From contig JHWR01000004.1 of the NCBI GenBank assembly GCA_000687655.1, positions 124,001 to 188,000 on the forward strand: a stretch of DNA of 64,000 nt. The letters are read 5' to 3'. The stretch is from Lachnospiraceae bacterium YSB2008. GTDB taxonomy: Bacteria; Bacillota; Clostridia; Lachnospirales; Lachnospiraceae. Of the stretch, positions 1 through 64,000 are shown one piece after another; position 1 is the first letter of the stretch, and each line of letters starts with the position of its first letter. Under the pieces are notes generated by a model that did not search any database, had not been told where the DNA came from, and saw only the letters and a list, made by a program, of their open reading frames with translations. The translations under genes and the position numbers were made by a program.

Positions 1-3000
1 TATTCCGGACTCTATGTCTATGACGGCATAACCTTTGAGAATGCAAATATTGATCCCGGTATCAGAACTGTCATGGAGATGAAGGTTGATTCAGAAGGCT
101 ATCTCTGGATAGGAACAAATGACAGCGGTGTATTCTGTTACGATCCGAAGACACGTTCTACAAAATCCTACAGTACTGAAAACAGTGAGATGGATGCTGA
201 TTCCATAAGAACCATAGGAGAGGATTCACTTGGAAATATCTATATTGGAACTGTCCTTTCGGTTACGAAGATTACCCCGTCCGGAAATGTATCGACCTTC
301 GATGATTGGGACAACATCTCATATGCTCAGAGCTTTGCAGATGTTGGAGAAGGAAGAATGGTTGGTGTAACCAATACCGGAATTCTTTTCATGATCAAGG
401 ATGATAAGATCATAGATACTGCGACCTTTGACAACGAAGAAGGTGAAGTGTTTCGCTGTGTCGAGTATTCAGGTAATGAACTTCTGGTCGGAACCAGCAC
501 AAACTGTATTGAGAGATTCAGTATCGAGAACGATACATTTAAAAGAATTGACAGTATCGACACCGGAAGATTTGCGTTCTTTAACTATATTACTTACAGC
601 GAGGATAATAAGGCTTATTATATCTGCTGTGAAAACGGACTCGGTGCTTTGAATCATAAGACCTATAAGGCTACTGATATGTCAGTTGGCAGCTTCGATG
701 GCGCAGTAAGTGATGCCTGTGTAGACAGCCAGGGCAATATCTGGTTTGCATCCTCGAAACACGGTATTATGAAGTACAGTGTCACTCCGTTTGAAAATGT
801 AACGGGCCGGGCAAGTACTAAGTCGAGTGTTGTAAACGCTGTTCTCAAGGATAACGATCTTCTCTATATAGGCAGAGATGACGGGCTGGAGATCATAGAT
901 ATATCCAAAGAGATAAAGACATCAAATAACATCGCTAAAGAATTCGATGGTGTCCGAATAAGAAGCCTCTATGAAGACAGTAAGGGTAATATCTGGATCA
1001 GTCAATATGGCGGAGAAGGTATCTCATATCTGAATAAGGACGGAGAGATAGTGCATTTTTCCGAAAAGGTTAAGAAGGAGATAGGATCACGTGTCAGGTC
1101 CGCTACAGAGCTTTCGGACGGAAGAATGCTGATAGCCGGAAATGACGGAGTAGTCTTCCTTAAAGACGGAAAAATTGATTGTCATATCAATACCGAAAAT
1201 GGAATGAATAACCAGTACATACTGTCTGTCATGGAAAGAGATGACGGAAGTATACTGGCTGCCTCAGATGGTGACGGAATATACGTGATCAAGGATGATG
1301 AGGTGGTAGGACATATAGGCTCGGAGGAAGGACTCAAATCGGCCGTAGTCCTCAGGATAGTAAAAAGCTCAGGAGGGTATCTCTACATAACAAGTAATGC
1401 TGTTTATCTTGATAACGGCGAAAATATAAAGATGATAGAGAGCTTCCCTTATTCAAATAATTATGATATCCAGATATCTGAAGATAAGACCTGCTGGGTT
1501 ACATCAAGTGCAGGACTTTATGTTGTAAGTGAAGCGGCGCTTCTTTCAGACAGTATAGAAACCTATAAGGTACTTAACAAGAATTGGGGACTTAACACTA
1601 CATTTACAGCCAATTCATGGAATGATATAGACGGAGAGTACCTATATCTCTGCTGTACAGACGGTGTAAGAAGACTTTCGACTGAGGATTATAATGTAGC
1701 AGGAAAAGATTACAACCTTCAGCTTAAGTCCATAGATCTCGGTGATTTCAGTGCTGTAAAGAATAAGGACGGAAAGTGGTACATACCTCCGTATTACGGA
1801 CGTATCATGTTTAATATTGCAGTTAATAATTATTCACTTTCAAATCCGCTCATTCGTTATTATCTCGAGGGGCCGAGACGCTTCTCTGATGATGGAATGA
1901 CGGCATATCAGAGCAATATTACCCCGCTTATATTCACGGACCTTCCTTATGGTGAATATAAGCTCCATATTCAGGTTATCGATGAGAATACAGGCGAGGT
2001 CACTAAGGAGAAGGTCGAGCGAATTGAGAAAGAAGCTATGATGTATGAGAAGCCGTACTTCGTCATATATGTTTTCTTAGTTCTCGCCTGTGCGGTGGCA
2101 TATATAATATGGCTCTTTGTGGCAATTCACAGAAGAACCTCGAATATCAGAGGCATGCGTAAGGAGATCAATACTGATCCTATGACAGGAATCCTGAACA
2201 AGGCAGGTTCTACAAAGGCTCTCAAGGCTGCCTGCAAGGAAGAGACGGGATGCCTTCTGATGATAGATCTCGACAGCTTTAAGCTTGTAAACGACCTCTA
2301 CGGACATGACATGGGTGACCGAATACTCATTCGCTTTGCAGAGCTTCTTAAAGAGGCGTCAAATGAAGGAGATACGGTCGGACGTATGGGTGGCGATGAA
2401 TTCGTCGGCTTCCTCCGTAATACCATGGACGAAGAGGATATTGATAAATTCACCAGGTTCCTCAATCGTGAGATAGTAAAGTCTGCGAAGGAATATATGG
2501 GAGAGGATATGAATATTCCGCTCGGAACGAGTATAGGTGCTGTCAGGGTTCCTACATTCGGACGAGATTTCGATGAGCTCTTCCGTCTTGCGGATAAGGC
2601 GCTTTACGTAGTTAAACAGAACGGAAAGCATGGTTATTCCTTCTATCAGAAGAAGAGTGAGAGCAAGGACCTTGGCTCCGAAGGAAACGATACAAATAAT
2701 CTTGCAAAGATAAAGCAGATCATTGGTGAAAGAAACGAGGGCAAGGGGGCATACAGTGTCAACTTTGACAGGTTCCAGGTTCTCTATAAGTACGTTAACA
2801 GAAGTGATAAAGTCAATGAAAAACATTCAGGATTCATAAGATTCATCCTGACTGATGATAAGGGAGAGGCTGTTTCCGATGAGATAAGAGACAGCTTCGA
2901 GGAGCATCTTATAGTGAATCTTAAGAAGAATGATGTTGTTAGTATATATTCCGGTTCATTTTTCGTTCTTCTTACTGATATCGGCGAAAGTTCTGAGACT

Positions 3001-3087
3001 GAAATAGCAGAAAGAATTGTCGGAAAATGGAATGAACAGGGCACAGATTCCTGCAATATCAAATATGAAACAGAAAATGTCGGATAG
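1..3087 (+). CDS. Beta-propeller sensor diguanylate cyclase (5' end missing)
   Basis: The reading frame is open from base 1, so the gene starts upstream; the first internal ATG is at 73. Residue numbers below count from that ATG. Residues 1 to about 560 are two-component-regulator propeller repeats with recurring motifs such as LWIGTNDSGV and GNIWFASSKHG. A Y_Y_Y-like beta-sandwich follows, then one membrane helix at about 658-684, and a GGDEF domain with an intact GGDEF motif at 773-777. The expected product is cyclic di-GMP made in the cytoplasm in response to an extracellular ligand. The position of the inhibitory RxxD site reads NEGD, so product inhibition is probably absent. The last 120 residues resemble a second, degenerate GGDEF-like domain. 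The sensor half is paralogous to the HD-GYP protein at 14074. Confidence 0.9.
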   Translation, partial: YSGLYVYDGITFENANIDPGIRTVMEMKVDSEGYLWIGTNDSGVFCYDPKTRSTKSYSTENSEMDADSIRTIGEDSLGNIYIGTVLSVTKITPSGNVSTFDDWDNISYAQSFADVGEGRMVGVTNTGILFMIKDDKIIDTATFDNEEGEVFRCVEYSGNELLVGTSTNCIERFSIENDTFKRIDSIDTGRFAFFNYITYSEDNKAYYICCENGLGALNHKTYKATDMSVGSFDGAVSDACVDSQGNIWFASSKHGIMKYSVTPFENVTGRASTKSSVVNAVLKDNDLLYIGRDDGLEIIDISKEIKTSNNIAKEFDGVRIRSLYEDSKGNIWISQYGGEGISYLNKDGEIVHFSEKVKKEIGSRVRSATELSDGRMLIAGNDGVVFLKDGKIDCHINTENGMNNQYILSVMERDDGSILAASDGDGIYVIKDDEVVGHIGSEEGLKSAVVLRIVKSSGGYLYITSNAVYLDNGENIKMIESFPYSNNYDIQISEDKTCWVTSSAGLYVVSEAALLSDSIETYKVLNKNWGLNTTFTANSWNDIDGEYLYLCCTDGVRRLSTEDYNVAGKDYNLQLKSIDLGDFSAVKNKDGKWYIPPYYGRIMFNIAVNNYSLSNPLIRYYLEGPRRFSDDGMTAYQSNITPLIFTDLPYGEYKLHIQVIDENTGEVTKEKVERIEKEAMMYEKPYFVIYVFLVLACAVAYIIWLFVAIHRRTSNIRGMRKEINTDPMTGILNKAGSTKALKAACKEETGCLLMIDLDSFKLVNDLYGHDMGDRILIRFAELLKEASNEGDTVGRMGGDEFVGFLRNTMDEEDIDKFTRFLNREIVKSAKEYMGEDMNIPLGTSIGAVRVPTFGRDFDELFRLADKALYVVKQNGKHGYSFYQKKSESKDLGSEGNDTNNLAKIKQIIGERNEGKGAYSVNFDRFQVLYKYVNRSDKVNEKHSGFIRFILTDDKGEAVSDEIRDSFEEHLIVNLKKNDVVSIYSGSFFVLLTDIGESSETEIAERIVGKWNEQGTDSCNIKYETENVG

Positions 3088-3158
3088 TGTTACGCTTTTG
3101 TTGCGCTATGTATGTTATATTATCATCGTCGGGACAGTATTGCCCGGTGCAGGCATAA

Positions 3159-3187
3159 GTGACATGCCTTAAAATATGAATTATAAT
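3159..3187 (+). promoter_or_regulatory. Promoter for the 1937-residue protein gene
   Basis: GTGACA and TATAAT are separated by 17 bp, ending about 40 bp before the start codon. This matches a vegetative sigma-A promoter. The same GTGAC-type -35 recurs at 18382 and 34490. Confidence 0.55.
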
Positions 3188-3228
3188 GATAGATAATTAC
3201 TCTGCATAAGCGGAAAGGAGAGTCTAAA

Positions 3229-6200
3229 ATGGCTAAGGGAAAGAAAAACAATGTAAATACAAAGATCACAGTCAATCCGAATGGTGATGTGGTTCTTAAC
3301 AATGTGAATCAGACAAAATTCCAGGATACAAATAATGGGTGCTGGTCATTTTACTACAGCAATCTTCTTAAGGCTAAGGGCAAGGATGTAAGTCCTGAGC
3401 AGGTAAGGGAATATAAGCCTGTACTTAAAGAGGGAGAAGTTCTTGATGATGATTCAAACAGACTTCTGAATGAGGACTCTATGAACAATGTCCTCGACAG
3501 AGGTGATATGGCTCTTGATATGTTCCCGGATTCACTTCTTCAGGAAGTTCATTTTGGGGCATATGACGCTACTCTTGAAGGAAAGTTTACAAAAGAGCAG
3601 TATCTTCAGAACGCAACAACCGCTTTCAAGAATAAGGTAGCGAAGGCTATAAAAGAAACAGAAGCACCTGTAGGTCTTCTTATGAACGGTCATTATGTGA
3701 CAATCATTGGTATCGAAGGTGATCAGGTTCTCTTTAAGGATTCAATGAGAAGAGAAAATGATCCGAAGAATACGACTAATGATCCGAATTTCACGTATAA
3801 AGAGCCTATATCACAGTTCATTTCAAATGCTGTTACAGGTGATAATGCAAGAGGTATAACTCTTACCTGGATGGAAGATATTAAGCTCAATCCGGTCAGC
3901 AACCTGATCTACAATGTTCCGAGTATAAATGTTGCTATGGATAATGCAGGTAAAGTTGTTCTTCCTGATGGTCCTTTAGGAGAAGGAGCTGCAAATGAAA
4001 TGACAGTTCTGAATCAGAAGGGCTGTTTCGTAAGACGTGTCGGTGGTGTGGAGTCGTCAATAGAAGATGAGTCATGCCACAGTAAGCTTGTTGACGGTGT
4101 TATTCAGGTTGAGAGAGCATATCTTCCTAAGACACTTAACAAGGAGAGCCTTATCCAGAAGGCAAATAAGAGAACAGAGGCTGAGGAAAATGCACTTAAG
4201 GAGCAGAAGGCAGCTGAGTTTAATAAGCAGATGGCAGGTGAGGCCGAGATAGCTCAGGGCCGAGAGATTCTTGGACTCAATGATAATAATCCTGTAAGAA
4301 CTATTGAGATTCTTCATCCGAACAATTTTATTTCCGATGGTGAGAATCAGTATTCATATAATCTTTTTATGGCAGGTACTGCGGCAGCAAAGACAGCAGG
4401 TTTAGATGACGATACTCTGAGAGCGGTATTCAATCTCTATGAGCCGGGAATGGAGCCTTATATAGCTGCGCTTACAAGTGAAGAAGTGACTTTGGAAAGT
4501 GCTAAGACTGCGCTTCATGGTATTATAAACGCTTCACTTCCTTCAAATGATCAGATTATTATAGATTCTCTTAACAAGATCAAGACTGTAGCAGGACCTG
4601 CTCCGCAAGTCGAGAATGAAATTAAAATTGACGATATCGCTATCGGCGGAGATGGACCTCAGGTAGTAGAGGATAACAACAATCCTCCGAACGAGGAAGA
4701 ACTTCTCTTCGGTGCTGGTGCCGGTAACAATGGTGGTCAGGAACAGCCTGAACAGAATGAACAGCCTCAGCAGCCTACAGAAGAGGATATTCTCTTCCAT
4801 GGTGCTGTTGCTCCTGAGCAGCCCCAGCAGGCAGGTGGAGAGTTCAATCCATTTGCGGTAGGAGCAGGAGAAAATCTTGCAAATCCTTATGAAAATGCAA
4901 ACCAGGAAGCTCCTGAAAATCCATTCGGTGGTGTACAGTATAATGCACCTCTTGATTACCAGGTTGAGCAGGAAGCAGATATCGCTGTTACAAAGGCAGC
5001 AAAGAATATAAGTGTAGGCGGAAAGAGTTATAACCTCGAGAAGTTTTCCGAAGCCTTCATGGCTGCGGGCTTTACCAAGAATACTGCAAGAGCCATATAC
5101 AATGTTTATAAGCCGTCTATGGCAAAGGCTGTAGATGAACTTCTTAAGAACCATGATACTCTTAATGACAGAATCAAGGGTCTCAGGGGTGTGGTTCGTG
5201 CGGCCGGACACTCCAAGGATAAGCTTTCACAGGATTCCGTTAATTATCTGAATAAGGTTCTTTTCAAGGAGCAGAAGGCTAAGGTTGCTGAGGATAAGAA
5301 AGCTGAAGAGGCGAGACTTGCGAATGAAGCAGGAAATCCTCAGGTTAATCCTGAAATCCAGCCTGCAAAGGATCAGCCAAATCCTGAGATTCAGCCCGCA
5401 AAGGATCAGCCAAATCCTGAAGGCCAGCCAAAACCTGAGGTTAAGCCTGAGGAAGAGGTATATGGATATGGCAAGAGCTTTGAAGAAATGGCGGCCGAAC
5501 TTAATAAGTTTGAGAATATCCGTATCAGAAGAGAGCTTGGCGAAGAAATAAAAGATATCAAAGAAGCTATGCAGGATAAGCCTGTTCCTGATAAGAAGGA
5601 AGAGGAAAAGAAGCTTCAGGAAGCTGCAAATCCGGGTGAGATTGAGCTTGTAAAGCAGATGGATCCTCAGGAGCAGCAGCTTCATGATATGCTGAAGGAT
5701 ATAGATGCCACCGGTAGGGTAATAGAAAATAAAATAGCAGAACTTGAAAAAGAAAAGGAACTGAAGGAGGTCAACGAACTCCTTCAGAATATTGAAAACA
5801 TCCAGATCGGGGATGTGAATCAGGGCGATAATATTCAGAACGATGAGAATCTTCTCTTCCCTGGAATGGAAGGAGATGTTCAGGCTGGCGATGTTCAGCA
5901 GATTGAGAATCCATTTGCCGGAGAAGTAAATTATGTAGTGGATCAGCCGGTTGTCCAGGAGCCTAAGGTTGAGGTAGAGCAGCCTAAGGTAGAGGAGCCA
6001 AAGGTTGAAGAGCCTAAGGTTGAGGAGCCAAAGGTTGAAGAGCCTAAGGTTGAGGAGCCAAAGGTTGAAGAACCTAAGGTTGAGGAGCCTGTTGTAGAGG
6101 AAGATGGTCTGATGGACGACCTTGCTGACGTACTGGAAGGCAACCATACTCTCAATAAAGCACAGGTTCAGAAGCTTCAGGAAAAAACCGGTATCATGAA

Positions 6201-9042
6201 GGGAACCATGCAGAATAATGAGATTATGCAGCGATACCATAATATACTCAGAGGCAATGAAACTGAAGCTGAAAAGGAAAGGTTTGATGCGGCTCTGAAG
6301 GGTGCAGGAACATCTCAGACGCGTGTCGGAACTATTCAGAGTGTGTTCTTCATATGGGCTATGGGTGCTATGGGTCATTCCTTTAGAGGAGCTATAGAGC
6401 TTATAGAATCTCCAGGTTTTCCTCAAATAAAGGAGGACTTCATCAAATTCCTTGAAGACAATCCTGTTGCCAATCTTCATGATGATCCTGTCAAATTCAA
6501 GGAAGCTATGAAGAACTGGGCAAATGTTGCTAAAAATGCTACTGAGCAGATGAAGACATACAAATACCCGACCATTGACCTGCAGGATCCTGCAAAATCA
6601 AAGGCAGCGTTGTATGAGCTTTTGATGTACAATAGCGTAACTGTAGATTTTAACCAGGAAGTGACACAGGGTATATTCGAATGTGGAAGTACAGAGGATA
6701 TCGGTGATGAGATAGTTAAACAGACTCTTGGCGATAAAGGTTACGATGAGATAACTTCCTTCTGGCTTATGAATCAGGATGTAGTTATAGAATTTGCCAA
6801 GTCTCACGGATTGATAAACAGAGTTAATCACTGGGCAAATGGCGCTAATGGTAACATGCTTTACATAATCGCTTCAGAGCATACAGTGAATGATGTCATA
6901 TTCCGTGAAAAATCCAAGGCCTTAAAGGGTAAGACCTGCGCAGAGATAACTGATCAGCACGGTTTCGAGTATATGTCCGGTGATTTCTCTATGCGTGAAT
7001 TTCAGGAAGCGTATCAGGAAGCGTATCAGGAAGGCAGAGAAATATTACCTATGTCTCTCATGGCAGATTATCTTCAGGGTAAGAATGTTGATAAGTTTAA
7101 AGATGCTGTACACAAGGGGCTTGAAAAGCAAAAGGCCAAAGTAAACAGGACGCTGTCAAACACTATTATGGGTGGATATGAGACCATAATGAACGAAAGC
7201 AAGGTTACTCCTGAAATAGCTGCAAAGTTTGTTGGATTAGAAGATGATAATCCTGAGGCTATGCGTCAGCTTCTGAATGAAAAGACTCCTTCCGGAATGA
7301 CCTACAGAAGCTATGTTTCTTCAATTATGAAAGCTTTTGCAAGAGAGCATATGAGACATGTTTTCAAGATTAAGAACATGTCCATAAGTGATATAGTAAT
7401 GGTAGATGGCAGGACTGCAAATGAAATCTGGGGTCAGAAGTATGCCAATGTTGAGAATCTGCATGAAAGAAACCTCCTTATACAGGCTGAGATTTTAAAG
7501 GAAGTCTATAAGGGTGAGAAATCAATCAGTGCTAAGTCTGTTAAGTTAAAAGATGATTACACTATTGAATTTGGTGAACCGAAGATAGTTGTTCCTTCCA
7601 GAGAAAAAGCTGTTAAGTTTATGGAATCCAAGAATATCATGCTTGAGAATCTGAGTGATACTGCTAAGCTTCTTGAAGACTATAAGAAACAGCTTAAGAC
7701 AACCATGGACAGAAAGGGCGATTTTGGCACGGATAGTATGGAAGGCTCCAAATATTTCAAGAATATGGGAAAAGCCCTCCAAAAATTCCTTAATGATTAT
7801 GAAAACTTTAAGGATAAATTTGATGGCGTTAAGGGATTAAATGATCTCAGAGCTGATCTTGTTGCATTATATAAAGCAAGTGCTGAATACTATAAAGAGA
7901 GAAAGAGTTCTAAGAATCTCAGAACTGCAACTTCACTTAATATAGTAAATAAGCTTCCGGGAATAGTTAAGATATTTGATCAATGCAGACAGAATATGGG
8001 AACTGAGTTCCATGGAAACTCGGAAAACAAGATGATTAATCCTACGCAACGTAACCTTAATAAATATTCTGAGGATATAAATAAGCATTTTAATAACATT
8101 TCTGCACTTGAACTTAAGGATCCTAAGCTGGCGACCGAAGAATACAAAGAACAAAGGAATAAGTATGAAGCTCAGACGATATTTGACAGAAAGCTTAAGA
8201 AGGTAGCCGGAAAGCTTGCTGATACGAATGCTCATATGAGTTCAAAGGAAGTTGCACAGCTCTGTGTATATAAGAAGTTCTATGAGATTGCACACAGAGA
8301 AAATGCTACAGCCGGAAATGTAAGGGCTGTTACAGAAGTTGTAACACCTGAAAGATTCAAGAATGACTGGAACACTCTTTATGAGAATCGTATATTCAAG
8401 AATGTTGCAAGAAAGCATCAGGCCAATGCATGGGAGAAATGGAATGAAGTGCTTGCTAAGACAGAAGAGCTTCATACAAAGTATGATGCAGATGCAAAAG
8501 CTTTCCTTAATGGAGATGCCGGAGTTGATTACATTATTCATGAAGGAATTGATCCTCGTGCCCCTGAACAGAATGCACCGGCAGAGAATCCTAATCCTGA
8601 AAATGTAAATCCTGAAAACGAAATTCTTGAAAATAATCAGCCACTTGCAGGAAATGTTTTACGTCCAAAGAAAGCAATCGAAGAGGTTGTATTCAGGGAC
8701 TATAACATGGACAAATATGTAAGACTTGGAAAGGTTGTTGCCACACAGATTCTTTCAACTCCAAGGAATAATCAGATTGTTCAGGGTGTTGCTGCAGGAC
8801 AGATAGATGTTAAGGATATTGAGAAAGCTTGTACTGATTACTTCAGAGGCAAGAGAACTCTTGACAGAGCTGATATGAATTCTGCTAAGCTTAAAGCTGA
8901 TCTTTCATCAAATAAACTCAAGAATGAGGTTATTGCAAAGATTTCCGAGCCTATGAAGAAGGCAGCAGATCAGAAGGTTAAGAGGAATATTGAAGCCGAG
9001 AAGCAGCAGCAGAGAAACGCAGCAAGAGCTCCGCAGAGATAA
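3229..9042 (+). CDS. Giant protein with papain-like N-terminal domain
   Basis: This 1937-residue protein is not one I recognise as a whole. The ATG follows a good ribosome site (GGAAAGGAG). Residues 32-40 have the papain-type pattern Gln32-x5-Cys38-Trp-Ser-Phe. They are followed by His155 in GHYVTIIG and Asp171 in FKDS, which would complete a cysteine-peptidase site. Two related helical segments of about 75 residues occur near 380-460 and 595-690, each with an L/IYxPxM core. Pro/Glu/Gln-rich linkers carry repeated short motifs (ExLLFxG, NPFxG) and a Lys-Val-Glu-Glu-Pro repeat at about 910-957. The C-terminal half is helical and charged. There is no signal peptide or membrane helix. A secreted or intracellular effector, or a scaffold with protease activity, are both possible; the function is unknown. 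Confidence 0.85.
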   Translation: MAKGKKNNVNTKITVNPNGDVVLNNVNQTKFQDTNNGCWSFYYSNLLKAKGKDVSPEQVREYKPVLKEGEVLDDDSNRLLNEDSMNNVLDRGDMALDMFPDSLLQEVHFGAYDATLEGKFTKEQYLQNATTAFKNKVAKAIKETEAPVGLLMNGHYVTIIGIEGDQVLFKDSMRRENDPKNTTNDPNFTYKEPISQFISNAVTGDNARGITLTWMEDIKLNPVSNLIYNVPSINVAMDNAGKVVLPDGPLGEGAANEMTVLNQKGCFVRRVGGVESSIEDESCHSKLVDGVIQVERAYLPKTLNKESLIQKANKRTEAEENALKEQKAAEFNKQMAGEAEIAQGREILGLNDNNPVRTIEILHPNNFISDGENQYSYNLFMAGTAAAKTAGLDDDTLRAVFNLYEPGMEPYIAALTSEEVTLESAKTALHGIINASLPSNDQIIIDSLNKIKTVAGPAPQVENEIKIDDIAIGGDGPQVVEDNNNPPNEEELLFGAGAGNNGGQEQPEQNEQPQQPTEEDILFHGAVAPEQPQQAGGEFNPFAVGAGENLANPYENANQEAPENPFGGVQYNAPLDYQVEQEADIAVTKAAKNISVGGKSYNLEKFSEAFMAAGFTKNTARAIYNVYKPSMAKAVDELLKNHDTLNDRIKGLRGVVRAAGHSKDKLSQDSVNYLNKVLFKEQKAKVAEDKKAEEARLANEAGNPQVNPEIQPAKDQPNPEIQPAKDQPNPEGQPKPEVKPEEEVYGYGKSFEEMAAELNKFENIRIRRELGEEIKDIKEAMQDKPVPDKKEEEKKLQEAANPGEIELVKQMDPQEQQLHDMLKDIDATGRVIENKIAELEKEKELKEVNELLQNIENIQIGDVNQGDNIQNDENLLFPGMEGDVQAGDVQQIENPFAGEVNYVVDQPVVQEPKVEVEQPKVEEPKVEEPKVEEPKVEEPKVEEPKVEEPKVEEPVVEEDGLMDDLADVLEGNHTLNKAQVQKLQEKTGIMKGTMQNNEIMQRYHNILRGNETEAEKERFDAALKGAGTSQTRVGTIQSVFFIWAMGAMGHSFRGAIELIESPGFPQIKEDFIKFLEDNPVANLHDDPVKFKEAMKNWANVAKNATEQMKTYKYPTIDLQDPAKSKAALYELLMYNSVTVDFNQEVTQGIFECGSTEDIGDEIVKQTLGDKGYDEITSFWLMNQDVVIEFAKSHGLINRVNHWANGANGNMLYIIASEHTVNDVIFREKSKALKGKTCAEITDQHGFEYMSGDFSMREFQEAYQEAYQEGREILPMSLMADYLQGKNVDKFKDAVHKGLEKQKAKVNRTLSNTIMGGYETIMNESKVTPEIAAKFVGLEDDNPEAMRQLLNEKTPSGMTYRSYVSSIMKAFAREHMRHVFKIKNMSISDIVMVDGRTANEIWGQKYANVENLHERNLLIQAEILKEVYKGEKSISAKSVKLKDDYTIEFGEPKIVVPSREKAVKFMESKNIMLENLSDTAKLLEDYKKQLKTTMDRKGDFGTDSMEGSKYFKNMGKALQKFLNDYENFKDKFDGVKGLNDLRADLVALYKASAEYYKERKSSKNLRTATSLNIVNKLPGIVKIFDQCRQNMGTEFHGNSENKMINPTQRNLNKYSEDINKHFNNISALELKDPKLATEEYKEQRNKYEAQTIFDRKLKKVAGKLADTNAHMSSKEVAQLCVYKKFYEIAHRENATAGNVRAVTEVVTPERFKNDWNTLYENRIFKNVARKHQANAWEKWNEVLAKTEELHTKYDADAKAFLNGDAGVDYIIHEGIDPRAPEQNAPAENPNPENVNPENEILENNQPLAGNVLRPKKAIEEVVFRDYNMDKYVRLGKVVATQILSTPRNNQIVQGVAAGQIDVKDIEKACTDYFRGKRTLDRADMNSAKLKADLSSNKLKNEVIAKISEPMKKAADQKVKRNIEAEKQQQRNAARAPQR
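5959..6090 (+). repeat. In-frame Lys-Val-Glu-Glu-Pro coding repeat
   Basis: A 30-bp unit encoding two pentads (KVEEP) is repeated at 6001, 6031 and 6061, with degenerate units before and after. It gives an extended charged linker inside the giant protein. Copy number is likely to vary between strains. Confidence 0.85.
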
Positions 9043-9064
9043 AGAATAAATGAATATGTAATAC

Positions 9065-9106
9065 GAATGACCATTACTATAATATGCATATATGTAATGG
9101 TCATTC
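9065..9106. terminator. Bidirectional hairpin between convergent genes
   Basis: A perfect 13-bp inverted repeat (GAATGACCATTAC and its complement) surrounds an AT-rich loop. It lies between the 3' ends of the giant-protein gene and the opposing membrane-protein gene. There is no long T-tract, so termination efficiency is uncertain. Confidence 0.6.
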
Positions 9107-9139
9107 TGTATGTATAAGCAACTATAGAGTTTTTAGGCT

Positions 9140-10249
9140 TTACTGCATATTTGATGCTGTAAATACTGTATTGAGAGTATAGATTTTAACGAGGTTCCAG
9201 TCGGAGTCGTATTTGCAGACTATGGAGCAGAGGGATTCTTTTCCTTCGGGAGTAGTGCAGTCGGTGGTGAAACCGATATGGACTGTCCTTTCGTTAGTAT
9301 CGTAGAGTGGTATAGGGTTTCCTTCACTGAAAGGTTTTTTAAGCGGATACTCATTTGTTACTTCCAGATACTGAGGAAGTGCAGTGTCTATCACACTTTG
9401 AGTTACCTTGGTTTCTTTGAAGATTGAACTGTGGTCAGCATCTTCTACATTTATGGATTCACCCTTGGACATGGACTCGAGGGCTACTAAGGTGAGTTTG
9501 GCTTCGTTGCAGACAGTAGAAATGTCAGCATCGCCTGACAGTTTATTCTCCATGCTTTCGATAAAATCCTGCTGGCTTTCAACTCTTTTTTCAAATTGTG
9601 CCTGCTGATAATTATCCCGGAGTACATTTGTCATTATGATAACAGGAGTCAGGAGTATGATTATTGTCAGAGTCACATTTAGGACAGTCTTGATCTTCTT
9701 TATCTTTTCCGGTTTCATCTCCTTTCCGTTTTCACGGCGTTTCTTCTGAATGATTTTTACTGTTATGTATACAGCAAGGAAGAATCCGGAAAGTATCATA
9801 TTCATGATCCTGGCCAGATACTGGGTTATTCCACCAAGAAATACGCCGCTGTAATCATACAGTTTGTCCATCAAAAAGAAGAATATAACATTGTAAAGGA
9901 GAGGGAATGCGGCATTCCAGATAAGAAATGCTGACTTTCTTTTTTTATTGTCAGGATCTTTGTAATAGATTCGTTTGATTATTATTGCGACTGCTATGGT
10001 AATTGGTATGAAGATGAAAGCGATTTTCTCTGATAAGTCGGCCTTCAGATATTTCCAGTCAACGAAAACAGAGTACCACTCTATGAGAAGTGCCCATATT
10101 ATAAAGAAAAGATTGAAAAAGACGTCAAGCTTGTTGACGATACTGACAAATTTTCTGAAGCCTCGTTCTTCTTCTTTTGGAACCATGGTTTTAATATTCG
10201 TTTTTATTTTTGCAGCAGTTTTCGAACTGCTCTTTTTCTTTTTACTCAT
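9140..10249 (-). CDS. Multi-spanning membrane protein of unknown function
   Basis: This 369-residue protein starts with a Lys/Ser-rich cytoplasmic tail. About five hydrophobic segments follow within residues 38-215. The last 155 residues are soluble and probably extracytoplasmic, with a coiled start (DNYQQAQFEKRVESQQDF). I see no catalytic motif and do not recognise the family. The ATG has a GGAGG site 10 bases upstream. It is encoded opposite to its neighbours, shares a terminator with the giant-protein gene and has a divergent promoter region facing the ABC operon, so it is probably a single-gene unit. Confidence 0.8.
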   Translation of the reverse strand: MSKKKKSSSKTAAKIKTNIKTMVPKEEERGFRKFVSIVNKLDVFFNLFFIIWALLIEWYSVFVDWKYLKADLSEKIAFIFIPITIAVAIIIKRIYYKDPDNKKRKSAFLIWNAAFPLLYNVIFFFLMDKLYDYSGVFLGGITQYLARIMNMILSGFFLAVYITVKIIQKKRRENGKEMKPEKIKKIKTVLNVTLTIIILLTPVIIMTNVLRDNYQQAQFEKRVESQQDFIESMENKLSGDADISTVCNEAKLTLVALESMSKGESINVEDADHSSIFKETKVTQSVIDTALPQYLEVTNEYPLKKPFSEGNPIPLYDTNERTVHIGFTTDCTTPEGKESLCSIVCKYDSDWNLVKIYTLNTVFTASNMQ

Positions 10250-10307
10250 TTGTTTCCATTCCTCCGCTTTCGCTAGCTATTATACAATAAATGAAGGTAC
10301 TAAACAA

Positions 10308-10336
10308 TTGTAATCCGACTGCTGAAACGTTATAAT
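10308..10336 (+). promoter_or_regulatory. Promoter of the ABC exporter operon
   Basis: TTGTAA and TATAAT are separated by exactly 17 bp, 40 bp before the ABC ATPase start codon. Confidence 0.55.
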
Positions 10337-10375
10337 ATACGTTGGTTAATTGTTTATAAAAGGAGGAAGAGAGTC

Positions 10376-11353
10376 ATGTCTCTTATAGTTAAGAATCTCT
10401 GTAAGAAATACGGGGAGAAGATAGTTGTAGATAATATCAGCTTCAGCATGGAGAAGCCTGGAGTATATGCGCTTCTTGGAACAAATGGAGCAGGTAAGAC
10501 TACGAGTATAAGAATGATACTCGGAATGCTGGGAAAGGACAGTGGTGAGGTCAGCTGGAATGATGGACCGCTCAACTTTGATACCTGTAACATTGGTTAT
10601 CTTGCAGAGGAAAGAGGACTCTATCCGAAGTATCCTCTCATAGATCAGATTAGATACTTTGGTGAGATCAGAGGAATAGACAGAAAGACTATTGATGACA
10701 GGATTAAGTACTGGGCAGAGAGACTCAAGGTAGAAGAATATATATATCCTGAGAAGGCGGCAGAACTTCTTGCTGCACAGCAGGGAGTGGATCCTAAGAA
10801 GCTTCGTAAGAAGCCGAAGCTCCAGAGTCCGGATCAGCTTTCAAAGGGTAATCAGCAGAAGATACAGTTCCTTATAGCTATGATATCCGATCCTGAACTT
10901 CTTGTTCTTGATGAGCCGTTCTCAGGTCTTGATCCGGTCAATACAGATATATTGAAGGAAGTTGTAAGAGAGCAGATAGCTGCCGGTAAATATATAATCA
11001 TGTCCAGTCATCAGATGGAAGTTGTTGAGGAATTCTGTACAGATATTACCATACTCAACCGCTCCAAAGCTGTTGTTACGGGCAATCTTAATGAGATTAA
11101 GAAGTCATACGGAAGAGTTAATCTTGTTCTTAAGGTTGAGCAGGATATCAGTGGCTTCATTGAAGATGCAGGAATAGAGATTCTTTCTGAGAAGGAATAT
11201 GAATACAGCCTCAGGGTTACAGGTGATGAACAGGCAAATGAACTTCTTAAGATGCTTATTGATGCAGATATAAATATTATAAAGTTTGATCTTAGTGAAC
11301 TTTCGCTCCATGAGATATTCGTAAGAGAGGTGGGTGAAGAGGTTCATGAATAG
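10376..11353 (+). CDS. ABC exporter ATPase, NatA-like
   Basis: This 325-residue ATPase would drive the two ABC-2 permeases encoded next to it. Walker A is GTNGAGKT near residue 36. The signature is LSKGNQQK and Walker B is LLVLDEPFSGLDP near 182, followed by the H-loop in SSHQMEVVEEF. Between the Q-loop region and the signature there is an unusual Lys-rich insert (about 130-150: AAQQGVDPKKLRKKPK). The C-terminal 80 residues form the regulatory tail seen in NatA and related drug or sodium exporters. A strong ribosome site (AAAGGAGG) precedes the ATG. The substrate cannot be told from sequence. Confidence 0.9.
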   Translation: MSLIVKNLCKKYGEKIVVDNISFSMEKPGVYALLGTNGAGKTTSIRMILGMLGKDSGEVSWNDGPLNFDTCNIGYLAEERGLYPKYPLIDQIRYFGEIRGIDRKTIDDRIKYWAERLKVEEYIYPEKAAELLAAQQGVDPKKLRKKPKLQSPDQLSKGNQQKIQFLIAMISDPELLVLDEPFSGLDPVNTDILKEVVREQIAAGKYIIMSSHQMEVVEEFCTDITILNRSKAVVTGNLNEIKKSYGRVNLVLKVEQDISGFIEDAGIEILSEKEYEYSLRVTGDEQANELLKMLIDADINIIKFDLSELSLHEIFVREVGEEVHE

Positions 11354-12695
11354 TTCGGAGAACATTTTCAGTCTCACCGGTTTTGGTAAAGTATTCAAGT
11401 TTACCCTTACCCAGACATTTAAGAATAAGGGATACAGAATTTCCTTCATAGTCTTTGTTCTCATTATGTCTGCCATGGGACCTATCAATTATTTATCTTC
11501 CAGAGCAGGCTCAAAAGCTGCTGAGTCAGGTTTCAATTTCAGCTTTGAGAATTCAGGTATGGATAAGCTCTATATCATGAATGCATCTGATATTTCTGCA
11601 GAAAAGGCTGTATATGAGGATGCACTTAAGGAAGAAGGCCTTGCATCACCATATCCGATTGAGATGCTTGAAGGCAGAGATGTGAACGGCGCCATAAGCA
11701 AACTCTCAGAAAAAGATGCCCTTATTTATATCAATAAGGAAAATGATGGCTACCATGTAAATGGAATAATAAGTGATGAATCAGAGATTTCTTCTCATGA
11801 TCTGGATTCACTCACAAGTATCATGAACGATGCATTTGAGGAGGCAAAGATAAAGCAGACCGGAATAAGTCAGGCTGAAACTCTTAAGCTTATGAAGGGT
11901 GTGAACTCCGGTGAGATAATGAGTGAGAAGGATTACATTGCCAATAAGGAACATGATGTAGTCGGTAATAATTATATTTCATATCTCTTGGGATTTACTA
12001 TTATCATCATGATAGTTTCTTCTCTTTCAGTATCATACATTATTTCGTCTGTTACCGAAGAGAAGCAGTCCAAGCTTGTAGAGACTCTGCTTGTCAGCGT
12101 AAGACCTATGGCTCTTCTCGTTGGAAAGGTTGTAGGAATGATGACCTACGCAGTGCTCCTTCTTGCAGGCGGACTTCTCGGTTCGAGACTCGCTGATTTT
12201 ATAATGCGTGATGTTCTTGCACTTGATATGTCAAATTACACAGGAAGCGGAATCAACTTTACGCTCTTTATAGAAAATGGATTGAAAGGCTTTATCATCC
12301 TGTTCATTGCTCTTATACTTGCATATCTTTTCTTTGGATTCCTCAGCGGAGTTTTCGGAAGCGCAGTAAGCAAGACAGAGGATGTTCAGAGTGCTACAGG
12401 TTCCGTTATGATGATCACTATGGCGGGTTATTTCGGTACATTTATACTTGGAATGAGTGATAAACCGGTGATCAATCATATACTCGCAATGGTACCTCCA
12501 TTTTCATTCTTTGCATCGCCGATACTCTATATAACAGGCAGAGTGCAGTTCTGGGAGCTCCTGGTTGGGTTTGTCATTGAAGCAGTGCTTATTATAGCTC
12601 TTGTTATGCTCGCTGCCAGAACATACAGAACACTTATACTTAATGACTCCAGTAAACCGAGTCTGAAATCAATCATTTCGGCAGGGAGGTATTAG
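11346..12695 (+). CDS. ABC-2 permease, NatB-like
   Basis: The permease has an N-terminal helix (about 25-45), a large extracytoplasmic domain, and six helices clustered after residue 215. The cytoplasmic motif SVTEEKQSKLVETLLVSVRP, typical of NatB/YhaP-type ABC-2 permeases, is present. I chose the ATG at 11346, which overlaps the ATPase gene by 8 bases; a GTG at 11334 would add four residues. The protein is expected to form a heteromeric exporter with its neighbours. Confidence 0.88.
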   Translation: MNSSENIFSLTGFGKVFKFTLTQTFKNKGYRISFIVFVLIMSAMGPINYLSSRAGSKAAESGFNFSFENSGMDKLYIMNASDISAEKAVYEDALKEEGLASPYPIEMLEGRDVNGAISKLSEKDALIYINKENDGYHVNGIISDESEISSHDLDSLTSIMNDAFEEAKIKQTGISQAETLKLMKGVNSGEIMSEKDYIANKEHDVVGNNYISYLLGFTIIIMIVSSLSVSYIISSVTEEKQSKLVETLLVSVRPMALLVGKVVGMMTYAVLLLAGGLLGSRLADFIMRDVLALDMSNYTGSGINFTLFIENGLKGFIILFIALILAYLFFGFLSGVFGSAVSKTEDVQSATGSVMMITMAGYFGTFILGMSDKPVINHILAMVPPFSFFASPILYITGRVQFWELLVGFVIEAVLIIALVMLAARTYRTLILNDSSKPSLKSIISAGRY

Positions 12696-12699
12696 TATA

Positions 12700-14064
12700 A
12701 TGTTTAAGAATTTTGACAAGGTATTAAAGTTTACTTTCAAAAATCAGATAGCTCCGAAGAGCTATAAGATATATACGACTGTGATAGCTGCATTGCTGAT
12801 ATTGATTCCTATAGTAATATGTCTCATCGCCGGTTCAAAAATGGACGATGATGACGGTACTGTAAAGAGATGCGGAGCTGACACAGTTTATATAGTAAAT
12901 GAATCGTATCCGGATATTGAATACAGCTTCCTTAAGTCGCTGGGTACTCCGGGTTATGAGAATATAGTATTTAAAAATGCCAAGACGGTCGATGAAGCAC
13001 TCGCATCTGTAAACGCAAACGGAGAAGTGAAGAGTCTGATCTATGAGGTGACGGTAGAAGAAGACGGTGTATATTCAAATATTATAATACCGACGATTTC
13101 AGTTATAGATAAAGAGGATGCAGAGCATCTGAATGATTTTATAAATGAGGCAGGGTATACATTTACAGCTGTGTCTATGGGTATTTCTCCTATGGATCTG
13201 ATGAAGTCAGGTACGCCTACCCAGTACAATGTATATAATGCGTACGGTTATAATAAGGGTACCGATCTTTTTGCAGACGATGCGGAGGCAGAAGACAAGG
13301 CTAATCAGGATATTCTTTCAGGATTCAGGATAGCTTTCGTACTTATCAATTCACTTCTCATTTATATGATAGTGCTTCTGTATGGTTCAAGCATTTCGCA
13401 GAATATCGTTATGGAGAAATCCAGCAAGCTTATGGATACGATGCTCGTCTCTGTAAGACCTGAAGCAATGATACTCGGTAAGTATCTGGGAGTTCTTCTT
13501 GCAGGTGTAATGCAGATATTTATATGGATAGTTTCACTGGCGGTAGGACTTCTTGGCGGAATGCTGATAATGAAGAATATGATTCCGGATACGGGTGTTA
13601 TAGGTTTCGTCGGAAACTTCAGTAACATGGGACTCTTTACTCCGGTTTCATTGATTCTGTCTGTTCTTATAGTGATACTTGGAATGCTGTTCTATACTGC
13701 AATAGCCGCTATGTGCGGTGCAATATCAAGTACCAAGGAAGAGGTCGCAAGCAACCAGGGTATCTTTGTAATGCTCATTCTTATCAGCTTCTATATGATA
13801 ATCTTTGGTGGAGCGATGTCCGGACAGGATATTCCTATGTGGCAGAATCTCGTTCCATTTACATCTGTAATGATACTTCCGGCCGGAGTCTGTCTTGGAA
13901 CGGTTTCTGTAGGTATTGCAGTGCTGGGAGTTGTTATTATGGCTGCATGTGCGGTAGGTATGATAATTCTTGCGGGAAGACTCTATAAGATGATGTCACT
14001 TTACAAGGGAGATAAGGTAAATATTGTCAAAGCATTCAAGATGCTGGCGGCAAACAAAGAATAG
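12700..14064 (+). CDS. Second ABC-2 permease, NatB-like
   Basis: This 454-residue paralogue of the preceding permease has the same layout: one N-terminal helix, an extracytoplasmic domain of about 170 residues, and a C-terminal six-helix bundle. The motif IVMEKSSKLMDTMLVSVRPE matches the one in its neighbour. The gene starts 4 bases after the previous stop, with a GGGAGG site. Two different permeases with one ATPase suggest a heterodimeric membrane part. Confidence 0.88.
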   Translation: MFKNFDKVLKFTFKNQIAPKSYKIYTTVIAALLILIPIVICLIAGSKMDDDDGTVKRCGADTVYIVNESYPDIEYSFLKSLGTPGYENIVFKNAKTVDEALASVNANGEVKSLIYEVTVEEDGVYSNIIIPTISVIDKEDAEHLNDFINEAGYTFTAVSMGISPMDLMKSGTPTQYNVYNAYGYNKGTDLFADDAEAEDKANQDILSGFRIAFVLINSLLIYMIVLLYGSSISQNIVMEKSSKLMDTMLVSVRPEAMILGKYLGVLLAGVMQIFIWIVSLAVGLLGGMLIMKNMIPDTGVIGFVGNFSNMGLFTPVSLILSVLIVILGMLFYTAIAAMCGAISSTKEEVASNQGIFVMLILISFYMIIFGGAMSGQDIPMWQNLVPFTSVMILPAGVCLGTVSVGIAVLGVVIMAACAVGMIILAGRLYKMMSLYKGDKVNIVKAFKMLAANKE

Positions 14065-14073
14065 GGGATTTGT

Positions 14074-17000
14074 ATGAGGAAAGGTATTAGAAAAACTGCA
14101 GCTGCTCTGATTATTGCAGCAGGAATTTCGTTCGGTGCAGTATTTGGTATGTCAGGGGTTACATATGCTGAAACCCAGTCCGGGACAGATTATGATGAAA
14201 TGTCTGTAGATCCGACCGGGCAGGGCGATGGTTATGCTGCAATTCTATACGATGGTACCAGCGGACTTCCGACTTCAGAGGCAAACGCCATAGCTGAGAC
14301 GGATGAGGGTTTCATATGGATTGGTGGCTACAGTGGTCTCATCAGATATGACGGCAATTCATTTTACAGATATGATGCGTCTACCGGTATCACCAGTGTG
14401 GTAAGTCTTTATGTGGACAGTAAGCAGAGACTGTGGATCGGTACGAATGACAGTGGCGTAGCAGTTATGGAAAATGAAGAAATAACCTTCTTTGATGACA
14501 TAGAAGGTCTTCGCTCCAAGTCTATAAGGTCTATAGTTGAAGACAGGGACGGTAACATGATAATAGCTACGACTCATGGTCTGGCTATGGTCGATACTGA
14601 AATGAATCTGCATGTTATCAATGATTCTCAGCTGAATGATGAATACATATGTGAGCTCCGTAAAGACGATCAGGGCGTGATATTTGGCGAGACCATGAGT
14701 GGTGCTATCTTTACTTATGACGACGGAAAGGTTAAAAGCTTCTACGATGGAAATAAGCTTGAGACCGGAGTTATCTCTACCGTACTTCCGGATCCGGAGA
14801 ATCCCGGGTATGTATATCTCGGTACCGAGAATTCTGAGATATATTACGGAAGTCTGGATGATAATCTCAGCAAGCTTGAAAAGATAGATGTATCACCACT
14901 TGATAATATAAATTCTCTTGAACTTATGTCCGGTATTCTCTGGATATGTTCCGATAACGGAATCGGAATGTATGATGGGGAGAGATTCATTGAGATAAAG
15001 AATACTCCTATGTATCAGTCTATAGACAGAATGATGGCTGATTATGAAGGAAACCTTTGGTTTGCTTCGTCCAGACAGGGCATTATGAAGATTGTTCCGA
15101 ATGAATTCTCGGATATCAATAAGCACTACGGACTTGAGAGTATGGTTGTAAACTCTACATGTCGATATATGGATTATCTTTTAATAGGTGCTGATTCCGG
15201 ACTTTATCAGGTTAATCTGAACGAATCTGCTATAAATAGATATGGAAGCCTTAAGATTTCCGGTACTGCTGATTCTGAAACCGAAGAACTTGTTGGAAAA
15301 AACAAGACTCTTAATTCTCTCCTCAAAGATATCAGAATAAGATCGGTAAATGTTGATTCCAAGAACAGAATCTGGATATCAACCTTCAGTGATATCGGAC
15401 TTATAGAATATGACGATGGAAAGGTAAAGTGTTTCAATAAAGATACGGGGCTTCCGTCAAACAGAGTAAGAACAGTATTTGAACGATCTGACGGAGTCAT
15501 TATGGTTGCGGCAAGTGGCGGCCTTTCGCTTATAGATGATGACAAGATTGTAAATGTATATGATGCCGGCAGTGGGCTCAGTAATCCTGAAATTCTTACT
15601 ATTTCTGAAGATGCAGACGGAAAAATGTATCTCGGTTCTGATGGAGATGGCATATATATCATTGATGGTAAAAATGTATCGCACATCGGAAGTACGAGCG
15701 GTCTTACATCTGACGTTATTCTTCGAATAAAGAGAGATGATAAGAGAGGGCTCTTCTGGGTAGTAACAAGTAACTCCATAGGATACCTCAAGAACGATAC
15801 ATTTACGAGCATTAAGAATTTTCCTTATTCCAACAACTTTGATCTCTATGAGAATAAGTCCGGAGAAATGTGGATCATTAGCAGTAACGGTATATACGTT
15901 GCCAAGACAGAGGATCTTCTTCTTAATGAGGAATTTGATTATTCTTTCTATGACGCTGAATGTGGACTTCCTTCTGTTGCGACTGCAAACTCATTCAGTG
16001 AACTGGATTCGGATGGCAATCTGTATGTCTCCGGTTCATCAATGGTTTTCAGGGTCAATATAGATGATTTCGATGAAAGCATAAGCAAAATCAAGCTTGA
16101 TGTGCCTTTCGTAGAGACTGATAACGGTTATAAATTCCCTGATGAAAACGGAAGGATATTTATACCGGCAAATACTCATGAGCTGACCATATACCCTTAT
16201 GTATTTACGTATTCACTCAAGAATCCGAAGATAACATATATGCTTGAGGGCTTCGACAAGAATGAAACGTCGGTTAAGAGGAATGAACTTGAGCCTGTAA
16301 GATATACAAATCTTGATGGTGGTACATATACCTTCAAAATGAAGATGATGAGTAATGTTTCTGAGGAGGAGAGGAGTATAACCATCACCATAGTTAAGGA
16401 AAAAGCCATGCATGAGAATCTCTGGTTCAATATTCTTATGGTGCTCCTTGGCGTAGCTGTAATTGCAGGTGGAATAATACTCTACTTCAAGAGGAAGGAA
16501 GCTGACCTCATTGAAAAAGAGAAAACGAACAGGACCTTCATCAGAGAGATGGTTGAAGCTTTTGCGAAGATCATAGATATGAAGGATGCTTATACTAACG
16601 GTCATTCCACGAGAGTTGCTGAATATACAGCCATGCTTGCAAAAGAACTCGGATGTGACGAAGATACCGTGGATAAGTATTACAATATCGCCTTACTCCA
16701 TGATATAGGAAAGATAGGCATTCCGCCTGAGGTACTGAATAAACCTGGCAAGCTGACAGATGAAGAATTCAAGATCATCAAGTCTCATTCTGCTCAGGGC
16801 TTTAAGGTTCTGAAGGATATTCAGATTATGCCTGAGCTGGCTATCGGTGCCGGTGCTCACCATGAGAGACCTGATGGTAAGGGATACCCTAAGGGACTCA
16901 AGGGAGAGGATATTCCTAGAGTTGCTCAGATCATTGCCGTGGCCGATACATTTGACGCCATGTACAGTGACAGACCTTACAGAAAGAGAATGAATTTCGA

Positions 17001-17250
17001 TAAGGCTGTTTCGATAATTAAAGAAGTTTCCGGAACACAGCTTTTCCCTGATGTTGTAGATGCGTTCGTCAGACTTGTTGAGAAGGGCGAATTCAGAGAT
17101 CCTGAGGACGATGGCGGCGGAACATTTGAGGATATTTCCAATATCAAGAATAAGCCTGATGAGACCAGGAACGTAAATTTGAAGGAAGTAAAGTCGGAAG
17201 AAGTAAAAAAGGAAACAAATGAAGTAAAGACTGAAGATAAACAGGAGTAG
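14074..17250 (+). CDS. Beta-propeller sensor HD-GYP phosphodiesterase
   Basis: This 1058-residue protein begins with a signal peptide (hydrophobic core about 8-30, then YAETQ). A periplasm-facing two-component-regulator propeller with repeated LWIGTNDSG-type blades follows, then a Y_Y_Y domain and a helix near 780-803. The HD-GYP domain shows HSTR, LLHDIGK (His876-Asp877), HHERPDGKGYP (GYP 937-939) and VADTFDAM, all the residues expected for c-di-GMP hydrolysis. A charged Lys/Glu tail follows. The gene lies 9 bases after the second permease and is probably in the same operon. Its sensor is paralogous to that of the diguanylate cyclase at the start of the window, so the pair probably act in opposition. 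Confidence 0.93.
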   Translation: MRKGIRKTAAALIIAAGISFGAVFGMSGVTYAETQSGTDYDEMSVDPTGQGDGYAAILYDGTSGLPTSEANAIAETDEGFIWIGGYSGLIRYDGNSFYRYDASTGITSVVSLYVDSKQRLWIGTNDSGVAVMENEEITFFDDIEGLRSKSIRSIVEDRDGNMIIATTHGLAMVDTEMNLHVINDSQLNDEYICELRKDDQGVIFGETMSGAIFTYDDGKVKSFYDGNKLETGVISTVLPDPENPGYVYLGTENSEIYYGSLDDNLSKLEKIDVSPLDNINSLELMSGILWICSDNGIGMYDGERFIEIKNTPMYQSIDRMMADYEGNLWFASSRQGIMKIVPNEFSDINKHYGLESMVVNSTCRYMDYLLIGADSGLYQVNLNESAINRYGSLKISGTADSETEELVGKNKTLNSLLKDIRIRSVNVDSKNRIWISTFSDIGLIEYDDGKVKCFNKDTGLPSNRVRTVFERSDGVIMVAASGGLSLIDDDKIVNVYDAGSGLSNPEILTISEDADGKMYLGSDGDGIYIIDGKNVSHIGSTSGLTSDVILRIKRDDKRGLFWVVTSNSIGYLKNDTFTSIKNFPYSNNFDLYENKSGEMWIISSNGIYVAKTEDLLLNEEFDYSFYDAECGLPSVATANSFSELDSDGNLYVSGSSMVFRVNIDDFDESISKIKLDVPFVETDNGYKFPDENGRIFIPANTHELTIYPYVFTYSLKNPKITYMLEGFDKNETSVKRNELEPVRYTNLDGGTYTFKMKMMSNVSEEERSITITIVKEKAMHENLWFNILMVLLGVAVIAGGIILYFKRKEADLIEKEKTNRTFIREMVEAFAKIIDMKDAYTNGHSTRVAEYTAMLAKELGCDEDTVDKYYNIALLHDIGKIGIPPEVLNKPGKLTDEEFKIIKSHSAQGFKVLKDIQIMPELAIGAGAHHERPDGKGYPKGLKGEDIPRVAQIIAVADTFDAMYSDRPYRKRMNFDKAVSIIKEVSGTQLFPDVVDAFVRLVEKGEFRDPEDDGGGTFEDISNIKNKPDETRNVNLKEVKSEEVKKETNEVKTEDKQE

Positions 17251-17258
17251 GACTTAGT

Positions 17259-18353
17259 ATGAGATACCCTGAATTTTTGAAGAGTGGTGGGACTATAGGC
17301 TTTATAGCTCCATCATTCGGATGTGCCATAGAACCATATAAAAGCAGATTCGATAATGCGTTAAAGGTATTTGAGAAGTTGGGCTATAAGACCTATCTCG
17401 GACCTAACTGTTACGAGAGCAGCGGAGTAGGCATAAGCAACACGCCTGAGAAATGTGCTGCTGAATTGAACGACGCCATGACGGATGATAAGTCAGATGT
17501 AATCATAACCTGCGGCGGCGGAGAGCTTATGTGTGAGGTCGTGCCTTATATAGATTTTGACAGGATAAGTAAGGCAGAACCGAAATGGTATATGGGATAT
17601 TCCGATAATACTAACTTTACATTTCTGTCTGCAGTACTTGCAGATACAGCAGCAATTTACGGGCCTTGTGCACCTGCGTTCGGTAGAACCTCGTGGCACA
17701 GCTCACTTGATGATGCGATGAAGCTTCTCCGAGGTGAGACAGATACTGTTACAGGATACGACCTTTGGGAGAAGGATGAATATCCTGTTCCTGAAGGAGA
17801 GGAGCCTGATCCGCTTCTTTCATATAATGTGACCGAGCCTGAACGATTTGTATACCACCTTCCGGATAGTGGTATGACAATATGTGAATCAGATGATGGA
17901 AATGATGAGGGGGCAGAGAGTGTGTCACTCGATATGTCAGGTCGTCTGATAGGCGGTTGTGTAGATATTCTGACTCTGCTTATAGGAACTAAATATGATA
18001 AGGTCGATGATTTTCTGGAAAGATATAAAGATGATGGATTTATATGGTTCCTGGAATGCTGCGACCTGGACCCGCTGAGTATGAGAAGAGCATTCTGGTC
18101 ACTCCGTGAGGCCGGATGGTTTAAATACGTAAAGGGCTTCCTTATCGGAAGGCCGAGAAGATTCGGTGAAGATATCTTCGGAGTCAATCAGTACAATGCT
18201 GTAACAGAGATACTGAAGGAGCTGGAAGTGCCGATAATTATGGATATCGATATAGGACATCTGCCTCCGATGATGCCGATCATAACCGGCGCTAAAGCAG
18301 ATGTTTCTGCCAAGGGTAATCAGATCAGTATTAAATATGATTTCAGCGGCTGA
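17259..18353 (+). CDS. S66 peptidase (LD-carboxypeptidase/MccF family)
   Basis: This 364-residue serine peptidase of family S66 removes the terminal D-residue of murein tetrapeptides in LdcA, or detoxifies microcin C in MccF. The nucleophile motif is GYSDNT (Ser115). The other catalytic residues are probably Glu266 in WFLECCDLD and His334 in DIGHLPP. The N-terminal nucleotide-hydrolase-like fold starts GGTIGFIAPSFG. The protein has no signal peptide. It starts 8 bases after the HD-GYP gene and is probably co-transcribed. The length is closer to MccF-like members than to short LdcA. Which substrate it uses is not decidable from sequence. Confidence 0.85.
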   Translation: MRYPEFLKSGGTIGFIAPSFGCAIEPYKSRFDNALKVFEKLGYKTYLGPNCYESSGVGISNTPEKCAAELNDAMTDDKSDVIITCGGGELMCEVVPYIDFDRISKAEPKWYMGYSDNTNFTFLSAVLADTAAIYGPCAPAFGRTSWHSSLDDAMKLLRGETDTVTGYDLWEKDEYPVPEGEEPDPLLSYNVTEPERFVYHLPDSGMTICESDDGNDEGAESVSLDMSGRLIGGCVDILTLLIGTKYDKVDDFLERYKDDGFIWFLECCDLDPLSMRRAFWSLREAGWFKYVKGFLIGRPRRFGEDIFGVNQYNAVTEILKELEVPIIMDIDIGHLPPMMPIITGAKADVSAKGNQISIKYDFSG

Positions 18354-18381
18354 TATATATAGAAATTTAGTATCTCAATTC

Positions 18382-18410
18382 GTGACATAAGTCTTTAAAT
18401 ATGTTAAAAT
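18382..18410 (+). promoter_or_regulatory. Promoter for the membrane HD-GYP gene
   Basis: GTGACA and TAAAAT are 17 bp apart in the 118-bp gap after the S66 peptidase gene. Confidence 0.5.
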
Positions 18411-18486
18411 AAAATGTGGTTTTTCAGCGTTACAGCTGTAGCCGTGATAGTTTATACGGTTATGAAAAAAGATGGGTGATAGTTTT

Positions 18487-20565
18487 ATGTCTACGAAGAA
18501 AGCGTTAACCAATACAATTTTTCAGATGGTGGTTCTCTGTATAGTCGGAGTCATCATTAATTTCATAGGTATAGGTATCACTAAGGTTACCGGGATACAT
18601 TTGTTTTTTGACTCCATCGGCACTGTAGTAACCTCTGTGATGGGAGGGTATCTTCCGGGTATAATGGTCGGTCTTATTACAAATCTTGTAAAGGGACTCG
18701 CATTCACACCTACATCAATATATTACATAGTTGTAAATGTACTTATAGCTGTTATTTCATATATATTCTCAAGAAAAGGCTGGATCAAGCAGCCTATGGG
18801 AATACTGGCACTTATCTTTATACTTACAGTTATAGGTGGCGGACATGGTTTCCTTCTCAACTGGGTTGTTGAGGAGAGAATGAATACTGAGGAAATCAGA
18901 ACAGTCCTTCCGTATGAAGTACTCTATGATCTTATAGATAAGACAGTTACTGTCTTGTTTGTAGTTATTCTTCAGACAGTGATTCCTGATAAAATTCAGG
19001 ACATCATAAGAGTTGAGGGATGGCAGCAGAAACCTCTGACCAAAGAAGAAGAGAAGATTGTCAAGGAAAGCAATAACAGGCTTGTATCTCTCAGGACCAA
19101 GATACTGTTTCTGCTTGTAATGGCGTGTGTAGCGGTAGGCGTTGCCGCAACACTTACCAGTGTTGTTCTGTACAGGTCATATACGACCAACGAGCATATC
19201 AAGCTGGCACAGGGAGTTACGGCTCTCGTTAAGTCCAGTATTGATCCGGAGAAGGTCGACACCTATATAGAAGAGGGCGACGATGCTCCCGGTTATAAGG
19301 ATGTTGAAGACCGGCTATACAATATCCGTAACAGCTCTCCTGATATAGAATATATATATGTATACAAGATTGAAGAAGACGGCTGCCATGTCGTATTTGA
19401 TCTGGACACGGAAGAACTTCAGGGCGGAAATCCGGGCGATGTTATAGAATTTGATGAATCGTTTTCACCGCTCATACCAACACTTCTGTCCGGTGGGAGT
19501 ATCGATCCAATCATAAGTGATGATACTTACGGCTGGCTTATAACAGTATATGAGCCTGTATATGATAAGGACGGAAAGTGTGTATGCTACGCAGCTGCAG
19601 ATGTTTCCATGAATCTTATCAAGCAGAATCAGATAGTGTTTACTATCAAGCTTATGTCTGTATTCCTGGGCTTTTTCATATTCGTTATAGCTCTTGGTAT
19701 ATGGATATCAGAATATAATTTGATACTTCCTGTTAATACCATGGCAAAGAGTGCAAGTGCTTTTGCATATGACAGTGAAGAGTCCCTTGAAGAAAATGTA
19801 GAGAAGATCAAGTCTCTGGATATAAGGACAGGTGACGAGGTCGAGAATATGTACCTGGCGTTCTCCAAGACTACTGAGAAGAGCGTGGAGTATATGGAAT
19901 CCATCAAGACCAAGACGGAGACCATAGAGAAAATGCAGAGTGCACTTATCATGGTTCTTGCAGATATGGTTGAGAACAGAGATGAGAACACAGGCGATCA
20001 TGTCAGAAAGACAGCAGCGTATACCAGAATAATCATGGATAAGCTTCTTGAGATGGGTATATATACAGACCAGCTTACGGAGCAATTCATTTTCAATGTT
20101 GAGAATTCAGCGCCGCTTCATGACATAGGTAAGATTCAGGTTTCTGATACTATTCTGAATAAGCCTGGTAAACTTACGGACGAAGAGTTTGAGAAGATGA
20201 AGTTCCATACTGTTGCCGGTGCCATGATCATAGATCAGGTTATAGAGAAGGTTCCGGATTCAGGATATATGAAGGAAGCTAAGAATCTGGCAGAGTTCCA
20301 TCATGAGAAATGGAATGGCAAGGGTTATCCTCATGGTCTTTCAGGAGAGGATATTCCGCTTTCAGCACGTATCATGGCGGTTGCTGACGTATTTGATGCT
20401 CTTGTTTCGGAGAGATGTTATAAAAAAGCATTTCCATTTGAAAAGGCAATGGATATAATAAAAGAAGATGCAGGTACTCATTTTGATCCAAATGTAGCAG
20501 AGGCTTTTATAGCTTCAGCTGACAGAGTAAGGGGTGTAATGGATCAGTTTAATGAGAAGAATTAA
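18487..20565 (+). CDS. Membrane HD-GYP protein with Cache-like sensor
   Basis: The N-terminal 175 residues are a five- to six-helix membrane domain resembling ECF-transporter S components (SIGTVVTSVMGGYLPGIMVGLITNL). A helix, an extracellular Cache-like domain (about 240-380), another helix, a HAMP-like linker and an HD-GYP domain follow. The HD is in PLHDIGK near residue 545 and GYP near 616. Metal- and c-di-GMP-binding motifs are intact (FHHEKWNGKGYP, VADVFDAL). I prefer the ATG at 18487, with GGGTGAT upstream, over the one at 18472. The fusion suggests that a small molecule sensed in or at the membrane controls c-di-GMP hydrolysis. Confidence 0.9.
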   Translation: MSTKKALTNTIFQMVVLCIVGVIINFIGIGITKVTGIHLFFDSIGTVVTSVMGGYLPGIMVGLITNLVKGLAFTPTSIYYIVVNVLIAVISYIFSRKGWIKQPMGILALIFILTVIGGGHGFLLNWVVEERMNTEEIRTVLPYEVLYDLIDKTVTVLFVVILQTVIPDKIQDIIRVEGWQQKPLTKEEEKIVKESNNRLVSLRTKILFLLVMACVAVGVAATLTSVVLYRSYTTNEHIKLAQGVTALVKSSIDPEKVDTYIEEGDDAPGYKDVEDRLYNIRNSSPDIEYIYVYKIEEDGCHVVFDLDTEELQGGNPGDVIEFDESFSPLIPTLLSGGSIDPIISDDTYGWLITVYEPVYDKDGKCVCYAAADVSMNLIKQNQIVFTIKLMSVFLGFFIFVIALGIWISEYNLILPVNTMAKSASAFAYDSEESLEENVEKIKSLDIRTGDEVENMYLAFSKTTEKSVEYMESIKTKTETIEKMQSALIMVLADMVENRDENTGDHVRKTAAYTRIIMDKLLEMGIYTDQLTEQFIFNVENSAPLHDIGKIQVSDTILNKPGKLTDEEFEKMKFHTVAGAMIIDQVIEKVPDSGYMKEAKNLAEFHHEKWNGKGYPHGLSGEDIPLSARIMAVADVFDALVSERCYKKAFPFEKAMDIIKEDAGTHFDPNVAEAFIASADRVRGVMDQFNEKN

Positions 20566-20581
20566 AGAGAGGGCAGTTACT

Positions 20582-21823
20582 ATGGAGAGACAATTTACGA
20601 ACATGCGTGATCTGGCGAAGGCCTATGCAAATGCTATGAATCTCCTCAGACCGGAGACTGATGATCTACATCAGAGGGTTGCATATCTGGCATATGGACT
20701 TGGAAAGGCATATGGTTTCAAGGGGTTAGATCTTGAGAACCTCGTATATGTCAGCCTGTTATATGATGTTGGTATAGTGCTTCTTCCTGAGAAGAAGGAG
20801 GATGAGGGCAGATACTACTTCAAGGATCTGGTAGGACCCGGACTTGATATGATAGGTGATATCAAGAAGCTTAAGAATGCTTCTGATGTCATGAGAGTCT
20901 ATGGAAAGCCGGAACCACTTACTGATGATGAGAGAAAGCTTAAGACATTCTCGCAGATTATAGATCTGGCTGACAGAATAGCATCTATGCTTGATGATAA
21001 AGATGCGGCTCTTAATCAGGTTGAGGATATAAGCTACACTGTATCAGATCTTGCAGGTGAAGAGATAAGTGGTGAGGTTGCAGAAGCATTCCTGAGATTC
21101 TCTGAGAGAGAATATGTCTGGATGGAGCTTCTCCATCAGCCTGAGCTTATATTTAACAGTATTTCTGATGACGGAACAGTTTCGCTTGACGATATGATAC
21201 TCTATGCGAGATTTGCAGCACGTATCATAGACTTCAGGAGCTCATATACAGCTATGCACAGCTCGGGTGTTGCTGCAACAGCAGTAAGACTTGCTGAGAT
21301 CATGGGCATGTCTGCAAATGAATGTAAGAAGATGATGATAGCCGGATATCTCCATGATATAGGAAAGCTCAAGGTTCCTAAGTCTATACTTGAGAAGAAT
21401 GAGAAGCTTACCGACGAAGAATTCAATGTCGTTAAGGAATATGCATATTATACACACCTTCTCTTGAAGGATATTGAAGGCTTTGAGGAAATCAGCCGCT
21501 GGGCAGCTCTTCATCATGAGAAGCTTAATGGATATGGATATCCGTTCCACCTTTCAAAGGATCAGATTCCTATGGGAGCAAGGATCATATCTCTTGCTGA
21601 TATATTCTCAGCTGTTGCGGAGATAAGACCTTACAGAACAGGTATGTCCAAGGAAGATGTTATCAGGATACTTCTTGATAATGTTGAAAGAGGAGCTATG
21701 TTCAGCTATCTTGTTGAGCTCCTTATAACAAATTATGACGAGATTCAGTCAATAAGAGATGCAACAGTCAGTGGAGAGGGTGCAAGATATTACGCATCTG
21801 TAGTTGAGGTGGAAGATGAGTAA
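20582..21823 (+). CDS. Double HD-domain protein, second one HD-GYP
   Basis: This soluble protein of about 413 residues has two HD-like halves. The first is degenerate (SLLYDVGIVLLPEKK has no HD pair). The second has LHDIGKLKVPKSILEKNEKL, HHEKLNGYGYP and LADIFSAV, so it probably hydrolyses c-di-GMP. The chosen ATG has AGAGAGGG upstream and lies 16 bases after the previous stop. The gene forms an operon with the membrane HD-GYP gene and the thioesterase gene. Confidence 0.85.
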   Translation: MERQFTNMRDLAKAYANAMNLLRPETDDLHQRVAYLAYGLGKAYGFKGLDLENLVYVSLLYDVGIVLLPEKKEDEGRYYFKDLVGPGLDMIGDIKKLKNASDVMRVYGKPEPLTDDERKLKTFSQIIDLADRIASMLDDKDAALNQVEDISYTVSDLAGEEISGEVAEAFLRFSEREYVWMELLHQPELIFNSISDDGTVSLDDMILYARFAARIIDFRSSYTAMHSSGVAATAVRLAEIMGMSANECKKMMIAGYLHDIGKLKVPKSILEKNEKLTDEEFNVVKEYAYYTHLLLKDIEGFEEISRWAALHHEKLNGYGYPFHLSKDQIPMGARIISLADIFSAVAEIRPYRTGMSKEDVIRILLDNVERGAMFSYLVELLITNYDEIQSIRDATVSGEGARYYASVVEVEDE

Positions 21824-22211
21824 TTATACGCTGGAAGATGCACAGGAGTATTTCAAAAAGGACAGATTCGCAACTGATGCAGGTGTTAAACTGGTTGCAT
21901 TGTCCGAAGAAGAGTCAGAGGCAGAAATGGTTCTGACGGATGCTCATAAGAATGCTTATGGCGGAGTTATGGGCGGAGCTATATTTACTCTTGCTGATTT
22001 TGCATTTGCAACATTAACAAACAATAATCATAAGCTGACTGTGGCTCAGCAGGTAAGCATCAATTATCTGTCTGCTCCAAAGGGAGATAAACTCAGCGCC
22101 ACAGCACATTTTGTAAAAGACGGAAAAAGTACCTGTGTGGTAGAGGTTATGGTAAAAGATAACACCGGCAGGGAGGTTGCTCTCTTCACCGGTGTTGGGT
22201 TTAAACTTTAA
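21816..22211 (+). CDS. PaaI-type hotdog thioesterase
   Basis: This 131-residue protein has the PaaI/YbgC-like hotdog fold. It shows the motif HKNAYGGVMGGAIFTLADFAFA, in which the helix carries the catalytic Asp, and the strand VAQQVSINYLSAPKGDKL. It would hydrolyse acyl-CoA or related thioesters in the cytoplasm. The ATG overlaps the preceding HD gene by 8 bases, so the genes are translationally coupled. The 3' end overlaps the opposing small gene by 4 bases. Confidence 0.88.
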   Translation: MSNYTLEDAQEYFKKDRFATDAGVKLVALSEEESEAEMVLTDAHKNAYGGVMGGAIFTLADFAFATLTNNNHKLTVAQQVSINYLSAPKGDKLSATAHFVKDGKSTCVVEVMVKDNTGREVALFTGVGFKL

Positions 22212-22453
22212 TAATTCTCATCAGCCTTTTCGTCTGTTGTATAATTATCATATAATATTTCGCCGATTTTCAGATCGGTATTGTCAAGACCTTGAAGAAT
22301 CTTGGCTTCCCTGACTTCAGGAGCAATCTCTTCTTCAAGCTTCTTTACTAAGGATTCATCAAGCCCTGTCATGAGGATAACCTCATCGGCAGGGATTTTT
22401 CCTTTCAGCATTCGTTTTGCTACATCTACTTTTGCTTTTTCTGTATTATTCAT
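22208..22453 (-). CDS. Small hypothetical protein
   Basis: This 81-residue acidic protein has a GAGGA ribosome site. The segment MLKGKIPADEVILMTGLDESLVKKL resembles the C-terminal tail common in Rpn/PDDEXK-type transposase-like proteins, where a short helix pair repeats this pattern. It may be an independent small protein or a remnant of such an element. Confidence 0.55.
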   Translation of the reverse strand: MNNTEKAKVDVAKRMLKGKIPADEVILMTGLDESLVKKLEEEIAPEVREAKILQGLDNTDLKIGEILYDNYTTDEKADENY

Positions 22454-22506
22454 GATTTATATTCCTCGTGTATTAATGAATTTCCGGTATTTGGATGCAT
22501 AGCAGG

Positions 22507-23889
22507 CTATTTGATAGAAGCGAGAAAACTCTCGTTCGCTTCAATTACCTTCTGCATTGCCAGAGGTCCAGGAGCACCGATGGTATTTCTTTTCTCGATA
22601 CATTCCTTAAGACTTATAGCTTCGTAAATGTCTTCCTCGAAAACAGGAGATATGCTCTTCAGCTCTTCGAGAGAAAGGTCATCGATCGATACATTTTTAT
22701 CTATGCAATAAAGAACCAGACGGCCTATGATTCCGTGGGCATCTCTGAATGGAACTCCGTGCTTAACCAGATAGTCGGCAGCATCAGTTGCATTTGCAAA
22801 GCCCATCATAGTGCTCTTTTCCATGCGGTCGGTACGAAGCGTCAACGTGCTTATCATTCCTGTGAAAAGATCTATACAGGAATTAACTGTATCTATGGCA
22901 TCGAAGGTAACCTCTTTGTCTTCCTGCATGTCCTTATTGTATGCGAGAGGTATGCCTTTCATAGTTGTGAGCATAGACATGAGAGCACCGTATACTCGGC
23001 CGGTCTTGCCCCTTACAAGCTCAGCTATGTCAGGATTCTTCTTCTGTGGCATTATGGAGCTTCCTGTGCTGTAGCTGTCATCAAGCTCTATGAAACCATA
23101 TTCATTTGAATTCCATGTAATTATCTCTTCTGAGAATCTTGAGAGATGCATCATGATCATGGAAAGTGCTGAGAGGTATTCGATAACGTAATCCCTGTCG
23201 GAAACTGAATCCATACTGTTAAGTGTAGGGCCTTCGAAACCGAGAAGAGAAGCGGTCATCTCTCTGTCGAGCGGATATGTTGTTCCTGCCAGAGCGCCTG
23301 CTCCGAGAGGACAGTAATTCATTCTGTCATAAATATCAGTAAGGCGTGTGTAGTCACGTTTGAACATTTCCATATATGCGCCTATATGATGTGCAAATGT
23401 AACGGGCTGAGCCTTCTGCATATGTGTAAAGCCAGGCATGTAGGTATTCAGGTTATCCTTCATGATAGAATGAAGCTCTTTAAGGAGGACTTTAACAAGA
23501 TTTTCAGTTTCCTGAATCTCATTTCTTACATAAAGTCTCATATCAAGAGCGACCTGATCATTTCTGCTTCTTCCTGTATGAAGCTTCTTGCCGGCATCAC
23601 CTATACGGTCTATAAGATTTGCCTCGACGAAGCTGTGTACATCCTCATACTTATCAGTTATCTCAAGGGTTCCATTTTCAACATCTGTAAGAATGCCTGT
23701 AAGACCAGATATGATCTGATCCTTTTCAGCTTCCTCGATGATACCCTGAGCAGCAAGCATGGTTGAATGCGCTATAGAACCTTCTATATCCTGCCTGAGA
23801 AGTCTCTGATCGAAGGATATCGAAGCGTTGAAATCATATACTTTTTTCTCTGTTTCTTTGGTGAAGCGTCCACCCCAGAGCTGTGCCAT
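22507..23889 (-). CDS. argH: Argininosuccinate lyase
   Basis: This 460-residue enzyme splits argininosuccinate into arginine and fumarate, the last step of arginine synthesis. It carries the superfamily signature [20 protein letters not shown] with the catalytic Ser loop. [19 protein letters not shown] and [15 protein letters not shown] are also present, and the length is normal. The ATG has GTGAGG upstream. No argG is adjacent in this window. Confidence 0.97.
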
Positions 23890-23916
23890 ATTATCTACCT
23901 CACTTTGTGAATACTA

Positions 23917-23952
23917 TTCCGATAATATTTATCTGAATCATTAATATCGGAA
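23917..23952. promoter_or_regulatory. Inverted repeat in the argH upstream region
   Basis: Two 8-bp arms (TTCCGATA and TATCGGAA) lie 20 bp apart in the divergent region between argH and the transglutaminase-like gene. This could be an operator. It does not match the ARG box well. Confidence 0.3.
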
Positions 23953-24088
23953 CAGTTATGTATTGTAACTTAAAATGAGCGATTCTTCAACTTTCTTATT
24001 TGAATATAAGCTTTTGTAATGAGCTGAGTTATGGTAAAATCACATGTAATGAATGATTGTTGTACTATTCGCTGTATAGGAGCAATAT

Positions 24089-25183
24089 ATGACAGGTAAA
24101 AGAAGAATACTAATATACGTCGGAATAGTGGCGCTACTGATAATAGTACTTGTTGTGCTGGACAAGCTGAATGTGGACAATCCGACGCAGAATGTCATGC
24201 ACAGCTTTGAAGCATATAGAAGCGTGGACGAGATTGCGGCCAGGCTGACAAAGGATATAGAGGATGGAGTAGTAGGTACAGATGTACTTTATTCAAGGGA
24301 TGTTCCTATAGATGAGATACTTAAGATCAACTATTACATAGGTACTCTGGACGGAACCATAGAATCTGTCTCATATACTTCGTCAATAGCAGGAGTCACC
24401 AAACTTGACTTCACTATAGCAAGATCAGATAACAGCTATGTCTATAGAGCTTACGCCATGAAGGAGCCTATTCCGGAAGATAAGACTATGGCAAAAGAAC
24501 TCTATGAGAAGGTTCATGGCTTCATGCTTCTTCGTATCAAGTCCTCGATGAGTGACTACGAGAAGGAAGTTGCCATACATGACTACATAGTTCAGAACTG
24601 CAAATACAGCTATGGCAGTGATGATAACGAAAATGAATACAGAGCATACGGTGCTTTGGTTGAAGGTAAGGCGGTATGTAACGGTTATGCGGAAGCCATG
24701 GCGCTTCTTCTGAACTGCTGCGGAATAGAGAACAGGTATATAACAGGATACGCCGGAAATGAACTGCATGCCTGGAACCTGGTTAAGCTTGAGGGCAACT
24801 GGTATCACGTAGATGCTACATGGGATGATCCGGTACTGGAAAAGGGAGACGTTCTGCTTCATTCATATCTGAACCTTTCAGATGATATAATAAGTAAGAG
24901 TCATTCCTGGGAGAAGGATTATTTCGAGGAGTGTAACTCCATGGCGTTCAACTATTACAACATGAACAGCCTTTACTTTGAAGATGTTTCCTCGTTTAAG
25001 AACGGTATAAAGAACACTGTCATGAGAAATAAACATGGAATGGTTGAATGTGCCATCAAGCACGGTTCACCATCAGGTGACGAACTCAAATTCCTGTTCG
25101 ACTACGGGGGAATCAAATCCTTCCAATACTCCAATGATGGGGAAGAAGATTATAATATACTTGTTATATATTTGAATAAGTAA
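24089..25183 (+). CDS. Membrane-anchored transglutaminase-like protein
   Basis: This 364-residue protein has an N-terminal helix (about 7-26) and an outward-facing transglutaminase/protease-like domain. The triad is Cys197 in AVCNGYAEA, His227 in LHAWNLV and Asp242 in YHVDATWDDP, all intact. Family members act as cysteine peptidases or cross-linkers at the cell wall. Its last 36 codons are part of the 134-bp repeat that bounds the island, and a second, displaced copy of this 3' end lies just before htpG. The current C-terminus may therefore have come with the island. Confidence 0.88.
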   Translation: MTGKRRILIYVGIVALLIIVLVVLDKLNVDNPTQNVMHSFEAYRSVDEIAARLTKDIEDGVVGTDVLYSRDVPIDEILKINYYIGTLDGTIESVSYTSSIAGVTKLDFTIARSDNSYVYRAYAMKEPIPEDKTMAKELYEKVHGFMLLRIKSSMSDYEKEVAIHDYIVQNCKYSYGSDDNENEYRAYGALVEGKAVCNGYAEAMALLLNCCGIENRYITGYAGNELHAWNLVKLEGNWYHVDATWDDPVLEKGDVLLHSYLNLSDDIISKSHSWEKDYFEECNSMAFNYYNMNSLYFEDVSSFKNGIKNTVMRNKHGMVECAIKHGSPSGDELKFLFDYGGIKSFQYSNDGEEDYNILVIYLNK

Positions 25184-25208
25184 TGATGTTATTAGCACTC
25201 GTCACTGA
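25075..25208. repeat. Left boundary repeat of the accessory island
   Basis: This 134-bp segment matches 41993-42126 with 4 mismatches. It covers the 3' end of the transglutaminase-like gene, the stop codon and the left arm plus spacer of a CIRCE operator. After GTCACTGA the two copies part: here AT-rich island DNA follows, whereas the right copy continues with the second CIRCE arm. The arrangement looks like attL/attR with an integration point at the end of a gene. Confidence 0.85.
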
Positions 25209-25358
25209 AAATATTTTGGTGTTATCCGTCTGATGTTGACAAATCCCGTAAAGCAATAAAAAATAAACTTTTTTCTTAATTTCTGAAATTTGTTGCTCTT
25301 TTGTTGTGCTTTCTAAGTTATAATATATAAAAAGAGAAATAAAAAGGATGGGCAGTAT

Positions 25359-25442
25359 ATGATGAGACGGGTTAAATTAACTTACATGCATGATTTTTAC
25401 GCTATAACTGCGCCATTTTTACGTATAATTAAATATATTTAA
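25359..25442 (+). CDS. Possible 27-residue leader peptide
   Basis: ATGATGAGACGG opens a 27-codon frame ending in TAA 8 bases before a terminator hairpin, with AAAAAGGATGGG upstream as a possible ribosome site. The product would be basic and hydrophobic. It could be an attenuator leader or a chance frame. Confidence 0.25.
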   Translation: MMRRVKLTYMHDFYAITAPFLRIIKYI

Positions 25443-25450
25443 AAAATTTA

Positions 25451-25485
25451 GTCGAACAGTGGCTCCTTTTCTGTTCGACTTTTTT
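25451..25485 (+). terminator. Rho-independent terminator upstream of the phosphatase gene
   Basis: A perfect 9-bp stem (GTCGAACAG with CTGTTCGAC) and an 11-base loop are followed by TTTTTTG. It lies between a TATAAT box and the phosphatase gene, so it ends either a short leader or small RNA, or acts in attenuation. Confidence 0.8.
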
Positions 25486-25542
25486 GTTTTTTCGTAATTG
25501 AAATTAAAAAAATAACTAATGAGGGGCTAAGGGGTGAAGCAA

Positions 25543-27027
25543 ATGGAAAAAAATGAAAAAATAGAGAAAATAGAAAAGACTGATAAAATAGAAAAGACTG
25601 ATAAAATAGAAAAAAAAGATAAGATATTTTTTGAAAATGAAGTTAATGCAAATAGGATGATGGCACAGATCCTTAATGTAACAGTAGTTATAGTTGCCAT
25701 AACATGGGCTTTATTTGAAAATGATGTTTTTTATAGCCGAGTGCCTGTTAGGGGGTTGATGATATTTAATCTAGCACTCATTGCATTTTCCGAGTTTATA
25801 TGTCGTCATTATAAATATGAAAAATCCTGGATAAAATACAGTTTGATGGGAACACTTACGGCTGTATATGCGGGATCAACTGCTGTGCTTACCTATAATG
25901 TTACACTGTTGGTGGTTATCCCAATTATTCTCTCCATCAGATATTTCAGTAAGAAATATACTATGTCTATTGCGGTTTTATCCATTCTTATTTTTTTTGC
26001 GGCTTATTTATATGGAGCAAATCACGGTATGCTGGATCTTAATTTTGTTCAGTATTCACCAGGGACTGTCATTACTACAAATGAGAATATGTGGCTGGAT
26101 GATGCAGTAAAGGATATTCCATATGATAAGGGCCTGATGCTCATTAATACTACGTTTTCTAATTATTTTGTTAAGTTTTTGCAGTTGGTTATTATTGCCG
26201 TTGCAGCTGTAAAGTTGGTTGACCATTGTCAGGAAATCATGAGTAAACAGGAAAAGCTTACGGAGACCTCTGCAAGAATTGGCACAGAGCTTGCGCTGGC
26301 TGAAAAAATACAGGCGGATATGCTTCCAAATCTGTTTCCTGCATTTCCAGATAGAGCTGAGTTTGATCTTTATGCCTCTATGAATCCTGCCAAGGAGGTT
26401 GGCGGTGATTTCTATGATTTCTTCATGATAGATGATGATCATCTTGGACTTGTAATCGCCGATGTATCCGGAAAGGGTATTCCAGCTGCAATGTTTATGA
26501 TGTTCAGCAAGAATATCATTGCTAACAATACTATGCTCGGAAAATCTCCGGCAAAGGCGCTTATGGATGCGAATGAGGCTATATGCGCCAACAACAGCGA
26601 AGAGATGTTTGTTACGGTGTGGCTGGGAGTTCTAGAGATTTCTACAGGAAAGCTGACAGCGGCAAATGCAGGTCATGAATACCCGGCACTTATGACTCCG
26701 GATGGCAATTTTGAGCTTTATAAGGATAAGCATGGACTTGTGATTGGTGGTATGGAAGGAGCAAAGTATAGAGAGTACGAGATACAATTAGAGCCTGGGT
26801 CAAAATTATTTGTATATACAGATGGTGTTCCTGAGGCTACTAACAGCAGTGAAGAGTTATTTGGAACTGAACGAATGGTAGAAGCATTAAATGTAATGCA
26901 TGACACAGAGCCAAAGAAACTTCTTGAAGGTGTTAGATGTGCGGTAGATGATTTTGTTAAGGATGCGGAGCAATTTGATGACTTAACTATGCTTTGCTTA
27001 GAGTATAAAGGAACTGAAACAAATTAA
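25543..27027 (+). CDS. Membrane SpoIIE/RsbU-type PP2C phosphatase
   Basis: Residues 1-28 are a Lys/Glu repeat (EKTDKI repeated). About six hydrophobic helices follow (40-230), then a PP2C-like SpoIIE domain from about 250: AEKIQADMLPNLFPAFP, MNPAKEVGGDFYDFF, IADVSGKGIPAAMFM, AGHEYPALM and DDLTMLCL, with the metal-binding Asp residues present. Family members dephosphorylate STAS anti-anti-sigma proteins. Two STAS genes and a kinase gene follow immediately, so those are the likely substrates. I chose the ATG at 25543 with AAGGGGTGA upstream; a GTG lies 9 bases earlier. It is the first gene of island part A, and its membrane half suggests that it senses an envelope or external signal. Confidence 0.9.
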   Translation: MEKNEKIEKIEKTDKIEKTDKIEKKDKIFFENEVNANRMMAQILNVTVVIVAITWALFENDVFYSRVPVRGLMIFNLALIAFSEFICRHYKYEKSWIKYSLMGTLTAVYAGSTAVLTYNVTLLVVIPIILSIRYFSKKYTMSIAVLSILIFFAAYLYGANHGMLDLNFVQYSPGTVITTNENMWLDDAVKDIPYDKGLMLINTTFSNYFVKFLQLVIIAVAAVKLVDHCQEIMSKQEKLTETSARIGTELALAEKIQADMLPNLFPAFPDRAEFDLYASMNPAKEVGGDFYDFFMIDDDHLGLVIADVSGKGIPAAMFMMFSKNIIANNTMLGKSPAKALMDANEAICANNSEEMFVTVWLGVLEISTGKLTAANAGHEYPALMTPDGNFELYKDKHGLVIGGMEGAKYREYEIQLEPGSKLFVYTDGVPEATNSSEELFGTERMVEALNVMHDTEPKKLLEGVRCAVDDFVKDAEQFDDLTMLCLEYKGTETN

Positions 27028-27097
27028 TAAAGTATACATAGAAAGTGGGGATGTTTTATAAGCTTTCTAAAAAATAATAAGAAAGGAAGAGGATAAA

Positions 27098-27514
27098 ATG
27101 GGATTAAGTAAGGAATTAGTGATTGAAGCGAGTACAGATAAGCTCGATGAAGTGATTGCTTTTGTAGATACTCAGCTTGAGAACTTTGAATGTTCTATGA
27201 AAACACAGATGCAGATCGATATAGCTGTGGAGGAGATATTTGTAAATATCGCAAATTATGCATATAACCCTGAGATAGGTGATGCAACTATCAGAGTAGA
27301 AGTGTCTAATGAGCCGCTTGCAGTGGCGATAACATTTTTGGATCATGGAAAACCTTATGATCCATTAGCAAAGGAAGATCCTGATGTAACTCTTTCTGCT
27401 GAAGAAAGAGATATCGGTGGCCTTGGAATCTTTATGACCAAGAAAAGTATGGATAATATTCGATATGAATATAAAGACGGGCAGAATATCCTGACAATAG
27501 AAAAGAATCTTTAG
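27098..27514 (+). CDS. RsbW/SpoIIAB-like serine kinase
   Basis: This 138-residue GHKL ATPase has an intact N box (AVEEIFVNIANYAY), G1 (DHGKPYDP) and G2 (IGGLGIFM). Proteins of this type phosphorylate a STAS partner and otherwise bind a sigma factor or other target. It lies between the phosphatase and the first STAS gene, the classic partner-switch order. No sigma factor gene occurs in part A, so the sequestered target is unknown. A GAAAGGAAGAGG ribosome site precedes the ATG. Confidence 0.92.
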   Translation: MGLSKELVIEASTDKLDEVIAFVDTQLENFECSMKTQMQIDIAVEEIFVNIANYAYNPEIGDATIRVEVSNEPLAVAITFLDHGKPYDPLAKEDPDVTLSAEERDIGGLGIFMTKKSMDNIRYEYKDGQNILTIEKNL

Positions 27515-27609
27515 TAGAAAATAAACTGTAATAAAAACATTATTAAAATCATTAATAAAATATAAGTTTTAAGAATCATTAATATAAGAATAATTAGGAG
27601 GTAATACAT

Positions 27610-27909
27610 ATGTTAAATATCGAAAAGAAATCAGAGGGTAATAATCTTAGCTTTGCACTGTCAGGAAGACTTGATACTACAACAGCTCCTGATCTTGAAA
27701 AGGAAGTAAAGGATAATATCGAAGGTGTTGAGAAGCTTGATTTTGATTTTGCGGATTTGGCATATATCTCATCTGCCGGACTCAGAGTGCTTCTTTCTGC
27801 TCAGAAGATTATGAATAAGCAGGGGGAAATGGTTGTAAAGAACTGTTCAGATGAAATCAAGGAGATTTTCGAAGTTACGGGATTTTCACAAATTCTCACA
27901 ATAGAATAA
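27610..27909 (+). CDS. STAS anti-sigma-factor antagonist, copy 1
   Basis: This 99-residue STAS protein has the phosphoacceptor loop AYISSAGLRVLLSA, with Ser55 the probable phosphorylation site. It would bind the RsbW-like kinase when unphosphorylated. A TTAGGAGG site precedes the ATG. It is nearly identical to the STAS gene at 29338: bases about 27658-27887 are the same in both, and differences are confined to the two ends. Confidence 0.93.
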   Translation: MLNIEKKSEGNNLSFALSGRLDTTTAPDLEKEVKDNIEGVEKLDFDFADLAYISSAGLRVLLSAQKIMNKQGEMVVKNCSDEIKEIFEVTGFSQILTIE

Positions 27910-27945
27910 CTGAATAAGCATTTTGTTTTATGGCGGGGGTTACAA

Positions 27946-29325
27946 ATGTTTATATTAGATGATTATCAAAGTGATATAGAGTGTAAGGAACTATCTATAA
28001 GTAATGAAATGTTTCATCTTGCGCTTCAGGATGGGGAGAAGAGATACCATGTCAAGAGTCCAAAAGGTGACTATTTTGATATTGTGTATCTGGATAATAA
28101 CGATGATATCGAACCGATTGAGTTTTATCCCAAATATATGAAGGGGCCTTTTATGGCTCAATACTTATCTTATGACGAAACGGATAAGGATACACTTTAT
28201 ATAGATTTCTTCCAAGGTATAAATGCTGCAGAATTCGAGGAAGTAAATGAGTATTCTATAGCTCTTACCAGGGTGATTCTATCCTTCACTCAAGGGATAG
28301 ATATATGGTTTGATGACCCACGTATTCTTTGGTTCATTTCTGAGGATGATAGGGTGCATGTTGTAGAAAAGCTTCCTGAACTTTCGGGAGAAACTACATT
28401 TTACGTTCAAAAGCAGTTTAAGACGGGCCTTGAGGACAGGGATTTCAATAGGCTTAGTTCTACATATGCTTTCCACAATGTCTTTTTCCCACAGTGGATG
28501 CTGAAAGGTAAAAAATGTACAGATTATAAATATGTCACTATGATAACCAATTCTATGCTTGGAATAGGTGCGATTCTTGCTTTCCAGAAAAGGTTTGAGA
28601 TAGCATTTAACCACTTTGGTCTTAAGCTAATTACTAATGAAGAAAGGCTCGGAAAGTACCGCGTTGAAATGCTCAATAAGTATTTCGCTTTGGAACTGAC
28701 AGCGGAGGATGCGAGTGGTGACAATACACTGGTTATTGATAATCAGACATTTCTGATCAAGACAAAAATGGTTTATACAATCAACCAGGCAACAGATACA
28801 TCCATTCTTGCACCTAAGTTCCGAAAAGAAATGGATGAATACTATGAAGCTTTGTTCGAAGGAAGAAAAGTTCTTGGAATCCTGATACGTGGAACAGATT
28901 ATATATCAACCGGGCTTTCTGGTGAGCATCGTATGGCGACTGTTCCGCAGATGCTTCCAACCATTCATCAGTGGCTTGAAGAGGATGGATATGACCGCAT
29001 ATTCCTGGCCACTGAAGATAATGACATTCTGGATCAGATGAAGTCTGAGTTTGGAAAAAGAATTATAGCAGTTGCGCAGGAACGTCATAGAGTTTCGGAT
29101 TTTAGAGAAGGTCAAATCATCAGCGAATTGGAGAAGGAAACCATTCCTCCTGATAAGCTGGATGAAATGATTGAAGACACAACAATAAATTATTTCTATG
29201 CATTGTATCTACTATCCCGCTGTGACAGCTTTATGTGTTCTGGACAATGTAACGGATGGGATGTAGTTAATGACTTTAATGGTGGAAGATTTCAGAGGAG
29301 CTATAAGTTCAAAGTAGAGGAATAG
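27946..29325 (+). CDS. Fucosyltransferase-like glycosyltransferase (tentative)
   Basis: This 459-residue protein is not firmly recognised. The N-terminal half has no clear motif. The C-terminal half has GILIRGTDY followed by DRIFLATEDNDILDQM and SRCDSFMCSGQCNG. This spacing resembles the donor-binding core of GT11/GT23/NodZ-type fucosyltransferases (H/xRRTD/GDY, then YLATDD, then a Ser/Cys-rich loop). There is no signal peptide or helix, so it is cytoplasmic. It is embedded between two STAS genes and upstream of an NRPS-like gene, so it may glycosylate the product of that pathway. Glycosylation of another acceptor is equally open. Confidence 0.6.
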   Translation: MFILDDYQSDIECKELSISNEMFHLALQDGEKRYHVKSPKGDYFDIVYLDNNDDIEPIEFYPKYMKGPFMAQYLSYDETDKDTLYIDFFQGINAAEFEEVNEYSIALTRVILSFTQGIDIWFDDPRILWFISEDDRVHVVEKLPELSGETTFYVQKQFKTGLEDRDFNRLSSTYAFHNVFFPQWMLKGKKCTDYKYVTMITNSMLGIGAILAFQKRFEIAFNHFGLKLITNEERLGKYRVEMLNKYFALELTAEDASGDNTLVIDNQTFLIKTKMVYTINQATDTSILAPKFRKEMDEYYEALFEGRKVLGILIRGTDYISTGLSGEHRMATVPQMLPTIHQWLEEDGYDRIFLATEDNDILDQMKSEFGKRIIAVAQERHRVSDFREGQIISELEKETIPPDKLDEMIEDTTINYFYALYLLSRCDSFMCSGQCNGWDVVNDFNGGRFQRSYKFKVEE

Positions 29326-29337
29326 GAGGTAACGCTT

Positions 29338-29637
29338 ATGTTAAATATCGAAAAAAAATCAGATGGTAAAAACCTTAGTTTTGCGTTGTCAGGAAGACTT
29401 GATACTACAACAGCTCCTGATCTTGAAAAGGAAGTAAAGGATAATATCGAAGGTGTTGAGAAGCTTGATTTTGATTTTGCGGATTTGGCATATATCTCAT
29501 CTGCCGGACTCAGAGTGCTTCTTTCTGCTCAGAAGATTATGAATAAGCAGGGGGAAATGGTTGTAAAGAACTGTTCAGATGAAATCAAGGAGATTTTCGA
29601 AGTTACGGGATTTTCAGATATTCTCACGATAGAGTAA
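29338..29637 (+). CDS. STAS anti-sigma-factor antagonist, copy 2
   Basis: This 99-residue protein differs from copy 1 only near the N-terminus (SEGNN versus SDGKN) and at one residue near the C-terminus (Gln to Asp). It retains the Ser55 loop. It starts 12 bases after the glycosyltransferase gene with an AGGAGG site. Two almost identical antagonists suggest either a dose effect or two different partners. Confidence 0.93.
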   Translation: MLNIEKKSDGKNLSFALSGRLDTTTAPDLEKEVKDNIEGVEKLDFDFADLAYISSAGLRVLLSAQKIMNKQGEMVVKNCSDEIKEIFEVTGFSDILTIE

Positions 29638-29722
29638 CCTAAAAAGCAAATATAAAACAAATAAAATGCAAATAAAAAAATGCAAATAGAAAGAAAAAGG
29701 GATCAGAGGGTGTTGCACTGGT

Positions 29723-32713
29723 ATGGGAGTTAATGAAGGCATGAGAGTTGAAGAGATAGACATTTTTGAAAGATTTGGTTTGCTTTTAAAGGATTTCCCG
29801 AATCATGTGATGCTTAGTGAGGGGCCGGCTGAAACTGATATAACAGCAGCACAGCTGGATATTCTTTCTGGAAAGGTATATAGGTACCTTAAGGATAAGG
29901 GCTTTGGCAAAGAGGATATGATCTGTATACTTCTTCCGAGAGGTACGGCAGTCGCCGTAGCTCTTTTGGGTATATGGAAAGCTGGAGCGGCGGCAGTTAT
30001 TATTGAGGAAAATAGTCCTATAGAAAGAACAGAATATATACAGAAGGATTGTGGATGTGTTCTTGTTTTGAATGAACAGGTTTGGAAAGAAATCCTCTGC
30101 GTAGAATCGCTTGAGGGGCATGAACCAATTGATCCTCATGCGGCAGCTTTTGCGGTTTATACCTCCGGAACCAGTGGTAATCCTAAGGGAGTTCTCCATG
30201 AGTATGGTAGAATTCCAATCACTTTTGCATCTTATCGTTGGAATGGTGTATCCATAAGCCAGCGTAGCGATATCATTATCCTATACTTTCCACTGAACTT
30301 TGTAGCTTCGATCATGTTTATGATAATAAGCTGGATGATAGGAACAAAGCTTCTGATCGTTCCTTGTTCTGTATCAAAGGATCCGCTCAAAATAATGGAA
30401 TTTTTAATAGAAAACAAAGTGACATTGGCATTCTTTCCACCATCACTTTTCAGGATGCAAAAAAACTTTGGCCCATATCTGAAAAAGGTCATCCTTTCTT
30501 CTGAGCCTGCTCATGGTATCTGGAAGGATTCTTCAGAAATGATGGTATTTAATGGGTATTGCAGTAGTGAGACGGCATGCGGACTATTGGTATCTGTGCT
30601 TGATAAGCCGAATGTTACTGCTCCTGTGGGACTGCCTCAATATTTTGTTGGCGTCTATCTATTAAATGATGAGGGTGAAGAGGTGGAGTTTGGTGAATCC
30701 GGCGAACTATGTTTTGATGCGCCGTTTACGAGGGGTTATATCAATCTGCCTGAACAGACCGCAAAGGCTTTTGCAAATGGCATCTTTCACAGCGGAGATC
30801 TTGCCAGACAAATGAGTGACGGACAGTATCAGATTATTGGAAGAATCAGTGACACGATTAAGATAAATGGTAAAAGAGTAGAACCGACAGAGGTTGAAGA
30901 AGCCATCAAGCGTGTTACAGGTCTTAAGTGGACAGCTGTCAGAAGCATTAAAGACAAAAATGGAATGCACCTCACTGCATATCATTTGGGAGAGGCTGAG
31001 ATTGGAATAGCCGAACTACGCGAGAAACTTGGTCAGATTCTACCTTACTACATGCTGCCTTCCTATTTTGTGAAAATTGATTCAATCCCAAGACTCAGTA
31101 ATGGAAAGATGAACAGAAAGGCTCTTCCTAGACCGGCTGTTTCTGACTATTTACGCGAGTATGTTCCTCCAACTAATGAGGCGGAGATGATAATATGTAA
31201 CGCTATGCAGAAGGTGCTGAAGATAAATAAGGTAGGAATAAAGGATGATTTTTTCCTGCTTGGCGGAGACTCGCTCACTTCTATGAAGTTGATTGTCGAG
31301 ACAGGATTCAGCGGACTGACTTTTGAAGATATATATTTAGGTTGTACAGTTTCAGGAATTGCAGAACGATACCTCAGTAAGCTGCGAGATACAGAGGAGA
31401 ACACTGAGAAGATTAATGAACAGGCAATTATAAAGTCTCATCCTCTGACCGTGGAACAAAAGTATATACTTAATTATGAACTTTATACTCCCAATACAAC
31501 TATGTATAACAATCCGGCTCTCTGTAGATTTATTGATGTGTCTGCAGAAGACCTGGCAGCAGCAATCAATAAAACTATACGGAATCACCCTTCTCTCCTG
31601 ACTACATTCTATTATGAGAATGGAGAGTATAAGCAGAGATATGCTCCTGAATTGATGCATGAAATTACAGTGGAGAAGATTTCGGATGAAGAATTTGAGG
31701 TTTTGCGAGGAACTTTGGTTCAGCCATTTAGAGAGATAACTGATTGTCTTCTTTGGCGTGGCAGAGTTTTCAGTGCACCGTCCGGAAATTATGTATTCTT
31801 TGATGTTCATCACTTGATCTTTGATGGTACTTCTTATTGGCTGTTTATGAGCGATCTGCAAAAATGCCTGTCTGATATAGAACTCGAACCGGATTACTAT
31901 TATTATGTTCTTGAACAGCGCGAAAAAGAAATGAACAGTGCTCTCTATGAGGAGGCTAAATCATATTTTGAGAAAAGATATGCAGGGGTGAAATGCATAC
32001 GTAATCTGCCTTATGATTATTCTTCTGATGAAAACTATGCAGGAGATATAGATATACCGCTACAATTTACTGATGATGATTATAATGCATTTGAAGCTTC
32101 AACCGGAATTGGAAGGAATGGACTATTCTTAATGGCCGGACTGCTTGCACTTGGTTCGGTAACCAATACCGACAAGATTATGCTTACTTGGATCTACAAC
32201 GGAAGAAAAGATCTTGATTCTATGAATAGTATAGGCATGTTGTTCTATACCTTGCCGCTAATGCTTACTATTACTGAGGAACTTACTATGGAAGAAATGC
32301 TGGCAGATATAAAAGAACAAATGAACAATTCCTTGAAATATAGTTCTTGTTCCTTTGTAAGTTCAACCTACGTATCTCCTGTGGAGGATGATTGTATTTG
32401 TTTCATGCTTCAGGACGATGCTAGAACCCTATCGGAAAATTGGCATCACCCCTTTGAAATGGTGGATATAGATATTGAGAACAGGGCTTCACAGACATCT
32501 CTTGATGTGGAGATTATGACAAATGGAGATGAGCCAAATCTTTATCTTGACTATGCTGCAAGTTTATATAAGAGGGATACAATTAAACATTATGGTGCTC
32601 TGATAAAGAGCTTTGCAGATAAACTTATATATTACAGAGACTGTCCGGACATTCGTGTTAGAGAGCTCATCAAAAAAAGAGAAAGTGAGGGACCTTCTAG
32701 AGTAAATGAATAA
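29723..32713 (+). CDS. Single-module NRPS-like protein (A-PCP-C)
   Basis: This 996-residue protein has three domains. The adenylation domain (about 1-480) shows YTSGTSGNPKGV (A3), NGYCSSETACG (A5), HSGDLARQ (A7), GRISDTIKINGKRVEPTEVEEAI (A8) and SNGKMNRKALP (A10 Lys). The carrier domain has LLGGDSLTSM with phosphopantetheine Ser517. The condensation domain (about 570-990) has HHLIFDG at 696-702, matching the catalytic HHxxxDG. There is no thioesterase or reductase domain. Activation of one acyl or amino acid and its transfer to a free amine or hydroxyl is expected. The next gene encodes a MATE exporter and overlaps it by 8 bases, pointing to coupled synthesis and export. Confidence 0.93.
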   Translation: MGVNEGMRVEEIDIFERFGLLLKDFPNHVMLSEGPAETDITAAQLDILSGKVYRYLKDKGFGKEDMICILLPRGTAVAVALLGIWKAGAAAVIIEENSPIERTEYIQKDCGCVLVLNEQVWKEILCVESLEGHEPIDPHAAAFAVYTSGTSGNPKGVLHEYGRIPITFASYRWNGVSISQRSDIIILYFPLNFVASIMFMIISWMIGTKLLIVPCSVSKDPLKIMEFLIENKVTLAFFPPSLFRMQKNFGPYLKKVILSSEPAHGIWKDSSEMMVFNGYCSSETACGLLVSVLDKPNVTAPVGLPQYFVGVYLLNDEGEEVEFGESGELCFDAPFTRGYINLPEQTAKAFANGIFHSGDLARQMSDGQYQIIGRISDTIKINGKRVEPTEVEEAIKRVTGLKWTAVRSIKDKNGMHLTAYHLGEAEIGIAELREKLGQILPYYMLPSYFVKIDSIPRLSNGKMNRKALPRPAVSDYLREYVPPTNEAEMIICNAMQKVLKINKVGIKDDFFLLGGDSLTSMKLIVETGFSGLTFEDIYLGCTVSGIAERYLSKLRDTEENTEKINEQAIIKSHPLTVEQKYILNYELYTPNTTMYNNPALCRFIDVSAEDLAAAINKTIRNHPSLLTTFYYENGEYKQRYAPELMHEITVEKISDEEFEVLRGTLVQPFREITDCLLWRGRVFSAPSGNYVFFDVHHLIFDGTSYWLFMSDLQKCLSDIELEPDYYYYVLEQREKEMNSALYEEAKSYFEKRYAGVKCIRNLPYDYSSDENYAGDIDIPLQFTDDDYNAFEASTGIGRNGLFLMAGLLALGSVTNTDKIMLTWIYNGRKDLDSMNSIGMLFYTLPLMLTITEELTMEEMLADIKEQMNNSLKYSSCSFVSSTYVSPVEDDCICFMLQDDARTLSENWHHPFEMVDIDIENRASQTSLDVEIMTNGDEPNLYLDYAASLYKRDTIKHYGALIKSFADKLIYYRDCPDIRVRELIKKRESEGPSRVNE

Positions 32714-34433
32714 AAGAACTTTTTGTAAAAATAAGTTTGGTTCAATGCTTATATCAGGTACATTTACTATGGCTGTTTTGTATCTTATGATGCTTAGCGA
32801 TAGTATTATAGCTGGTCACTTTATAGGGGAAAAAGGTATAGCTGCAATTAATTCAATTACCCCTGTAACAGGTGTGTCGACTTTCTTTGGATGCATGGTT
32901 TCTACTGGAGCTGGTATTGTATACAGTCAGGATATCGGTGCTATGAGAAAAAAACATGCTGATCAGATATATGGCCAGGGTTTAATTGTTACTTTTGTTA
33001 TAGGTATTATCTCGGCCGTTATTCTATATTTTATACGTGATTTATATTTTAGCATGAGTGGTGTTACAGGAGAAATATATGATAGAGCTTTAGAGTACTA
33101 TAAACTTACACCTGTTAATATATTTTTGACGGTTCTTGTTTATTATCTTGAGGGCATGGTCTTCAGCGATGGCGATGAACTGATAAACAATCTGGGGTAT
33201 ATATTCCAGATTGGCGGAAATATCTTATGTTCCATAATTCTGGCAAAACAATATGGCATGATTGGTATAATTATAGGATCTATAATTGGAAATGGGCTTG
33301 GCATTATAGTGTCCTGCATCCACTTTTTTAGAAAAAGTAATACTCTTCATTTTGTTTGGTACTTTAATATAAAAGAACTGATAAAGACGACGCGCTTCAG
33401 TATAGTAGATGCTGTGATATATCTATGCTGGTCGGTTATGGATTATGTTTTGATAAGCTATGTGTCGGTGCACTATGGAGATACCGGGCTGATTACACTT
33501 GCGGTGGTGGTAAGCCTTATAGAGTTTGGCGTTGTTTTGGATGGCGTTGGAATGGCTGTTCAGCCACTTCTGGGAACATATTCGGGCGAAAAAAATCATG
33601 TCCTTATAAAAAGGTTGATGCGTATGGCAGTACAAGCAGCTGTTCTAGAGGGGATAGTAGTAAATGTACTGGTTATAATTTTTGCCAAGCAGTTCTGCGC
33701 CCTTTTCGGAATAACAGCTGGGGCAGCACTGGCTCCATCCATAGCTGCGGTTAGAATTGTTTCTTTTGGACTTGTATTTTGCAGTGCTGTTTCTCTTTTT
33801 ACCTCTTATTATATGTTGATAGATCATATAGGTCTTTCAGTAGCTGTTACTGTTCTTAAAGATGGCATTTTATACTCATTTTTGCCGCTTCTTGGTTCGG
33901 TTATAGCGGGTGAAAAAGGAATGTGGATTGCATTTGTTGTTGCTCCGATAGTAACACTTGTTATATCGCTGGCGTATGTTTATCTTCGATATGGGAAAGA
34001 ATTATATCCTTATTTGTTAAAGGATATGGATTCGGAAATATTTGTTTTTGATGATGTTTTGACAAAGGAGTCGGCAACTGGTCTTTCAGAAAAGGTTGAA
34101 ACCCTACTGGAAGAGCATAACTATCCTAAGGGTGTGGTGAATAAAGCTGCTTTATTTGTCGAGGAGATCGGACTTACAATTCTTGAACAGAATAAGAAAG
34201 AGAAGAATGGACTTTTGATAGAGCTTTCTGTGTTTTTTGAAGAAAACAGTGCTCTTATCATAGAGCGTGATTCTGGAAAAATATTTGATATCACTGATCC
34301 TGATCAGAAGATAGAAGGACTTAGTGGATTTATACTTAGCGGTCTCATGGAAATGCATAAGGAAAAGGCTTATCTTATAACTACAGGTTATAATCGCAAT
34401 ATGATGAGATTTAGCATTGCTGAAAAACATTGA
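32706..34433 (+). CDS. MATE exporter fused to an RsbW-like domain
   Basis: Residues 1 to about 440 are a twelve-helix MATE-family cation antiporter (SDSIIAGHFIGEKGIAAINSITP, then the second half from about 225). Residues about 450-575 form a cytoplasmic GHKL-like domain with VEEIGLTILEQN, RDSGKIFD and GLSGFILSGLM. The Asp-x-Gly of G1 is kept, but the N-box Asn is missing and the glycine-rich lid is altered, so binding without kinase activity is likely. The STAS proteins encoded upstream are the obvious ligands. This would place control of export directly under the partner switch. It is the last gene of part A. Confidence 0.88.
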   Translation: MNKRTFCKNKFGSMLISGTFTMAVLYLMMLSDSIIAGHFIGEKGIAAINSITPVTGVSTFFGCMVSTGAGIVYSQDIGAMRKKHADQIYGQGLIVTFVIGIISAVILYFIRDLYFSMSGVTGEIYDRALEYYKLTPVNIFLTVLVYYLEGMVFSDGDELINNLGYIFQIGGNILCSIILAKQYGMIGIIIGSIIGNGLGIIVSCIHFFRKSNTLHFVWYFNIKELIKTTRFSIVDAVIYLCWSVMDYVLISYVSVHYGDTGLITLAVVVSLIEFGVVLDGVGMAVQPLLGTYSGEKNHVLIKRLMRMAVQAAVLEGIVVNVLVIIFAKQFCALFGITAGAALAPSIAAVRIVSFGLVFCSAVSLFTSYYMLIDHIGLSVAVTVLKDGILYSFLPLLGSVIAGEKGMWIAFVVAPIVTLVISLAYVYLRYGKELYPYLLKDMDSEIFVFDDVLTKESATGLSEKVETLLEEHNYPKGVVNKAALFVEEIGLTILEQNKKEKNGLLIELSVFFEENSALIIERDSGKIFDITDPDQKIEGLSGFILSGLMEMHKEKAYLITTGYNRNMMRFSIAEKH

Positions 34434-34489
34434 CATTGGTGGGGGATTACTATATTATAAAATATGAGAAGAGTATCTACTTAATGGGT

Positions 34490-34518
34490 GTGACGTCTTG
34501 ATTTGCGTACACTATAAT
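34490..34518 (+). promoter_or_regulatory. Promoter upstream of the RiPP export genes
   Basis: GTGACG and TATAAT are separated by 17 bp. The predicted start is followed by a terminator hairpin before the first gene. Confidence 0.5.
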
Positions 34519-34560
34519 CAGACAGACAGCGTAACTACATTACATATCAGCAATCATAAA

Positions 34561-34607
34561 GCATATCCACGTGGAGACTGATCCGGTGGATGCGCTTTTT
34601 TGTTTTT
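34561..34607 (+). terminator. Terminator or attenuator in the RiPP leader
   Basis: GCATATCCAC pairs with GTGGATGCGC (one mismatch, one wobble), followed by TTTTTTGTTTTT. It lies 26 bases before the first RiPP gene, about 40 bases after the predicted transcription start. Confidence 0.7.
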
Positions 34608-34632
34608 CATCATACGAAAGGATCCTTAATAT

Positions 34633-34857
34633 ATGGCAGAAAAATCGATATTTCGTAAAAAAAGCCTTGAAAGAGTTACATCCCCCGAGCAGCTTGACGA
34701 CTATATCAAAGTGACCACACCTTCTGTGTGGATGATACTGTTTGCAACGCTGGTTCTTATCGCTGGGACTTTTTTCTGGGCCGTGTTCGGAAAGATACAG
34801 GTCAATACTGAAAACGGAGTAAAGGAAGTGGCACCGATAAGTTATGTCATCAAATAA
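34633..34857 (+). pseudogene. Truncated NHLM-type HlyD membrane-fusion protein
   Basis: The 74-residue frame has the N-terminus typical of NHLM bacteriocin-system HlyD proteins (cytoplasmic Lys/Arg/Glu stretch, one helix at about 34-52). It then jumps straight to an ending, GVKEVAPISYVIK, that resembles the family's C-terminus. Full-length members have roughly 200 more residues forming the periplasmic adaptor. I infer an in-frame internal deletion. It overlaps the C39 ABC gene by 14 bases, as intact copies commonly do. Adaptor function is probably lost unless supplied from elsewhere. Confidence 0.75.
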
Positions 34858-37042
34858 GAAGAACAGGATTAAACAGCCGGTGACAAATGGCGTAGCAAAG
34901 GTTCCCGTCGTTATGCAGATGGAGGCGCTTGAGTGCGGTGCGGCGAGCCTTACCATGGTCATGGCTTATTATGGAAAATGGGTCCCCCTTGAGCAGGTCC
35001 GGGAGGACTGTGGTGTTTCACGCGACGGATCCAAGGCCGGAAACATCGCAAGGGCTGCAAGGACATATGGTTTTAATGCCACAGGATATAGGTTCGAACC
35101 GGATCAGCTTAAAAAACAGGCCAAATTTCCGTGCATCATACACTGGGAATTCAATCATTTTGTCGTTTTATGCGGCTTCAAAAAAGGGAAGGTGTACATC
35201 AACGACCCCGCAAGGGGTGATGTCATCATAACCGAGAAGGAGTTTGACGAAGCCTTTACCGGTGTTACAGTAGTCATCACTCCGGGCGAAGGATATGAGC
35301 CCTCCGGAAAACCCAAGAGCATGATCGCATTTGCTAAAAAGCGCATGATCGGAGCCGGATCGGCAACTGCATTTGTTGCGATAACAACGTCAGTCACATC
35401 AATATGTGCCATTGCTTTGGCAGGTTTTTCCAGGTTCTTCATGGATGAACTGCTTCCCGGAAGAAATCCTTCACTTGTCGGCGGCTTTATGGCCGCGCTT
35501 ATAATACTTACCATTGTACAGATCGTTGCGGCATGGATCACTGCGCTTTATTCATTCCGGATAAGCGGTAAGTTTGCTGCTGTCGGAAATGCTGCATATT
35601 TCTGGCATGTCCTGCAACTTCCCATGAGTTTTTTTTCACAACGTATGGTAGGTGATATAGAACAAAGACGTCAGGCCAACGCAAACATAGCAAGTATTCT
35701 TGTCAATACATTTGCTCCCCTTGTTATAAATACAGCGATGTTGATCTTTTACCTCGGTGTGATGCTGTCGTATTCGGTTGCGATGACGGCGATAGGCATC
35801 GTTGCCATAGCGGTGAATGTTTTTGTGGCATATTTTGTCAGCGCAAAAAGGAACAATATCACCCGTGTCATGATGCGCGACGAAAGTAAGCTGTATTCAC
35901 AGACGGTATCAGGCATAGAGATGATAGAGACTATCAAATCAAGCGGTGCCGAGAACGGATTCTTTACCAAATGGTCCGGATATGAGGCGAGCGTTAACAG
36001 CCAGCGCGTTAAGTTTGCCGGGATAGATGCAAGACTCGGAAATGTACCTGTGATCGTCATGGAACTTGTTAACGATATCGTGCTCCTTATGGGAGTTTAC
36101 CTTATGATAAAGGGCGAGTTCACATCTGGTATGGTACTCGCATTTCAGGGATTTCTTGTGCAGTTCCTGCTGCCGGCGCAATCACTCATAGAAGCGGGTC
36201 AGGGTCTTCAGGAAATGCGTACGCAGATGGAACGTATCGATGATGTCATGGAATATCCGAAAGATGCGGTACTTGAGCATGCCGATTCTTCGGACGGTGA
36301 GGAAAAAACTTTTTCGAACAAATTGTCAGGTAAGCTCGAGCTTAAGAATGTGACATTCGGTTATTCGAAGCTTTCACCGCCGCTTATCGAGAACTTTAAC
36401 CTTACACTCGAGATAGGAAAGAGTGTTGCTTTCGTAGGCGGGAGCGGATGCGGGAAGAGTACACTTTCGCGCCTTATATCAGGTCTGTACCGTCCGTGGG
36501 AGGGAGAGATCCTGTTTGACGGCAAACCGGTGGGCGAGATAGACAGGGACCTGTTTACAAGCTCTGTGGCGGTTGTAAATCAGGACATCATACTGTTCGA
36601 GGATACTATAGCGAACAATATCAAAATGTGGGACAACTCCATCGAGGATTTCGCGATGATACTTGCGGCAAGGGACGCACATGTTCATGAGGATATCATG
36701 AAGAGGGACGGAGGCTACTCGTATAAGATTCGTGATGGTGGACTTGATTTTTCGGGAGGACAACGTCAGAGGATCGAGATAGCACGTGTCCTTGCGCAGG
36801 ATCCGACGATCATGATAATGGATGAGGCCACAAGCGCACTTGATGCTCAGACGGAGTATGATGTCGTCTCATCAATAAAAGAAAGAGGTATCACAACGAT
36901 AGTCGTGGCACACAGGCTCTCAACGATAAGAGACTGTGACGAGATAATAGTGCTTGATAAAGGTAAGATCAGTGAGCGCGGGACACATGACGAACTCATA
37001 GCTATGGATGGCCTTTACGCGAAGCTTTTGACAAGCGAATAG
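34844..37042 (+). CDS. NHLM-type ABC exporter with C39 leader peptidase
   Basis: This 732-residue protein has an N-terminal C39 peptidase domain with Cys31 (ALECGAASL), His105 (NHFVVLCG) and Asp121 (INDPARG), all intact. Six membrane helices follow, then an ATPase with GGSGCGKST, DFSGGQRQR and IMIMDEATSALD. C39 enzymes cut after a Gly-Gly in the leader. The two precursors encoded downstream have VAGG at exactly that place. It is expected to cleave and export the mature peptide. The DNA is visibly richer in G+C than part A. Confidence 0.94.
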   Translation: MSSNKKNRIKQPVTNGVAKVPVVMQMEALECGAASLTMVMAYYGKWVPLEQVREDCGVSRDGSKAGNIARAARTYGFNATGYRFEPDQLKKQAKFPCIIHWEFNHFVVLCGFKKGKVYINDPARGDVIITEKEFDEAFTGVTVVITPGEGYEPSGKPKSMIAFAKKRMIGAGSATAFVAITTSVTSICAIALAGFSRFFMDELLPGRNPSLVGGFMAALIILTIVQIVAAWITALYSFRISGKFAAVGNAAYFWHVLQLPMSFFSQRMVGDIEQRRQANANIASILVNTFAPLVINTAMLIFYLGVMLSYSVAMTAIGIVAIAVNVFVAYFVSAKRNNITRVMMRDESKLYSQTVSGIEMIETIKSSGAENGFFTKWSGYEASVNSQRVKFAGIDARLGNVPVIVMELVNDIVLLMGVYLMIKGEFTSGMVLAFQGFLVQFLLPAQSLIEAGQGLQEMRTQMERIDDVMEYPKDAVLEHADSSDGEEKTFSNKLSGKLELKNVTFGYSKLSPPLIENFNLTLEIGKSVAFVGGSGCGKSTLSRLISGLYRPWEGEILFDGKPVGEIDRDLFTSSVAVVNQDIILFEDTIANNIKMWDNSIEDFAMILAARDAHVHEDIMKRDGGYSYKIRDGGLDFSGGQRQRIEIARVLAQDPTIMIMDEATSALDAQTEYDVVSSIKERGITTIVVAHRLSTIRDCDEIIVLDKGKISERGTHDELIAMDGLYAKLLTSE

Positions 37043-37060
37043 AGACATTTGGGAGATAAG

Positions 37061-39256
37061 ATGGCAAGCTGGTTCGAGGAGCAGATAGAGCTTCGTAAAC
37101 AAAACGATATAGAAGCATTTGAGGATTCGTGCCTTAAGATCGCGGGTTCAGTCATGGGGCTGAAATTGTCTGCCGCACTGCAGAATGAACGAGAACAGGC
37201 AACGGATGCAATAGGATCGATCCTTAAATACTATCACATAAAGGTCAGGGAAGTTCCCGAAAGACTGCAGTCGATCGAGGAAGTTCTTGAGTATCTTCTT
37301 CGTCCTTATGGCGTCATGACAAGGCAGGTAGTACTTCGCGAGGGTTGGAGAAAAGACGCTTCGGGTGCTATGCTGACAACCTTTGCTGATGACGGCAAGC
37401 CTGTAGCACTTATCCCTGCAGGGGCAAACGGCTATAAATATGCTGATCCGGAAACGGGTATGATGACAAAGGTCACAGCAGCTTCGGAAAAGCTCTTCAG
37501 CGGCGAGGCATTTGCTTTTTATAAAGCATTCCCTACAAGAGCGATGACTATGAAGGATCTGTACGGATACATCTTCTCTAACCTTGACAGGGGCGGTGTA
37601 TGTGGCTACTTCGGTTTTGCGCTTATCGCGACCTGTGTCGGAATGCTGATCCCGTGGATAAACAGGCTGCTGTTCACGGATATCGTGGCGATGAGGAGTG
37701 TATCCGCATTTATTGCGATAGCGGTATTTCTCATATGTGCATCGCTTTCAAGCCTTCTGTTCGGAACGATACAGGGCCTGTTCCTTCACAGGCTGACGCA
37801 GAAGTTAAACCTAAGCATCGAGTCAGCAACGATGATGAGAATCCTGACGCTTCCGAGTTCATTCTTTACGAAATACACTTCGGGTGATCTTGCACAACGC
37901 GTCAGCAACATGAGTATCCTCATATACGAGATACTTAACATGGTCATGACATGTTTTACGACTGCGCTGTTCTCGTTCCTCTATATCTTCCAGATAAGAT
38001 CGTTCGCACCTGCACTTGCGGTCCCTGCTTTTCTTGTGGCAACGCTTCAGATGATAACGCTGGTCGCTGCCCTTGTCATAAGATCAAGGTTAAACATGAC
38101 GCAGATGGAGCTTGGCGCAAAAGAGAGTGGGCTGTCCTATTCGCTTATCGCCGGTATCGAGAAAATCAAGCTCTCCGGTGCTGAGCGTCGCGCATTTTCC
38201 AAGTGGGCTAATGCATATGCCACGCAGTCAAAGTATATGTATGATCCGCCGATGTTCGTGAAGGTATTCCCGGCGATCATAACGGCGATATCCCTTACAG
38301 GGACGATCATCATATATTATCAAGCGATAAAAACTCATGTGGATGTTGCCCAGTACTATGCGTTCAACGCTGCTTTTGCAATCGTATGCGGGGCAATTAA
38401 GACGCTCGTTCCGATGATAGAGCCCGCGGCAAGGATAGTACCGACATTTGAACTGCTTCGACCGGTGATCGAGACGGCACCCGAGATAGCCGAGGACAAA
38501 CCGGTGATAGAAAAGCTCTCCGGCGGTATTGAACTTAATAATGTTACATTCCGCTACAGTGAGGACATGCCTCCGGTGCTCGATGATCTTAGCCTTAGGA
38601 TAAAGCCGGGACAGTATGTGGCGATAACGGGTAAGAGCGGATGCGGCAAGAGTACGCTTATGCGCGTTATGCTCGGGTTTGAGAAGCCGCAGAAGGGTGC
38701 GGTCTATTATGACGGGCGGGACCTTAACAGGATCGATCTGAAGTCCTTAAGGTCCAAGATCGGAACCGTCATGCAGAACATGTCGCTTTTTATGGGAGAT
38801 ATATATTCGAACATTGTCATCTCCGCCCCGCAGCTGACACTTGATGATGCCTGGGAAGCGGCTGAAATGGCAGGTGTAGCCGAAGATATCAGGCAGATGC
38901 CGATGAATATGTTCACTATCATAGGAGAAGGCAGTGGCGGCATATCGGGTGGACAGAAACAGCGCCTTATGATAGCACGTGCCATCGCCCCGAAGCCGAA
39001 GATATTAATGTTTGATGAGGCAACAAGTGCACTTGACAATATAACGCAGAAGCAGGTATCTGATTCACTTGATGGCCTCAAGTGTACAAGGATCGTGATA
39101 GCACACAGACTGTCCACAATAAAGAACTGTGACAGGATCATCGTTCTTGATAAAGGAAAGATCGTGGAAGACGGAACCTATGACGAGTTGATCGCAGAGA
39201 ACGGTTTCTTTGCCGAACTCGTGTCGCGCCAGCAGGTTGAGCGTAAGAATGGATAA
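37061..39256 (+). CDS. Second NHLM-type ABC exporter subunit
   Basis: This protein of about 731 residues has a soluble N-terminal region of about 170 residues where a peptidase would be, but without a Cys/His pair. Six helices follow, then an ATPase with TGKSGCGKST, GISGGQKQR and ILMFDEATSALD. It matches the peptidase-less partner ABC protein of NHLM systems, which probably pairs with the C39 subunit. I chose the ATG at 37061 with GGGAGATAAG upstream. It ends 8 bases inside the next, broken gene. Confidence 0.92.
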   Translation: MASWFEEQIELRKQNDIEAFEDSCLKIAGSVMGLKLSAALQNEREQATDAIGSILKYYHIKVREVPERLQSIEEVLEYLLRPYGVMTRQVVLREGWRKDASGAMLTTFADDGKPVALIPAGANGYKYADPETGMMTKVTAASEKLFSGEAFAFYKAFPTRAMTMKDLYGYIFSNLDRGGVCGYFGFALIATCVGMLIPWINRLLFTDIVAMRSVSAFIAIAVFLICASLSSLLFGTIQGLFLHRLTQKLNLSIESATMMRILTLPSSFFTKYTSGDLAQRVSNMSILIYEILNMVMTCFTTALFSFLYIFQIRSFAPALAVPAFLVATLQMITLVAALVIRSRLNMTQMELGAKESGLSYSLIAGIEKIKLSGAERRAFSKWANAYATQSKYMYDPPMFVKVFPAIITAISLTGTIIIYYQAIKTHVDVAQYYAFNAAFAIVCGAIKTLVPMIEPAARIVPTFELLRPVIETAPEIAEDKPVIEKLSGGIELNNVTFRYSEDMPPVLDDLSLRIKPGQYVAITGKSGCGKSTLMRVMLGFEKPQKGAVYYDGRDLNRIDLKSLRSKIGTVMQNMSLFMGDIYSNIVISAPQLTLDDAWEAAEMAGVAEDIRQMPMNMFTIIGEGSGGISGGQKQRLMIARAIAPKPKILMFDEATSALDNITQKQVSDSLDGLKCTRIVIAHRLSTIKNCDRIIVLDKGKIVEDGTYDELIAENGFFAELVSRQQVERKNG

Positions 39257-39563
39257 GCCGGAGAAAAGACCATTTGAGGAAGTATATGACGAGTACTATG
39301 AGAAGGTGTTCAAGAGCGTATATGTGAGGCTCCTCCACATGGAGAATACCGAGGATATAGTACAGGATACATTTGTTAAGGCTATGAAAGCATACGACCG
39401 GTATGATCCGAAGGAAAAAGACATCATGGAATCCCTATTATTCGTTTTCCGACTCCAAGTTTACGCTGCCTTTTTCATAAATCCCGTTGAATTTTCCGGA
39501 TTGATGCGTATAATATTATGTAGGCATCAATTGCTTGAAACAAAAACTCTCAGCAGTTTGTAA
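39249..39563 (+). pseudogene. ECF sigma factor, truncated after region 2
   Basis: The first 60 or so residues are sigma-70 region 2 (YDEYYEKVFKSVYVRL, EDIVQDTFVKAMKAYDRYDP). After DPKEKDIMES, near base 39428, the reading frame enters unrelated sequence (LLFVFRLQVY...) and stops. Region 4, needed for -35 recognition, is missing. ECF sigma genes often accompany NHLM loci. The junction coincides with the DNA that supplies the precursor promoter, so the break probably occurred when the precursor block was joined on. Confidence 0.8.
39487..39514 (+). promoter_or_regulatory. Promoter for the RiPP precursor genes
   Basis: TTGAAT and TATAAT are 16 bp apart, ending about 70 bp before the first precursor start. 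It sits inside the foreign tail of the broken sigma gene. Confidence 0.55.
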
Positions 39564-39977
39564 ATGGTAAAAAAGGAGGAAAACACATGAACGAGAATCT
39601 GAAGAAATTCCTTGAGGAAGCAAGCAAAAATGAGGAACTGAAAACAAAGCTTGAGGCCCTGACCGACAAAGATACTGCTACGGAGAAGGCAATTGAGATC
39701 GCAAAAGAGTATGGCTTTACCCTTACTACTGAGGATTTTAAGGAGACACATGGAGCGGTGTTATCTGATGATGAACTTGATCAGGTTGCAGGTGGAGCAG
39801 GATGTTTGTTTATAAATTCTGATACTCCTGGGAGATGTATTATCTCTGGAAGTTACTAGATGATCCTCCTCACTTCCCCTGCGGTCATGGTGGAATGGGT
39901 GATAAGTCCTTTTATAGACGGCTGCAATCTGTATTGTTAAAGGAAAAAATATGTACTACCGATTAAAGGATGACTAG
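39563..39977 (+). repeat. Tandem duplication unit, copy 1
   Basis: This unit runs from the precursor ribosome site to the eighth codon of the radical SAM gene. It recurs about 532-533 bp downstream as 40095-40510 with only a few changes: Leu/Trp at core residue 4, one silent change, one single-base indel and one spacer substitution. In this copy the maturase start (ATG at 39951) is cut off by TAG after eight codons. Confidence 0.85.
39587..39859 (+). CDS. Nif11-type RiPP precursor 1 (Leu variant)
   Basis: This 90-residue precursor has a Nif11-like leader (LKKFLEEASKNEELKTKLEAL, then AIEIAKEYGFTLTTEDF, LSDDELDQVAGG). The Gly-Gly cleavage site is at 69-70. The 20-residue core starts AGCLFINSD and contains Cys73 and Cys84. 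The flanking C39 exporter should cut after Gly70. The radical SAM enzyme next door is the probable modifier, with the two Cys as candidate thioether donors. A strong AAGGAGG site precedes the ATG. Confidence 0.92.
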   Translation: MNENLKKFLEEASKNEELKTKLEALTDKDTATEKAIEIAKEYGFTLTTEDFKETHGAVLSDDELDQVAGGAGCLFINSDTPGRCIISGSY

Positions 39978-40095
39978 TATCAGGTGAACGGGAAACCCAA
40001 GTTCTTATACAGCTGGCGACTTGAACCGACCGATCCGCAGCCGAAAGGAAAGAAGCCCTGCCTGTCACTTCGGGAACTGGAGAAACTCCCATCAA
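39978..40095 (+). pseudogene. Fragment of a Tn916-family tyrosine integrase
   Basis: The frame reads YQVNGKPKFLYSWRLEP, TDPQPKGKKPCLSLRELEKL. This closely follows the N-terminal arm-binding domain of Tn916-type integrases (GEPQFVYSWKL..TD..PAGKR.C.SLREK). Only about 37 codons remain, joined at both ends to precursor-unit sequence. It lies exactly between the two tandem copies. It is also in frame with precursor 2, so a GTG at 39984 could give a 135-residue fusion, but the strong internal ribosome site makes that unlikely. Confidence 0.75.
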
Positions 40096-40510
40096 ATGGT
40101 AAAAAAGGAGGAAAACACATGAACGAGAATCTGAAGAAATTCCTTGAGGAAGCAAGCAAAAATGAGGAACTGAAAACAAAGCTTGAGGCCCTGACCGACA
40201 AAGATACTGCCACGGAGAAGGCAATTGAGATCGCAAAAGAGTATGGCTTTACCCTTACTACTGAGGATTTTAAGGAGACACATGGAGCGGTGTTATCTGA
40301 TGATGAACTTGATCAGGTTGCAGGTGGAGCAGGATGTTGGTTTATAAATTCTGATACTCCTGGGAGATGTATTATCTCTGGAAGTTACTAGATAGATCCT
40401 CCTCACTTCCCCTGCGGTCAGGGTGGAATGGGTGATAAGTCCTTTTATAGACGGCTGCAATCTGTATTGTTAAAGGAAAAAATATGTACTACCGATTAAA
40501 GGATGACTAC
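40095..40510 (+). repeat. Tandem duplication unit, copy 2
   Basis: This is the second copy of the unit at 39563. Here the maturase start at 40484 continues into the complete gene. Confidence 0.85.
40119..40391 (+). CDS. Nif11-type RiPP precursor 2 (Trp variant)
   Basis: This 90-residue precursor is identical to precursor 1 except for Trp in place of Leu at residue 74, the first residue after core Cys73. The leader, VAGG site and both core Cys are unchanged. I start it at the ATG with AAGGAGG upstream, the same as in copy 1. It probably shares the transcript that starts at 39520 and runs into the maturase gene. Confidence 0.92.
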   Translation: MNENLKKFLEEASKNEELKTKLEALTDKDTATEKAIEIAKEYGFTLTTEDFKETHGAVLSDDELDQVAGGAGCWFINSDTPGRCIISGSY

Positions 40511-41929
40511 TGTCTGAGAGGCTGGGAGCTGCTGCCGTATGCGGTTGTTGACAGCAAGACGCATCGGGTTCACTGGCTTGATAAGACGAAGTTTGATGCG
40601 CTCACTCTCTGTGACGGCTCTGTGGATCTTGATCTTCCGCTGATCTCGCAAGAAGTGCATGACAGCATCAAAGACCTGGAAGAAAAGGGCTACATAGAGA
40701 CCTGTACCGCAGGTAAGGGTCTGTCAGAACGCCAGCGCTATCATCGATACGAAAACCGTTTTATGGAGTCTGCCCATTGGTCTGTCACCGGCAGATGCAA
40801 CTGTAAATGTAAGCATTGCTATCTGTCCGCCGCAGATGGCAGATATGGAGAATTAAGCCACGACGATGTGATGAAGATCACAGAAGAGCTTGGCAATGCG
40901 GGGGTGTTATCGTGTTCGATCACTGGCGGAGAGCCCTTGGTGCGTTCCGATTTCTGGGAAATCGTAGATGCTCTGAGCGAGCGGGGCGTATACATCAGCC
41001 AGATCTATTCCAATGGTTTGCTTGTGAACGAAGGTCTTCTGGAGAGATTCAAGCAGCGAGGTCTGTATCCCGAATTTAATATGAGTTTCGACGGCGTGGG
41101 CTATCACGACTGGCTCCGGGGTATTAACGGTGCTGAAAAGGCAGTACGCCATGCATTTGAGCTATGCAGAGACAATGGTTTCCCAACCGGTGCTGAGATG
41201 TGCTTATGGAAGGAGAATGCACATACTCTGCGTGACAGTATAAACTACCTGGCTTCTGTGGGCTGCCGCAGCCTTAAGACTAATCCGGTAAGTGATACGG
41301 GAGCCTGGCACGAAGGTGGTTATGCGGGGAAGCATGGTCTGAGTGATGACGAGACATTTGAAATCTATTTAAACTATCTTGAGGATTATTACAACGATCT
41401 GCCGAATATGCATCTGATGCTGGGTGGCTTTTTTGCTGCGGATGGACGGGAACCGGACGTATATAGTATCCCCGTCGTTCATGTATCGAAAAATCCTGAA
41501 AATATATGTATGTGTGCACACGCACGCACATCCATGTACATTTCCGCAGAAGGCAGGGCTCTGACCTGCATGCCGATTTCCAATGATGATGAGTTTCAGG
41601 CGGATTATCCGCAGATCCAGGAGCTGGGCCTTAAGAATTGCCTGACAGAATCAAAGTACATGGAGCTTATCAATACCCGTTCCGGCACAGTACTTGAGCA
41701 TAATGAGAAGTGTAGAAACTGTGAATATCGTAAGTTTTGTCTTGGCGGCTGCCGCGCAATTGGTCTTTTGTGTCATCCCGGTGACATTCTGGCGCCCGAC
41801 GAATTTACCTGCAGGCTGTTTCGCAATGGCTGGCTGCAGAAGATAGAAGCGAAGATCGCAGAGCTTCGCCCTACCGCCGAATGTTGGGAGCTCAAACACT
41901 TGTCCGAGCTGCAACCATTAGAATCATAA
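40484..41929 (+). CDS. Radical SAM/SPASM peptide maturase
   Basis: This 481-residue enzyme has a PqqD-like precursor-recognition domain at 1-75 (YRLKDDYCLRGWELLPYAV). The radical SAM core carries the CxxxCxxC cluster motif at Cys105, Cys109 and Cys112. The C-terminal SPASM region has many Cys (ICMCAHA, LTCMPIS, CRNCEYRKFCLGGC) for auxiliary clusters. Such enzymes install thioether, C-C or epimerised residues in RiPPs. Two Nif11-type precursors lie directly upstream. Sactipeptide or ranthipeptide-type thioethers are the simplest guess because the core has two Cys, but the chemistry is not shown by sequence. Confidence 0.93.
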   Translation: MYYRLKDDYCLRGWELLPYAVVDSKTHRVHWLDKTKFDALTLCDGSVDLDLPLISQEVHDSIKDLEEKGYIETCTAGKGLSERQRYHRYENRFMESAHWSVTGRCNCKCKHCYLSAADGRYGELSHDDVMKITEELGNAGVLSCSITGGEPLVRSDFWEIVDALSERGVYISQIYSNGLLVNEGLLERFKQRGLYPEFNMSFDGVGYHDWLRGINGAEKAVRHAFELCRDNGFPTGAEMCLWKENAHTLRDSINYLASVGCRSLKTNPVSDTGAWHEGGYAGKHGLSDDETFEIYLNYLEDYYNDLPNMHLMLGGFFAADGREPDVYSIPVVHVSKNPENICMCAHARTSMYISAEGRALTCMPISNDDEFQADYPQIQELGLKNCLTESKYMELINTRSGTVLEHNEKCRNCEYRKFCLGGCRAIGLLCHPGDILAPDEFTCRLFRNGWLQKIEAKIAELRPTAECWELKHLSELQPLES

Positions 41930-41959
41930 ATCAGAGGAACGACAAGCAGTCTAGTGTGA

Positions 41960-42102
41960 CGATAAGGTGGTCCCCATCAGATCGGACCTCAAAGGTGACG
42001 AACTCAAATACCTGTTCGACTATGGGGGAATCAAATCCTTCCAATACTCCAATGATGGGGAAGAAGATTATAATATACTTGTTATATATTTGAATAAGTA
42101 AT
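41960..42102 (+). pseudogene. Displaced 3' end of the transglutaminase-like gene
   Basis: From GACGATAAG the frame reads DDKVVPIRSDLK, then GDELKYLFDYGGIKSFQYSN and on to IYLNK and the stop, matching the last 35 residues of the intact gene at 24089 except for Phe to Tyr. A TAG precedes it after two codons and there is no start signal. It is the native or incoming 3' end left on the right side of the island. Confidence 0.8.
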
Positions 42103-42126
42103 GGTGTTATTAGCACTCGTCGCTGA
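41993..42126. repeat. Right boundary repeat of the accessory island
   Basis: This is the second copy of the 134-bp boundary repeat, 16,918 bp downstream of the first, with 4 mismatches. A run of more than 75 identical bases covers the end of the coding sequence. It ends inside the spacer of the CIRCE operator. Confidence 0.85.
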
Positions 42127-42136
42127 CGAGTGCTAA
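42110..42136. promoter_or_regulatory. CIRCE operator (HrcA binding site) of htpG
   Basis: TTAGCACTC, a 9-bp spacer and GAGTGCTAA form a perfect match to the CIRCE consensus. In this case the spacer is also self-complementary, so the element can fold as a 12-bp hairpin. It lies about 80 bp before htpG, immediately upstream of its promoter, and implies HrcA repression relieved by heat or misfolded protein. Only the left arm is present at the island's left end. Confidence 0.92.
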
Positions 42137-42143
42137 TTTTATC

Positions 42144-42171
42144 TTGACTTTTGATTATAATGATATATTAT
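42144..42171 (+). promoter_or_regulatory. htpG promoter
   Basis: TTGACT and TATTAT are separated by 16 bp directly downstream of CIRCE. Confidence 0.5.
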
Positions 42172-42214
42172 ATGTATTAGTTTAAAATCAGTACAAGAAA
42201 AGAGGTTGATCAAA

Positions 42215-44164
42215 GTGGCAACAACAAAGGGTAATCTTACAATCAACAGTGAAAACATTTTCCCTATAATCAAAAAGTGGCTCTATTCAGACCATGATAT
42301 CTTCATTAGAGAATTGATCTCAAATGGAGTAGATGCGATAACAAAGCTTAAAAGGCTTTCAAGTATGGGTGATGCAGAGATCCCATCTGGTGAAGAGTTT
42401 AAGGTGACAGTCATGGCGAGCCCACTCGAAAGGACTCTTACCTTTATAGATAACGGTATCGGTATGACTATGGAAGAGGTTGATAAATACATCAACCAGA
42501 TAGCTTTCTCAGGAGCTACAGACTTCCTTGAAAAATATAAGGATAAGGATGAGAATGACCAGATCATAGGACATTTCGGACTTGGTTTTTACTCTGCATT
42601 CATGGTTTCTGACAAGGTTACCATAGAATCACTTTCATATCAGAAGGATGCAGAGCCTGTATATTGGGAATGCGACGGCGGAACAACCTTCGAGATGCGT
42701 GAAGGTAATATGCAGGAAAGAGGTACAAGGATAACTCTTTATCTCTCAGAGGATTCTCTTGAGTTTGCAAATGAATTCAGAGTAAAGGAAATCATCAACA
42801 AGTACTGCTCATTCATGCCGGTTGAGATTTATTTCATAAATGAAGATGAAGCGAAGAAGGCACAGAAGGAAGTAGTTCAGAAAAAGAAGAGTGACGAAGA
42901 TGAACTCGTAGGAGATACTTCTGATAAGGCAGATGAAGTAATAGATGCTGAGGATGACAAGGATGCTCCTAAGCCTCTTAATGATACTCATCCACTCTGG
43001 ATGAAGACACCGGGCGAATGCAAGGATGAGGATTATATAGATTTCTATCAGAAGGTATTCCTTGACTTCAAGGAGCCTCTGTTCTGGATTCATCTTAATA
43101 TGGACTATCCATTTAACCTTAAGGGAATACTTTACTTCCCAAGGATCAATCCTAATATGGAACAAGTCGAGGGCAAGGTTAAGCTCTATAACAACCAGGT
43201 GTTCGTAGCAGATAATATAAGAGAAGTAATTCCTGAATTCCTTCTTCTCCTTAAGGGTGTTATAGATTGTCCGGATCTTCCTTTAAATGTATCGCGTAGT
43301 GCGCTTCAGAATGACGGCTTCGTAAAGAAGATATCAGATCATATCACAAAGAAGGTTGCTGATAAGCTTTCGGGAATGTACAAGACAAAGAGAGAGGATT
43401 ATGAGAAGTTCTGGGATGATATCTCTCCATTTATCAAGTACGGCTGCCTCAGAGACGACAAGTTCAATGAGCGCATGAATGATTATATGATCTTCAAGAA
43501 TCTTGAGGATAAGTATATAACACTTTCTGAATATCTCGAGGCTGCTAAAGAAAAGCATGAGAATAAGGTATTCTATGTAACTGACGCAGAGCTTCAGGCA
43601 CAGTATATTGATATGTTTAAGAAGGCAGAAACTGATGCGCTGATTCTTACGCACAATATCGATACTCCTTACATACAGAACCTTGAGATGAAGAATGAAG
43701 GCGTTAAGTTCCTCCGTATAGATTCTGATGTTATCTCAAGTCTTAAGGGCGAGGCTCTTTCCGAAGAGGATGAGAAGAAGCTTACTGAAGAACTGACAGA
43801 GACCTTCAAGAAGGCACTCGGCGTAGAGAAGATAAATGTAAAGGTTGAGAGTCTTTCAGATGAAAGCATATCTTCAATGCTCACGCAGAGTGAGGATAAC
43901 AGACGTATGGCTGACATGATGAAGCTTTATGCTATGGGTGGTATGCCGGGTCTTGATTATGGAAAGGATGCAGAAACTCTGGTTCTTAATTCCAATAATA
44001 AGCTTGTTAAGTTTGTTCTTGATAATCCTGACGGAGATAAGACAGGAACTGTATGCCAGCAGCTTTATGATCTGGCTGTACTTGCAAACCGTCCGCTTAC
44101 AGCAGAAGAGCTTACAAAGTTTGTGGCAAGAAGCAACGAGATACTGGGAATATTCGTTGACTGA
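42215..44164 (+). CDS. htpG: Hsp90 chaperone HtpG
   Basis: This protein of about 649 residues is an ATP-dependent cytoplasmic chaperone. The N-terminal GHKL ATPase shows IRELISNGVDAI, IDNGIGMT and GHFGLGFYSAFMV. The middle domain has SRSALQNDGFVKKI, and the dimerisation domain completes a normal length. There is an acidic insert near 215-245 (KKKSDEDELVGD). The GTG at 42215 with AGAGG upstream is preferred to the TTG at 42206, which would add MIK. CIRCE makes this a class I heat-shock gene. Confidence 0.96.
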   Translation: MATTKGNLTINSENIFPIIKKWLYSDHDIFIRELISNGVDAITKLKRLSSMGDAEIPSGEEFKVTVMASPLERTLTFIDNGIGMTMEEVDKYINQIAFSGATDFLEKYKDKDENDQIIGHFGLGFYSAFMVSDKVTIESLSYQKDAEPVYWECDGGTTFEMREGNMQERGTRITLYLSEDSLEFANEFRVKEIINKYCSFMPVEIYFINEDEAKKAQKEVVQKKKSDEDELVGDTSDKADEVIDAEDDKDAPKPLNDTHPLWMKTPGECKDEDYIDFYQKVFLDFKEPLFWIHLNMDYPFNLKGILYFPRINPNMEQVEGKVKLYNNQVFVADNIREVIPEFLLLLKGVIDCPDLPLNVSRSALQNDGFVKKISDHITKKVADKLSGMYKTKREDYEKFWDDISPFIKYGCLRDDKFNERMNDYMIFKNLEDKYITLSEYLEAAKEKHENKVFYVTDAELQAQYIDMFKKAETDALILTHNIDTPYIQNLEMKNEGVKFLRIDSDVISSLKGEALSEEDEKKLTEELTETFKKALGVEKINVKVESLSDESISSMLTQSEDNRRMADMMKLYAMGGMPGLDYGKDAETLVLNSNNKLVKFVLDNPDGDKTGTVCQQLYDLAVLANRPLTAEELTKFVARSNEILGIFVD

Positions 44165-44237
44165 TTTTGTTCATAGTATCTCGCTCACTGTGGTGTATAC
44201 CGCAATTGAAACACATTAATAGAAATTACGATGTAAA

Positions 44238-44261
44238 GGGAGGAGGCATATGTTTCCTCCC
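44238..44261 (+). terminator. htpG terminator
   Basis: GGGAGGA pairs with TCCTCCC around a 10-base loop, followed by TGTTTTGTT. Confidence 0.7.
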
Positions 44262-44295
44262 TGTTTTGTTAACCTACTGTGACACTTGGCTATAC

Positions 44296-44325
44296 TTGAC
44301 GATAATCGGTCGATTGGGATATAAT
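44296..44325 (+). promoter_or_regulatory. Promoter for the XpaC-like/VWA gene pair
   Basis: TTGACG and TATAAT are 18 bp apart, 38 bp before the GTG start. Confidence 0.55.
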
Positions 44326-44363
44326 TGAGTCTGGTATGTAATCTCGGAAAGGAGGGTACACTT

Positions 44364-44972
44364 GTGAAAGATTTGATAAAAACAAATATTGTTAATGTTG
44401 TGCTTCTCCTGCTGGTTGGGCTTATATATGTAGTGTTTAATAATGTCCTTGATTTCGGGCCGAGTGTATCCCTTGGGGTCACCGGCGTTGCAGGATTTAT
44501 CTGGGTCATTTATACACTGTATTCCAATTATTCAGCCCTGAATACCAAGGATAATCCTATATACAACGTCAAGGTACTGAAGGAGTTTCAGAATGCGGGA
44601 AAGAGAAGCGCTTTCTCAATGGAAAGAAAGAGTATGGCTACTATGTATGAAAGCATAATGGCCAGAGAGAAATATTTCATGGCCATGGGAAAGGACAGCA
44701 GGCTTACGGAAGCGTATCTCATGATAAGACTCCAGGCAGAACAGGATCTTATGAAAGCAAGGGACTTCATTAATTCCTATGACTATGTATATGGCGTTTA
44801 TGGAAGAGATACCAAATACCTGGCAGCAACAAAAGCTGATATGGAAAGTCTTGTTTCCAAGCTGAACCAGCTCGTCGAGCTGTCATATTCTCTTGATGAT
44901 AATCTTCAGGATGTAGACATGCGTCGAGTTGATGACCTGATAGAGTCTCTTGAAGAGATGAGAGCAATGTAA
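44364..44972 (+). CDS. Two-helix membrane protein, possibly XpaC-like
   Basis: This protein of about 202 residues has two N-terminal helices (about 8-25 and 35-55) and a long helical cytoplasmic tail rich in charged residues, ending ESLEEMRAM. It starts at GTG with AAAGGAGGG seven bases upstream. The layout recalls XpaC-family proteins, which often neighbour TelA and substrate-binding/VWA genes. The VWA gene is indeed next, but no telA is here, so the family call is weak. Confidence 0.65.
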   Translation: MKDLIKTNIVNVVLLLLVGLIYVVFNNVLDFGPSVSLGVTGVAGFIWVIYTLYSNYSALNTKDNPIYNVKVLKEFQNAGKRSAFSMERKSMATMYESIMAREKYFMAMGKDSRLTEAYLMIRLQAEQDLMKARDFINSYDYVYGVYGRDTKYLAATKADMESLVSKLNQLVELSYSLDDNLQDVDMRRVDDLIESLEEMRAM

Positions 44973-45030
44973 ATAACCGAAGTTCGGAATATAAATCATA
45001 ACCATTTTTATCCAAAGAAAGGCGGATATC

Positions 45031-46668
45031 ATGAAAACAAACAAGAATATCTTCATAGGTGTTATCATCGCGGTGGCATTTATCGTTATCATCGGTATTG
45101 CATTCATAGTAAAGAATCAGTCCGGTGGACGTACTGTTGACACCATGCTGAAGCATATCAAGGTAAAGGAGAAGAGTCCTACTAAGGCTTCAATCTCACT
45201 TGATAATTCATCTCTTTATGATGAACTTCCGGAAATAAGCAAGTACCCGAATGCTGTAACAGGCTATGGTGATGTATCTATAGAGATCATGACATCTCCT
45301 GAGAAGGCCGGTAAGGATTATGAGGCCTGGCTTATAGATGTCGCAAACAAGTTCAATAAAGCAGGTAAGACAACTTCCGGCGGAAGAACTATAGCAGTAT
45401 CTGTAAGACCTGTTTCATCAGGACTTGCTGCTGACTATATCATTTCAGGAAAGCATACACCTCAGCTATTTACACCTTCAAACTATCTCTGGGGTGAATA
45501 CATCAATGCAAACGGCGGTGATGTTACACTTCTCAATGAGAGAATGGTTGGTAATACAGCAGGACTTCTTATATCAAAGAACAGTGAATATAAGACATAT
45601 GATGATATCATTGCTGCAGTTCAGGCAGGCAAGATCAACATAGGTTATACCAATCCACAGTCAAGCTCAACAGGTATGAATCTTCTTATATCACTTCTTA
45701 AGGATGGTTCTGAAGATATCAATGCAGATGCAGCTATCGATAATTTCAAGAAGTTCCAGCAGAATATACCTTACGTTGCATATAATACAATGCAGATGCG
45801 TGATTCTGCATCCAAGGGTAACCTTGACGGTATGATACTTGAGTATCAGACATATATAAATGAACCGAATGTGAATAAAATGTATGATTTCATTCCATTT
45901 GGTATCAGACATGACAATCCGCTCTATCTCGTTGGTGAAGCTAATCTTCCTGATGAAGAGGTTGAAGCATGTAAAATATTCAATGATTACTGTATGACAA
46001 ATGACTGTCAGTCTATAGCTACCAAGTACGGTTTCAATGCCAAGGACGATTATAAGTCTGACAGAGAGATCACAGGTGCAGAGGTTAACAGAGCACTTGA
46101 GATATATAAGGCAAACAAGGATAACGGTCAGGATATCATAGCTGTATTCGTAGCTGACTGCAGCGGAAGTATGTCAGGTGACCCTATCAATCAGCTGAAG
46201 CAGTCACTTACAAACGGTGCTCAGTATATAAATGAAAACAACATGGTAGGACTTGTAAGCTACAGCACAAATGTAGCGATAGAGGTTCCTATAGCTAAGT
46301 TCGACCTGAATCAGAGAGCATATTTCCAGGGCGGTATCAACAGTCTTACAGCAGGCGGAAGCACTGCAAGTTATGATGCCATAGTAGTTGCTATGGATAT
46401 GATCAGGAAGGCAAAAGCAGAGAATCCTGATGCTAAGGCTATGATATTCCTTCTCAGTGACGGTTATCAGAATGAAGGCTACAGGCTCAATGATATTACA
46501 CCTGCACTTAAGGAATCTGAGATTCCTGTATATACAATAAGCTATACAAGTGATGCTGATACAGACGCTATGAAGAAGCTTTCAGGTATCAACGAAGCTG
46601 CAACTATCAATGCGGACAGCGATGATATCGTATATAAGATTAAGAGTCTGTTCAATTCACAGATGTAA
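45031..46668 (+). CDS. Lipid-free anchored substrate-binding/VWA protein
   Basis: This 545-residue protein has an N-terminal helix (about 8-28) and an extracellular part. Residues about 75-340 look like a periplasmic-binding-protein fold (FTPSNYLWGEYINANGG, INIGYTNPQSSSTG). From about 365 a von Willebrand factor A domain follows with a complete MIDAS (AVFVADCSGSMSG, LTAGGSTASYDAI, FLLSDGYQNEG). Such fusions are found with XpaC/TelA-type genes and are thought to bind metal or ligand at the surface. An AAGAAAGGCGG site precedes the ATG. Confidence 0.85.
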   Translation: MKTNKNIFIGVIIAVAFIVIIGIAFIVKNQSGGRTVDTMLKHIKVKEKSPTKASISLDNSSLYDELPEISKYPNAVTGYGDVSIEIMTSPEKAGKDYEAWLIDVANKFNKAGKTTSGGRTIAVSVRPVSSGLAADYIISGKHTPQLFTPSNYLWGEYINANGGDVTLLNERMVGNTAGLLISKNSEYKTYDDIIAAVQAGKINIGYTNPQSSSTGMNLLISLLKDGSEDINADAAIDNFKKFQQNIPYVAYNTMQMRDSASKGNLDGMILEYQTYINEPNVNKMYDFIPFGIRHDNPLYLVGEANLPDEEVEACKIFNDYCMTNDCQSIATKYGFNAKDDYKSDREITGAEVNRALEIYKANKDNGQDIIAVFVADCSGSMSGDPINQLKQSLTNGAQYINENNMVGLVSYSTNVAIEVPIAKFDLNQRAYFQGGINSLTAGGSTASYDAIVVAMDMIRKAKAENPDAKAMIFLLSDGYQNEGYRLNDITPALKESEIPVYTISYTSDADTDAMKKLSGINEAATINADSDDIVYKIKSLFNSQM

Positions 46669-46698
46669 ACTATAAACTATAAAAGGAACTACCCATAA

Positions 46699-48129
46699 AT
46701 GAAGATTTTTAACACACTTACCAGAAAGAAAGAAGAGTTCGTACCTATAACACCGGGAAAGGTCGGAATATATGTATGCGGACCTACAGTATATGATTTC
46801 ATACATATAGGAAATGCCCGTCCTATGATAGTATTTGATACTCTCAGAAGGTATCTTGAATATAAGGGTTACGAAGTAAATTATGTATCGAACTTTACTG
46901 ATGTTGATGACAAGATCATAGCAAGAGCTAATAAGGATAATGTAGCTGCGTCTTACATTTCCGAAAAATATATAGAAGAGTGTAAGAAGGATATGGAGGC
47001 TCTTAATGTAAGACCTGCAACAACTCATCCGCAGGCTACAAAAGAGATTCCTGATATGATCGATATGGTACAGACTCTTATAGATAAGGGACATGCCTAT
47101 GAGAAAAACGGAACAGTTTATTTCCGTACCAGAAGCTTCGCGGATTACGGCAAGCTTTCTCATAAGAATATAGATGACCTCGAAGCAGGACACAGAGATG
47201 AGGCTCATCAGCTTAAGGTAAGCGGTGAGGATGAGAAAGAGGACGGACTTGATTTTGTTCTCTGGAAGCCAAAGAAAGAGGGCGAACCTTCATGGACTTC
47301 TCCTTGGAGTGATGGACGTCCGGGCTGGCATCTTGAGTGCTCAGTTATGTCCAAGAAGTATATAGGCGGAACCATAGATATACATGCGGGCGGTGAAGAT
47401 CTGATCTTCCCTCATCATGAGAATGAGATAGCTCAGAGTGAGGCTGCAAATGGAACGGAGTTCGCACGTTACTGGATGCATAATGGTTTCCTTCGTATAG
47501 CTAATGATAATGATGAATTTGAAAAGATGAGCAAGTCTCTCGGAAACTTTAAGACAGTCAGAGAGATATGCAAAATGTATGATCCTGTTGTTGTCAGGTT
47601 CTTCATGCTTTCAGCTCAGTACAGAAGTCCGCTCAACTTCTCAGCTAAGCTTATCGAGGCTTCCAAGAACAGCCTTGACCGTATACTTACAGCAGCAGAT
47701 AAGCTGAGAGATGTAATCGGAAAGAATAACGTTGCTGAAAATGTAGAGGATGATGCAGAGGCTCTTAAGGAACTCAATACATTTGTAGAACGCTTTGATG
47801 CAGCGATGGATGATGACCTTAATACAGCTGACGCCATTTCCGTAATATTTGAGATGGTAAAATATTCCAATACTGTATGTGATAAGGTTTCAGTTGATAC
47901 AGCTGCAAAATACTATGATGTTCTCAGCGTACTCATGAATATTCTTGGTATAAGCATTGAGAAGAAGGAAGAAACTCTTGATGCAGATATAGAAAAGCTC
48001 ATAGAAGATAGACAGGAAGCCAGAAAGAATAAGGATTTTGCCAAGGCAGATGAGATAAGAGATAAGCTTCTTGCAATGGGCATTGAGCTGAAGGATACAA
48101 GGGAAGGAGTCAAATGGAAGAGACTCTAA
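46699..48129 (+). CDS. cysS: Cysteinyl-tRNA synthetase
   Basis: This 476-residue class I synthetase charges tRNA-Cys. HIGH is present as CGPTVYDFIHIGNARP and KMSKS as FEKMSKSLGNF. The zinc ligands lie in CGPT, WHLECSVMS and the HHENE segment. The C-terminal DALR-like domain is complete. It heads the conserved Firmicutes run cysS-mrnC-rlmB-sigH and overlaps mrnC by 16 bases. There is no room for a T-box leader in the 30-bp gap upstream. Confidence 0.97.
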   Translation: MKIFNTLTRKKEEFVPITPGKVGIYVCGPTVYDFIHIGNARPMIVFDTLRRYLEYKGYEVNYVSNFTDVDDKIIARANKDNVAASYISEKYIEECKKDMEALNVRPATTHPQATKEIPDMIDMVQTLIDKGHAYEKNGTVYFRTRSFADYGKLSHKNIDDLEAGHRDEAHQLKVSGEDEKEDGLDFVLWKPKKEGEPSWTSPWSDGRPGWHLECSVMSKKYIGGTIDIHAGGEDLIFPHHENEIAQSEAANGTEFARYWMHNGFLRIANDNDEFEKMSKSLGNFKTVREICKMYDPVVVRFFMLSAQYRSPLNFSAKLIEASKNSLDRILTAADKLRDVIGKNNVAENVEDDAEALKELNTFVERFDAAMDDDLNTADAISVIFEMVKYSNTVCDKVSVDTAAKYYDVLSVLMNILGISIEKKEETLDADIEKLIEDRQEARKNKDFAKADEIRDKLLAMGIELKDTREGVKWKRL

Positions 48130-48503
48130 AGTATTATCAGTATTCGCCGCTTGCTCTGGCATATGTGGGCGACAGTATCATGGATCTCATGGTTAAAGCT
48201 CATGTTGTCAGTCAGGACAATATGCAGGTCGAGAAGTATCATAAGATAGTTTCAGGTGTTGTATGTGCAAAAAATCAGGCGGCATACGTTGATGCACATA
48301 TCGATACATTTTCTGAAGAAGAGATAGATGTATATAAGAGAGGCAGGAATGCTTCGGTTCATACCAAGGCAAAGAATGCTTCAATGGCAGAGTACAAGAA
48401 GGCTACAGGATTCGAGGCTGTTCTCGGATTCCTCTATCTTACAGGAAACAGGGAACGATTAGAGGAGATAATCAAAGGCGTTTTAGAAGAAGCCGGATTG
48501 TAA
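48114..48503 (+). CDS. mrnC: Mini-ribonuclease III
   Basis: This 129-residue protein consists only of an RNase III catalytic domain without the dsRNA-binding domain (LALAYVGDSIMDLMVK contains the catalytic Asp; AVLGFLYLTG follows). It matures 23S rRNA ends in Firmicutes. The overlap with cysS and the position before rlmB are as in Bacillus. Confidence 0.93.
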   Translation: MEETLKYYQYSPLALAYVGDSIMDLMVKAHVVSQDNMQVEKYHKIVSGVVCAKNQAAYVDAHIDTFSEEEIDVYKRGRNASVHTKAKNASMAEYKKATGFEAVLGFLYLTGNRERLEEIIKGVLEEAGL

Positions 48504-48525
48504 CTAAGAAAGAGAGAATCTCAAG

Positions 48526-49317
48526 ATGACTGAGATAAGAGCAGATGAGAATAAAAAGAATATAAAGAGTGATGCTCCTTCGAATGAACAGAGTATGGTT
48601 GAAGGAAGAAATGCTGTTCTTGAAGCATTCCGTTCCGGTAAGACGATTGACAGGCTTTATGTCCAGGAGGGACTTAAGGACAGTACAATTTCTTCTATAC
48701 TCAGATTTGCAAAGAAGAATGATGTAAATGTAAGGTTCATTACCAAGCAGAAGATGGATCTTATGTCTGAGACAAAGAAGCATCAGGGAGTTATGGCTCA
48801 GTGTTCTGCATATAAATATGCTGACATCGAGGATATCTTTAATCTCGCCAAGGAAAAGGGAGAGGATCCTTTCGTGTTTGTTCTTGATGAGATAGTAGAT
48901 CCTCATAACTTAGGTGCTATCATAAGGACGGCAAATGTCTGTGGAGCTCACGGTGTTATAATTCCTAAGAACAGATCTGTCGGACTTACCAGTACCGCAG
49001 TCAAGACTTCTGCCGGAGCTGTTAATTATACTCCGGTTGTTAAAGTAACGAATATATCACGTACCATTGAAGAGCTTAAGGGCAGAGGACTCTGGTTTGC
49101 CTGCGCTGACATGGACGGTGAGATAATGTACAATTGTAATCTTAAGGGTCCTATAGGACTTGTTATAGGAAATGAAGGGAGCGGTGTTTCACGTCTCGTT
49201 AAGGAGAAATGTGATTACATAGTTGCAGTTCCTATGAAAGGAAATGTTGATTCTCTCAATGCATCTGTTGCTACAGGAATTCTTGCATATGAGATAGTCA
49301 GACAGAGGAGAGATTAG
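48526..49317 (+). CDS. rlmB: 23S rRNA 2'-O-ribose methyltransferase, TrmH/RlmB family
   Basis: This 263-residue SPOUT methyltransferase has an N-terminal substrate-binding domain (VEGRNAVLEAFRSGKTIDRLYV). The SpoU motifs are LDEIVDPHNLGAIIRTANVCGAHGV, GLVIGNEGSGVSRLVKEKCD and VPMKGNVDSLNASVATGI. It methylates the ribose of an rRNA guanosine (by homology G2251) using SAM. It lies in the cysS operon, 23 bases after mrnC. Confidence 0.92.
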   Translation: MTEIRADENKKNIKSDAPSNEQSMVEGRNAVLEAFRSGKTIDRLYVQEGLKDSTISSILRFAKKNDVNVRFITKQKMDLMSETKKHQGVMAQCSAYKYADIEDIFNLAKEKGEDPFVFVLDEIVDPHNLGAIIRTANVCGAHGVIIPKNRSVGLTSTAVKTSAGAVNYTPVVKVTNISRTIEELKGRGLWFACADMDGEIMYNCNLKGPIGLVIGNEGSGVSRLVKEKCDYIVAVPMKGNVDSLNASVATGILAYEIVRQRRD

Positions 49318-49322
49318 GACTC

Positions 49323-49940
49323 GTGGGTAAGAATGAGCTGCTCGAAGAGCTTTCGGATGATGAGCTTATAGAGCTTTCAAGAAATGGAAACAGTGACGCA
49401 GAGGAATGTCTGCTCAGCAGATATGCTCCTCTCGTAAAGAAAGAGATAAGGTATCTTTACATATCAGGGGCCGAGACGGAGGACCTCTCACAGGAAGCTA
49501 TGATAGGTCTTGTGAAGGCTATAAGAGATTATGATATCTCGGGGAACGCTACATTTATCACTTATGCAACAGTATGCGTAAGAAATCAGATAAGAAGCGC
49601 TATAACCAGTTCCAACCGTCTGAAACATCAGCCGCTGAATACCTATGTCTCTTTTTATTCTGATGTTGGAAATGGAGTTGAAGGTGAGGAGAGCGATATA
49701 GAGCTCATAGATGTACTCACTGCAAAGGAGGAGTCTGATCCGGAATATCTTTTCCTTCTTGAGGAGAAAAGAAATGCCCTCCTTGACAGCATCGAGACAC
49801 GCCTCAGCTCAATGGAGCGTAAGGTGGCAAGACTCTATCTTGAGGGCATGACCTATATGGATATAGCCAAGACTCTCGGAAAGAATGAACAGTCGGTTAC
49901 GAATGCTCTTTCAAGAGCGAGAGCTAAGCTTAGAGACTAG
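49323..49940 (+). CDS. sigH: SigH-type sigma factor
   Basis: This 205-residue sigma-70 family protein has region 2 (LLSRYAPLVKKEIRYLYISGAETEDLSQEAMIG, FITYATVCVRNQIRSAI) and a region 4 helix-turn-helix (YMDIAKTLGKNEQSVTNALSRARAKL). The gene order after rlmB is the one known for spo0H/sigH. In sporulating relatives SigH drives early stationary-phase genes. The GTG start lies 6 bases after rlmB. Confidence 0.9.
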   Translation: MGKNELLEELSDDELIELSRNGNSDAEECLLSRYAPLVKKEIRYLYISGAETEDLSQEAMIGLVKAIRDYDISGNATFITYATVCVRNQIRSAITSSNRLKHQPLNTYVSFYSDVGNGVEGEESDIELIDVLTAKEESDPEYLFLLEEKRNALLDSIETRLSSMERKVARLYLEGMTYMDIAKTLGKNEQSVTNALSRARAKLRD

Positions 49941-49965
49941 TGAAGCATTTTGTAGATTTGCCGGA

Positions 49966-50454
49966 TCAGTTTACGCTTTTGATTGACTCAATGAATGAGG
50001 CAGGATCAGTCATATTACTGAGTGAAGCGTTTGTATACTGACCGTCGGATGTTACTTCACGTCCGAAGTATTCCGGAGGTGTGAAGCCTTCGGCAGTTTC
50101 AATATCGGGGAATTCAACCTCGGCATATATTAGACCATCATAGATTCCGTGGAAGACATCAAGTTCTACACGGAGTTTTTCTTTTTCCAGAGGAATGATA
50201 TAGCGGGTCTTATCTATAAAGTTACCTTCGACCTTTGGTATGAGGGATGTATATTCTTCCTCGGAAAGATTGATCTCGTATTCCTCTCTTGCCAGAAGAC
50301 CGCCTGATTTTACTGTCAGGATGTAACTGTCATCTGATTTCCGGATTCTGATGACAGGAGATACGGAGATGTATCCCTGTGACAATTCATGATGCTCGTA
50401 ACTTCCCAGGGCAAATGGGATTTCGTCTATTAAAAACTTACGCTCGATTTCCAT
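49966..50454 (-). CDS. CYTH-domain triphosphatase-like protein
   Basis: This 162-residue protein starts with the ExExK motif (MEIERKF). The beta-barrel acid and base residues follow (IRIRKSDDSYILTVK, RVELDVFHG, AEVEFPDIETAE). CYTH enzymes hydrolyse inorganic triphosphate or thiamine triphosphate with a metal ion. AAGGAG precedes the ATG. It faces away from the long inverted repeat upstream. Confidence 0.88.
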   Translation of the reverse strand: MEIERKFLIDEIPFALGSYEHHELSQGYISVSPVIRIRKSDDSYILTVKSGGLLAREEYEINLSEEEYTSLIPKVEGNFIDKTRYIIPLEKEKLRVELDVFHGIYDGLIYAEVEFPDIETAEGFTPPEYFGREVTSDGQYTNASLSNMTDPASFIESIKSVN

Positions 50455-50482
50455 TTATATATACTCCTTATTTGATTGAAGT

Positions 50483-50719
50483 TTAATACGTATATTAGAT
50501 TCATATTAATGCTGCTACCTCATGAAAAACATTGGTTAATTTTCGTAATAATCACGTAGCGGCGAGCGCTTGGTTTTCTAAAAAGTGCCAATGTCTGAGC
50601 GAAGCGAGTTTTGGTGCTTTTTTGAAAACCACAGCGAGTACGCACGTAGATTATAGAAAATTGCTACCAGTTTTTCATGGGGTATGCAGCAGTGAAATAT
50701 GAATAACTATACGTATTAT
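50483..50719. repeat. Long imperfect inverted repeat (possible MITE)
   Basis: The 368-bp gap between the CYTH gene and the DJ-1 gene is largely one imperfect palindrome with arms of about 110 bp. Matching arm segments include TAATACGTATA, ATTCATATT, TGCTGC, CATGAAAAAC, AATTTTC, CACGTAG/CTACGTG, GGTTTTC and AAAGYRCCAA. The centre holds GAGCGAAGCGAG. No frame is coded. It could be a miniature transposable element or a structured RNA. Confidence 0.75.
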
Positions 50720-50822
50720 AGTGGGAATATTGAAAAATGGAAAGGAGTATTATATACTATCGGAGTGATTGTTCGTGGTAAACCGACGAGAAAAATGTAG
50801 CAAATTAGAGGAGGGCTTTGAT

Positions 50823-51374
50823 ATGGTATACATACTGATGGCGGATGGTTTTGAAGAGATTGAAGGAATCATGGTTGTTGATCTGCTCAGAAGAGCAAGA
50901 ATCGACATTAAGATGGTTTCAATACATGACAGGCTTGAAATCGTGAGCAGTCATAATGTTCCGATAAAGACAGATATGCTTATAAGTGAAATGCCTGAGG
51001 AGGCTGAAATGATAGTACTTCCGGGTGGACTCAAGGGAACAAATAATCTTAAGGCCAGCGAGGAAGTTAAGAATGTTATTCTTAGACAGAATGAAAAGGG
51101 CGGATATCTGGCAGCTATTTGTGCTGCTCCGACTGTATATGGCATGCTCGGTCTTCTTAAGGGTAAGAAGGCTACATGTTATCCGGGACTTGAAGATGGT
51201 CTTATAGGCGCTGAGTGGACAGGTGACGACGTTACTGTTGCTGTAGACGGCAACTTCATTACAAGCAGATCTCTTGCAACAAGTGTTGATTTTGCACTTA
51301 CTATCATAGAGATACTTAAGGATAAAGAAACTGCAGACAAAGTTGCTGCAGGTGTAGTATATCGTGGATGGTAA
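50823..51374 (+). CDS. DJ-1/PfpI family protein
   Basis: This 183-residue DJ-1 superfamily protein has the nucleophile elbow AAICAAPTVYGMLGLL and MADGFEEIE at the N-terminus, with the conserved Glu near residue 15. Homologues act as glyoxalase/deglycase-type or stress proteins. The ATG at 50823 with GAGGAGGG upstream is preferred to a longer frame that begins at 50769. Confidence 0.9.
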   Translation: MVYILMADGFEEIEGIMVVDLLRRARIDIKMVSIHDRLEIVSSHNVPIKTDMLISEMPEEAEMIVLPGGLKGTNNLKASEEVKNVILRQNEKGGYLAAICAAPTVYGMLGLLKGKKATCYPGLEDGLIGAEWTGDDVTVAVDGNFITSRSLATSVDFALTIIEILKDKETADKVAAGVVYRGW

Positions 51375-51443
51375 AAACTGACCGGTATTATAGTCGATGT
51401 ATGAATATAATGATAGTATTGATGATTTGAATTAGGAGACATC

Positions 51444-52838
51444 ATGAAAAGTATTAGTGTAGGTGAGTTAGTAAATATTGTCGGAGGCAAGCTTCTGACA
51501 GGAAATACAGGAATCAGTGTTACTGATGTGGCAATAGATTCCAGAGTTGTTGAAGAGGGCATGCTTTTTGTTCCTATCATAGGAGAGAAGGTAGATGCTC
51601 ATAAGTTCATACCGGAAGTAGCTAAGAAAGCGGCAGCTGTATTTACAGACAGAGAAAGTGTACTTGATGAGGTTGATGATCAGTATAAAGAAAACTGTGC
51701 GATCATTAAGGTAGATGATACTTTGAGAGCTTTCCAGGTAATGGGGATATACTTCAGAAAGCATTATGACAAAAAGGTTGTCGGAGTTACCGGAAGCGTG
51801 GGAAAGACAACTACAAGAGAGATGATAACTTCGGCACTGGGCAGTTCATTTGCAGTTTATTCAACTAAGAAGAACTATAATTCTGAGATAGGTACGCCTA
51901 TCACTCTTGCCGGAATGCTGGATGAGCCATCGGATGTGGCTGTTCTTGAACTTGGAATAAGTGATTTTGGTGAGATGGATGTTCTTACTGAAATGACTAT
52001 GCCGAATATTGGTGTTGTTACGAATATCGGTGTTTCGCACATCGAATACTTCAAAACAAGAGATAACATCTGTATAGAGAAGCTTAAGATTGCAGGCCGT
52101 ATGGATGATACAGGAGTTCTTTTCCTGAACGGTGAAGATAAATTCCTGCTTGCTATGAGAAATAATCTGTCTGTTAAGGCATTTTACTACGGACTGCATG
52201 AGAATCAGGATTATCATGCTGAGAATATCAGAATAGAGGATGGCAGAAGTTGCTTTACTTACGTGCATGATGATACAAGAGTAGAGATGAGTCTCAATCT
52301 GCTCGGCAATCATATGATACTCAATGCCGTTGCAGCTATGGCAGTTTGTGAATATATGGGGCTTGATCTTGATAAGGCTGCTGAAGCTCTATCACAGTTC
52401 AAGGGTCAGAGACAGAATGTATATAAGTCTGAGGATGGATTTACTATCATCGATGATGCATACAACGCAAGCCCGGATTCAATGAGAGCAGAGCTTGCAG
52501 TGCTTGCAGAGACTCCTACAACCGGCAGAAGAATAGCAGTTCTGGGTGATATGTTGGAACTTGGACCGGATTCACCTAAATTCCATGCTGAAGTTGGAAG
52601 AGCAGTCCTCTCAAATGATGTTGATATATTGATTACTGTTGGAAATGAAATGAAGAATGCGCATGAGCTGGTTAAGTCCTCAGATGCAGATGATATCGAG
52701 GCGGTTCATTTCGATGAGAATGCCGGAGTGGCAGATTATATAAAAAATATTGCCAAAGAAGGGGATACAATCCTATTTAAGGCATCAAATGGAATGAGAT
52801 TTAAGGAAATTATCACAGAATTTAAACCGGCTATTTAG
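51444..52838 (+). CDS. murF: UDP-MurNAc-tripeptide--D-Ala-D-Ala ligase
   Basis: This 464-residue enzyme adds D-Ala-D-Ala to the murein precursor in the cytoplasm. It has the N-terminal UDP-binding domain (DVAIDSRVVEEGMLFVPI). The ATP loop is GVTGSVGKTTTREMI. The central motifs are NYNSEIGTPITL and ELGISDFGEM, and the C-terminal domain has IIDDAYNASPDSM and LGDMLELG. TTAGGAGA precedes the ATG. Confidence 0.96.
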   Translation: MKSISVGELVNIVGGKLLTGNTGISVTDVAIDSRVVEEGMLFVPIIGEKVDAHKFIPEVAKKAAAVFTDRESVLDEVDDQYKENCAIIKVDDTLRAFQVMGIYFRKHYDKKVVGVTGSVGKTTTREMITSALGSSFAVYSTKKNYNSEIGTPITLAGMLDEPSDVAVLELGISDFGEMDVLTEMTMPNIGVVTNIGVSHIEYFKTRDNICIEKLKIAGRMDDTGVLFLNGEDKFLLAMRNNLSVKAFYYGLHENQDYHAENIRIEDGRSCFTYVHDDTRVEMSLNLLGNHMILNAVAAMAVCEYMGLDLDKAAEALSQFKGQRQNVYKSEDGFTIIDDAYNASPDSMRAELAVLAETPTTGRRIAVLGDMLELGPDSPKFHAEVGRAVLSNDVDILITVGNEMKNAHELVKSSDADDIEAVHFDENAGVADYIKNIAKEGDTILFKASNGMRFKEIITEFKPAI

Positions 52839-52993
52839 GCAACTTTCACAAAAAACGTAAAAATGCCTAATTTTACGGTATACATGTTTGATAGTTTTGC
52901 GGTACAAAACAGTGCTCTGATTGTATAAAATGTTTTTACGATTGATTTAATTAAGAAAAAACCTAGTAAATACGTAGAAAATCATTAAATATA

Positions 52994-53022
52994 TTGCAAA
53001 AATGTTAAATAAGTTATATTAT
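52994..53022 (+). promoter_or_regulatory. Promoter for the Lys/Ala-rich protein
   Basis: TTGCAA and TATTAT are 17 bp apart in a 265-bp AT-rich gap. The transcript would have a leader of about 75 bases. Confidence 0.4.
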
Positions 53023-53103
53023 CTCACTCGTAAGCAAATTAAAAATTGTTACATCACAGTAGTAGTAAGTAGTTATTAATTATTTATTTTGGAGGAATTC
53101 GAA

Positions 53104-53628
53104 ATGGCAGTAAAGAAGACAAGTGTTAAGGAACTTGCAGCAAAGGCAGCAGTTGCTAAGGCTGAGGCTAAGACTGAAGTTAAGGAAGAAGCTAAGAAGG
53201 CAGTTGCTAAGGTAGCTGAGAAGAAGGAAGCTCCTAAGGCTGAGGCTAAGAAGGCTCCTGCAAAGAAGGCACCAGCAAAGAAGGCAGAGGCTAAGAAGGC
53301 TGAGCCAGCTAAGAAGGCAGAAGTTAAGAAGGCTGAGCCAGCTAAGAAGGCAGCTCCAGCAAAGAAGGCACCTGCAAAGAAGGCAGAGGTTAAGAAGGCT
53401 GAGCCAGCTAAGAAGGCAGCTCCGGCAAAGAAGGCACCTGCTAAGAAGGCAGCAGCTAAGGTTGTTGTTGAGATCCAGTACGCTGGTAACAATATAACAA
53501 CAGACGAGATCGTTGCTAAGATCCAGGAAGTTGCTAAGGCTAAGAAGGAACTCAATGTTTACTATCAGCCAGAAATCAACAAGGCATACTATACAGCTGA
53601 TGGCGTTAACGGAGAGTACGATTTCTAA
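53104..53628 (+). CDS. Lys/Ala-rich histone H1-like protein with DUF6465-type end
   Basis: In this 174-residue protein, residues about 5-120 are Ala/Lys/Pro/Glu repeats (APAKKAPAKKAEAKK), like the tail of histone H1 or bacterial nucleoid proteins. Residues about 122-174 form a compact domain (VVEIQYAGNNITTDEIVAKIQEVAKAKKE, then YYQPEINKAYYTADG), which I take to be DUF6465, common in Lachnospiraceae. A strong TTGGAGGAA site and heavy AAG/GCT codon use suggest high expression. DNA or polyanion binding is an inference. Confidence 0.85.
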   Translation: MAVKKTSVKELAAKAAVAKAEAKTEVKEEAKKAVAKVAEKKEAPKAEAKKAPAKKAPAKKAEAKKAEPAKKAEVKKAEPAKKAAPAKKAPAKKAEVKKAEPAKKAAPAKKAPAKKAAAKVVVEIQYAGNNITTDEIVAKIQEVAKAKKELNVYYQPEINKAYYTADGVNGEYDF

Positions 53629-53647
53629 TTAGCTGATCAGATATAGT

Positions 53648-53688
53648 AAAAAAGACAGGCATGTCGCTCGCGACAATGCCTGTCTTTT
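53648..53688. terminator. Bidirectional terminator between convergent genes
   Basis: AAAAAAGACAGGCA and TGCCTGTCTTTTT form a long stem extended by GTCG/CGAC, with A-tract and T-tract on the two sides. It serves both the Lys/Ala-rich gene and clpX. Confidence 0.88.
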
Positions 53689-53726
53689 TGTTTTATCCGA
53701 TGGGGTGCAACTGAGCAGTTACGCAA

Positions 53727-55103
53727 TTATACCCCACGCATCTCGATGATCGGAGCACCTTTTCCTCTTACATAATCTCCGGTGATCGTTACTCGACCGA
53801 TATTATCATCCTTAGGTATCTGATACATAATATCGAGCATGAATTCTTCTATTATAGACCTGAGTGCTCTGGCGCCGGTCTTTCTTTCCATAGCCTTCTC
53901 AGCTATGGCCTCATATGCAGAATCATCGAACTGAAGATCCACTTCATCAAGAAGCAGGAGTTTCTTGTACTGCTTTAGTATGGCGTTTTTCGGTTCGCTC
54001 AGAATCTTTACGTACATATCCTTATCAAGTGAATCAAGAGCAAAGACTACAGGGAGTCTTCCGAGAAATTCAGGGATCATTCCGAATTCACGGAGATCCT
54101 CAATCATGACCTTGGACATAACATTTCCTGACTTTTCAATTTCTGTTCTGAGTTCTGCTCCGAAACCGATGGAAGACTGTTTTGTAAGTCTTGTAAGGAT
54201 TATCTCTTCAAGATCAGGGAATGCACCGCCGCAGATGAAGAGTATGTTCTTCGTATTCATGACAGTGGTAGGAGTCATGGCATTCTTGCTTCCGGTTCCT
54301 ATAGGAACTTCGACATCACTTCCTTCAAGAAGCTTGAGGAGCCCCTGCTGAACAGCTTCACCGCTGACATCTCTTGAACGGGTTTCCTGTTTCTTGGCAA
54401 TCTTATCAATTTCATCGATGAAGACTATTCCACGTTCAGCCTTTTCAACATCATTACCTGCAACAGAAAGGAGCTTGGAAAGCACACTTTCAACGTCGTC
54501 GCCAATATAACCGGCCTCAGTAAGACTGGTTGCATCGGTTATAGCAAGCGGAACGTCCAGTATCTGAGCTATAGTCTTAACTATGTAGGTTTTACCGGAA
54601 CCCGTAGGCCCTATCATGAGCATGTTTGATTTTTCTATCTCAACACCGTCGTCAGTATTTTCCGGAGAGAGGACTCTCTTATAATGATTATATACTGCGA
54701 CTGACATGACCTTCTTGGCGTATTCCTGTCCGACAACATGTTCATCCAGCATGGCCTTTATCTTGTGAGGGGCAGGTATGTCCTTCAGTGTTAAGACCTT
54801 CTCTCCGGAAGCTTCATCGCCCTCAGGGTTCTCAGCCTTCTTTCTTTTCTTAACCTTCTGGCTCTCCGGAATATCCTCCGGAGGGGTGAAGATGTTGAAG
54901 TTGTTGAAGCCTTTCATGTTTGAGAAGCTTGCGAAAGGTGATCCGTCACTGTTTATTGTGTTGAATGTCTTCTGGATACAGTCAGGACATATATACATAT
55001 TATTCATGAACTGTATAAGCTTGCCGGCAGTTGACTCCGGTCTGCGGCACATATAACAGTACTTTTCATATTCGTCATTATTATTGTTATTATTCTCTGA
55101 CAT
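53727..55103 (-). CDS. clpX: ATP-dependent protease ATPase ClpX
   Basis: This 458-residue AAA+ unfoldase has an N-terminal zinc finger (YCYMCRRPE, YICPDC). Walker A is GPTGSGKT, followed by AGYIGDDVESVLSKLL, Walker B IVFIDEIDKI and the ClpP-docking IGF loop in SSIGFGAEL. The C-terminal domain has MERKTGARALRSIIEEFMLDIMYQIP. clpP is not adjacent. GGAG precedes the ATG. Confidence 0.95.
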   Translation of the reverse strand: MSENNNNNNDEYEKYCYMCRRPESTAGKLIQFMNNMYICPDCIQKTFNTINSDGSPFASFSNMKGFNNFNIFTPPEDIPESQKVKKRKKAENPEGDEASGEKVLTLKDIPAPHKIKAMLDEHVVGQEYAKKVMSVAVYNHYKRVLSPENTDDGVEIEKSNMLMIGPTGSGKTYIVKTIAQILDVPLAITDATSLTEAGYIGDDVESVLSKLLSVAGNDVEKAERGIVFIDEIDKIAKKQETRSRDVSGEAVQQGLLKLLEGSDVEVPIGTGSKNAMTPTTVMNTKNILFICGGAFPDLEEIILTRLTKQSSIGFGAELRTEIEKSGNVMSKVMIEDLREFGMIPEFLGRLPVVFALDSLDKDMYVKILSEPKNAILKQYKKLLLLDEVDLQFDDSAYEAIAEKAMERKTGARALRSIIEEFMLDIMYQIPKDDNIGRVTITGDYVRGKGAPIIEMRGV

Positions 55104-55323
55104 TACATTTCTCCTATATTATAAGTGGGGGTTCCACACTGTTTATACGCAGCATTCCTGTTTCGTGTGCTGCAATCTGCTAAACATTATATCAAATACT
55201 GTATAAAATTCATATATCTATGTAATAAATGAACTGTTGATGTAGAAAAATGGATTACATAATACAAAAACTTTGTATATTCTATGGATTGTGCATTTAT
55301 TATCTTTGGAATACCATATAGGC

Positions 55324-56025
55324 ATGGTAAATATAATAGCACATAGAGGGGCATCGTACCTTGCCCACCATGACAATTCTATAGAAGCCTTCGAGCTTGC
55401 CATAGAGCTTGGCGCAGATATGGTCGAATTCGATGTCAGAAAGACACGTGATGGTGAACTCATAGTTTATCATGACAGGAATTTTGCGGATTCACCTATA
55501 GGCTGGCAGACCTTCGAGAATATTGAGAGAGAGGCATATGAGAAAGGAATTGATATACCTACTCTGGATGAGGTCCTTAAGTTCTGTCACGGCAGGATCA
55601 AGATGGATATAGAAGTAAAAGAACCCGGTTTCGAGAAGGAGCTTGTCAAAAAGATCAATGCTGTATGTGATTATGATGAGTATTCAGTCAAGTCTTTCCA
55701 TGATAAGGTAATCTATAAGATCAAGAAACTGGATAAGAATATAAAGACAGGACTTCTCATAGGTAAGGAAAAGGTAACTCTTCGACAGAAGATATTTGAG
55801 TATTTTCCTGAAAGAAGGCTTGTTGCTGCAAAGGCGGACTTTGTATCTCCGAATTATAAGCTTTGCACAAATGGATTCATTCTCCGAATGAAAAGAAAAC
55901 ACATCCCGGTTTATGCATGGACCATCAACAGCACTGCTGATATGAGGAAGTATATAAGAAGAGGTGTCGATGCGATAATCACCGACAAACCGGACGCCGG
56001 ACTGTTCGTAAGAAATACAGTATAA
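55324..56025 (+). CDS. Glycerophosphodiester phosphodiesterase
   Basis: This 233-residue GDPD-family enzyme has the metal-binding and catalytic motifs IAHRGASYLAHHDNSIEAFELAIELGADMVEFDVRKTRDGELIVYHD and IKMDIEVKEP near the middle. YAWTINSTADMRKYIRRGVDAIITDKPD closes the barrel. It hydrolyses glycerophosphodiesters to glycerol-3-phosphate and an alcohol. The ATG at 55324 fits the family's N-terminus; its ribosome site is weak (TTGGA). There is no signal peptide. Confidence 0.9.
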   Translation: MVNIIAHRGASYLAHHDNSIEAFELAIELGADMVEFDVRKTRDGELIVYHDRNFADSPIGWQTFENIEREAYEKGIDIPTLDEVLKFCHGRIKMDIEVKEPGFEKELVKKINAVCDYDEYSVKSFHDKVIYKIKKLDKNIKTGLLIGKEKVTLRQKIFEYFPERRLVAAKADFVSPNYKLCTNGFILRMKRKHIPVYAWTINSTADMRKYIRRGVDAIITDKPDAGLFVRNTV

Positions 56026-56054
56026 ACTATGACTCATTATGGGGGATACTTAAT

Positions 56055-56414
56055 ATGAAGAAACGTATCGTGAGTTATATAAAATATATAGATGATATGC
56101 TTGCAGAAAGTGAAGAGAGAGACTGGGAGAAGGAAGCAGAGCTTCATCTTACACAGATAGCATTCTTTTCACATGAGAGACTTGTGCATCTCATAGTATT
56201 CGTGCTTGTGGCTTTATGCACTGTGATGACCATACTCGCATTCGTACTTTCCGGAGAGATAATGCTTCTTCCGCTTGCACTTTTACTCTTTATACTTCTG
56301 ATACCATATTGCATGCATTATTACCTTCTGGAGAATTCAGTCCAGAAGATGTACGACCAGTACGATGCAATGATGAACAAAATCCAGCCGGGACGTTTCT
56401 CGGTGAGTGAATAA
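56055..56414 (+). CDS. Small two-helix membrane protein
   Basis: This 119-residue protein has helices at about 41-63 and 69-88 and charged ends. I do not recognise the family. It starts 29 bases after the GDPD gene with TATGGGGGATAC upstream and is probably co-transcribed. Confidence 0.7.
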   Translation: MKKRIVSYIKYIDDMLAESEERDWEKEAELHLTQIAFFSHERLVHLIVFVLVALCTVMTILAFVLSGEIMLLPLALLLFILLIPYCMHYYLLENSVQKMYDQYDAMMNKIQPGRFSVSE

Positions 56415-56442
56415 TGGGACAGAGAACTTATCTCCGGGTGGC

Positions 56443-56471
56443 TTGACAAGGCCTTAAAAAAGTGTTTTAAT
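56443..56471 (+). promoter_or_regulatory. Promoter for the deacetylase-folate genes
   Basis: TTGACA and TTTAAT are 17 bp apart. A second TTGACA (56537) lies nearer the gene. Confidence 0.45.
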
Positions 56472-56581
56472 AGTCGCTAAACCCCTGATTCTACGTGGTT
56501 TTTTTGGTATGTCCGATACTTTGTGCAACAAGTTTTTTGACATACTATATATAGAGATTTAATAGAAAGACATCTAGGTAA

Positions 56582-57607
56582 ATGGCAGGATTTCACAAGA
56601 AAAGAAAACATAGTAGTAAAAGGAACCTCGCGTCACTCATATACATAGTATTTGGGCTTTCGCTTGTTCTTTCGATGGTCATAACAATTGTGGTTATGAA
56701 TCATACATCAAAGGTTTCGAGCAGCTTCGATGACCTTGTAGGCACTGAAGCTATAGATAACCGTGAAAACGATACTGAGAAGGCTGAGGTTCTGAACAAT
56801 GAAAAGACCGGCGAAGACGGTAAGGTAGAGAAGAGCTCATCTGATAAGAAGATGCTCACTTCCAATCAGGATTCTACTGAAACTGATGCTGATGCAGAAG
56901 AACCGACCTACAGCGAGCATATAGACGTGACACCGGGTGAGTACCATGCAGGCGGTAAGCTCGAGGGTACAAATGGAAAGACCGTATACATTACATTTGA
57001 CGACGGTCCATCACCATATACAGATAAAATACTTGATATACTTGCTGAGAAGAATGTAAAGGCAACATTCTTTGTCGTAAACACAGGCGAGCAGTATTAT
57101 GATTCAATGAAGAGGATAGTTGATGAGGGACATACGATTGCGATGCATTCGAATTCCCACATTTATAGCGAGATTTATTCGGATCTCCCTTCATTTAAAA
57201 ATGACGTTACCAGTATTCATGATCTTATCTACAGTGTGACGGGCTTCAATACCAAGTACTACAGATTCCCCGGTGGAAGCACGAATCAGGTTTCAAATGT
57301 TCCTATCAGGGACTGCATTGAATACCTGAATGAGAAGGGATATGTATATTTCGACTGGAATGCACTTAATGATGATACAGTTAATCTCAGTCTTTCGGCT
57401 GATGAGCTGAACAGCAGGGCTTTGGGATATGTCAGGAGAAACAGTGGTGATACGATACTTCTTCTTCATGACCTTGAGCATCATGAGGGAACTGTTGAAG
57501 CTCTCCCTACACTAATAGATACACTTATAGAGGAAGGCTATTCGATAGCTGCCATAGATGATGATACGCCTCTCATCAGGCATTTTTCAATCGATGAAGA
57601 TGAGTAG
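56582..57607 (+). CDS. Membrane-anchored polysaccharide deacetylase
   Basis: This 341-residue protein has a helix at about 17-39, a low-complexity Asp/Glu/Ser linker to about 120, and a NodB-like CE4 domain: VYITFDDGPSPYTDKILDIL (the Asp-Asp pair), AMHSNSHIYSEIYS (metal-binding His), RFPGGSTNQV and LLLHDLEHHEGTVEALP. It probably removes acetyl groups from peptidoglycan or another glycan outside the cell. It lies 16 bases before folC. Confidence 0.92.
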   Translation: MAGFHKKRKHSSKRNLASLIYIVFGLSLVLSMVITIVVMNHTSKVSSSFDDLVGTEAIDNRENDTEKAEVLNNEKTGEDGKVEKSSSDKKMLTSNQDSTETDADAEEPTYSEHIDVTPGEYHAGGKLEGTNGKTVYITFDDGPSPYTDKILDILAEKNVKATFFVVNTGEQYYDSMKRIVDEGHTIAMHSNSHIYSEIYSDLPSFKNDVTSIHDLIYSVTGFNTKYYRFPGGSTNQVSNVPIRDCIEYLNEKGYVYFDWNALNDDTVNLSLSADELNSRALGYVRRNSGDTILLLHDLEHHEGTVEALPTLIDTLIEEGYSIAAIDDDTPLIRHFSIDEDE

Positions 57608-57623
57608 ATCTTAGGAGTCGTGG

Positions 57624-58985
57624 ATGAATTATAACGAAACTCTGCAGTATATACATGAAAAAGAAGACCGGGGCATAGTACCCGGTCTTGATAATATAGA
57701 AAGACTTCTCGGTAAGCTCGGCAATCCGGAACGTTCCATGCCAGCCATACATATAGCAGGTACAAATGGAAAGGGCAGTATAATGGCCTATGTCGAGACT
57801 ATACTTCGGTTGTCAGGACTTAAGGTGGGCAGATATATATCTCCTGCCATTTTTGATTATAAGGACAGATGGATCATAGACGGTCAGAATCCTTCCGAAG
57901 AATATGTTGCTGATATATTTACAAGGCTGGAGCCCTTCGTGTCCGAGACAGAAGAGGAACTTCCGCCGGGTCCTACGTCGTTTGAGATAGAGACAGCGGC
58001 TGCTTTCATGATGTATAAAGACAGCAGATGCGACGTGTCACTCGTTGAATGTGGTATGGGCGGAAGGCTGGATGCTACAAATGTTTTCACGTCCACACCG
58101 ATAGTCGTCCTTGCCAAGATAAGCTATGACCATATGCAGTTTCTTGGAGAAACTATAGAGGATATAGCAAGGGAAAAGCTCGGCATAGTCAAGGAGGGAG
58201 ATATCCTCGTAACCTATCCTCAGGACACTCCGGTGATGGACTTCATCAGAAGCTATATCAGAGATAATTTTGAAAATGTAACGCTCATTGAAGCGGATAT
58301 AAATAAACTGAAGATAGAGGAAGAAACTCTCGAGGGCAGTACATTTTCATATAAAAATGAAATGTACGGAATCAGTCTTCTGGGACGTCACCAGATATAT
58401 AATGCTATAACTGCTATTGAGACTGTAAGAGCTTTCTATGGATGGATCATGGCAAGAGTGAAAGATGATGCTGCTTCGGATAAGTATGGCGACGCAGTAT
58501 TCACGAAGTTTGATATGTGCAGTGATGGAATTGACAGATTTGTCATTATGGGGCTGAAGAAGACTGTCTGGCAGGGACGCCTTGAGAAGCTTAGGGATGA
58601 CCCGCCGTTTTATATAGACGGTGCGCATAATGAGGATGCTTGGATAACGCTCTCCGGAAATCTTGAAAGGTATTTTACAGATAAGAAGAAAATCTTTATA
58701 ATAGGAGTATTAAAGGATAAGGAGTATCCTAAGATGCTGGATATCCTTACACCTTATATGGACTGTGCGATCACAGTTACAACAGTGAACAATAAGAGGG
58801 CTCTTCCCGGGGAGACGCTCGCAGAACTGATAAAGGAAAAAGGGGTGACTGCAGAAGCGGCGCCTGACTATAAATATGCCGTTGAAAGAGCTGTCACACT
58901 TGCGGTTTCAACCGGCTCAGTAGTCATAGCCTGTGGTTCACTTTCTTTTGTGGGTGATATGACAGGCATAGTACATGGCTTATAA
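57624..58985 (+). CDS. folC: Folylpolyglutamate/dihydrofolate synthase
   Basis: This 453-residue Mur-ligase-fold enzyme has HIAGTNGKGSIMAYVETIL (ATP loop) and TSFEIETAAAFMMY. VECGMGGRLDATNVF and the C-terminal ACGSLSFVGDM follow. An insert near 275-300 (RVKDDAASDKYGDA) is unusual. It adds glutamate to folates and begins the folate gene run. Confidence 0.94.
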   Translation: MNYNETLQYIHEKEDRGIVPGLDNIERLLGKLGNPERSMPAIHIAGTNGKGSIMAYVETILRLSGLKVGRYISPAIFDYKDRWIIDGQNPSEEYVADIFTRLEPFVSETEEELPPGPTSFEIETAAAFMMYKDSRCDVSLVECGMGGRLDATNVFTSTPIVVLAKISYDHMQFLGETIEDIAREKLGIVKEGDILVTYPQDTPVMDFIRSYIRDNFENVTLIEADINKLKIEEETLEGSTFSYKNEMYGISLLGRHQIYNAITAIETVRAFYGWIMARVKDDAASDKYGDAVFTKFDMCSDGIDRFVIMGLKKTVWQGRLEKLRDDPPFYIDGAHNEDAWITLSGNLERYFTDKKKIFIIGVLKDKEYPKMLDILTPYMDCAITVTTVNNKRALPGETLAELIKEKGVTAEAAPDYKYAVERAVTLAVSTGSVVIACGSLSFVGDMTGIVHGL

Positions 58986-59014
58986 CAGACTGATATCAGA
59001 ACAGAGGAATATAC

Positions 59015-59497
59015 ATGGACAGAATTGACAGAATACTTGCAGATGAAGAATTCAGAAGCATTTCTATAATGATAAAAGAGCATGAGTATGACAGAATATA
59101 TTGCAGGCACAGCCTCGGCCATGCACTATCCGTTGCCAGGATAGCACATATCATTAATCTCGAAGAGGGCCTGGGAATAGATAAGGAGCTTATATATGGC
59201 ACGGCGCTTCTTCACGATATGGGTAGATATTCAAAGTATGAGGAAGAGGGAATGTCTCACCATGAGGCGGGTGCTCTGATAGCAAGAGAAATCCTTGGAA
59301 GAGCAGGCTTTGATGAAGATGAGATAAATGTAATGTGCGAGGCTATAGGAAAGCATAAGAATTATTCCGGAGAAGACAACAGTCTTGCGGCGCTTCTCTA
59401 CAGAGCAGATAAGCTCTCACGTAACTGCTTCATATGTGAGGCAGAGCCGACCTGCTACTGGCCTGAGAATATCAAGAATAAAACTGTTATCCATTAG
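59015..59497 (+). CDS. HD-domain phosphohydrolase in the folate operon
   Basis: This 160-residue HD protein shows HSLGHALSVARIAHII, ALLHDMGRY and HHEAGALIAREIL, followed by GKHKN and LLYRADKLSR. Similar HD proteins recur between folC/folE and folP in clostridia and may hydrolyse a pterin phosphate, but that is inference from position. Confidence 0.85.
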   Translation: MDRIDRILADEEFRSISIMIKEHEYDRIYCRHSLGHALSVARIAHIINLEEGLGIDKELIYGTALLHDMGRYSKYEEEGMSHHEAGALIAREILGRAGFDEDEINVMCEAIGKHKNYSGEDNSLAALLYRADKLSRNCFICEAEPTCYWPENIKNKTVIH

Positions 59498-59565
59498 CGG
59501 ATAATATATGACTATATGATATTGTTCAATGTAATAATCTTGTAATGAATGAAGGGATGGTAAAT

Positions 59566-60375
59566 ATGAACGGAAAAGTATCAAGACCATGTATTATGGG
59601 AATTCTGAATGTTACGCCGGATTCATTCTCGGATGGAGGGAAGTATTATGATCTGGATACTTCCCTCCGTCACGTTGAGGAGATGATCAAGGACGGAGCA
59701 GATATTATAGATATAGGCGGCGAGTCGACTAGACCGGGCTACACTGAGATAACTGCAGAGGAAGAGATAGAAAGAGCCATGCCTGTTATAGATGCTGTGA
59801 AGAAGAACTTTGATATCAAGGTTTCTCTCGATACTTATAAACGTAAGGTTGCGGAAGTAGGCATCCGTACAGGCGTCGATATCATTAATGATATCTGGGG
59901 ACTTCGATATGATTCACTTAAGTGCAAATCCGATATCAACTACATGGCTACGCTTATCGCTGATGCAGATATCTCTGTCATACTGATGCATAACAGACCG
60001 AAACGTGATTACAAAAACTTTATGGAAGATGTGATATCTGATATCAAAGAATCTATAGATATCGCTCATTCGGCAGGAATTAAGGATGAACATATAATAC
60101 TGGATCCCGGCGTCGGTTTTGCAAAGGATTATGAACAGAATATAGAAGTGACAAAGAATATTGATGCTTTCGTAGAACTTGGTTATCCGGTTCTTTTCGG
60201 TATTTCAAGAAAAAGCGTTATAGGAGAAGCGCTGGAGCTTCCGTCAGATGACAGAGAAGAAGGTACAATGGCCATGAACTGCTATGGTTACATGCATGGC
60301 TGCAGTATCTTCAGGGTACATGATGTGAAGAAGAACCGCCGTGCGCTGGATATGCTTTATAACATCATGAAATGA
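59566..60375 (+). CDS. folP: Dihydropteroate synthase
   Basis: This protein of about 269 residues is a TIM-barrel enzyme joining para-aminobenzoate to the pterin pyrophosphate. The motifs are GILNVTPDSFSDGG, DIIDIGGESTRPG, DIINDIWG, ILDPGVGFAKD and FGISRKSVIG. I chose the ATG at 59566 with GAAGGGA upstream; another ATG lies at 59545. Confidence 0.95.
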   Translation: MNGKVSRPCIMGILNVTPDSFSDGGKYYDLDTSLRHVEEMIKDGADIIDIGGESTRPGYTEITAEEEIERAMPVIDAVKKNFDIKVSLDTYKRKVAEVGIRTGVDIINDIWGLRYDSLKCKSDINYMATLIADADISVILMHNRPKRDYKNFMEDVISDIKESIDIAHSAGIKDEHIILDPGVGFAKDYEQNIEVTKNIDAFVELGYPVLFGISRKSVIGEALELPSDDREEGTMAMNCYGYMHGCSIFRVHDVKKNRRALDMLYNIMK

Positions 60376-60417
60376 TAGTTATCGACATTGTTTTAATTTC
60401 ATGGAAATATGTTTTAG

Positions 60418-60918
60418 ATGATTAATATAGTTTTACATGAGCCGGAGATGCCGGCAAATACAGGGAATATAGGAAGAACCTGCGTTGCAACAGGAACAAG
60501 GCTTCACCTTATAAGACCATACGGATTTGTCCTCAGCGACAAGATGATCAAAAGATCGGGTATGGATTACTGGGATAAGCTTGACCTGTCGCAGTATCTT
60601 GATTATGATGATTTTGTGGCAAAGAATCCGGGTTCAAGGATATTCTATGCGACTACCAAGGGTAAGGTCAGATATACAGATGTTGAGTATAAAGATGGAG
60701 ATTTCATCATGTTCGGTAAGGAGAGTGCAGGGATTCCGGAGGAGATTCTTTCCGAGCACCCGGAAAGCTGTATCAGGATTCCTATGGGACGTGATATAAG
60801 ATCTCTGAATCTGGCAAATTCTGTTGCCATAGTTTTATATGAAGCTCTTAGGCAGCTTGACTTTCCTGATCTGGAAAGTGAGGGTGAGCTGCACCGCCTG
60901 GAGTATAATTATAGCTGA
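60418..60918 (+). CDS. trmL: tRNA (cytidine(34)-2'-O)-methyltransferase
   Basis: This 166-residue minimal SPOUT enzyme has MINIVLHEPEMPANTGNIGRTCVATG, LDYWD-like MDYWDKLDL, MFGKESAGIPEEIL and IPMGRDIRSLNLANSVAIVLYEALRQ. It methylates the wobble ribose of tRNA-Leu. It interrupts the folate genes, which may only reflect operon packing. Confidence 0.95.
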   Translation: MINIVLHEPEMPANTGNIGRTCVATGTRLHLIRPYGFVLSDKMIKRSGMDYWDKLDLSQYLDYDDFVAKNPGSRIFYATTKGKVRYTDVEYKDGDFIMFGKESAGIPEEILSEHPESCIRIPMGRDIRSLNLANSVAIVLYEALRQLDFPDLESEGELHRLEYNYS

Positions 60919-60958
60919 TACAGGTTTGTTGTTTGATGAAAAATGTAAAGGGGATTAC

Positions 60959-61780
60959 ATGGATAAGATAATCATCAAAAATCTTAAAGTGTTTTCATAT
61001 CATGGGGTTTTCGCTGAAGAGAAAAGAGAAGGCCAGTTCTTCTACGTTACAGCCGAGCTTTATTTTAATATGAGAAAGGCTGGACTCTCGGACAGTCTTG
61101 CAGATACTCTGAATTATGATGAGGCGGCTCATGTCATATATAATGTCATGACTGAAGAGAAGTATGATCTTATAGAGGCAGCGGCTGAAAATGTAGCGGC
61201 TTCGCTTCTTCTTAAGTTCGATATATTACATAAGGTGAAGATAAGAATAGACAAACCGGACGCTCCGGTTGACCTTACATTTGACAGTATGTCTGTGGAG
61301 ATAGAGAGAAAGAAACATACAGCTTATCTTTCTATAGGTTCAAATATGGGCGACAGAGAAGGGTATCTGAACTTTGCTGTTGATCAGCTCGGGAAGGATG
61401 AATATATCCGCGTGACTGAAGTTTCTGATTTTATAGAAACTGAACCGTACGGTCCTGTTGAGCAGCCGAATTTCATGAACGCGGCTTTAAAGATTGAGAC
61501 TCTTTATGAGCCCGATGAACTGCTTTCAGTAGTGAATGATATAGAGCATGAAGCAGGACGTAAGCGTATAGTTCACTGGGGACCGAGAACTCTTGATATA
61601 GATATACTTCTTTATGATGATTGTGTAATAAACACAGAGAGGCTTACCATTCCTCATAAAGAGATGGCGAAGAGAGAATTTGTTCTTAAGCCAATGTCGG
61701 AGATTGCACCATATGTAATCCATCCTGTGCTCGGGAAGGATATGCAGGAGCTTCTTTCGGAGCTAGATACAGAAGAGTAG
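60959..61780 (+). CDS. Dihydroneopterin aldolase / HPPK fusion
   Basis: This 273-residue bifunctional folate enzyme has residues 1-118 as FolB (IIIKNLKVFSYHGVFAEEKREGQ, IEAAAENVAASLL). Residues about 120-270 are FolK (AYLSIGSNMGDREGYL, ETEPYGPVEQPNFMNAAL, VHWGPRTLDIDILLYDD, IPHKEMAKREFVLKP). Together they make the pterin pyrophosphate used by FolP. GGGGATTAC lies before the ATG. FolB-FolK fusions are known in Firmicutes. Confidence 0.94.
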   Translation: MDKIIIKNLKVFSYHGVFAEEKREGQFFYVTAELYFNMRKAGLSDSLADTLNYDEAAHVIYNVMTEEKYDLIEAAAENVAASLLLKFDILHKVKIRIDKPDAPVDLTFDSMSVEIERKKHTAYLSIGSNMGDREGYLNFAVDQLGKDEYIRVTEVSDFIETEPYGPVEQPNFMNAALKIETLYEPDELLSVVNDIEHEAGRKRIVHWGPRTLDIDILLYDDCVINTERLTIPHKEMAKREFVLKPMSEIAPYVIHPVLGKDMQELLSELDTEE

Positions 61781-61797
61781 TATTGGAAAGGTTTTTA

Positions 61798-64000
61798 ATG
61801 AACGGTAATAAGAAACAAGATATATTAGGGATTACAACCAGGGCAGTAAAGGTACTGCTCGCTGTTTTGCTGCTGTTTTGTTCATTTGTGTTTATCTATT
61901 TTGGACTGATTAACAGGGGCAATGTGGTTGAGAAGGAGTCGGTTCGTTACATAGAGGACTGGACTTTTATATCTGATGAGGGCAGTGAGCAGGTGCTGAC
62001 TGCAACCCTTCCGGAGGACGTAAAGGACAATGAATACTTGTTCTTTGATACAAGGAAGAGTGTTTCGGTATATATAGATGGTGAATTCAGAAAAGACTTT
62101 GTTGAGGAAAGAGATGTAAATATACCGGCCGGTTCAACTCAAAGGTTCATATTTGCGGTTCCTCTTAAGGGAAGTGATTCCGGTAAGACAGTTACAGTAG
62201 AAAGACATTCTGTGCAGTTAGTTGACAGGGAAGCACCGGATTTCTTTATCGGTACCCGCTCCGGAGCTGTAAACAGTCTTCTCAGAGAGTCAGGAAATTC
62301 ATTTTTTCTGTCCCTAATAGTAATGATCTTTTCATTTGTGGCATTTATTGTGAGTGTATTTCTAAGGATATGGTACAGGCACAAAATAGACCTGATGTAC
62401 GGAGCTCTGGCTATATTTACTATAGCGGCATGGCTTATCACAGAATCATTTTTGTTTCCATTTGTATTCGGTGTATATCATGTTAACGGACTCCTGAGTT
62501 TCATGCTGTGTACAATTATTCCCCTTCCTTTGGCGGTTTATCTTGTTTCCGTACAGAACTACAGATACAAGATCACCATGACAGTTATGATGATAATAGC
62601 ACTGTTGAATTCAGTAGGCTGGACGTTTCTTCACCTTACGGGAATACTCCTGATCTATAACGCTATTGATGCTGCAAATACAGTGCTTGTCATTCTGGCT
62701 CTGTCGGGAATAGCTATTCTGCTGCTTGATGCGTTTAAGGGAAATACACATACATACAGATATACCTTTATAGGATTTATGGGCTTTCTCGTAGGCTGTC
62801 TGATCGAGCTTACCAGTGTCTTCCTGGAGCTGACATTTATTAAGACGACAGTTCCTATGGTTGTCGGACTGGGATTCTTCCTTGCTTTTATTGTAATTCA
62901 GCAGGTTCATGATCTTAGAACTATCAGCATCGAAAAACAGCATGCCATAGATATTTCAGAAGCAAAAACCAGATTCCTTGCAAGTATGTCACATGAGATA
63001 AGGACACCTATCAATTCCATACTGGGTATGAATGAGATGATACTCAGGGAAAATAATGATAAGGAGATAGAGGAATACTCAAGAAATATCAAAACTTCCG
63101 GAAAGATGCTTCTCATGCTTGTAAACGATGTCCTTGATTTTACAAAGATAGAATCCGGGAAAATGGACATTAAAGAGGGTGGTTTCCTCATGGCTGATGT
63201 CCTGTACGATGTAATGTCGATGATAAAAGAAAGGTCGGAAGAAAAAGATCTGGAGCTTAAGACCGAGATAGAGGGCGAGGTTCCGAACGGACTTATCAGC
63301 GATGAATTCAGAATAAGGCAGATACTTGTCAATCTCCTGAATAACGCGGTCAAGTATACAGAGAAGGGTACAATCTGTCTTAAGGTTGGAGGAAGCTATA
63401 CCGAAGAAGGGTATAATCTGAGCCTTTCAGTTAAGGATACAGGAAAAGGAATACGTAAGGAAGATCAGGAGCATCTCTTTGAAGCGTTCTCCAGAGCGGA
63501 TCTCAAATCAAATGCCAATATTGAAGGCACGGGTCTTGGCCTTGCTATAGTGAAGAGCATAGTTGATTCCATGAATGGTGAGCTTGGAGTTCTGAGTGAG
63601 TTTGGTGTCGGTTCAGAGTTCTGGGTCAAGCTCCCTGTTAAGTATAACAGCAAAGATCCGCTGAGAGATGGCTTCATGAATCGTAAAACTGAACCTGCAG
63701 CGGCATCTGAAGCTAGCAGCTTTACGGCGCCGAATGCGAGAATACTTGCTGTTGATGACAATCAGTCCAATCTTAAGATAGTGAAACTTTTCCTGAAGAG
63801 AAATGGTGTAGTACCGGATCTCTGCACTTCAGGTACGGCTGCCATAGCAAAATGTAAAGAGAAAAAATATGATCTGATACTTCTTGATCATATGATGCCT
63901 GAACCTGATGGTATAGAGACGCTTCATGCTATAAGAGAAGATGAAGATTCTCTGAATAAAGATACAAAAGCAGTTGTACTTACAGCGAATGCTGTAGCAG
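61798..64000 (+). CDS. Hybrid histidine kinase with 7TM sensor (3' end missing)
   Basis: The frame runs off the window after about 734 codons. There is a helix at about 18-40, then an extracytoplasmic domain to about 180. Seven helices follow (about 181-380), resembling 7TM-DISM sensors. HisKA comes next, with FLASMSHEIRTPINSILGMNE (phosphoacceptor His). The HATPase has LVNLLNNAVKYTEKG, VKDTGKGI and GTGLGLAIVKSIV. From about 655 a receiver domain starts, with ILAVDDNQSNLKIV and LILLDHMMPEPDGIE (phosphoacceptor Asp). GGAAAGG precedes the ATG. Confidence 0.92.
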   Translation, partial: MNGNKKQDILGITTRAVKVLLAVLLLFCSFVFIYFGLINRGNVVEKESVRYIEDWTFISDEGSEQVLTATLPEDVKDNEYLFFDTRKSVSVYIDGEFRKDFVEERDVNIPAGSTQRFIFAVPLKGSDSGKTVTVERHSVQLVDREAPDFFIGTRSGAVNSLLRESGNSFFLSLIVMIFSFVAFIVSVFLRIWYRHKIDLMYGALAIFTIAAWLITESFLFPFVFGVYHVNGLLSFMLCTIIPLPLAVYLVSVQNYRYKITMTVMMIIALLNSVGWTFLHLTGILLIYNAIDAANTVLVILALSGIAILLLDAFKGNTHTYRYTFIGFMGFLVGCLIELTSVFLELTFIKTTVPMVVGLGFFLAFIVIQQVHDLRTISIEKQHAIDISEAKTRFLASMSHEIRTPINSILGMNEMILRENNDKEIEEYSRNIKTSGKMLLMLVNDVLDFTKIESGKMDIKEGGFLMADVLYDVMSMIKERSEEKDLELKTEIEGEVPNGLISDEFRIRQILVNLLNNAVKYTEKGTICLKVGGSYTEEGYNLSLSVKDTGKGIRKEDQEHLFEAFSRADLKSNANIEGTGLGLAIVKSIVDSMNGELGVLSEFGVGSEFWVKLPVKYNSKDPLRDGFMNRKTEPAAASEASSFTAPNARILAVDDNQSNLKIVKLFLKRNGVVPDLCTSGTAAIAKCKEKKYDLILLDHMMPEPDGIETLHAIREDEDSLNKDTKAVVLTANAVA

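Follow-up and report, generated by a model that had tools for sequence, protein, structure and literature searches.

A sigma-less partner switch beside a MATE exporter with a degenerate RsbW-like tail in a Lachnospiraceae bacterium, and its possible role in gating export

Seven genes on one strand occupy positions 25534-34433 of the window, the whole 64,000-nucleotide stretch of DNA from Lachnospiraceae bacterium YSB2008 that was analysed (Table 1). The intergenic gaps, in gene order, are 70, 95, 36, 12 and 85 bp, and the genes for the A-PCP-C enzyme and the MATE protein overlap by 8 bp. The ORF coordinates agree with those of the original prediction, and its description of seven co-directional genes of these kinds is upheld by the ORF positions and by Pfam matches, the match to FUT8 being weak (E 0.029, below cut-off). 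A scan for promoters and terminators found sites no commoner than in shuffled sequence, so an operon is not proven, and a search of positions 20000-45000 with Rfam found nothing above gathering scores. A search of P0004 against PDB sequences gave one match, attributable to chance (E 0.43). The host is a rumen-type bacterium. The idea that the cluster is unique to this species was rejected, as was the idea that FGGY and HAD genes still adjoin it here: neither has a match in the window, and elsewhere in the genome there is only a 29% relative of FGGY.

Table 1. Genes and features of the cluster, in positions of the window.
Feature	Position	Strand	Basis
Membrane PP2C (SpoIIE/RsbU-type) phosphatase	25534..27027	+	PF07228 (SpoIIE) 170 bits, above cut-off; hydropathy; acidic motifs
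RsbW-type GHKL serine kinase, intact motifs	27098..27514	+	PF13581 (HATPase_c_2) 74.9 bits, above cut-off; alignment
STAS protein 1 (RsbV/SpoIIAA-type)	27610..27909	+	PF01740 and TIGR00377 above cut-off; alignment
Protein with fucosyltransferase-like fold	27946..29325	+	AlphaFold and Foldseek
STAS protein 2	29338..29637	+	Pfam STAS; 97% identity to STAS protein 1
A-PCP-C nonribosomal-peptide-type enzyme	29723..32713	+	Pfam domains; core motifs
Predicted MATE exporter with RsbW-like C-terminal domain	32706..34433	+	MatE 64.7 bits, above cut-off; AlphaFold; Foldseek
Degenerate RsbW-like tail of MATE, residues ~440-575	34023..34430	+	Profile chain; AlphaFold; dN/dS

The phosphatase has three candidate starts, at 25534 (GTG), at 25543 (ATG, chosen in the original prediction) and at about 25588 (the start of an ortholog). 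Approximately five hydrophobic segments (residues 41-236) are followed by the SpoIIE domain (residues 300-491), and the acidic motifs GGDFYD, DVSGKG, TDGV and DDLT are all found, with the predicted metal-binding acidic residues in place. The N, G1 and G2 boxes of the kinase are intact, E46, N50, D82xG84 and GGxG being kept across 20 aligned kinases, and a profile built from those 20 kinases finds RsbW and SpoIIAB in the PDB. The two STAS proteins (56.1 and 56.3 bits in Pfam, both above cut-off) differ at 3 of 99 residues, a near-identity absent from the original prediction. Ser55 of STAS protein 1 aligns with the phosphorylated serine of RsbV and SpoIIAA, and by this alignment it is predicted to be phosphorylatable.

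The fucosyltransferase-like protein has an RGTD motif at 315, and its AlphaFold model (pLDDT 86.1) has FUT8 and NodZ as best Foldseek matches, with E ~1e-6 to 1e-5 but TM ~0.35. The gene is missing beside the G055 cluster, and the protein is an optional part of the cluster. The A-PCP-C enzyme has AMP-binding, PP-binding and Condensation domains in Pfam, each above cut-off, and the core motifs LGGDSL and HHLIFDG, as befits the A, PCP and C domains of a nonribosomal peptide synthetase (NRPS). Its adenylation domain and those of its four orthologs have Val instead of Asp235, the Asp of amino-acid-activating adenylation domains for alpha-amino acid substrates.

The MATE protein has both the MatE domain and the MATE fold (AlphaFold pLDDT 87.9, pTM 0.86), and all 50 Foldseek matches listed are MATE/MOP structures, among them 4z3n, the structure of ClbM. 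Pfam recognises no domain in the tail of the window protein; among nine related MATE proteins that were scanned, four have tails above the HATPase_c_2 cut-off and five do not. Profile comparison with hhalign matches the other MATE tails to RsbW at E 4e-18, window-type tails to the other MATE tails at E 6e-17, and window-type tails to RsbW directly at E 2e-6, while the window-type profile searched against the PDB finds no RsbW, its best match being unrelated (E 0.45). Judged by the chain of profiles that runs through the other MATE tails, the tail is RsbW-like in origin. It keeps E486-E487, R521-D-x-G524 and N563; the N-box Asn (N50) is replaced by Thr and G110 by Ser, and the second glycine box is lost, leaving the tail without the N and G2 boxes of nucleotide binding. 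The degenerate RsbW-like domain originally predicted on the exporter is supported by the profile chain and by the loss of the N-box Asn and the second glycine box. Among 132 tails, the N-box Asn is retained in 26, E46 (RsbW numbering) in 130 and N130 in all 132. The dN/dS values of the tail, 0.16 and 0.29, indicate purifying selection.

A partner switch normally frees transcription factors (sigma factors). The cluster encodes no sigma factor, as originally predicted, and for sigma factors of the SigB/F/G type this result extends genome-wide, none being found above the curated TIGR02980 cut-off in any of five genomes, this one included. The two matches below that cut-off in this genome are an ORF of 429 aa, probably RpoD judging from its size, and a SigH-like gene at ~49395 of the window.

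The co-occurrence of these genes in other genomes, named in the original prediction as a check, is beyond chance. In a class-wide sample of 30 tail-MATEs, picked by tail, a switch gene (PP2C, RsbW or STAS) lies within 5 kb of 16, in nine of ten families, versus 2 of 22 tail-less MATEs of the same genomes, both with STAS only; one of the 30 loci was added despite a weaker tail match, and the count without it is 15 of 29. Within this distance PP2C occurs at 15 of the 30 loci, RsbW at 11, STAS at 9 and all three at 8, and 14 loci have no switch gene. An NRPS or GH3 enzyme is encoded within 5 kb of 10 of the 30 tail-MATEs versus none of the 22 tail-less MATEs. In relatives, 46 of 109 tail-MATEs (a set that is not independent) and none of 25 tail-less MATEs have a switch gene. 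The counts of co-occurrence partly rest on related loci. Of 86 degenerate tails, 41 have a switch gene nearby, against 5 of 23 tails that retain Asn. The stretch of a Selenomonas plasmid that encodes a tail-MATE has no PP2C and no RsbW, and one STAS protein of 410 aa is encoded ~8 kb away; at this and other tail loci with no nearby switch gene, the tail would act in trans or have another role. The neighbours of other tail-MATEs include multi-module NRPS, GH3, ATP-grasp, glutamate-cysteine-ligase-family, and FGGY kinase and HAD genes; at a distance of no more than 150 bp on the same strand, 157 tail-MATEs have an A domain in 25 cases, GH3 in 3, FGGY in 8 and HAD in 30. The NRPS-like enzyme that the original prediction included in the module is present here, but it is not a constant part, the enzymes varying among tail-MATE loci.

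The RsbU-RsbV-RsbW and SpoIIE-SpoIIAA-SpoIIAB systems have all three protein kinds found here, whose motifs are present, but the module described here has no SigB/F/G sigma factor above cut-off and is tied to an exporter. SLC26/SulP transporters are likewise joined to a STAS module, but they carry the STAS domain on the transporter, whereas here it is the kinase-like half that is fused to the transporter, with STAS as separate proteins. ClbM, the MATE protein of colibactin export, resembles the exporter described here in standing beside NRPS-type biosynthesis. The original view that no system of such make-up had been described needs correcting, since the linkage of phosphatase, STAS, MatE and NRPS is in print: NRPS-MatE-phosphatase-STAS clusters (mru_0066-0071, mru_0351-0352, mru_0513-0516) were published in 2010 for Methanobrevibacter ruminantium M1 (PMC2812497). 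Like the cluster described here, these bring together NRPS, MatE, serine phosphatases and an anti-sigma antagonist; unlike it, they belong to an archaeon and, in the available portion of that paper, are read as control of NRPS expression (PMC2812497). A search of literature on MATE-tail fusions and NRPS/MATE partner switches found no mention of the tail in the accessible text. The SiaABCD proteins of Pseudomonas aeruginosa also direct a PP2C, a kinase and a STAS-like protein at a non-sigma target, but the proposed output, according to the part of the source at hand, is a diguanylate cyclase instead of a transporter with a kinase-like domain (PMC7647112). A 2009 study drew attention to partner-switch proteins of archaea that have no known sigma factor and whose targets sequence could not reveal; the SpoII-type proteins of Methanomicrobiales include phosphatase, kinase and STAS, as here, but no exporter or NRPS is mentioned in the excerpts available (PMC2686161).

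The reading preferred here, at a probability of roughly 0.55, is that a sigma-less partner switch gates the MATE exporter through its pseudokinase tail. The membrane PP2C would sense a signal and remove phosphate from the STAS proteins, and the RsbW kinase would put the phosphate back; dephosphorylated STAS protein would bind the pseudokinase tail and alter the activity of the exporter, so that export would be switched without new transcription; the cargo may be what the neighbouring A-PCP-C enzyme makes. The binding of STAS to the tail, the direction of its effect and the cargo are all elements that we infer. The original interpretation, in which the switch governs a biosynthetic and export machine and the STAS proteins dock on the exporter, is supported in part, by the gene co-occurrence, the lack of SigB/F/G-type sigma factors above cut-off and the degenerate tail; the docking and the control of the enzyme are its putative elements.

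Since anti-sigma kinases of the RsbW fold are typically dimers, the tail may instead form a heterodimer with its homolog RsbW, holding RsbW at the exporter while STAS shifts RsbW between itself and the exporter. A separate RsbW is indeed encoded near 20 of 86 degenerate tails versus 2 of 23 tails that retain Asn, but 21 of the 86 degenerate tails adjoin PP2C or STAS with no RsbW nearby, and such pairing is considered unlikely. An ordinary transcriptional switch, in which RsbW would bind a sigma factor or other transcription factor encoded elsewhere and control expression of the cluster, with the MATE tail incidental, agrees with the classical role of RsbW and SpoIIAB and could involve the SigH-like gene. 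The authors of the M. ruminantium study favoured expression control for their clusters, as far as the available text goes (PMC2812497), but a similar cluster in an archaeon is hard to reconcile with this, Archaea having no known bona fide sigma factor according to the excerpts of another study (PMC2686161). The missing SigB/F/G-type factors in all five genomes count against it too, and the tail-specific linkage to switch genes would stay unexplained, which makes transcriptional control distinctly unlikely. That the switch targets a biosynthetic enzyme, which would be the A-PCP-C protein in this cluster and an FGGY kinase or HAD in relatives, and not the exporter is improbable: enzyme genes directly adjoin tail-MATEs in the numbers given above, and partner switches acting on enzymes have been published (PMC7647112, in part), but the enzymes vary by locus (NRPS, GH3, ATP-grasp, FGGY), whereas the tail remains part of the exporter. 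That the tail is a decaying, functionless relic with a neighbourhood due to shared ancestry, as its lost Asn and glycine box and the relics of other genes in genome G001 might suggest, is very improbable given its dN/dS values and the near-universal retention of E46 and N130.

A broader reading, whose odds fall a little short of even, is that signal-gated small-molecule exporters are widespread in Clostridia, with one case on a Selenomonas plasmid. MATE proteins would have taken over the fold of anti-sigma kinases as a docking domain of pseudokinase type, through which a PP2C-RsbW-STAS switch would directly open or close the export of amide-type natural products. The kinase-like domain on the adjoining exporter offers a concrete, testable target for sigma-less partner switches. 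If gating through the tail is true, it would supply the missing output of partner-switch modules that have no sigma factor, perhaps also in archaea, and the MATE tail would serve as a handle in searches for such clusters. The release of many unexplored metabolites of rumen and gut bacteria would then depend on protein contacts at the exporter and not on transcription.

The seven ORFs of the cluster (PP2C phosphatase, RsbW, STAS 1, fucosyltransferase-like protein, STAS 2, A-PCP-C protein and MATE exporter) lie at the coordinates of the original prediction, close-packed on one strand with the last two sharing 8 bp, and the predicted motifs of the phosphatase, kinase, STAS, carrier and condensation domains are all found. 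In domain searches, SpoIIE, HATPase_c_2, both STAS, AMP-binding, PP-binding, Condensation and MatE score above curated cut-offs, and the fucosyltransferase match is weak. The genome (2.69 Mb, completeness rating 100%) and four relatives have nothing above cut-off to TIGR02980 (SigB/F/G-type sigma factors); the two weaker matches in this genome are a 429-aa ORF, by its size taken to be RpoD, and a SigH-like gene. The only other RsbW of this genome above the Pfam cut-off is paired with a PP2C gene on contig C20 (locus L044), and the third STAS gene is on contig C19 (L045), directly 3' of a VirB4-type conjugation ATPase. These genes are possibly a further sigma-free switch, on a mobile element; that the two contigs are parts of one such element is a guess.

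The RsbW-like C-terminal domain of the exporter (the tail) is not matched by Pfam, which gives MatE alone for the window MATE; in nine related MATE proteins HATPase_c_2 is above cut-off in four, below it in two and unmatched in three. Profile comparison links 22 window-type tails to 20 other MATE tails (E 6e-17), the latter to 20 stand-alone RsbW proteins (E 4e-18), and window-type tails directly to RsbW (E 2e-6); the PDB matches of the other-tail profile are SpoIIAB and RsbW (best E 2e-4), neither of which was found in the PDB with the window-type profile. The AlphaFold model of the window MATE is confident (pLDDT 87.9), with a predicted C-terminal domain of beta-alpha-alpha-beta-beta-alpha-beta-beta order; the 50 Foldseek matches listed are MATE/MOP structures, so the identity of the tail depends on the profiles. 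In RsbW numbering, E46 is retained in 130 of 132 distinct MATE ORFs that are 545 aa or longer and N130 in all 132; the N-box Asn, the metal-binding residue of SpoIIAB, is retained in 26. In the window tail this position is Thr and the second glycine box contains a Ser; comparison with two orthologs gives a tail dN/dS of 0.16 and 0.29. Because residues are lost while other positions are conserved and tail dN/dS is low, the tail is here termed a putative pseudokinase domain under selection; the profile chain and the N-box and glycine-box substitutions back the degenerate GHKL domain originally proposed.

Co-occurrence with switch genes (PP2C, RsbW or STAS) was counted in two samples. Among relatives, the loci were picked for resembling the window MATE or the query protein P0004 and are not independent; in these, a switch gene lies no more than 5 kb from 46 of 109 distinct MATE ORFs (at least 545 aa, at least 8 kb flank; PP2C 40, STAS 30, RsbW 22), compared with 0/25 tail-less MATEs in 21 control loci, and still none at looser thresholds. 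Twelve of the 37 short MATE ORFs were kept out of this control, coming from loci fetched for tail-MATEs or P0004; a switch gene lies 5 kb or less from five of them (L060, L096, L117, L122, L148), and another (L111) is a split MATE with a tail. Class-wide, the tail profile matched 77 of 293 genomes, stand-alone kinases included; the best 29 matches (all E 4e-23 or better) plus the weaker G375:C8, picked for ORF length and having PP2C, gave 30 loci from 22 genomes and 10 families, some stopping close to a contig edge and two (L265, L271) with a short MATE ORF. A switch gene lies within 5 kb at 16/30 loci (15/29 when G375:C8 is dropped), spread over nine of the ten families, with all three kinds at eight loci and an NRPS or GH3 gene at ten. 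As a control, 20 stretches around the best-ranked tail-less MATE in 20 of the 22 genomes contain 22 tail-less MATEs, of which two have a STAS match and none a PP2C, RsbW, NRPS or GH3 gene; no STAS length filter was applied here, which biases the comparison against linkage. Co-occurrence holds across genomes; the Fisher p-values (0.001 for switch genes, 0.003 for NRPS/GH3) are optimistic because related genomes are not independent. Single proteins combine PP2C and RsbW-like domains at L267 (949 aa, adjoining a STAS gene and a tail-MATE) and L280 (945 aa, adjoining neither), and single ORFs in tail-MATE neighbourhoods match both STAS and RsbW at L253 (520 aa) and L260 (529 aa).

The closest named matches to the window MATE are from Lachnospiraceae bacterium LC2019 (91%), an uncultured Lachnospiraceae bacterium (90%) and a water-deer rumen genome (89%). 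In a search of 146 genomes including this one, MATEs of 89% identity or more came up in three others (G050, G055, G001), and in G053 a contig end leaves 41 residues of such a protein; PP2C, RsbW, STAS and A-PCP-C genes adjoin the MATE in all four. STAS is single in G055 and G050, and G055 lacks the fucosyltransferase-like gene. The fullest set, in G053, is HAD, FGGY kinase, PP2C, RsbW, STAS, fucosyltransferase-like, STAS, GH3, second tail-MATE, A-PCP-C and MATE. G001 still has remnants of the HAD, FGGY and second MATE genes, which indicates gene loss in that line, and the window set may have been derived by reduction from a G053-like set. No close relative of the FGGY gene was found in the window's own genome; within 5 kb of the 132 long MATEs, HAD occurs at 41 and FGGY at 35. 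A RiPP cluster lies immediately downstream of the window MATE; no ORF pair of ~730 aa was found after the MATE on the maps of L064, L065 and L066.

Positions of features in the window, in the G001 locus (L066) and on plasmid pSRC2 (L281)
Feature	Sequence	Position	Remark
RiPP cluster	window	34844-41929	
NHLM-type ABC1	window	within 34844-41929	above cut-off
NHLM-type ABC2	window	within 34844-41929	slightly below cut-off
Radical SAM protein	window	within 34844-41929	
Nif11-like leader precursor, first	window	39587-39859	
Nif11-like leader precursor, second	window	39984-40391	
SigH-like gene	window	~49395	weaker TIGR02980 match
Deletion scar	L066	1548-2173	HAD residues 1-160 joined to final 51 residues of FGGY
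Relic of second MATE tail	L066	6379-6504	~41 residues
Glutamate-cysteine-ligase-family gene, then tail-MATE	L281	8730-11707	11 bp between them

The best fold matches of the predicted structure of the fucosyltransferase-like protein are FUT8 and NodZ, with modest TM. It is matched in 31/397 genomes of the family, and 12 stretches with relatives of it have different neighbourhoods, with PP2C or STAS genes in a few. Such proteins at L166, L174, L175 and L179 are 886-890 aa long; a Pfam scan of those at L166, L175 and L179 gave no match.

Within 150 bp and on the same strand, 90 of 157 distinct tail-MATEs have one or more of HAD (30), A-domain enzyme (25), PP2C (21), STAS (11), FGGY (8), RsbW (5) and GH3 (3). 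An ATP-grasp protein adjoins the MATE at L060, and an M20-type peptidase is near it at L062. On Selenomonas ruminantium plasmid pSRC2 a glutamate-cysteine-ligase-family gene precedes a tail-MATE (tail match E 6.5e-21) annotated only as a MATE family efflux transporter; the 21.7 kb read contains no PP2C or RsbW, and one 410-aa STAS protein is encoded ~8 kb away. Amide-bond-forming or acyl-activating enzymes are a recurring theme, with FGGY and HAD outside it. The window A domain and all four orthologs have Val at what is presumably the position where amino-acid-activating domains use an Asp to contact the amino group of the substrate, so the window enzyme probably acts on a carboxylic acid that lacks an alpha-amino group.

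Leahy et al. 2010 describe NRPS genes of M. ruminantium accompanied by MatE, serine phosphatases and an anti-sigma antagonist, and interpret the set as a system for sensing and for regulating NRPS expression (PMC2812497); a later lauric acid transcriptome reports positive changes for both MatE genes, one NRPS and the phosphopantetheinyl transferase (PMC5816558). A 2009 Methanomicrobiales paper describes archaeal SpoII-type proteins with neither sigma factor nor target known (PMC2686161), and other papers describe partner switches with other targets (PMC7647112, PMC3999984, PMC10120452). A literature search, with subscription papers mostly outside its scope, found no mention of the MATE tail.

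Switch genes are near 5/23 tails that keep the N-box Asn versus 41/86 degenerate tails, as expected if the former can act alone, with phylogeny confounding the comparison. By profile comparison the domain fused to the exporter is homologous to the kinase of the switch itself. The main rival to docking of STAS on this domain is a heterodimer of the tail with RsbW; in the simplest working model, dephosphorylated STAS would bind the pseudokinase tail of the MATE exporter.
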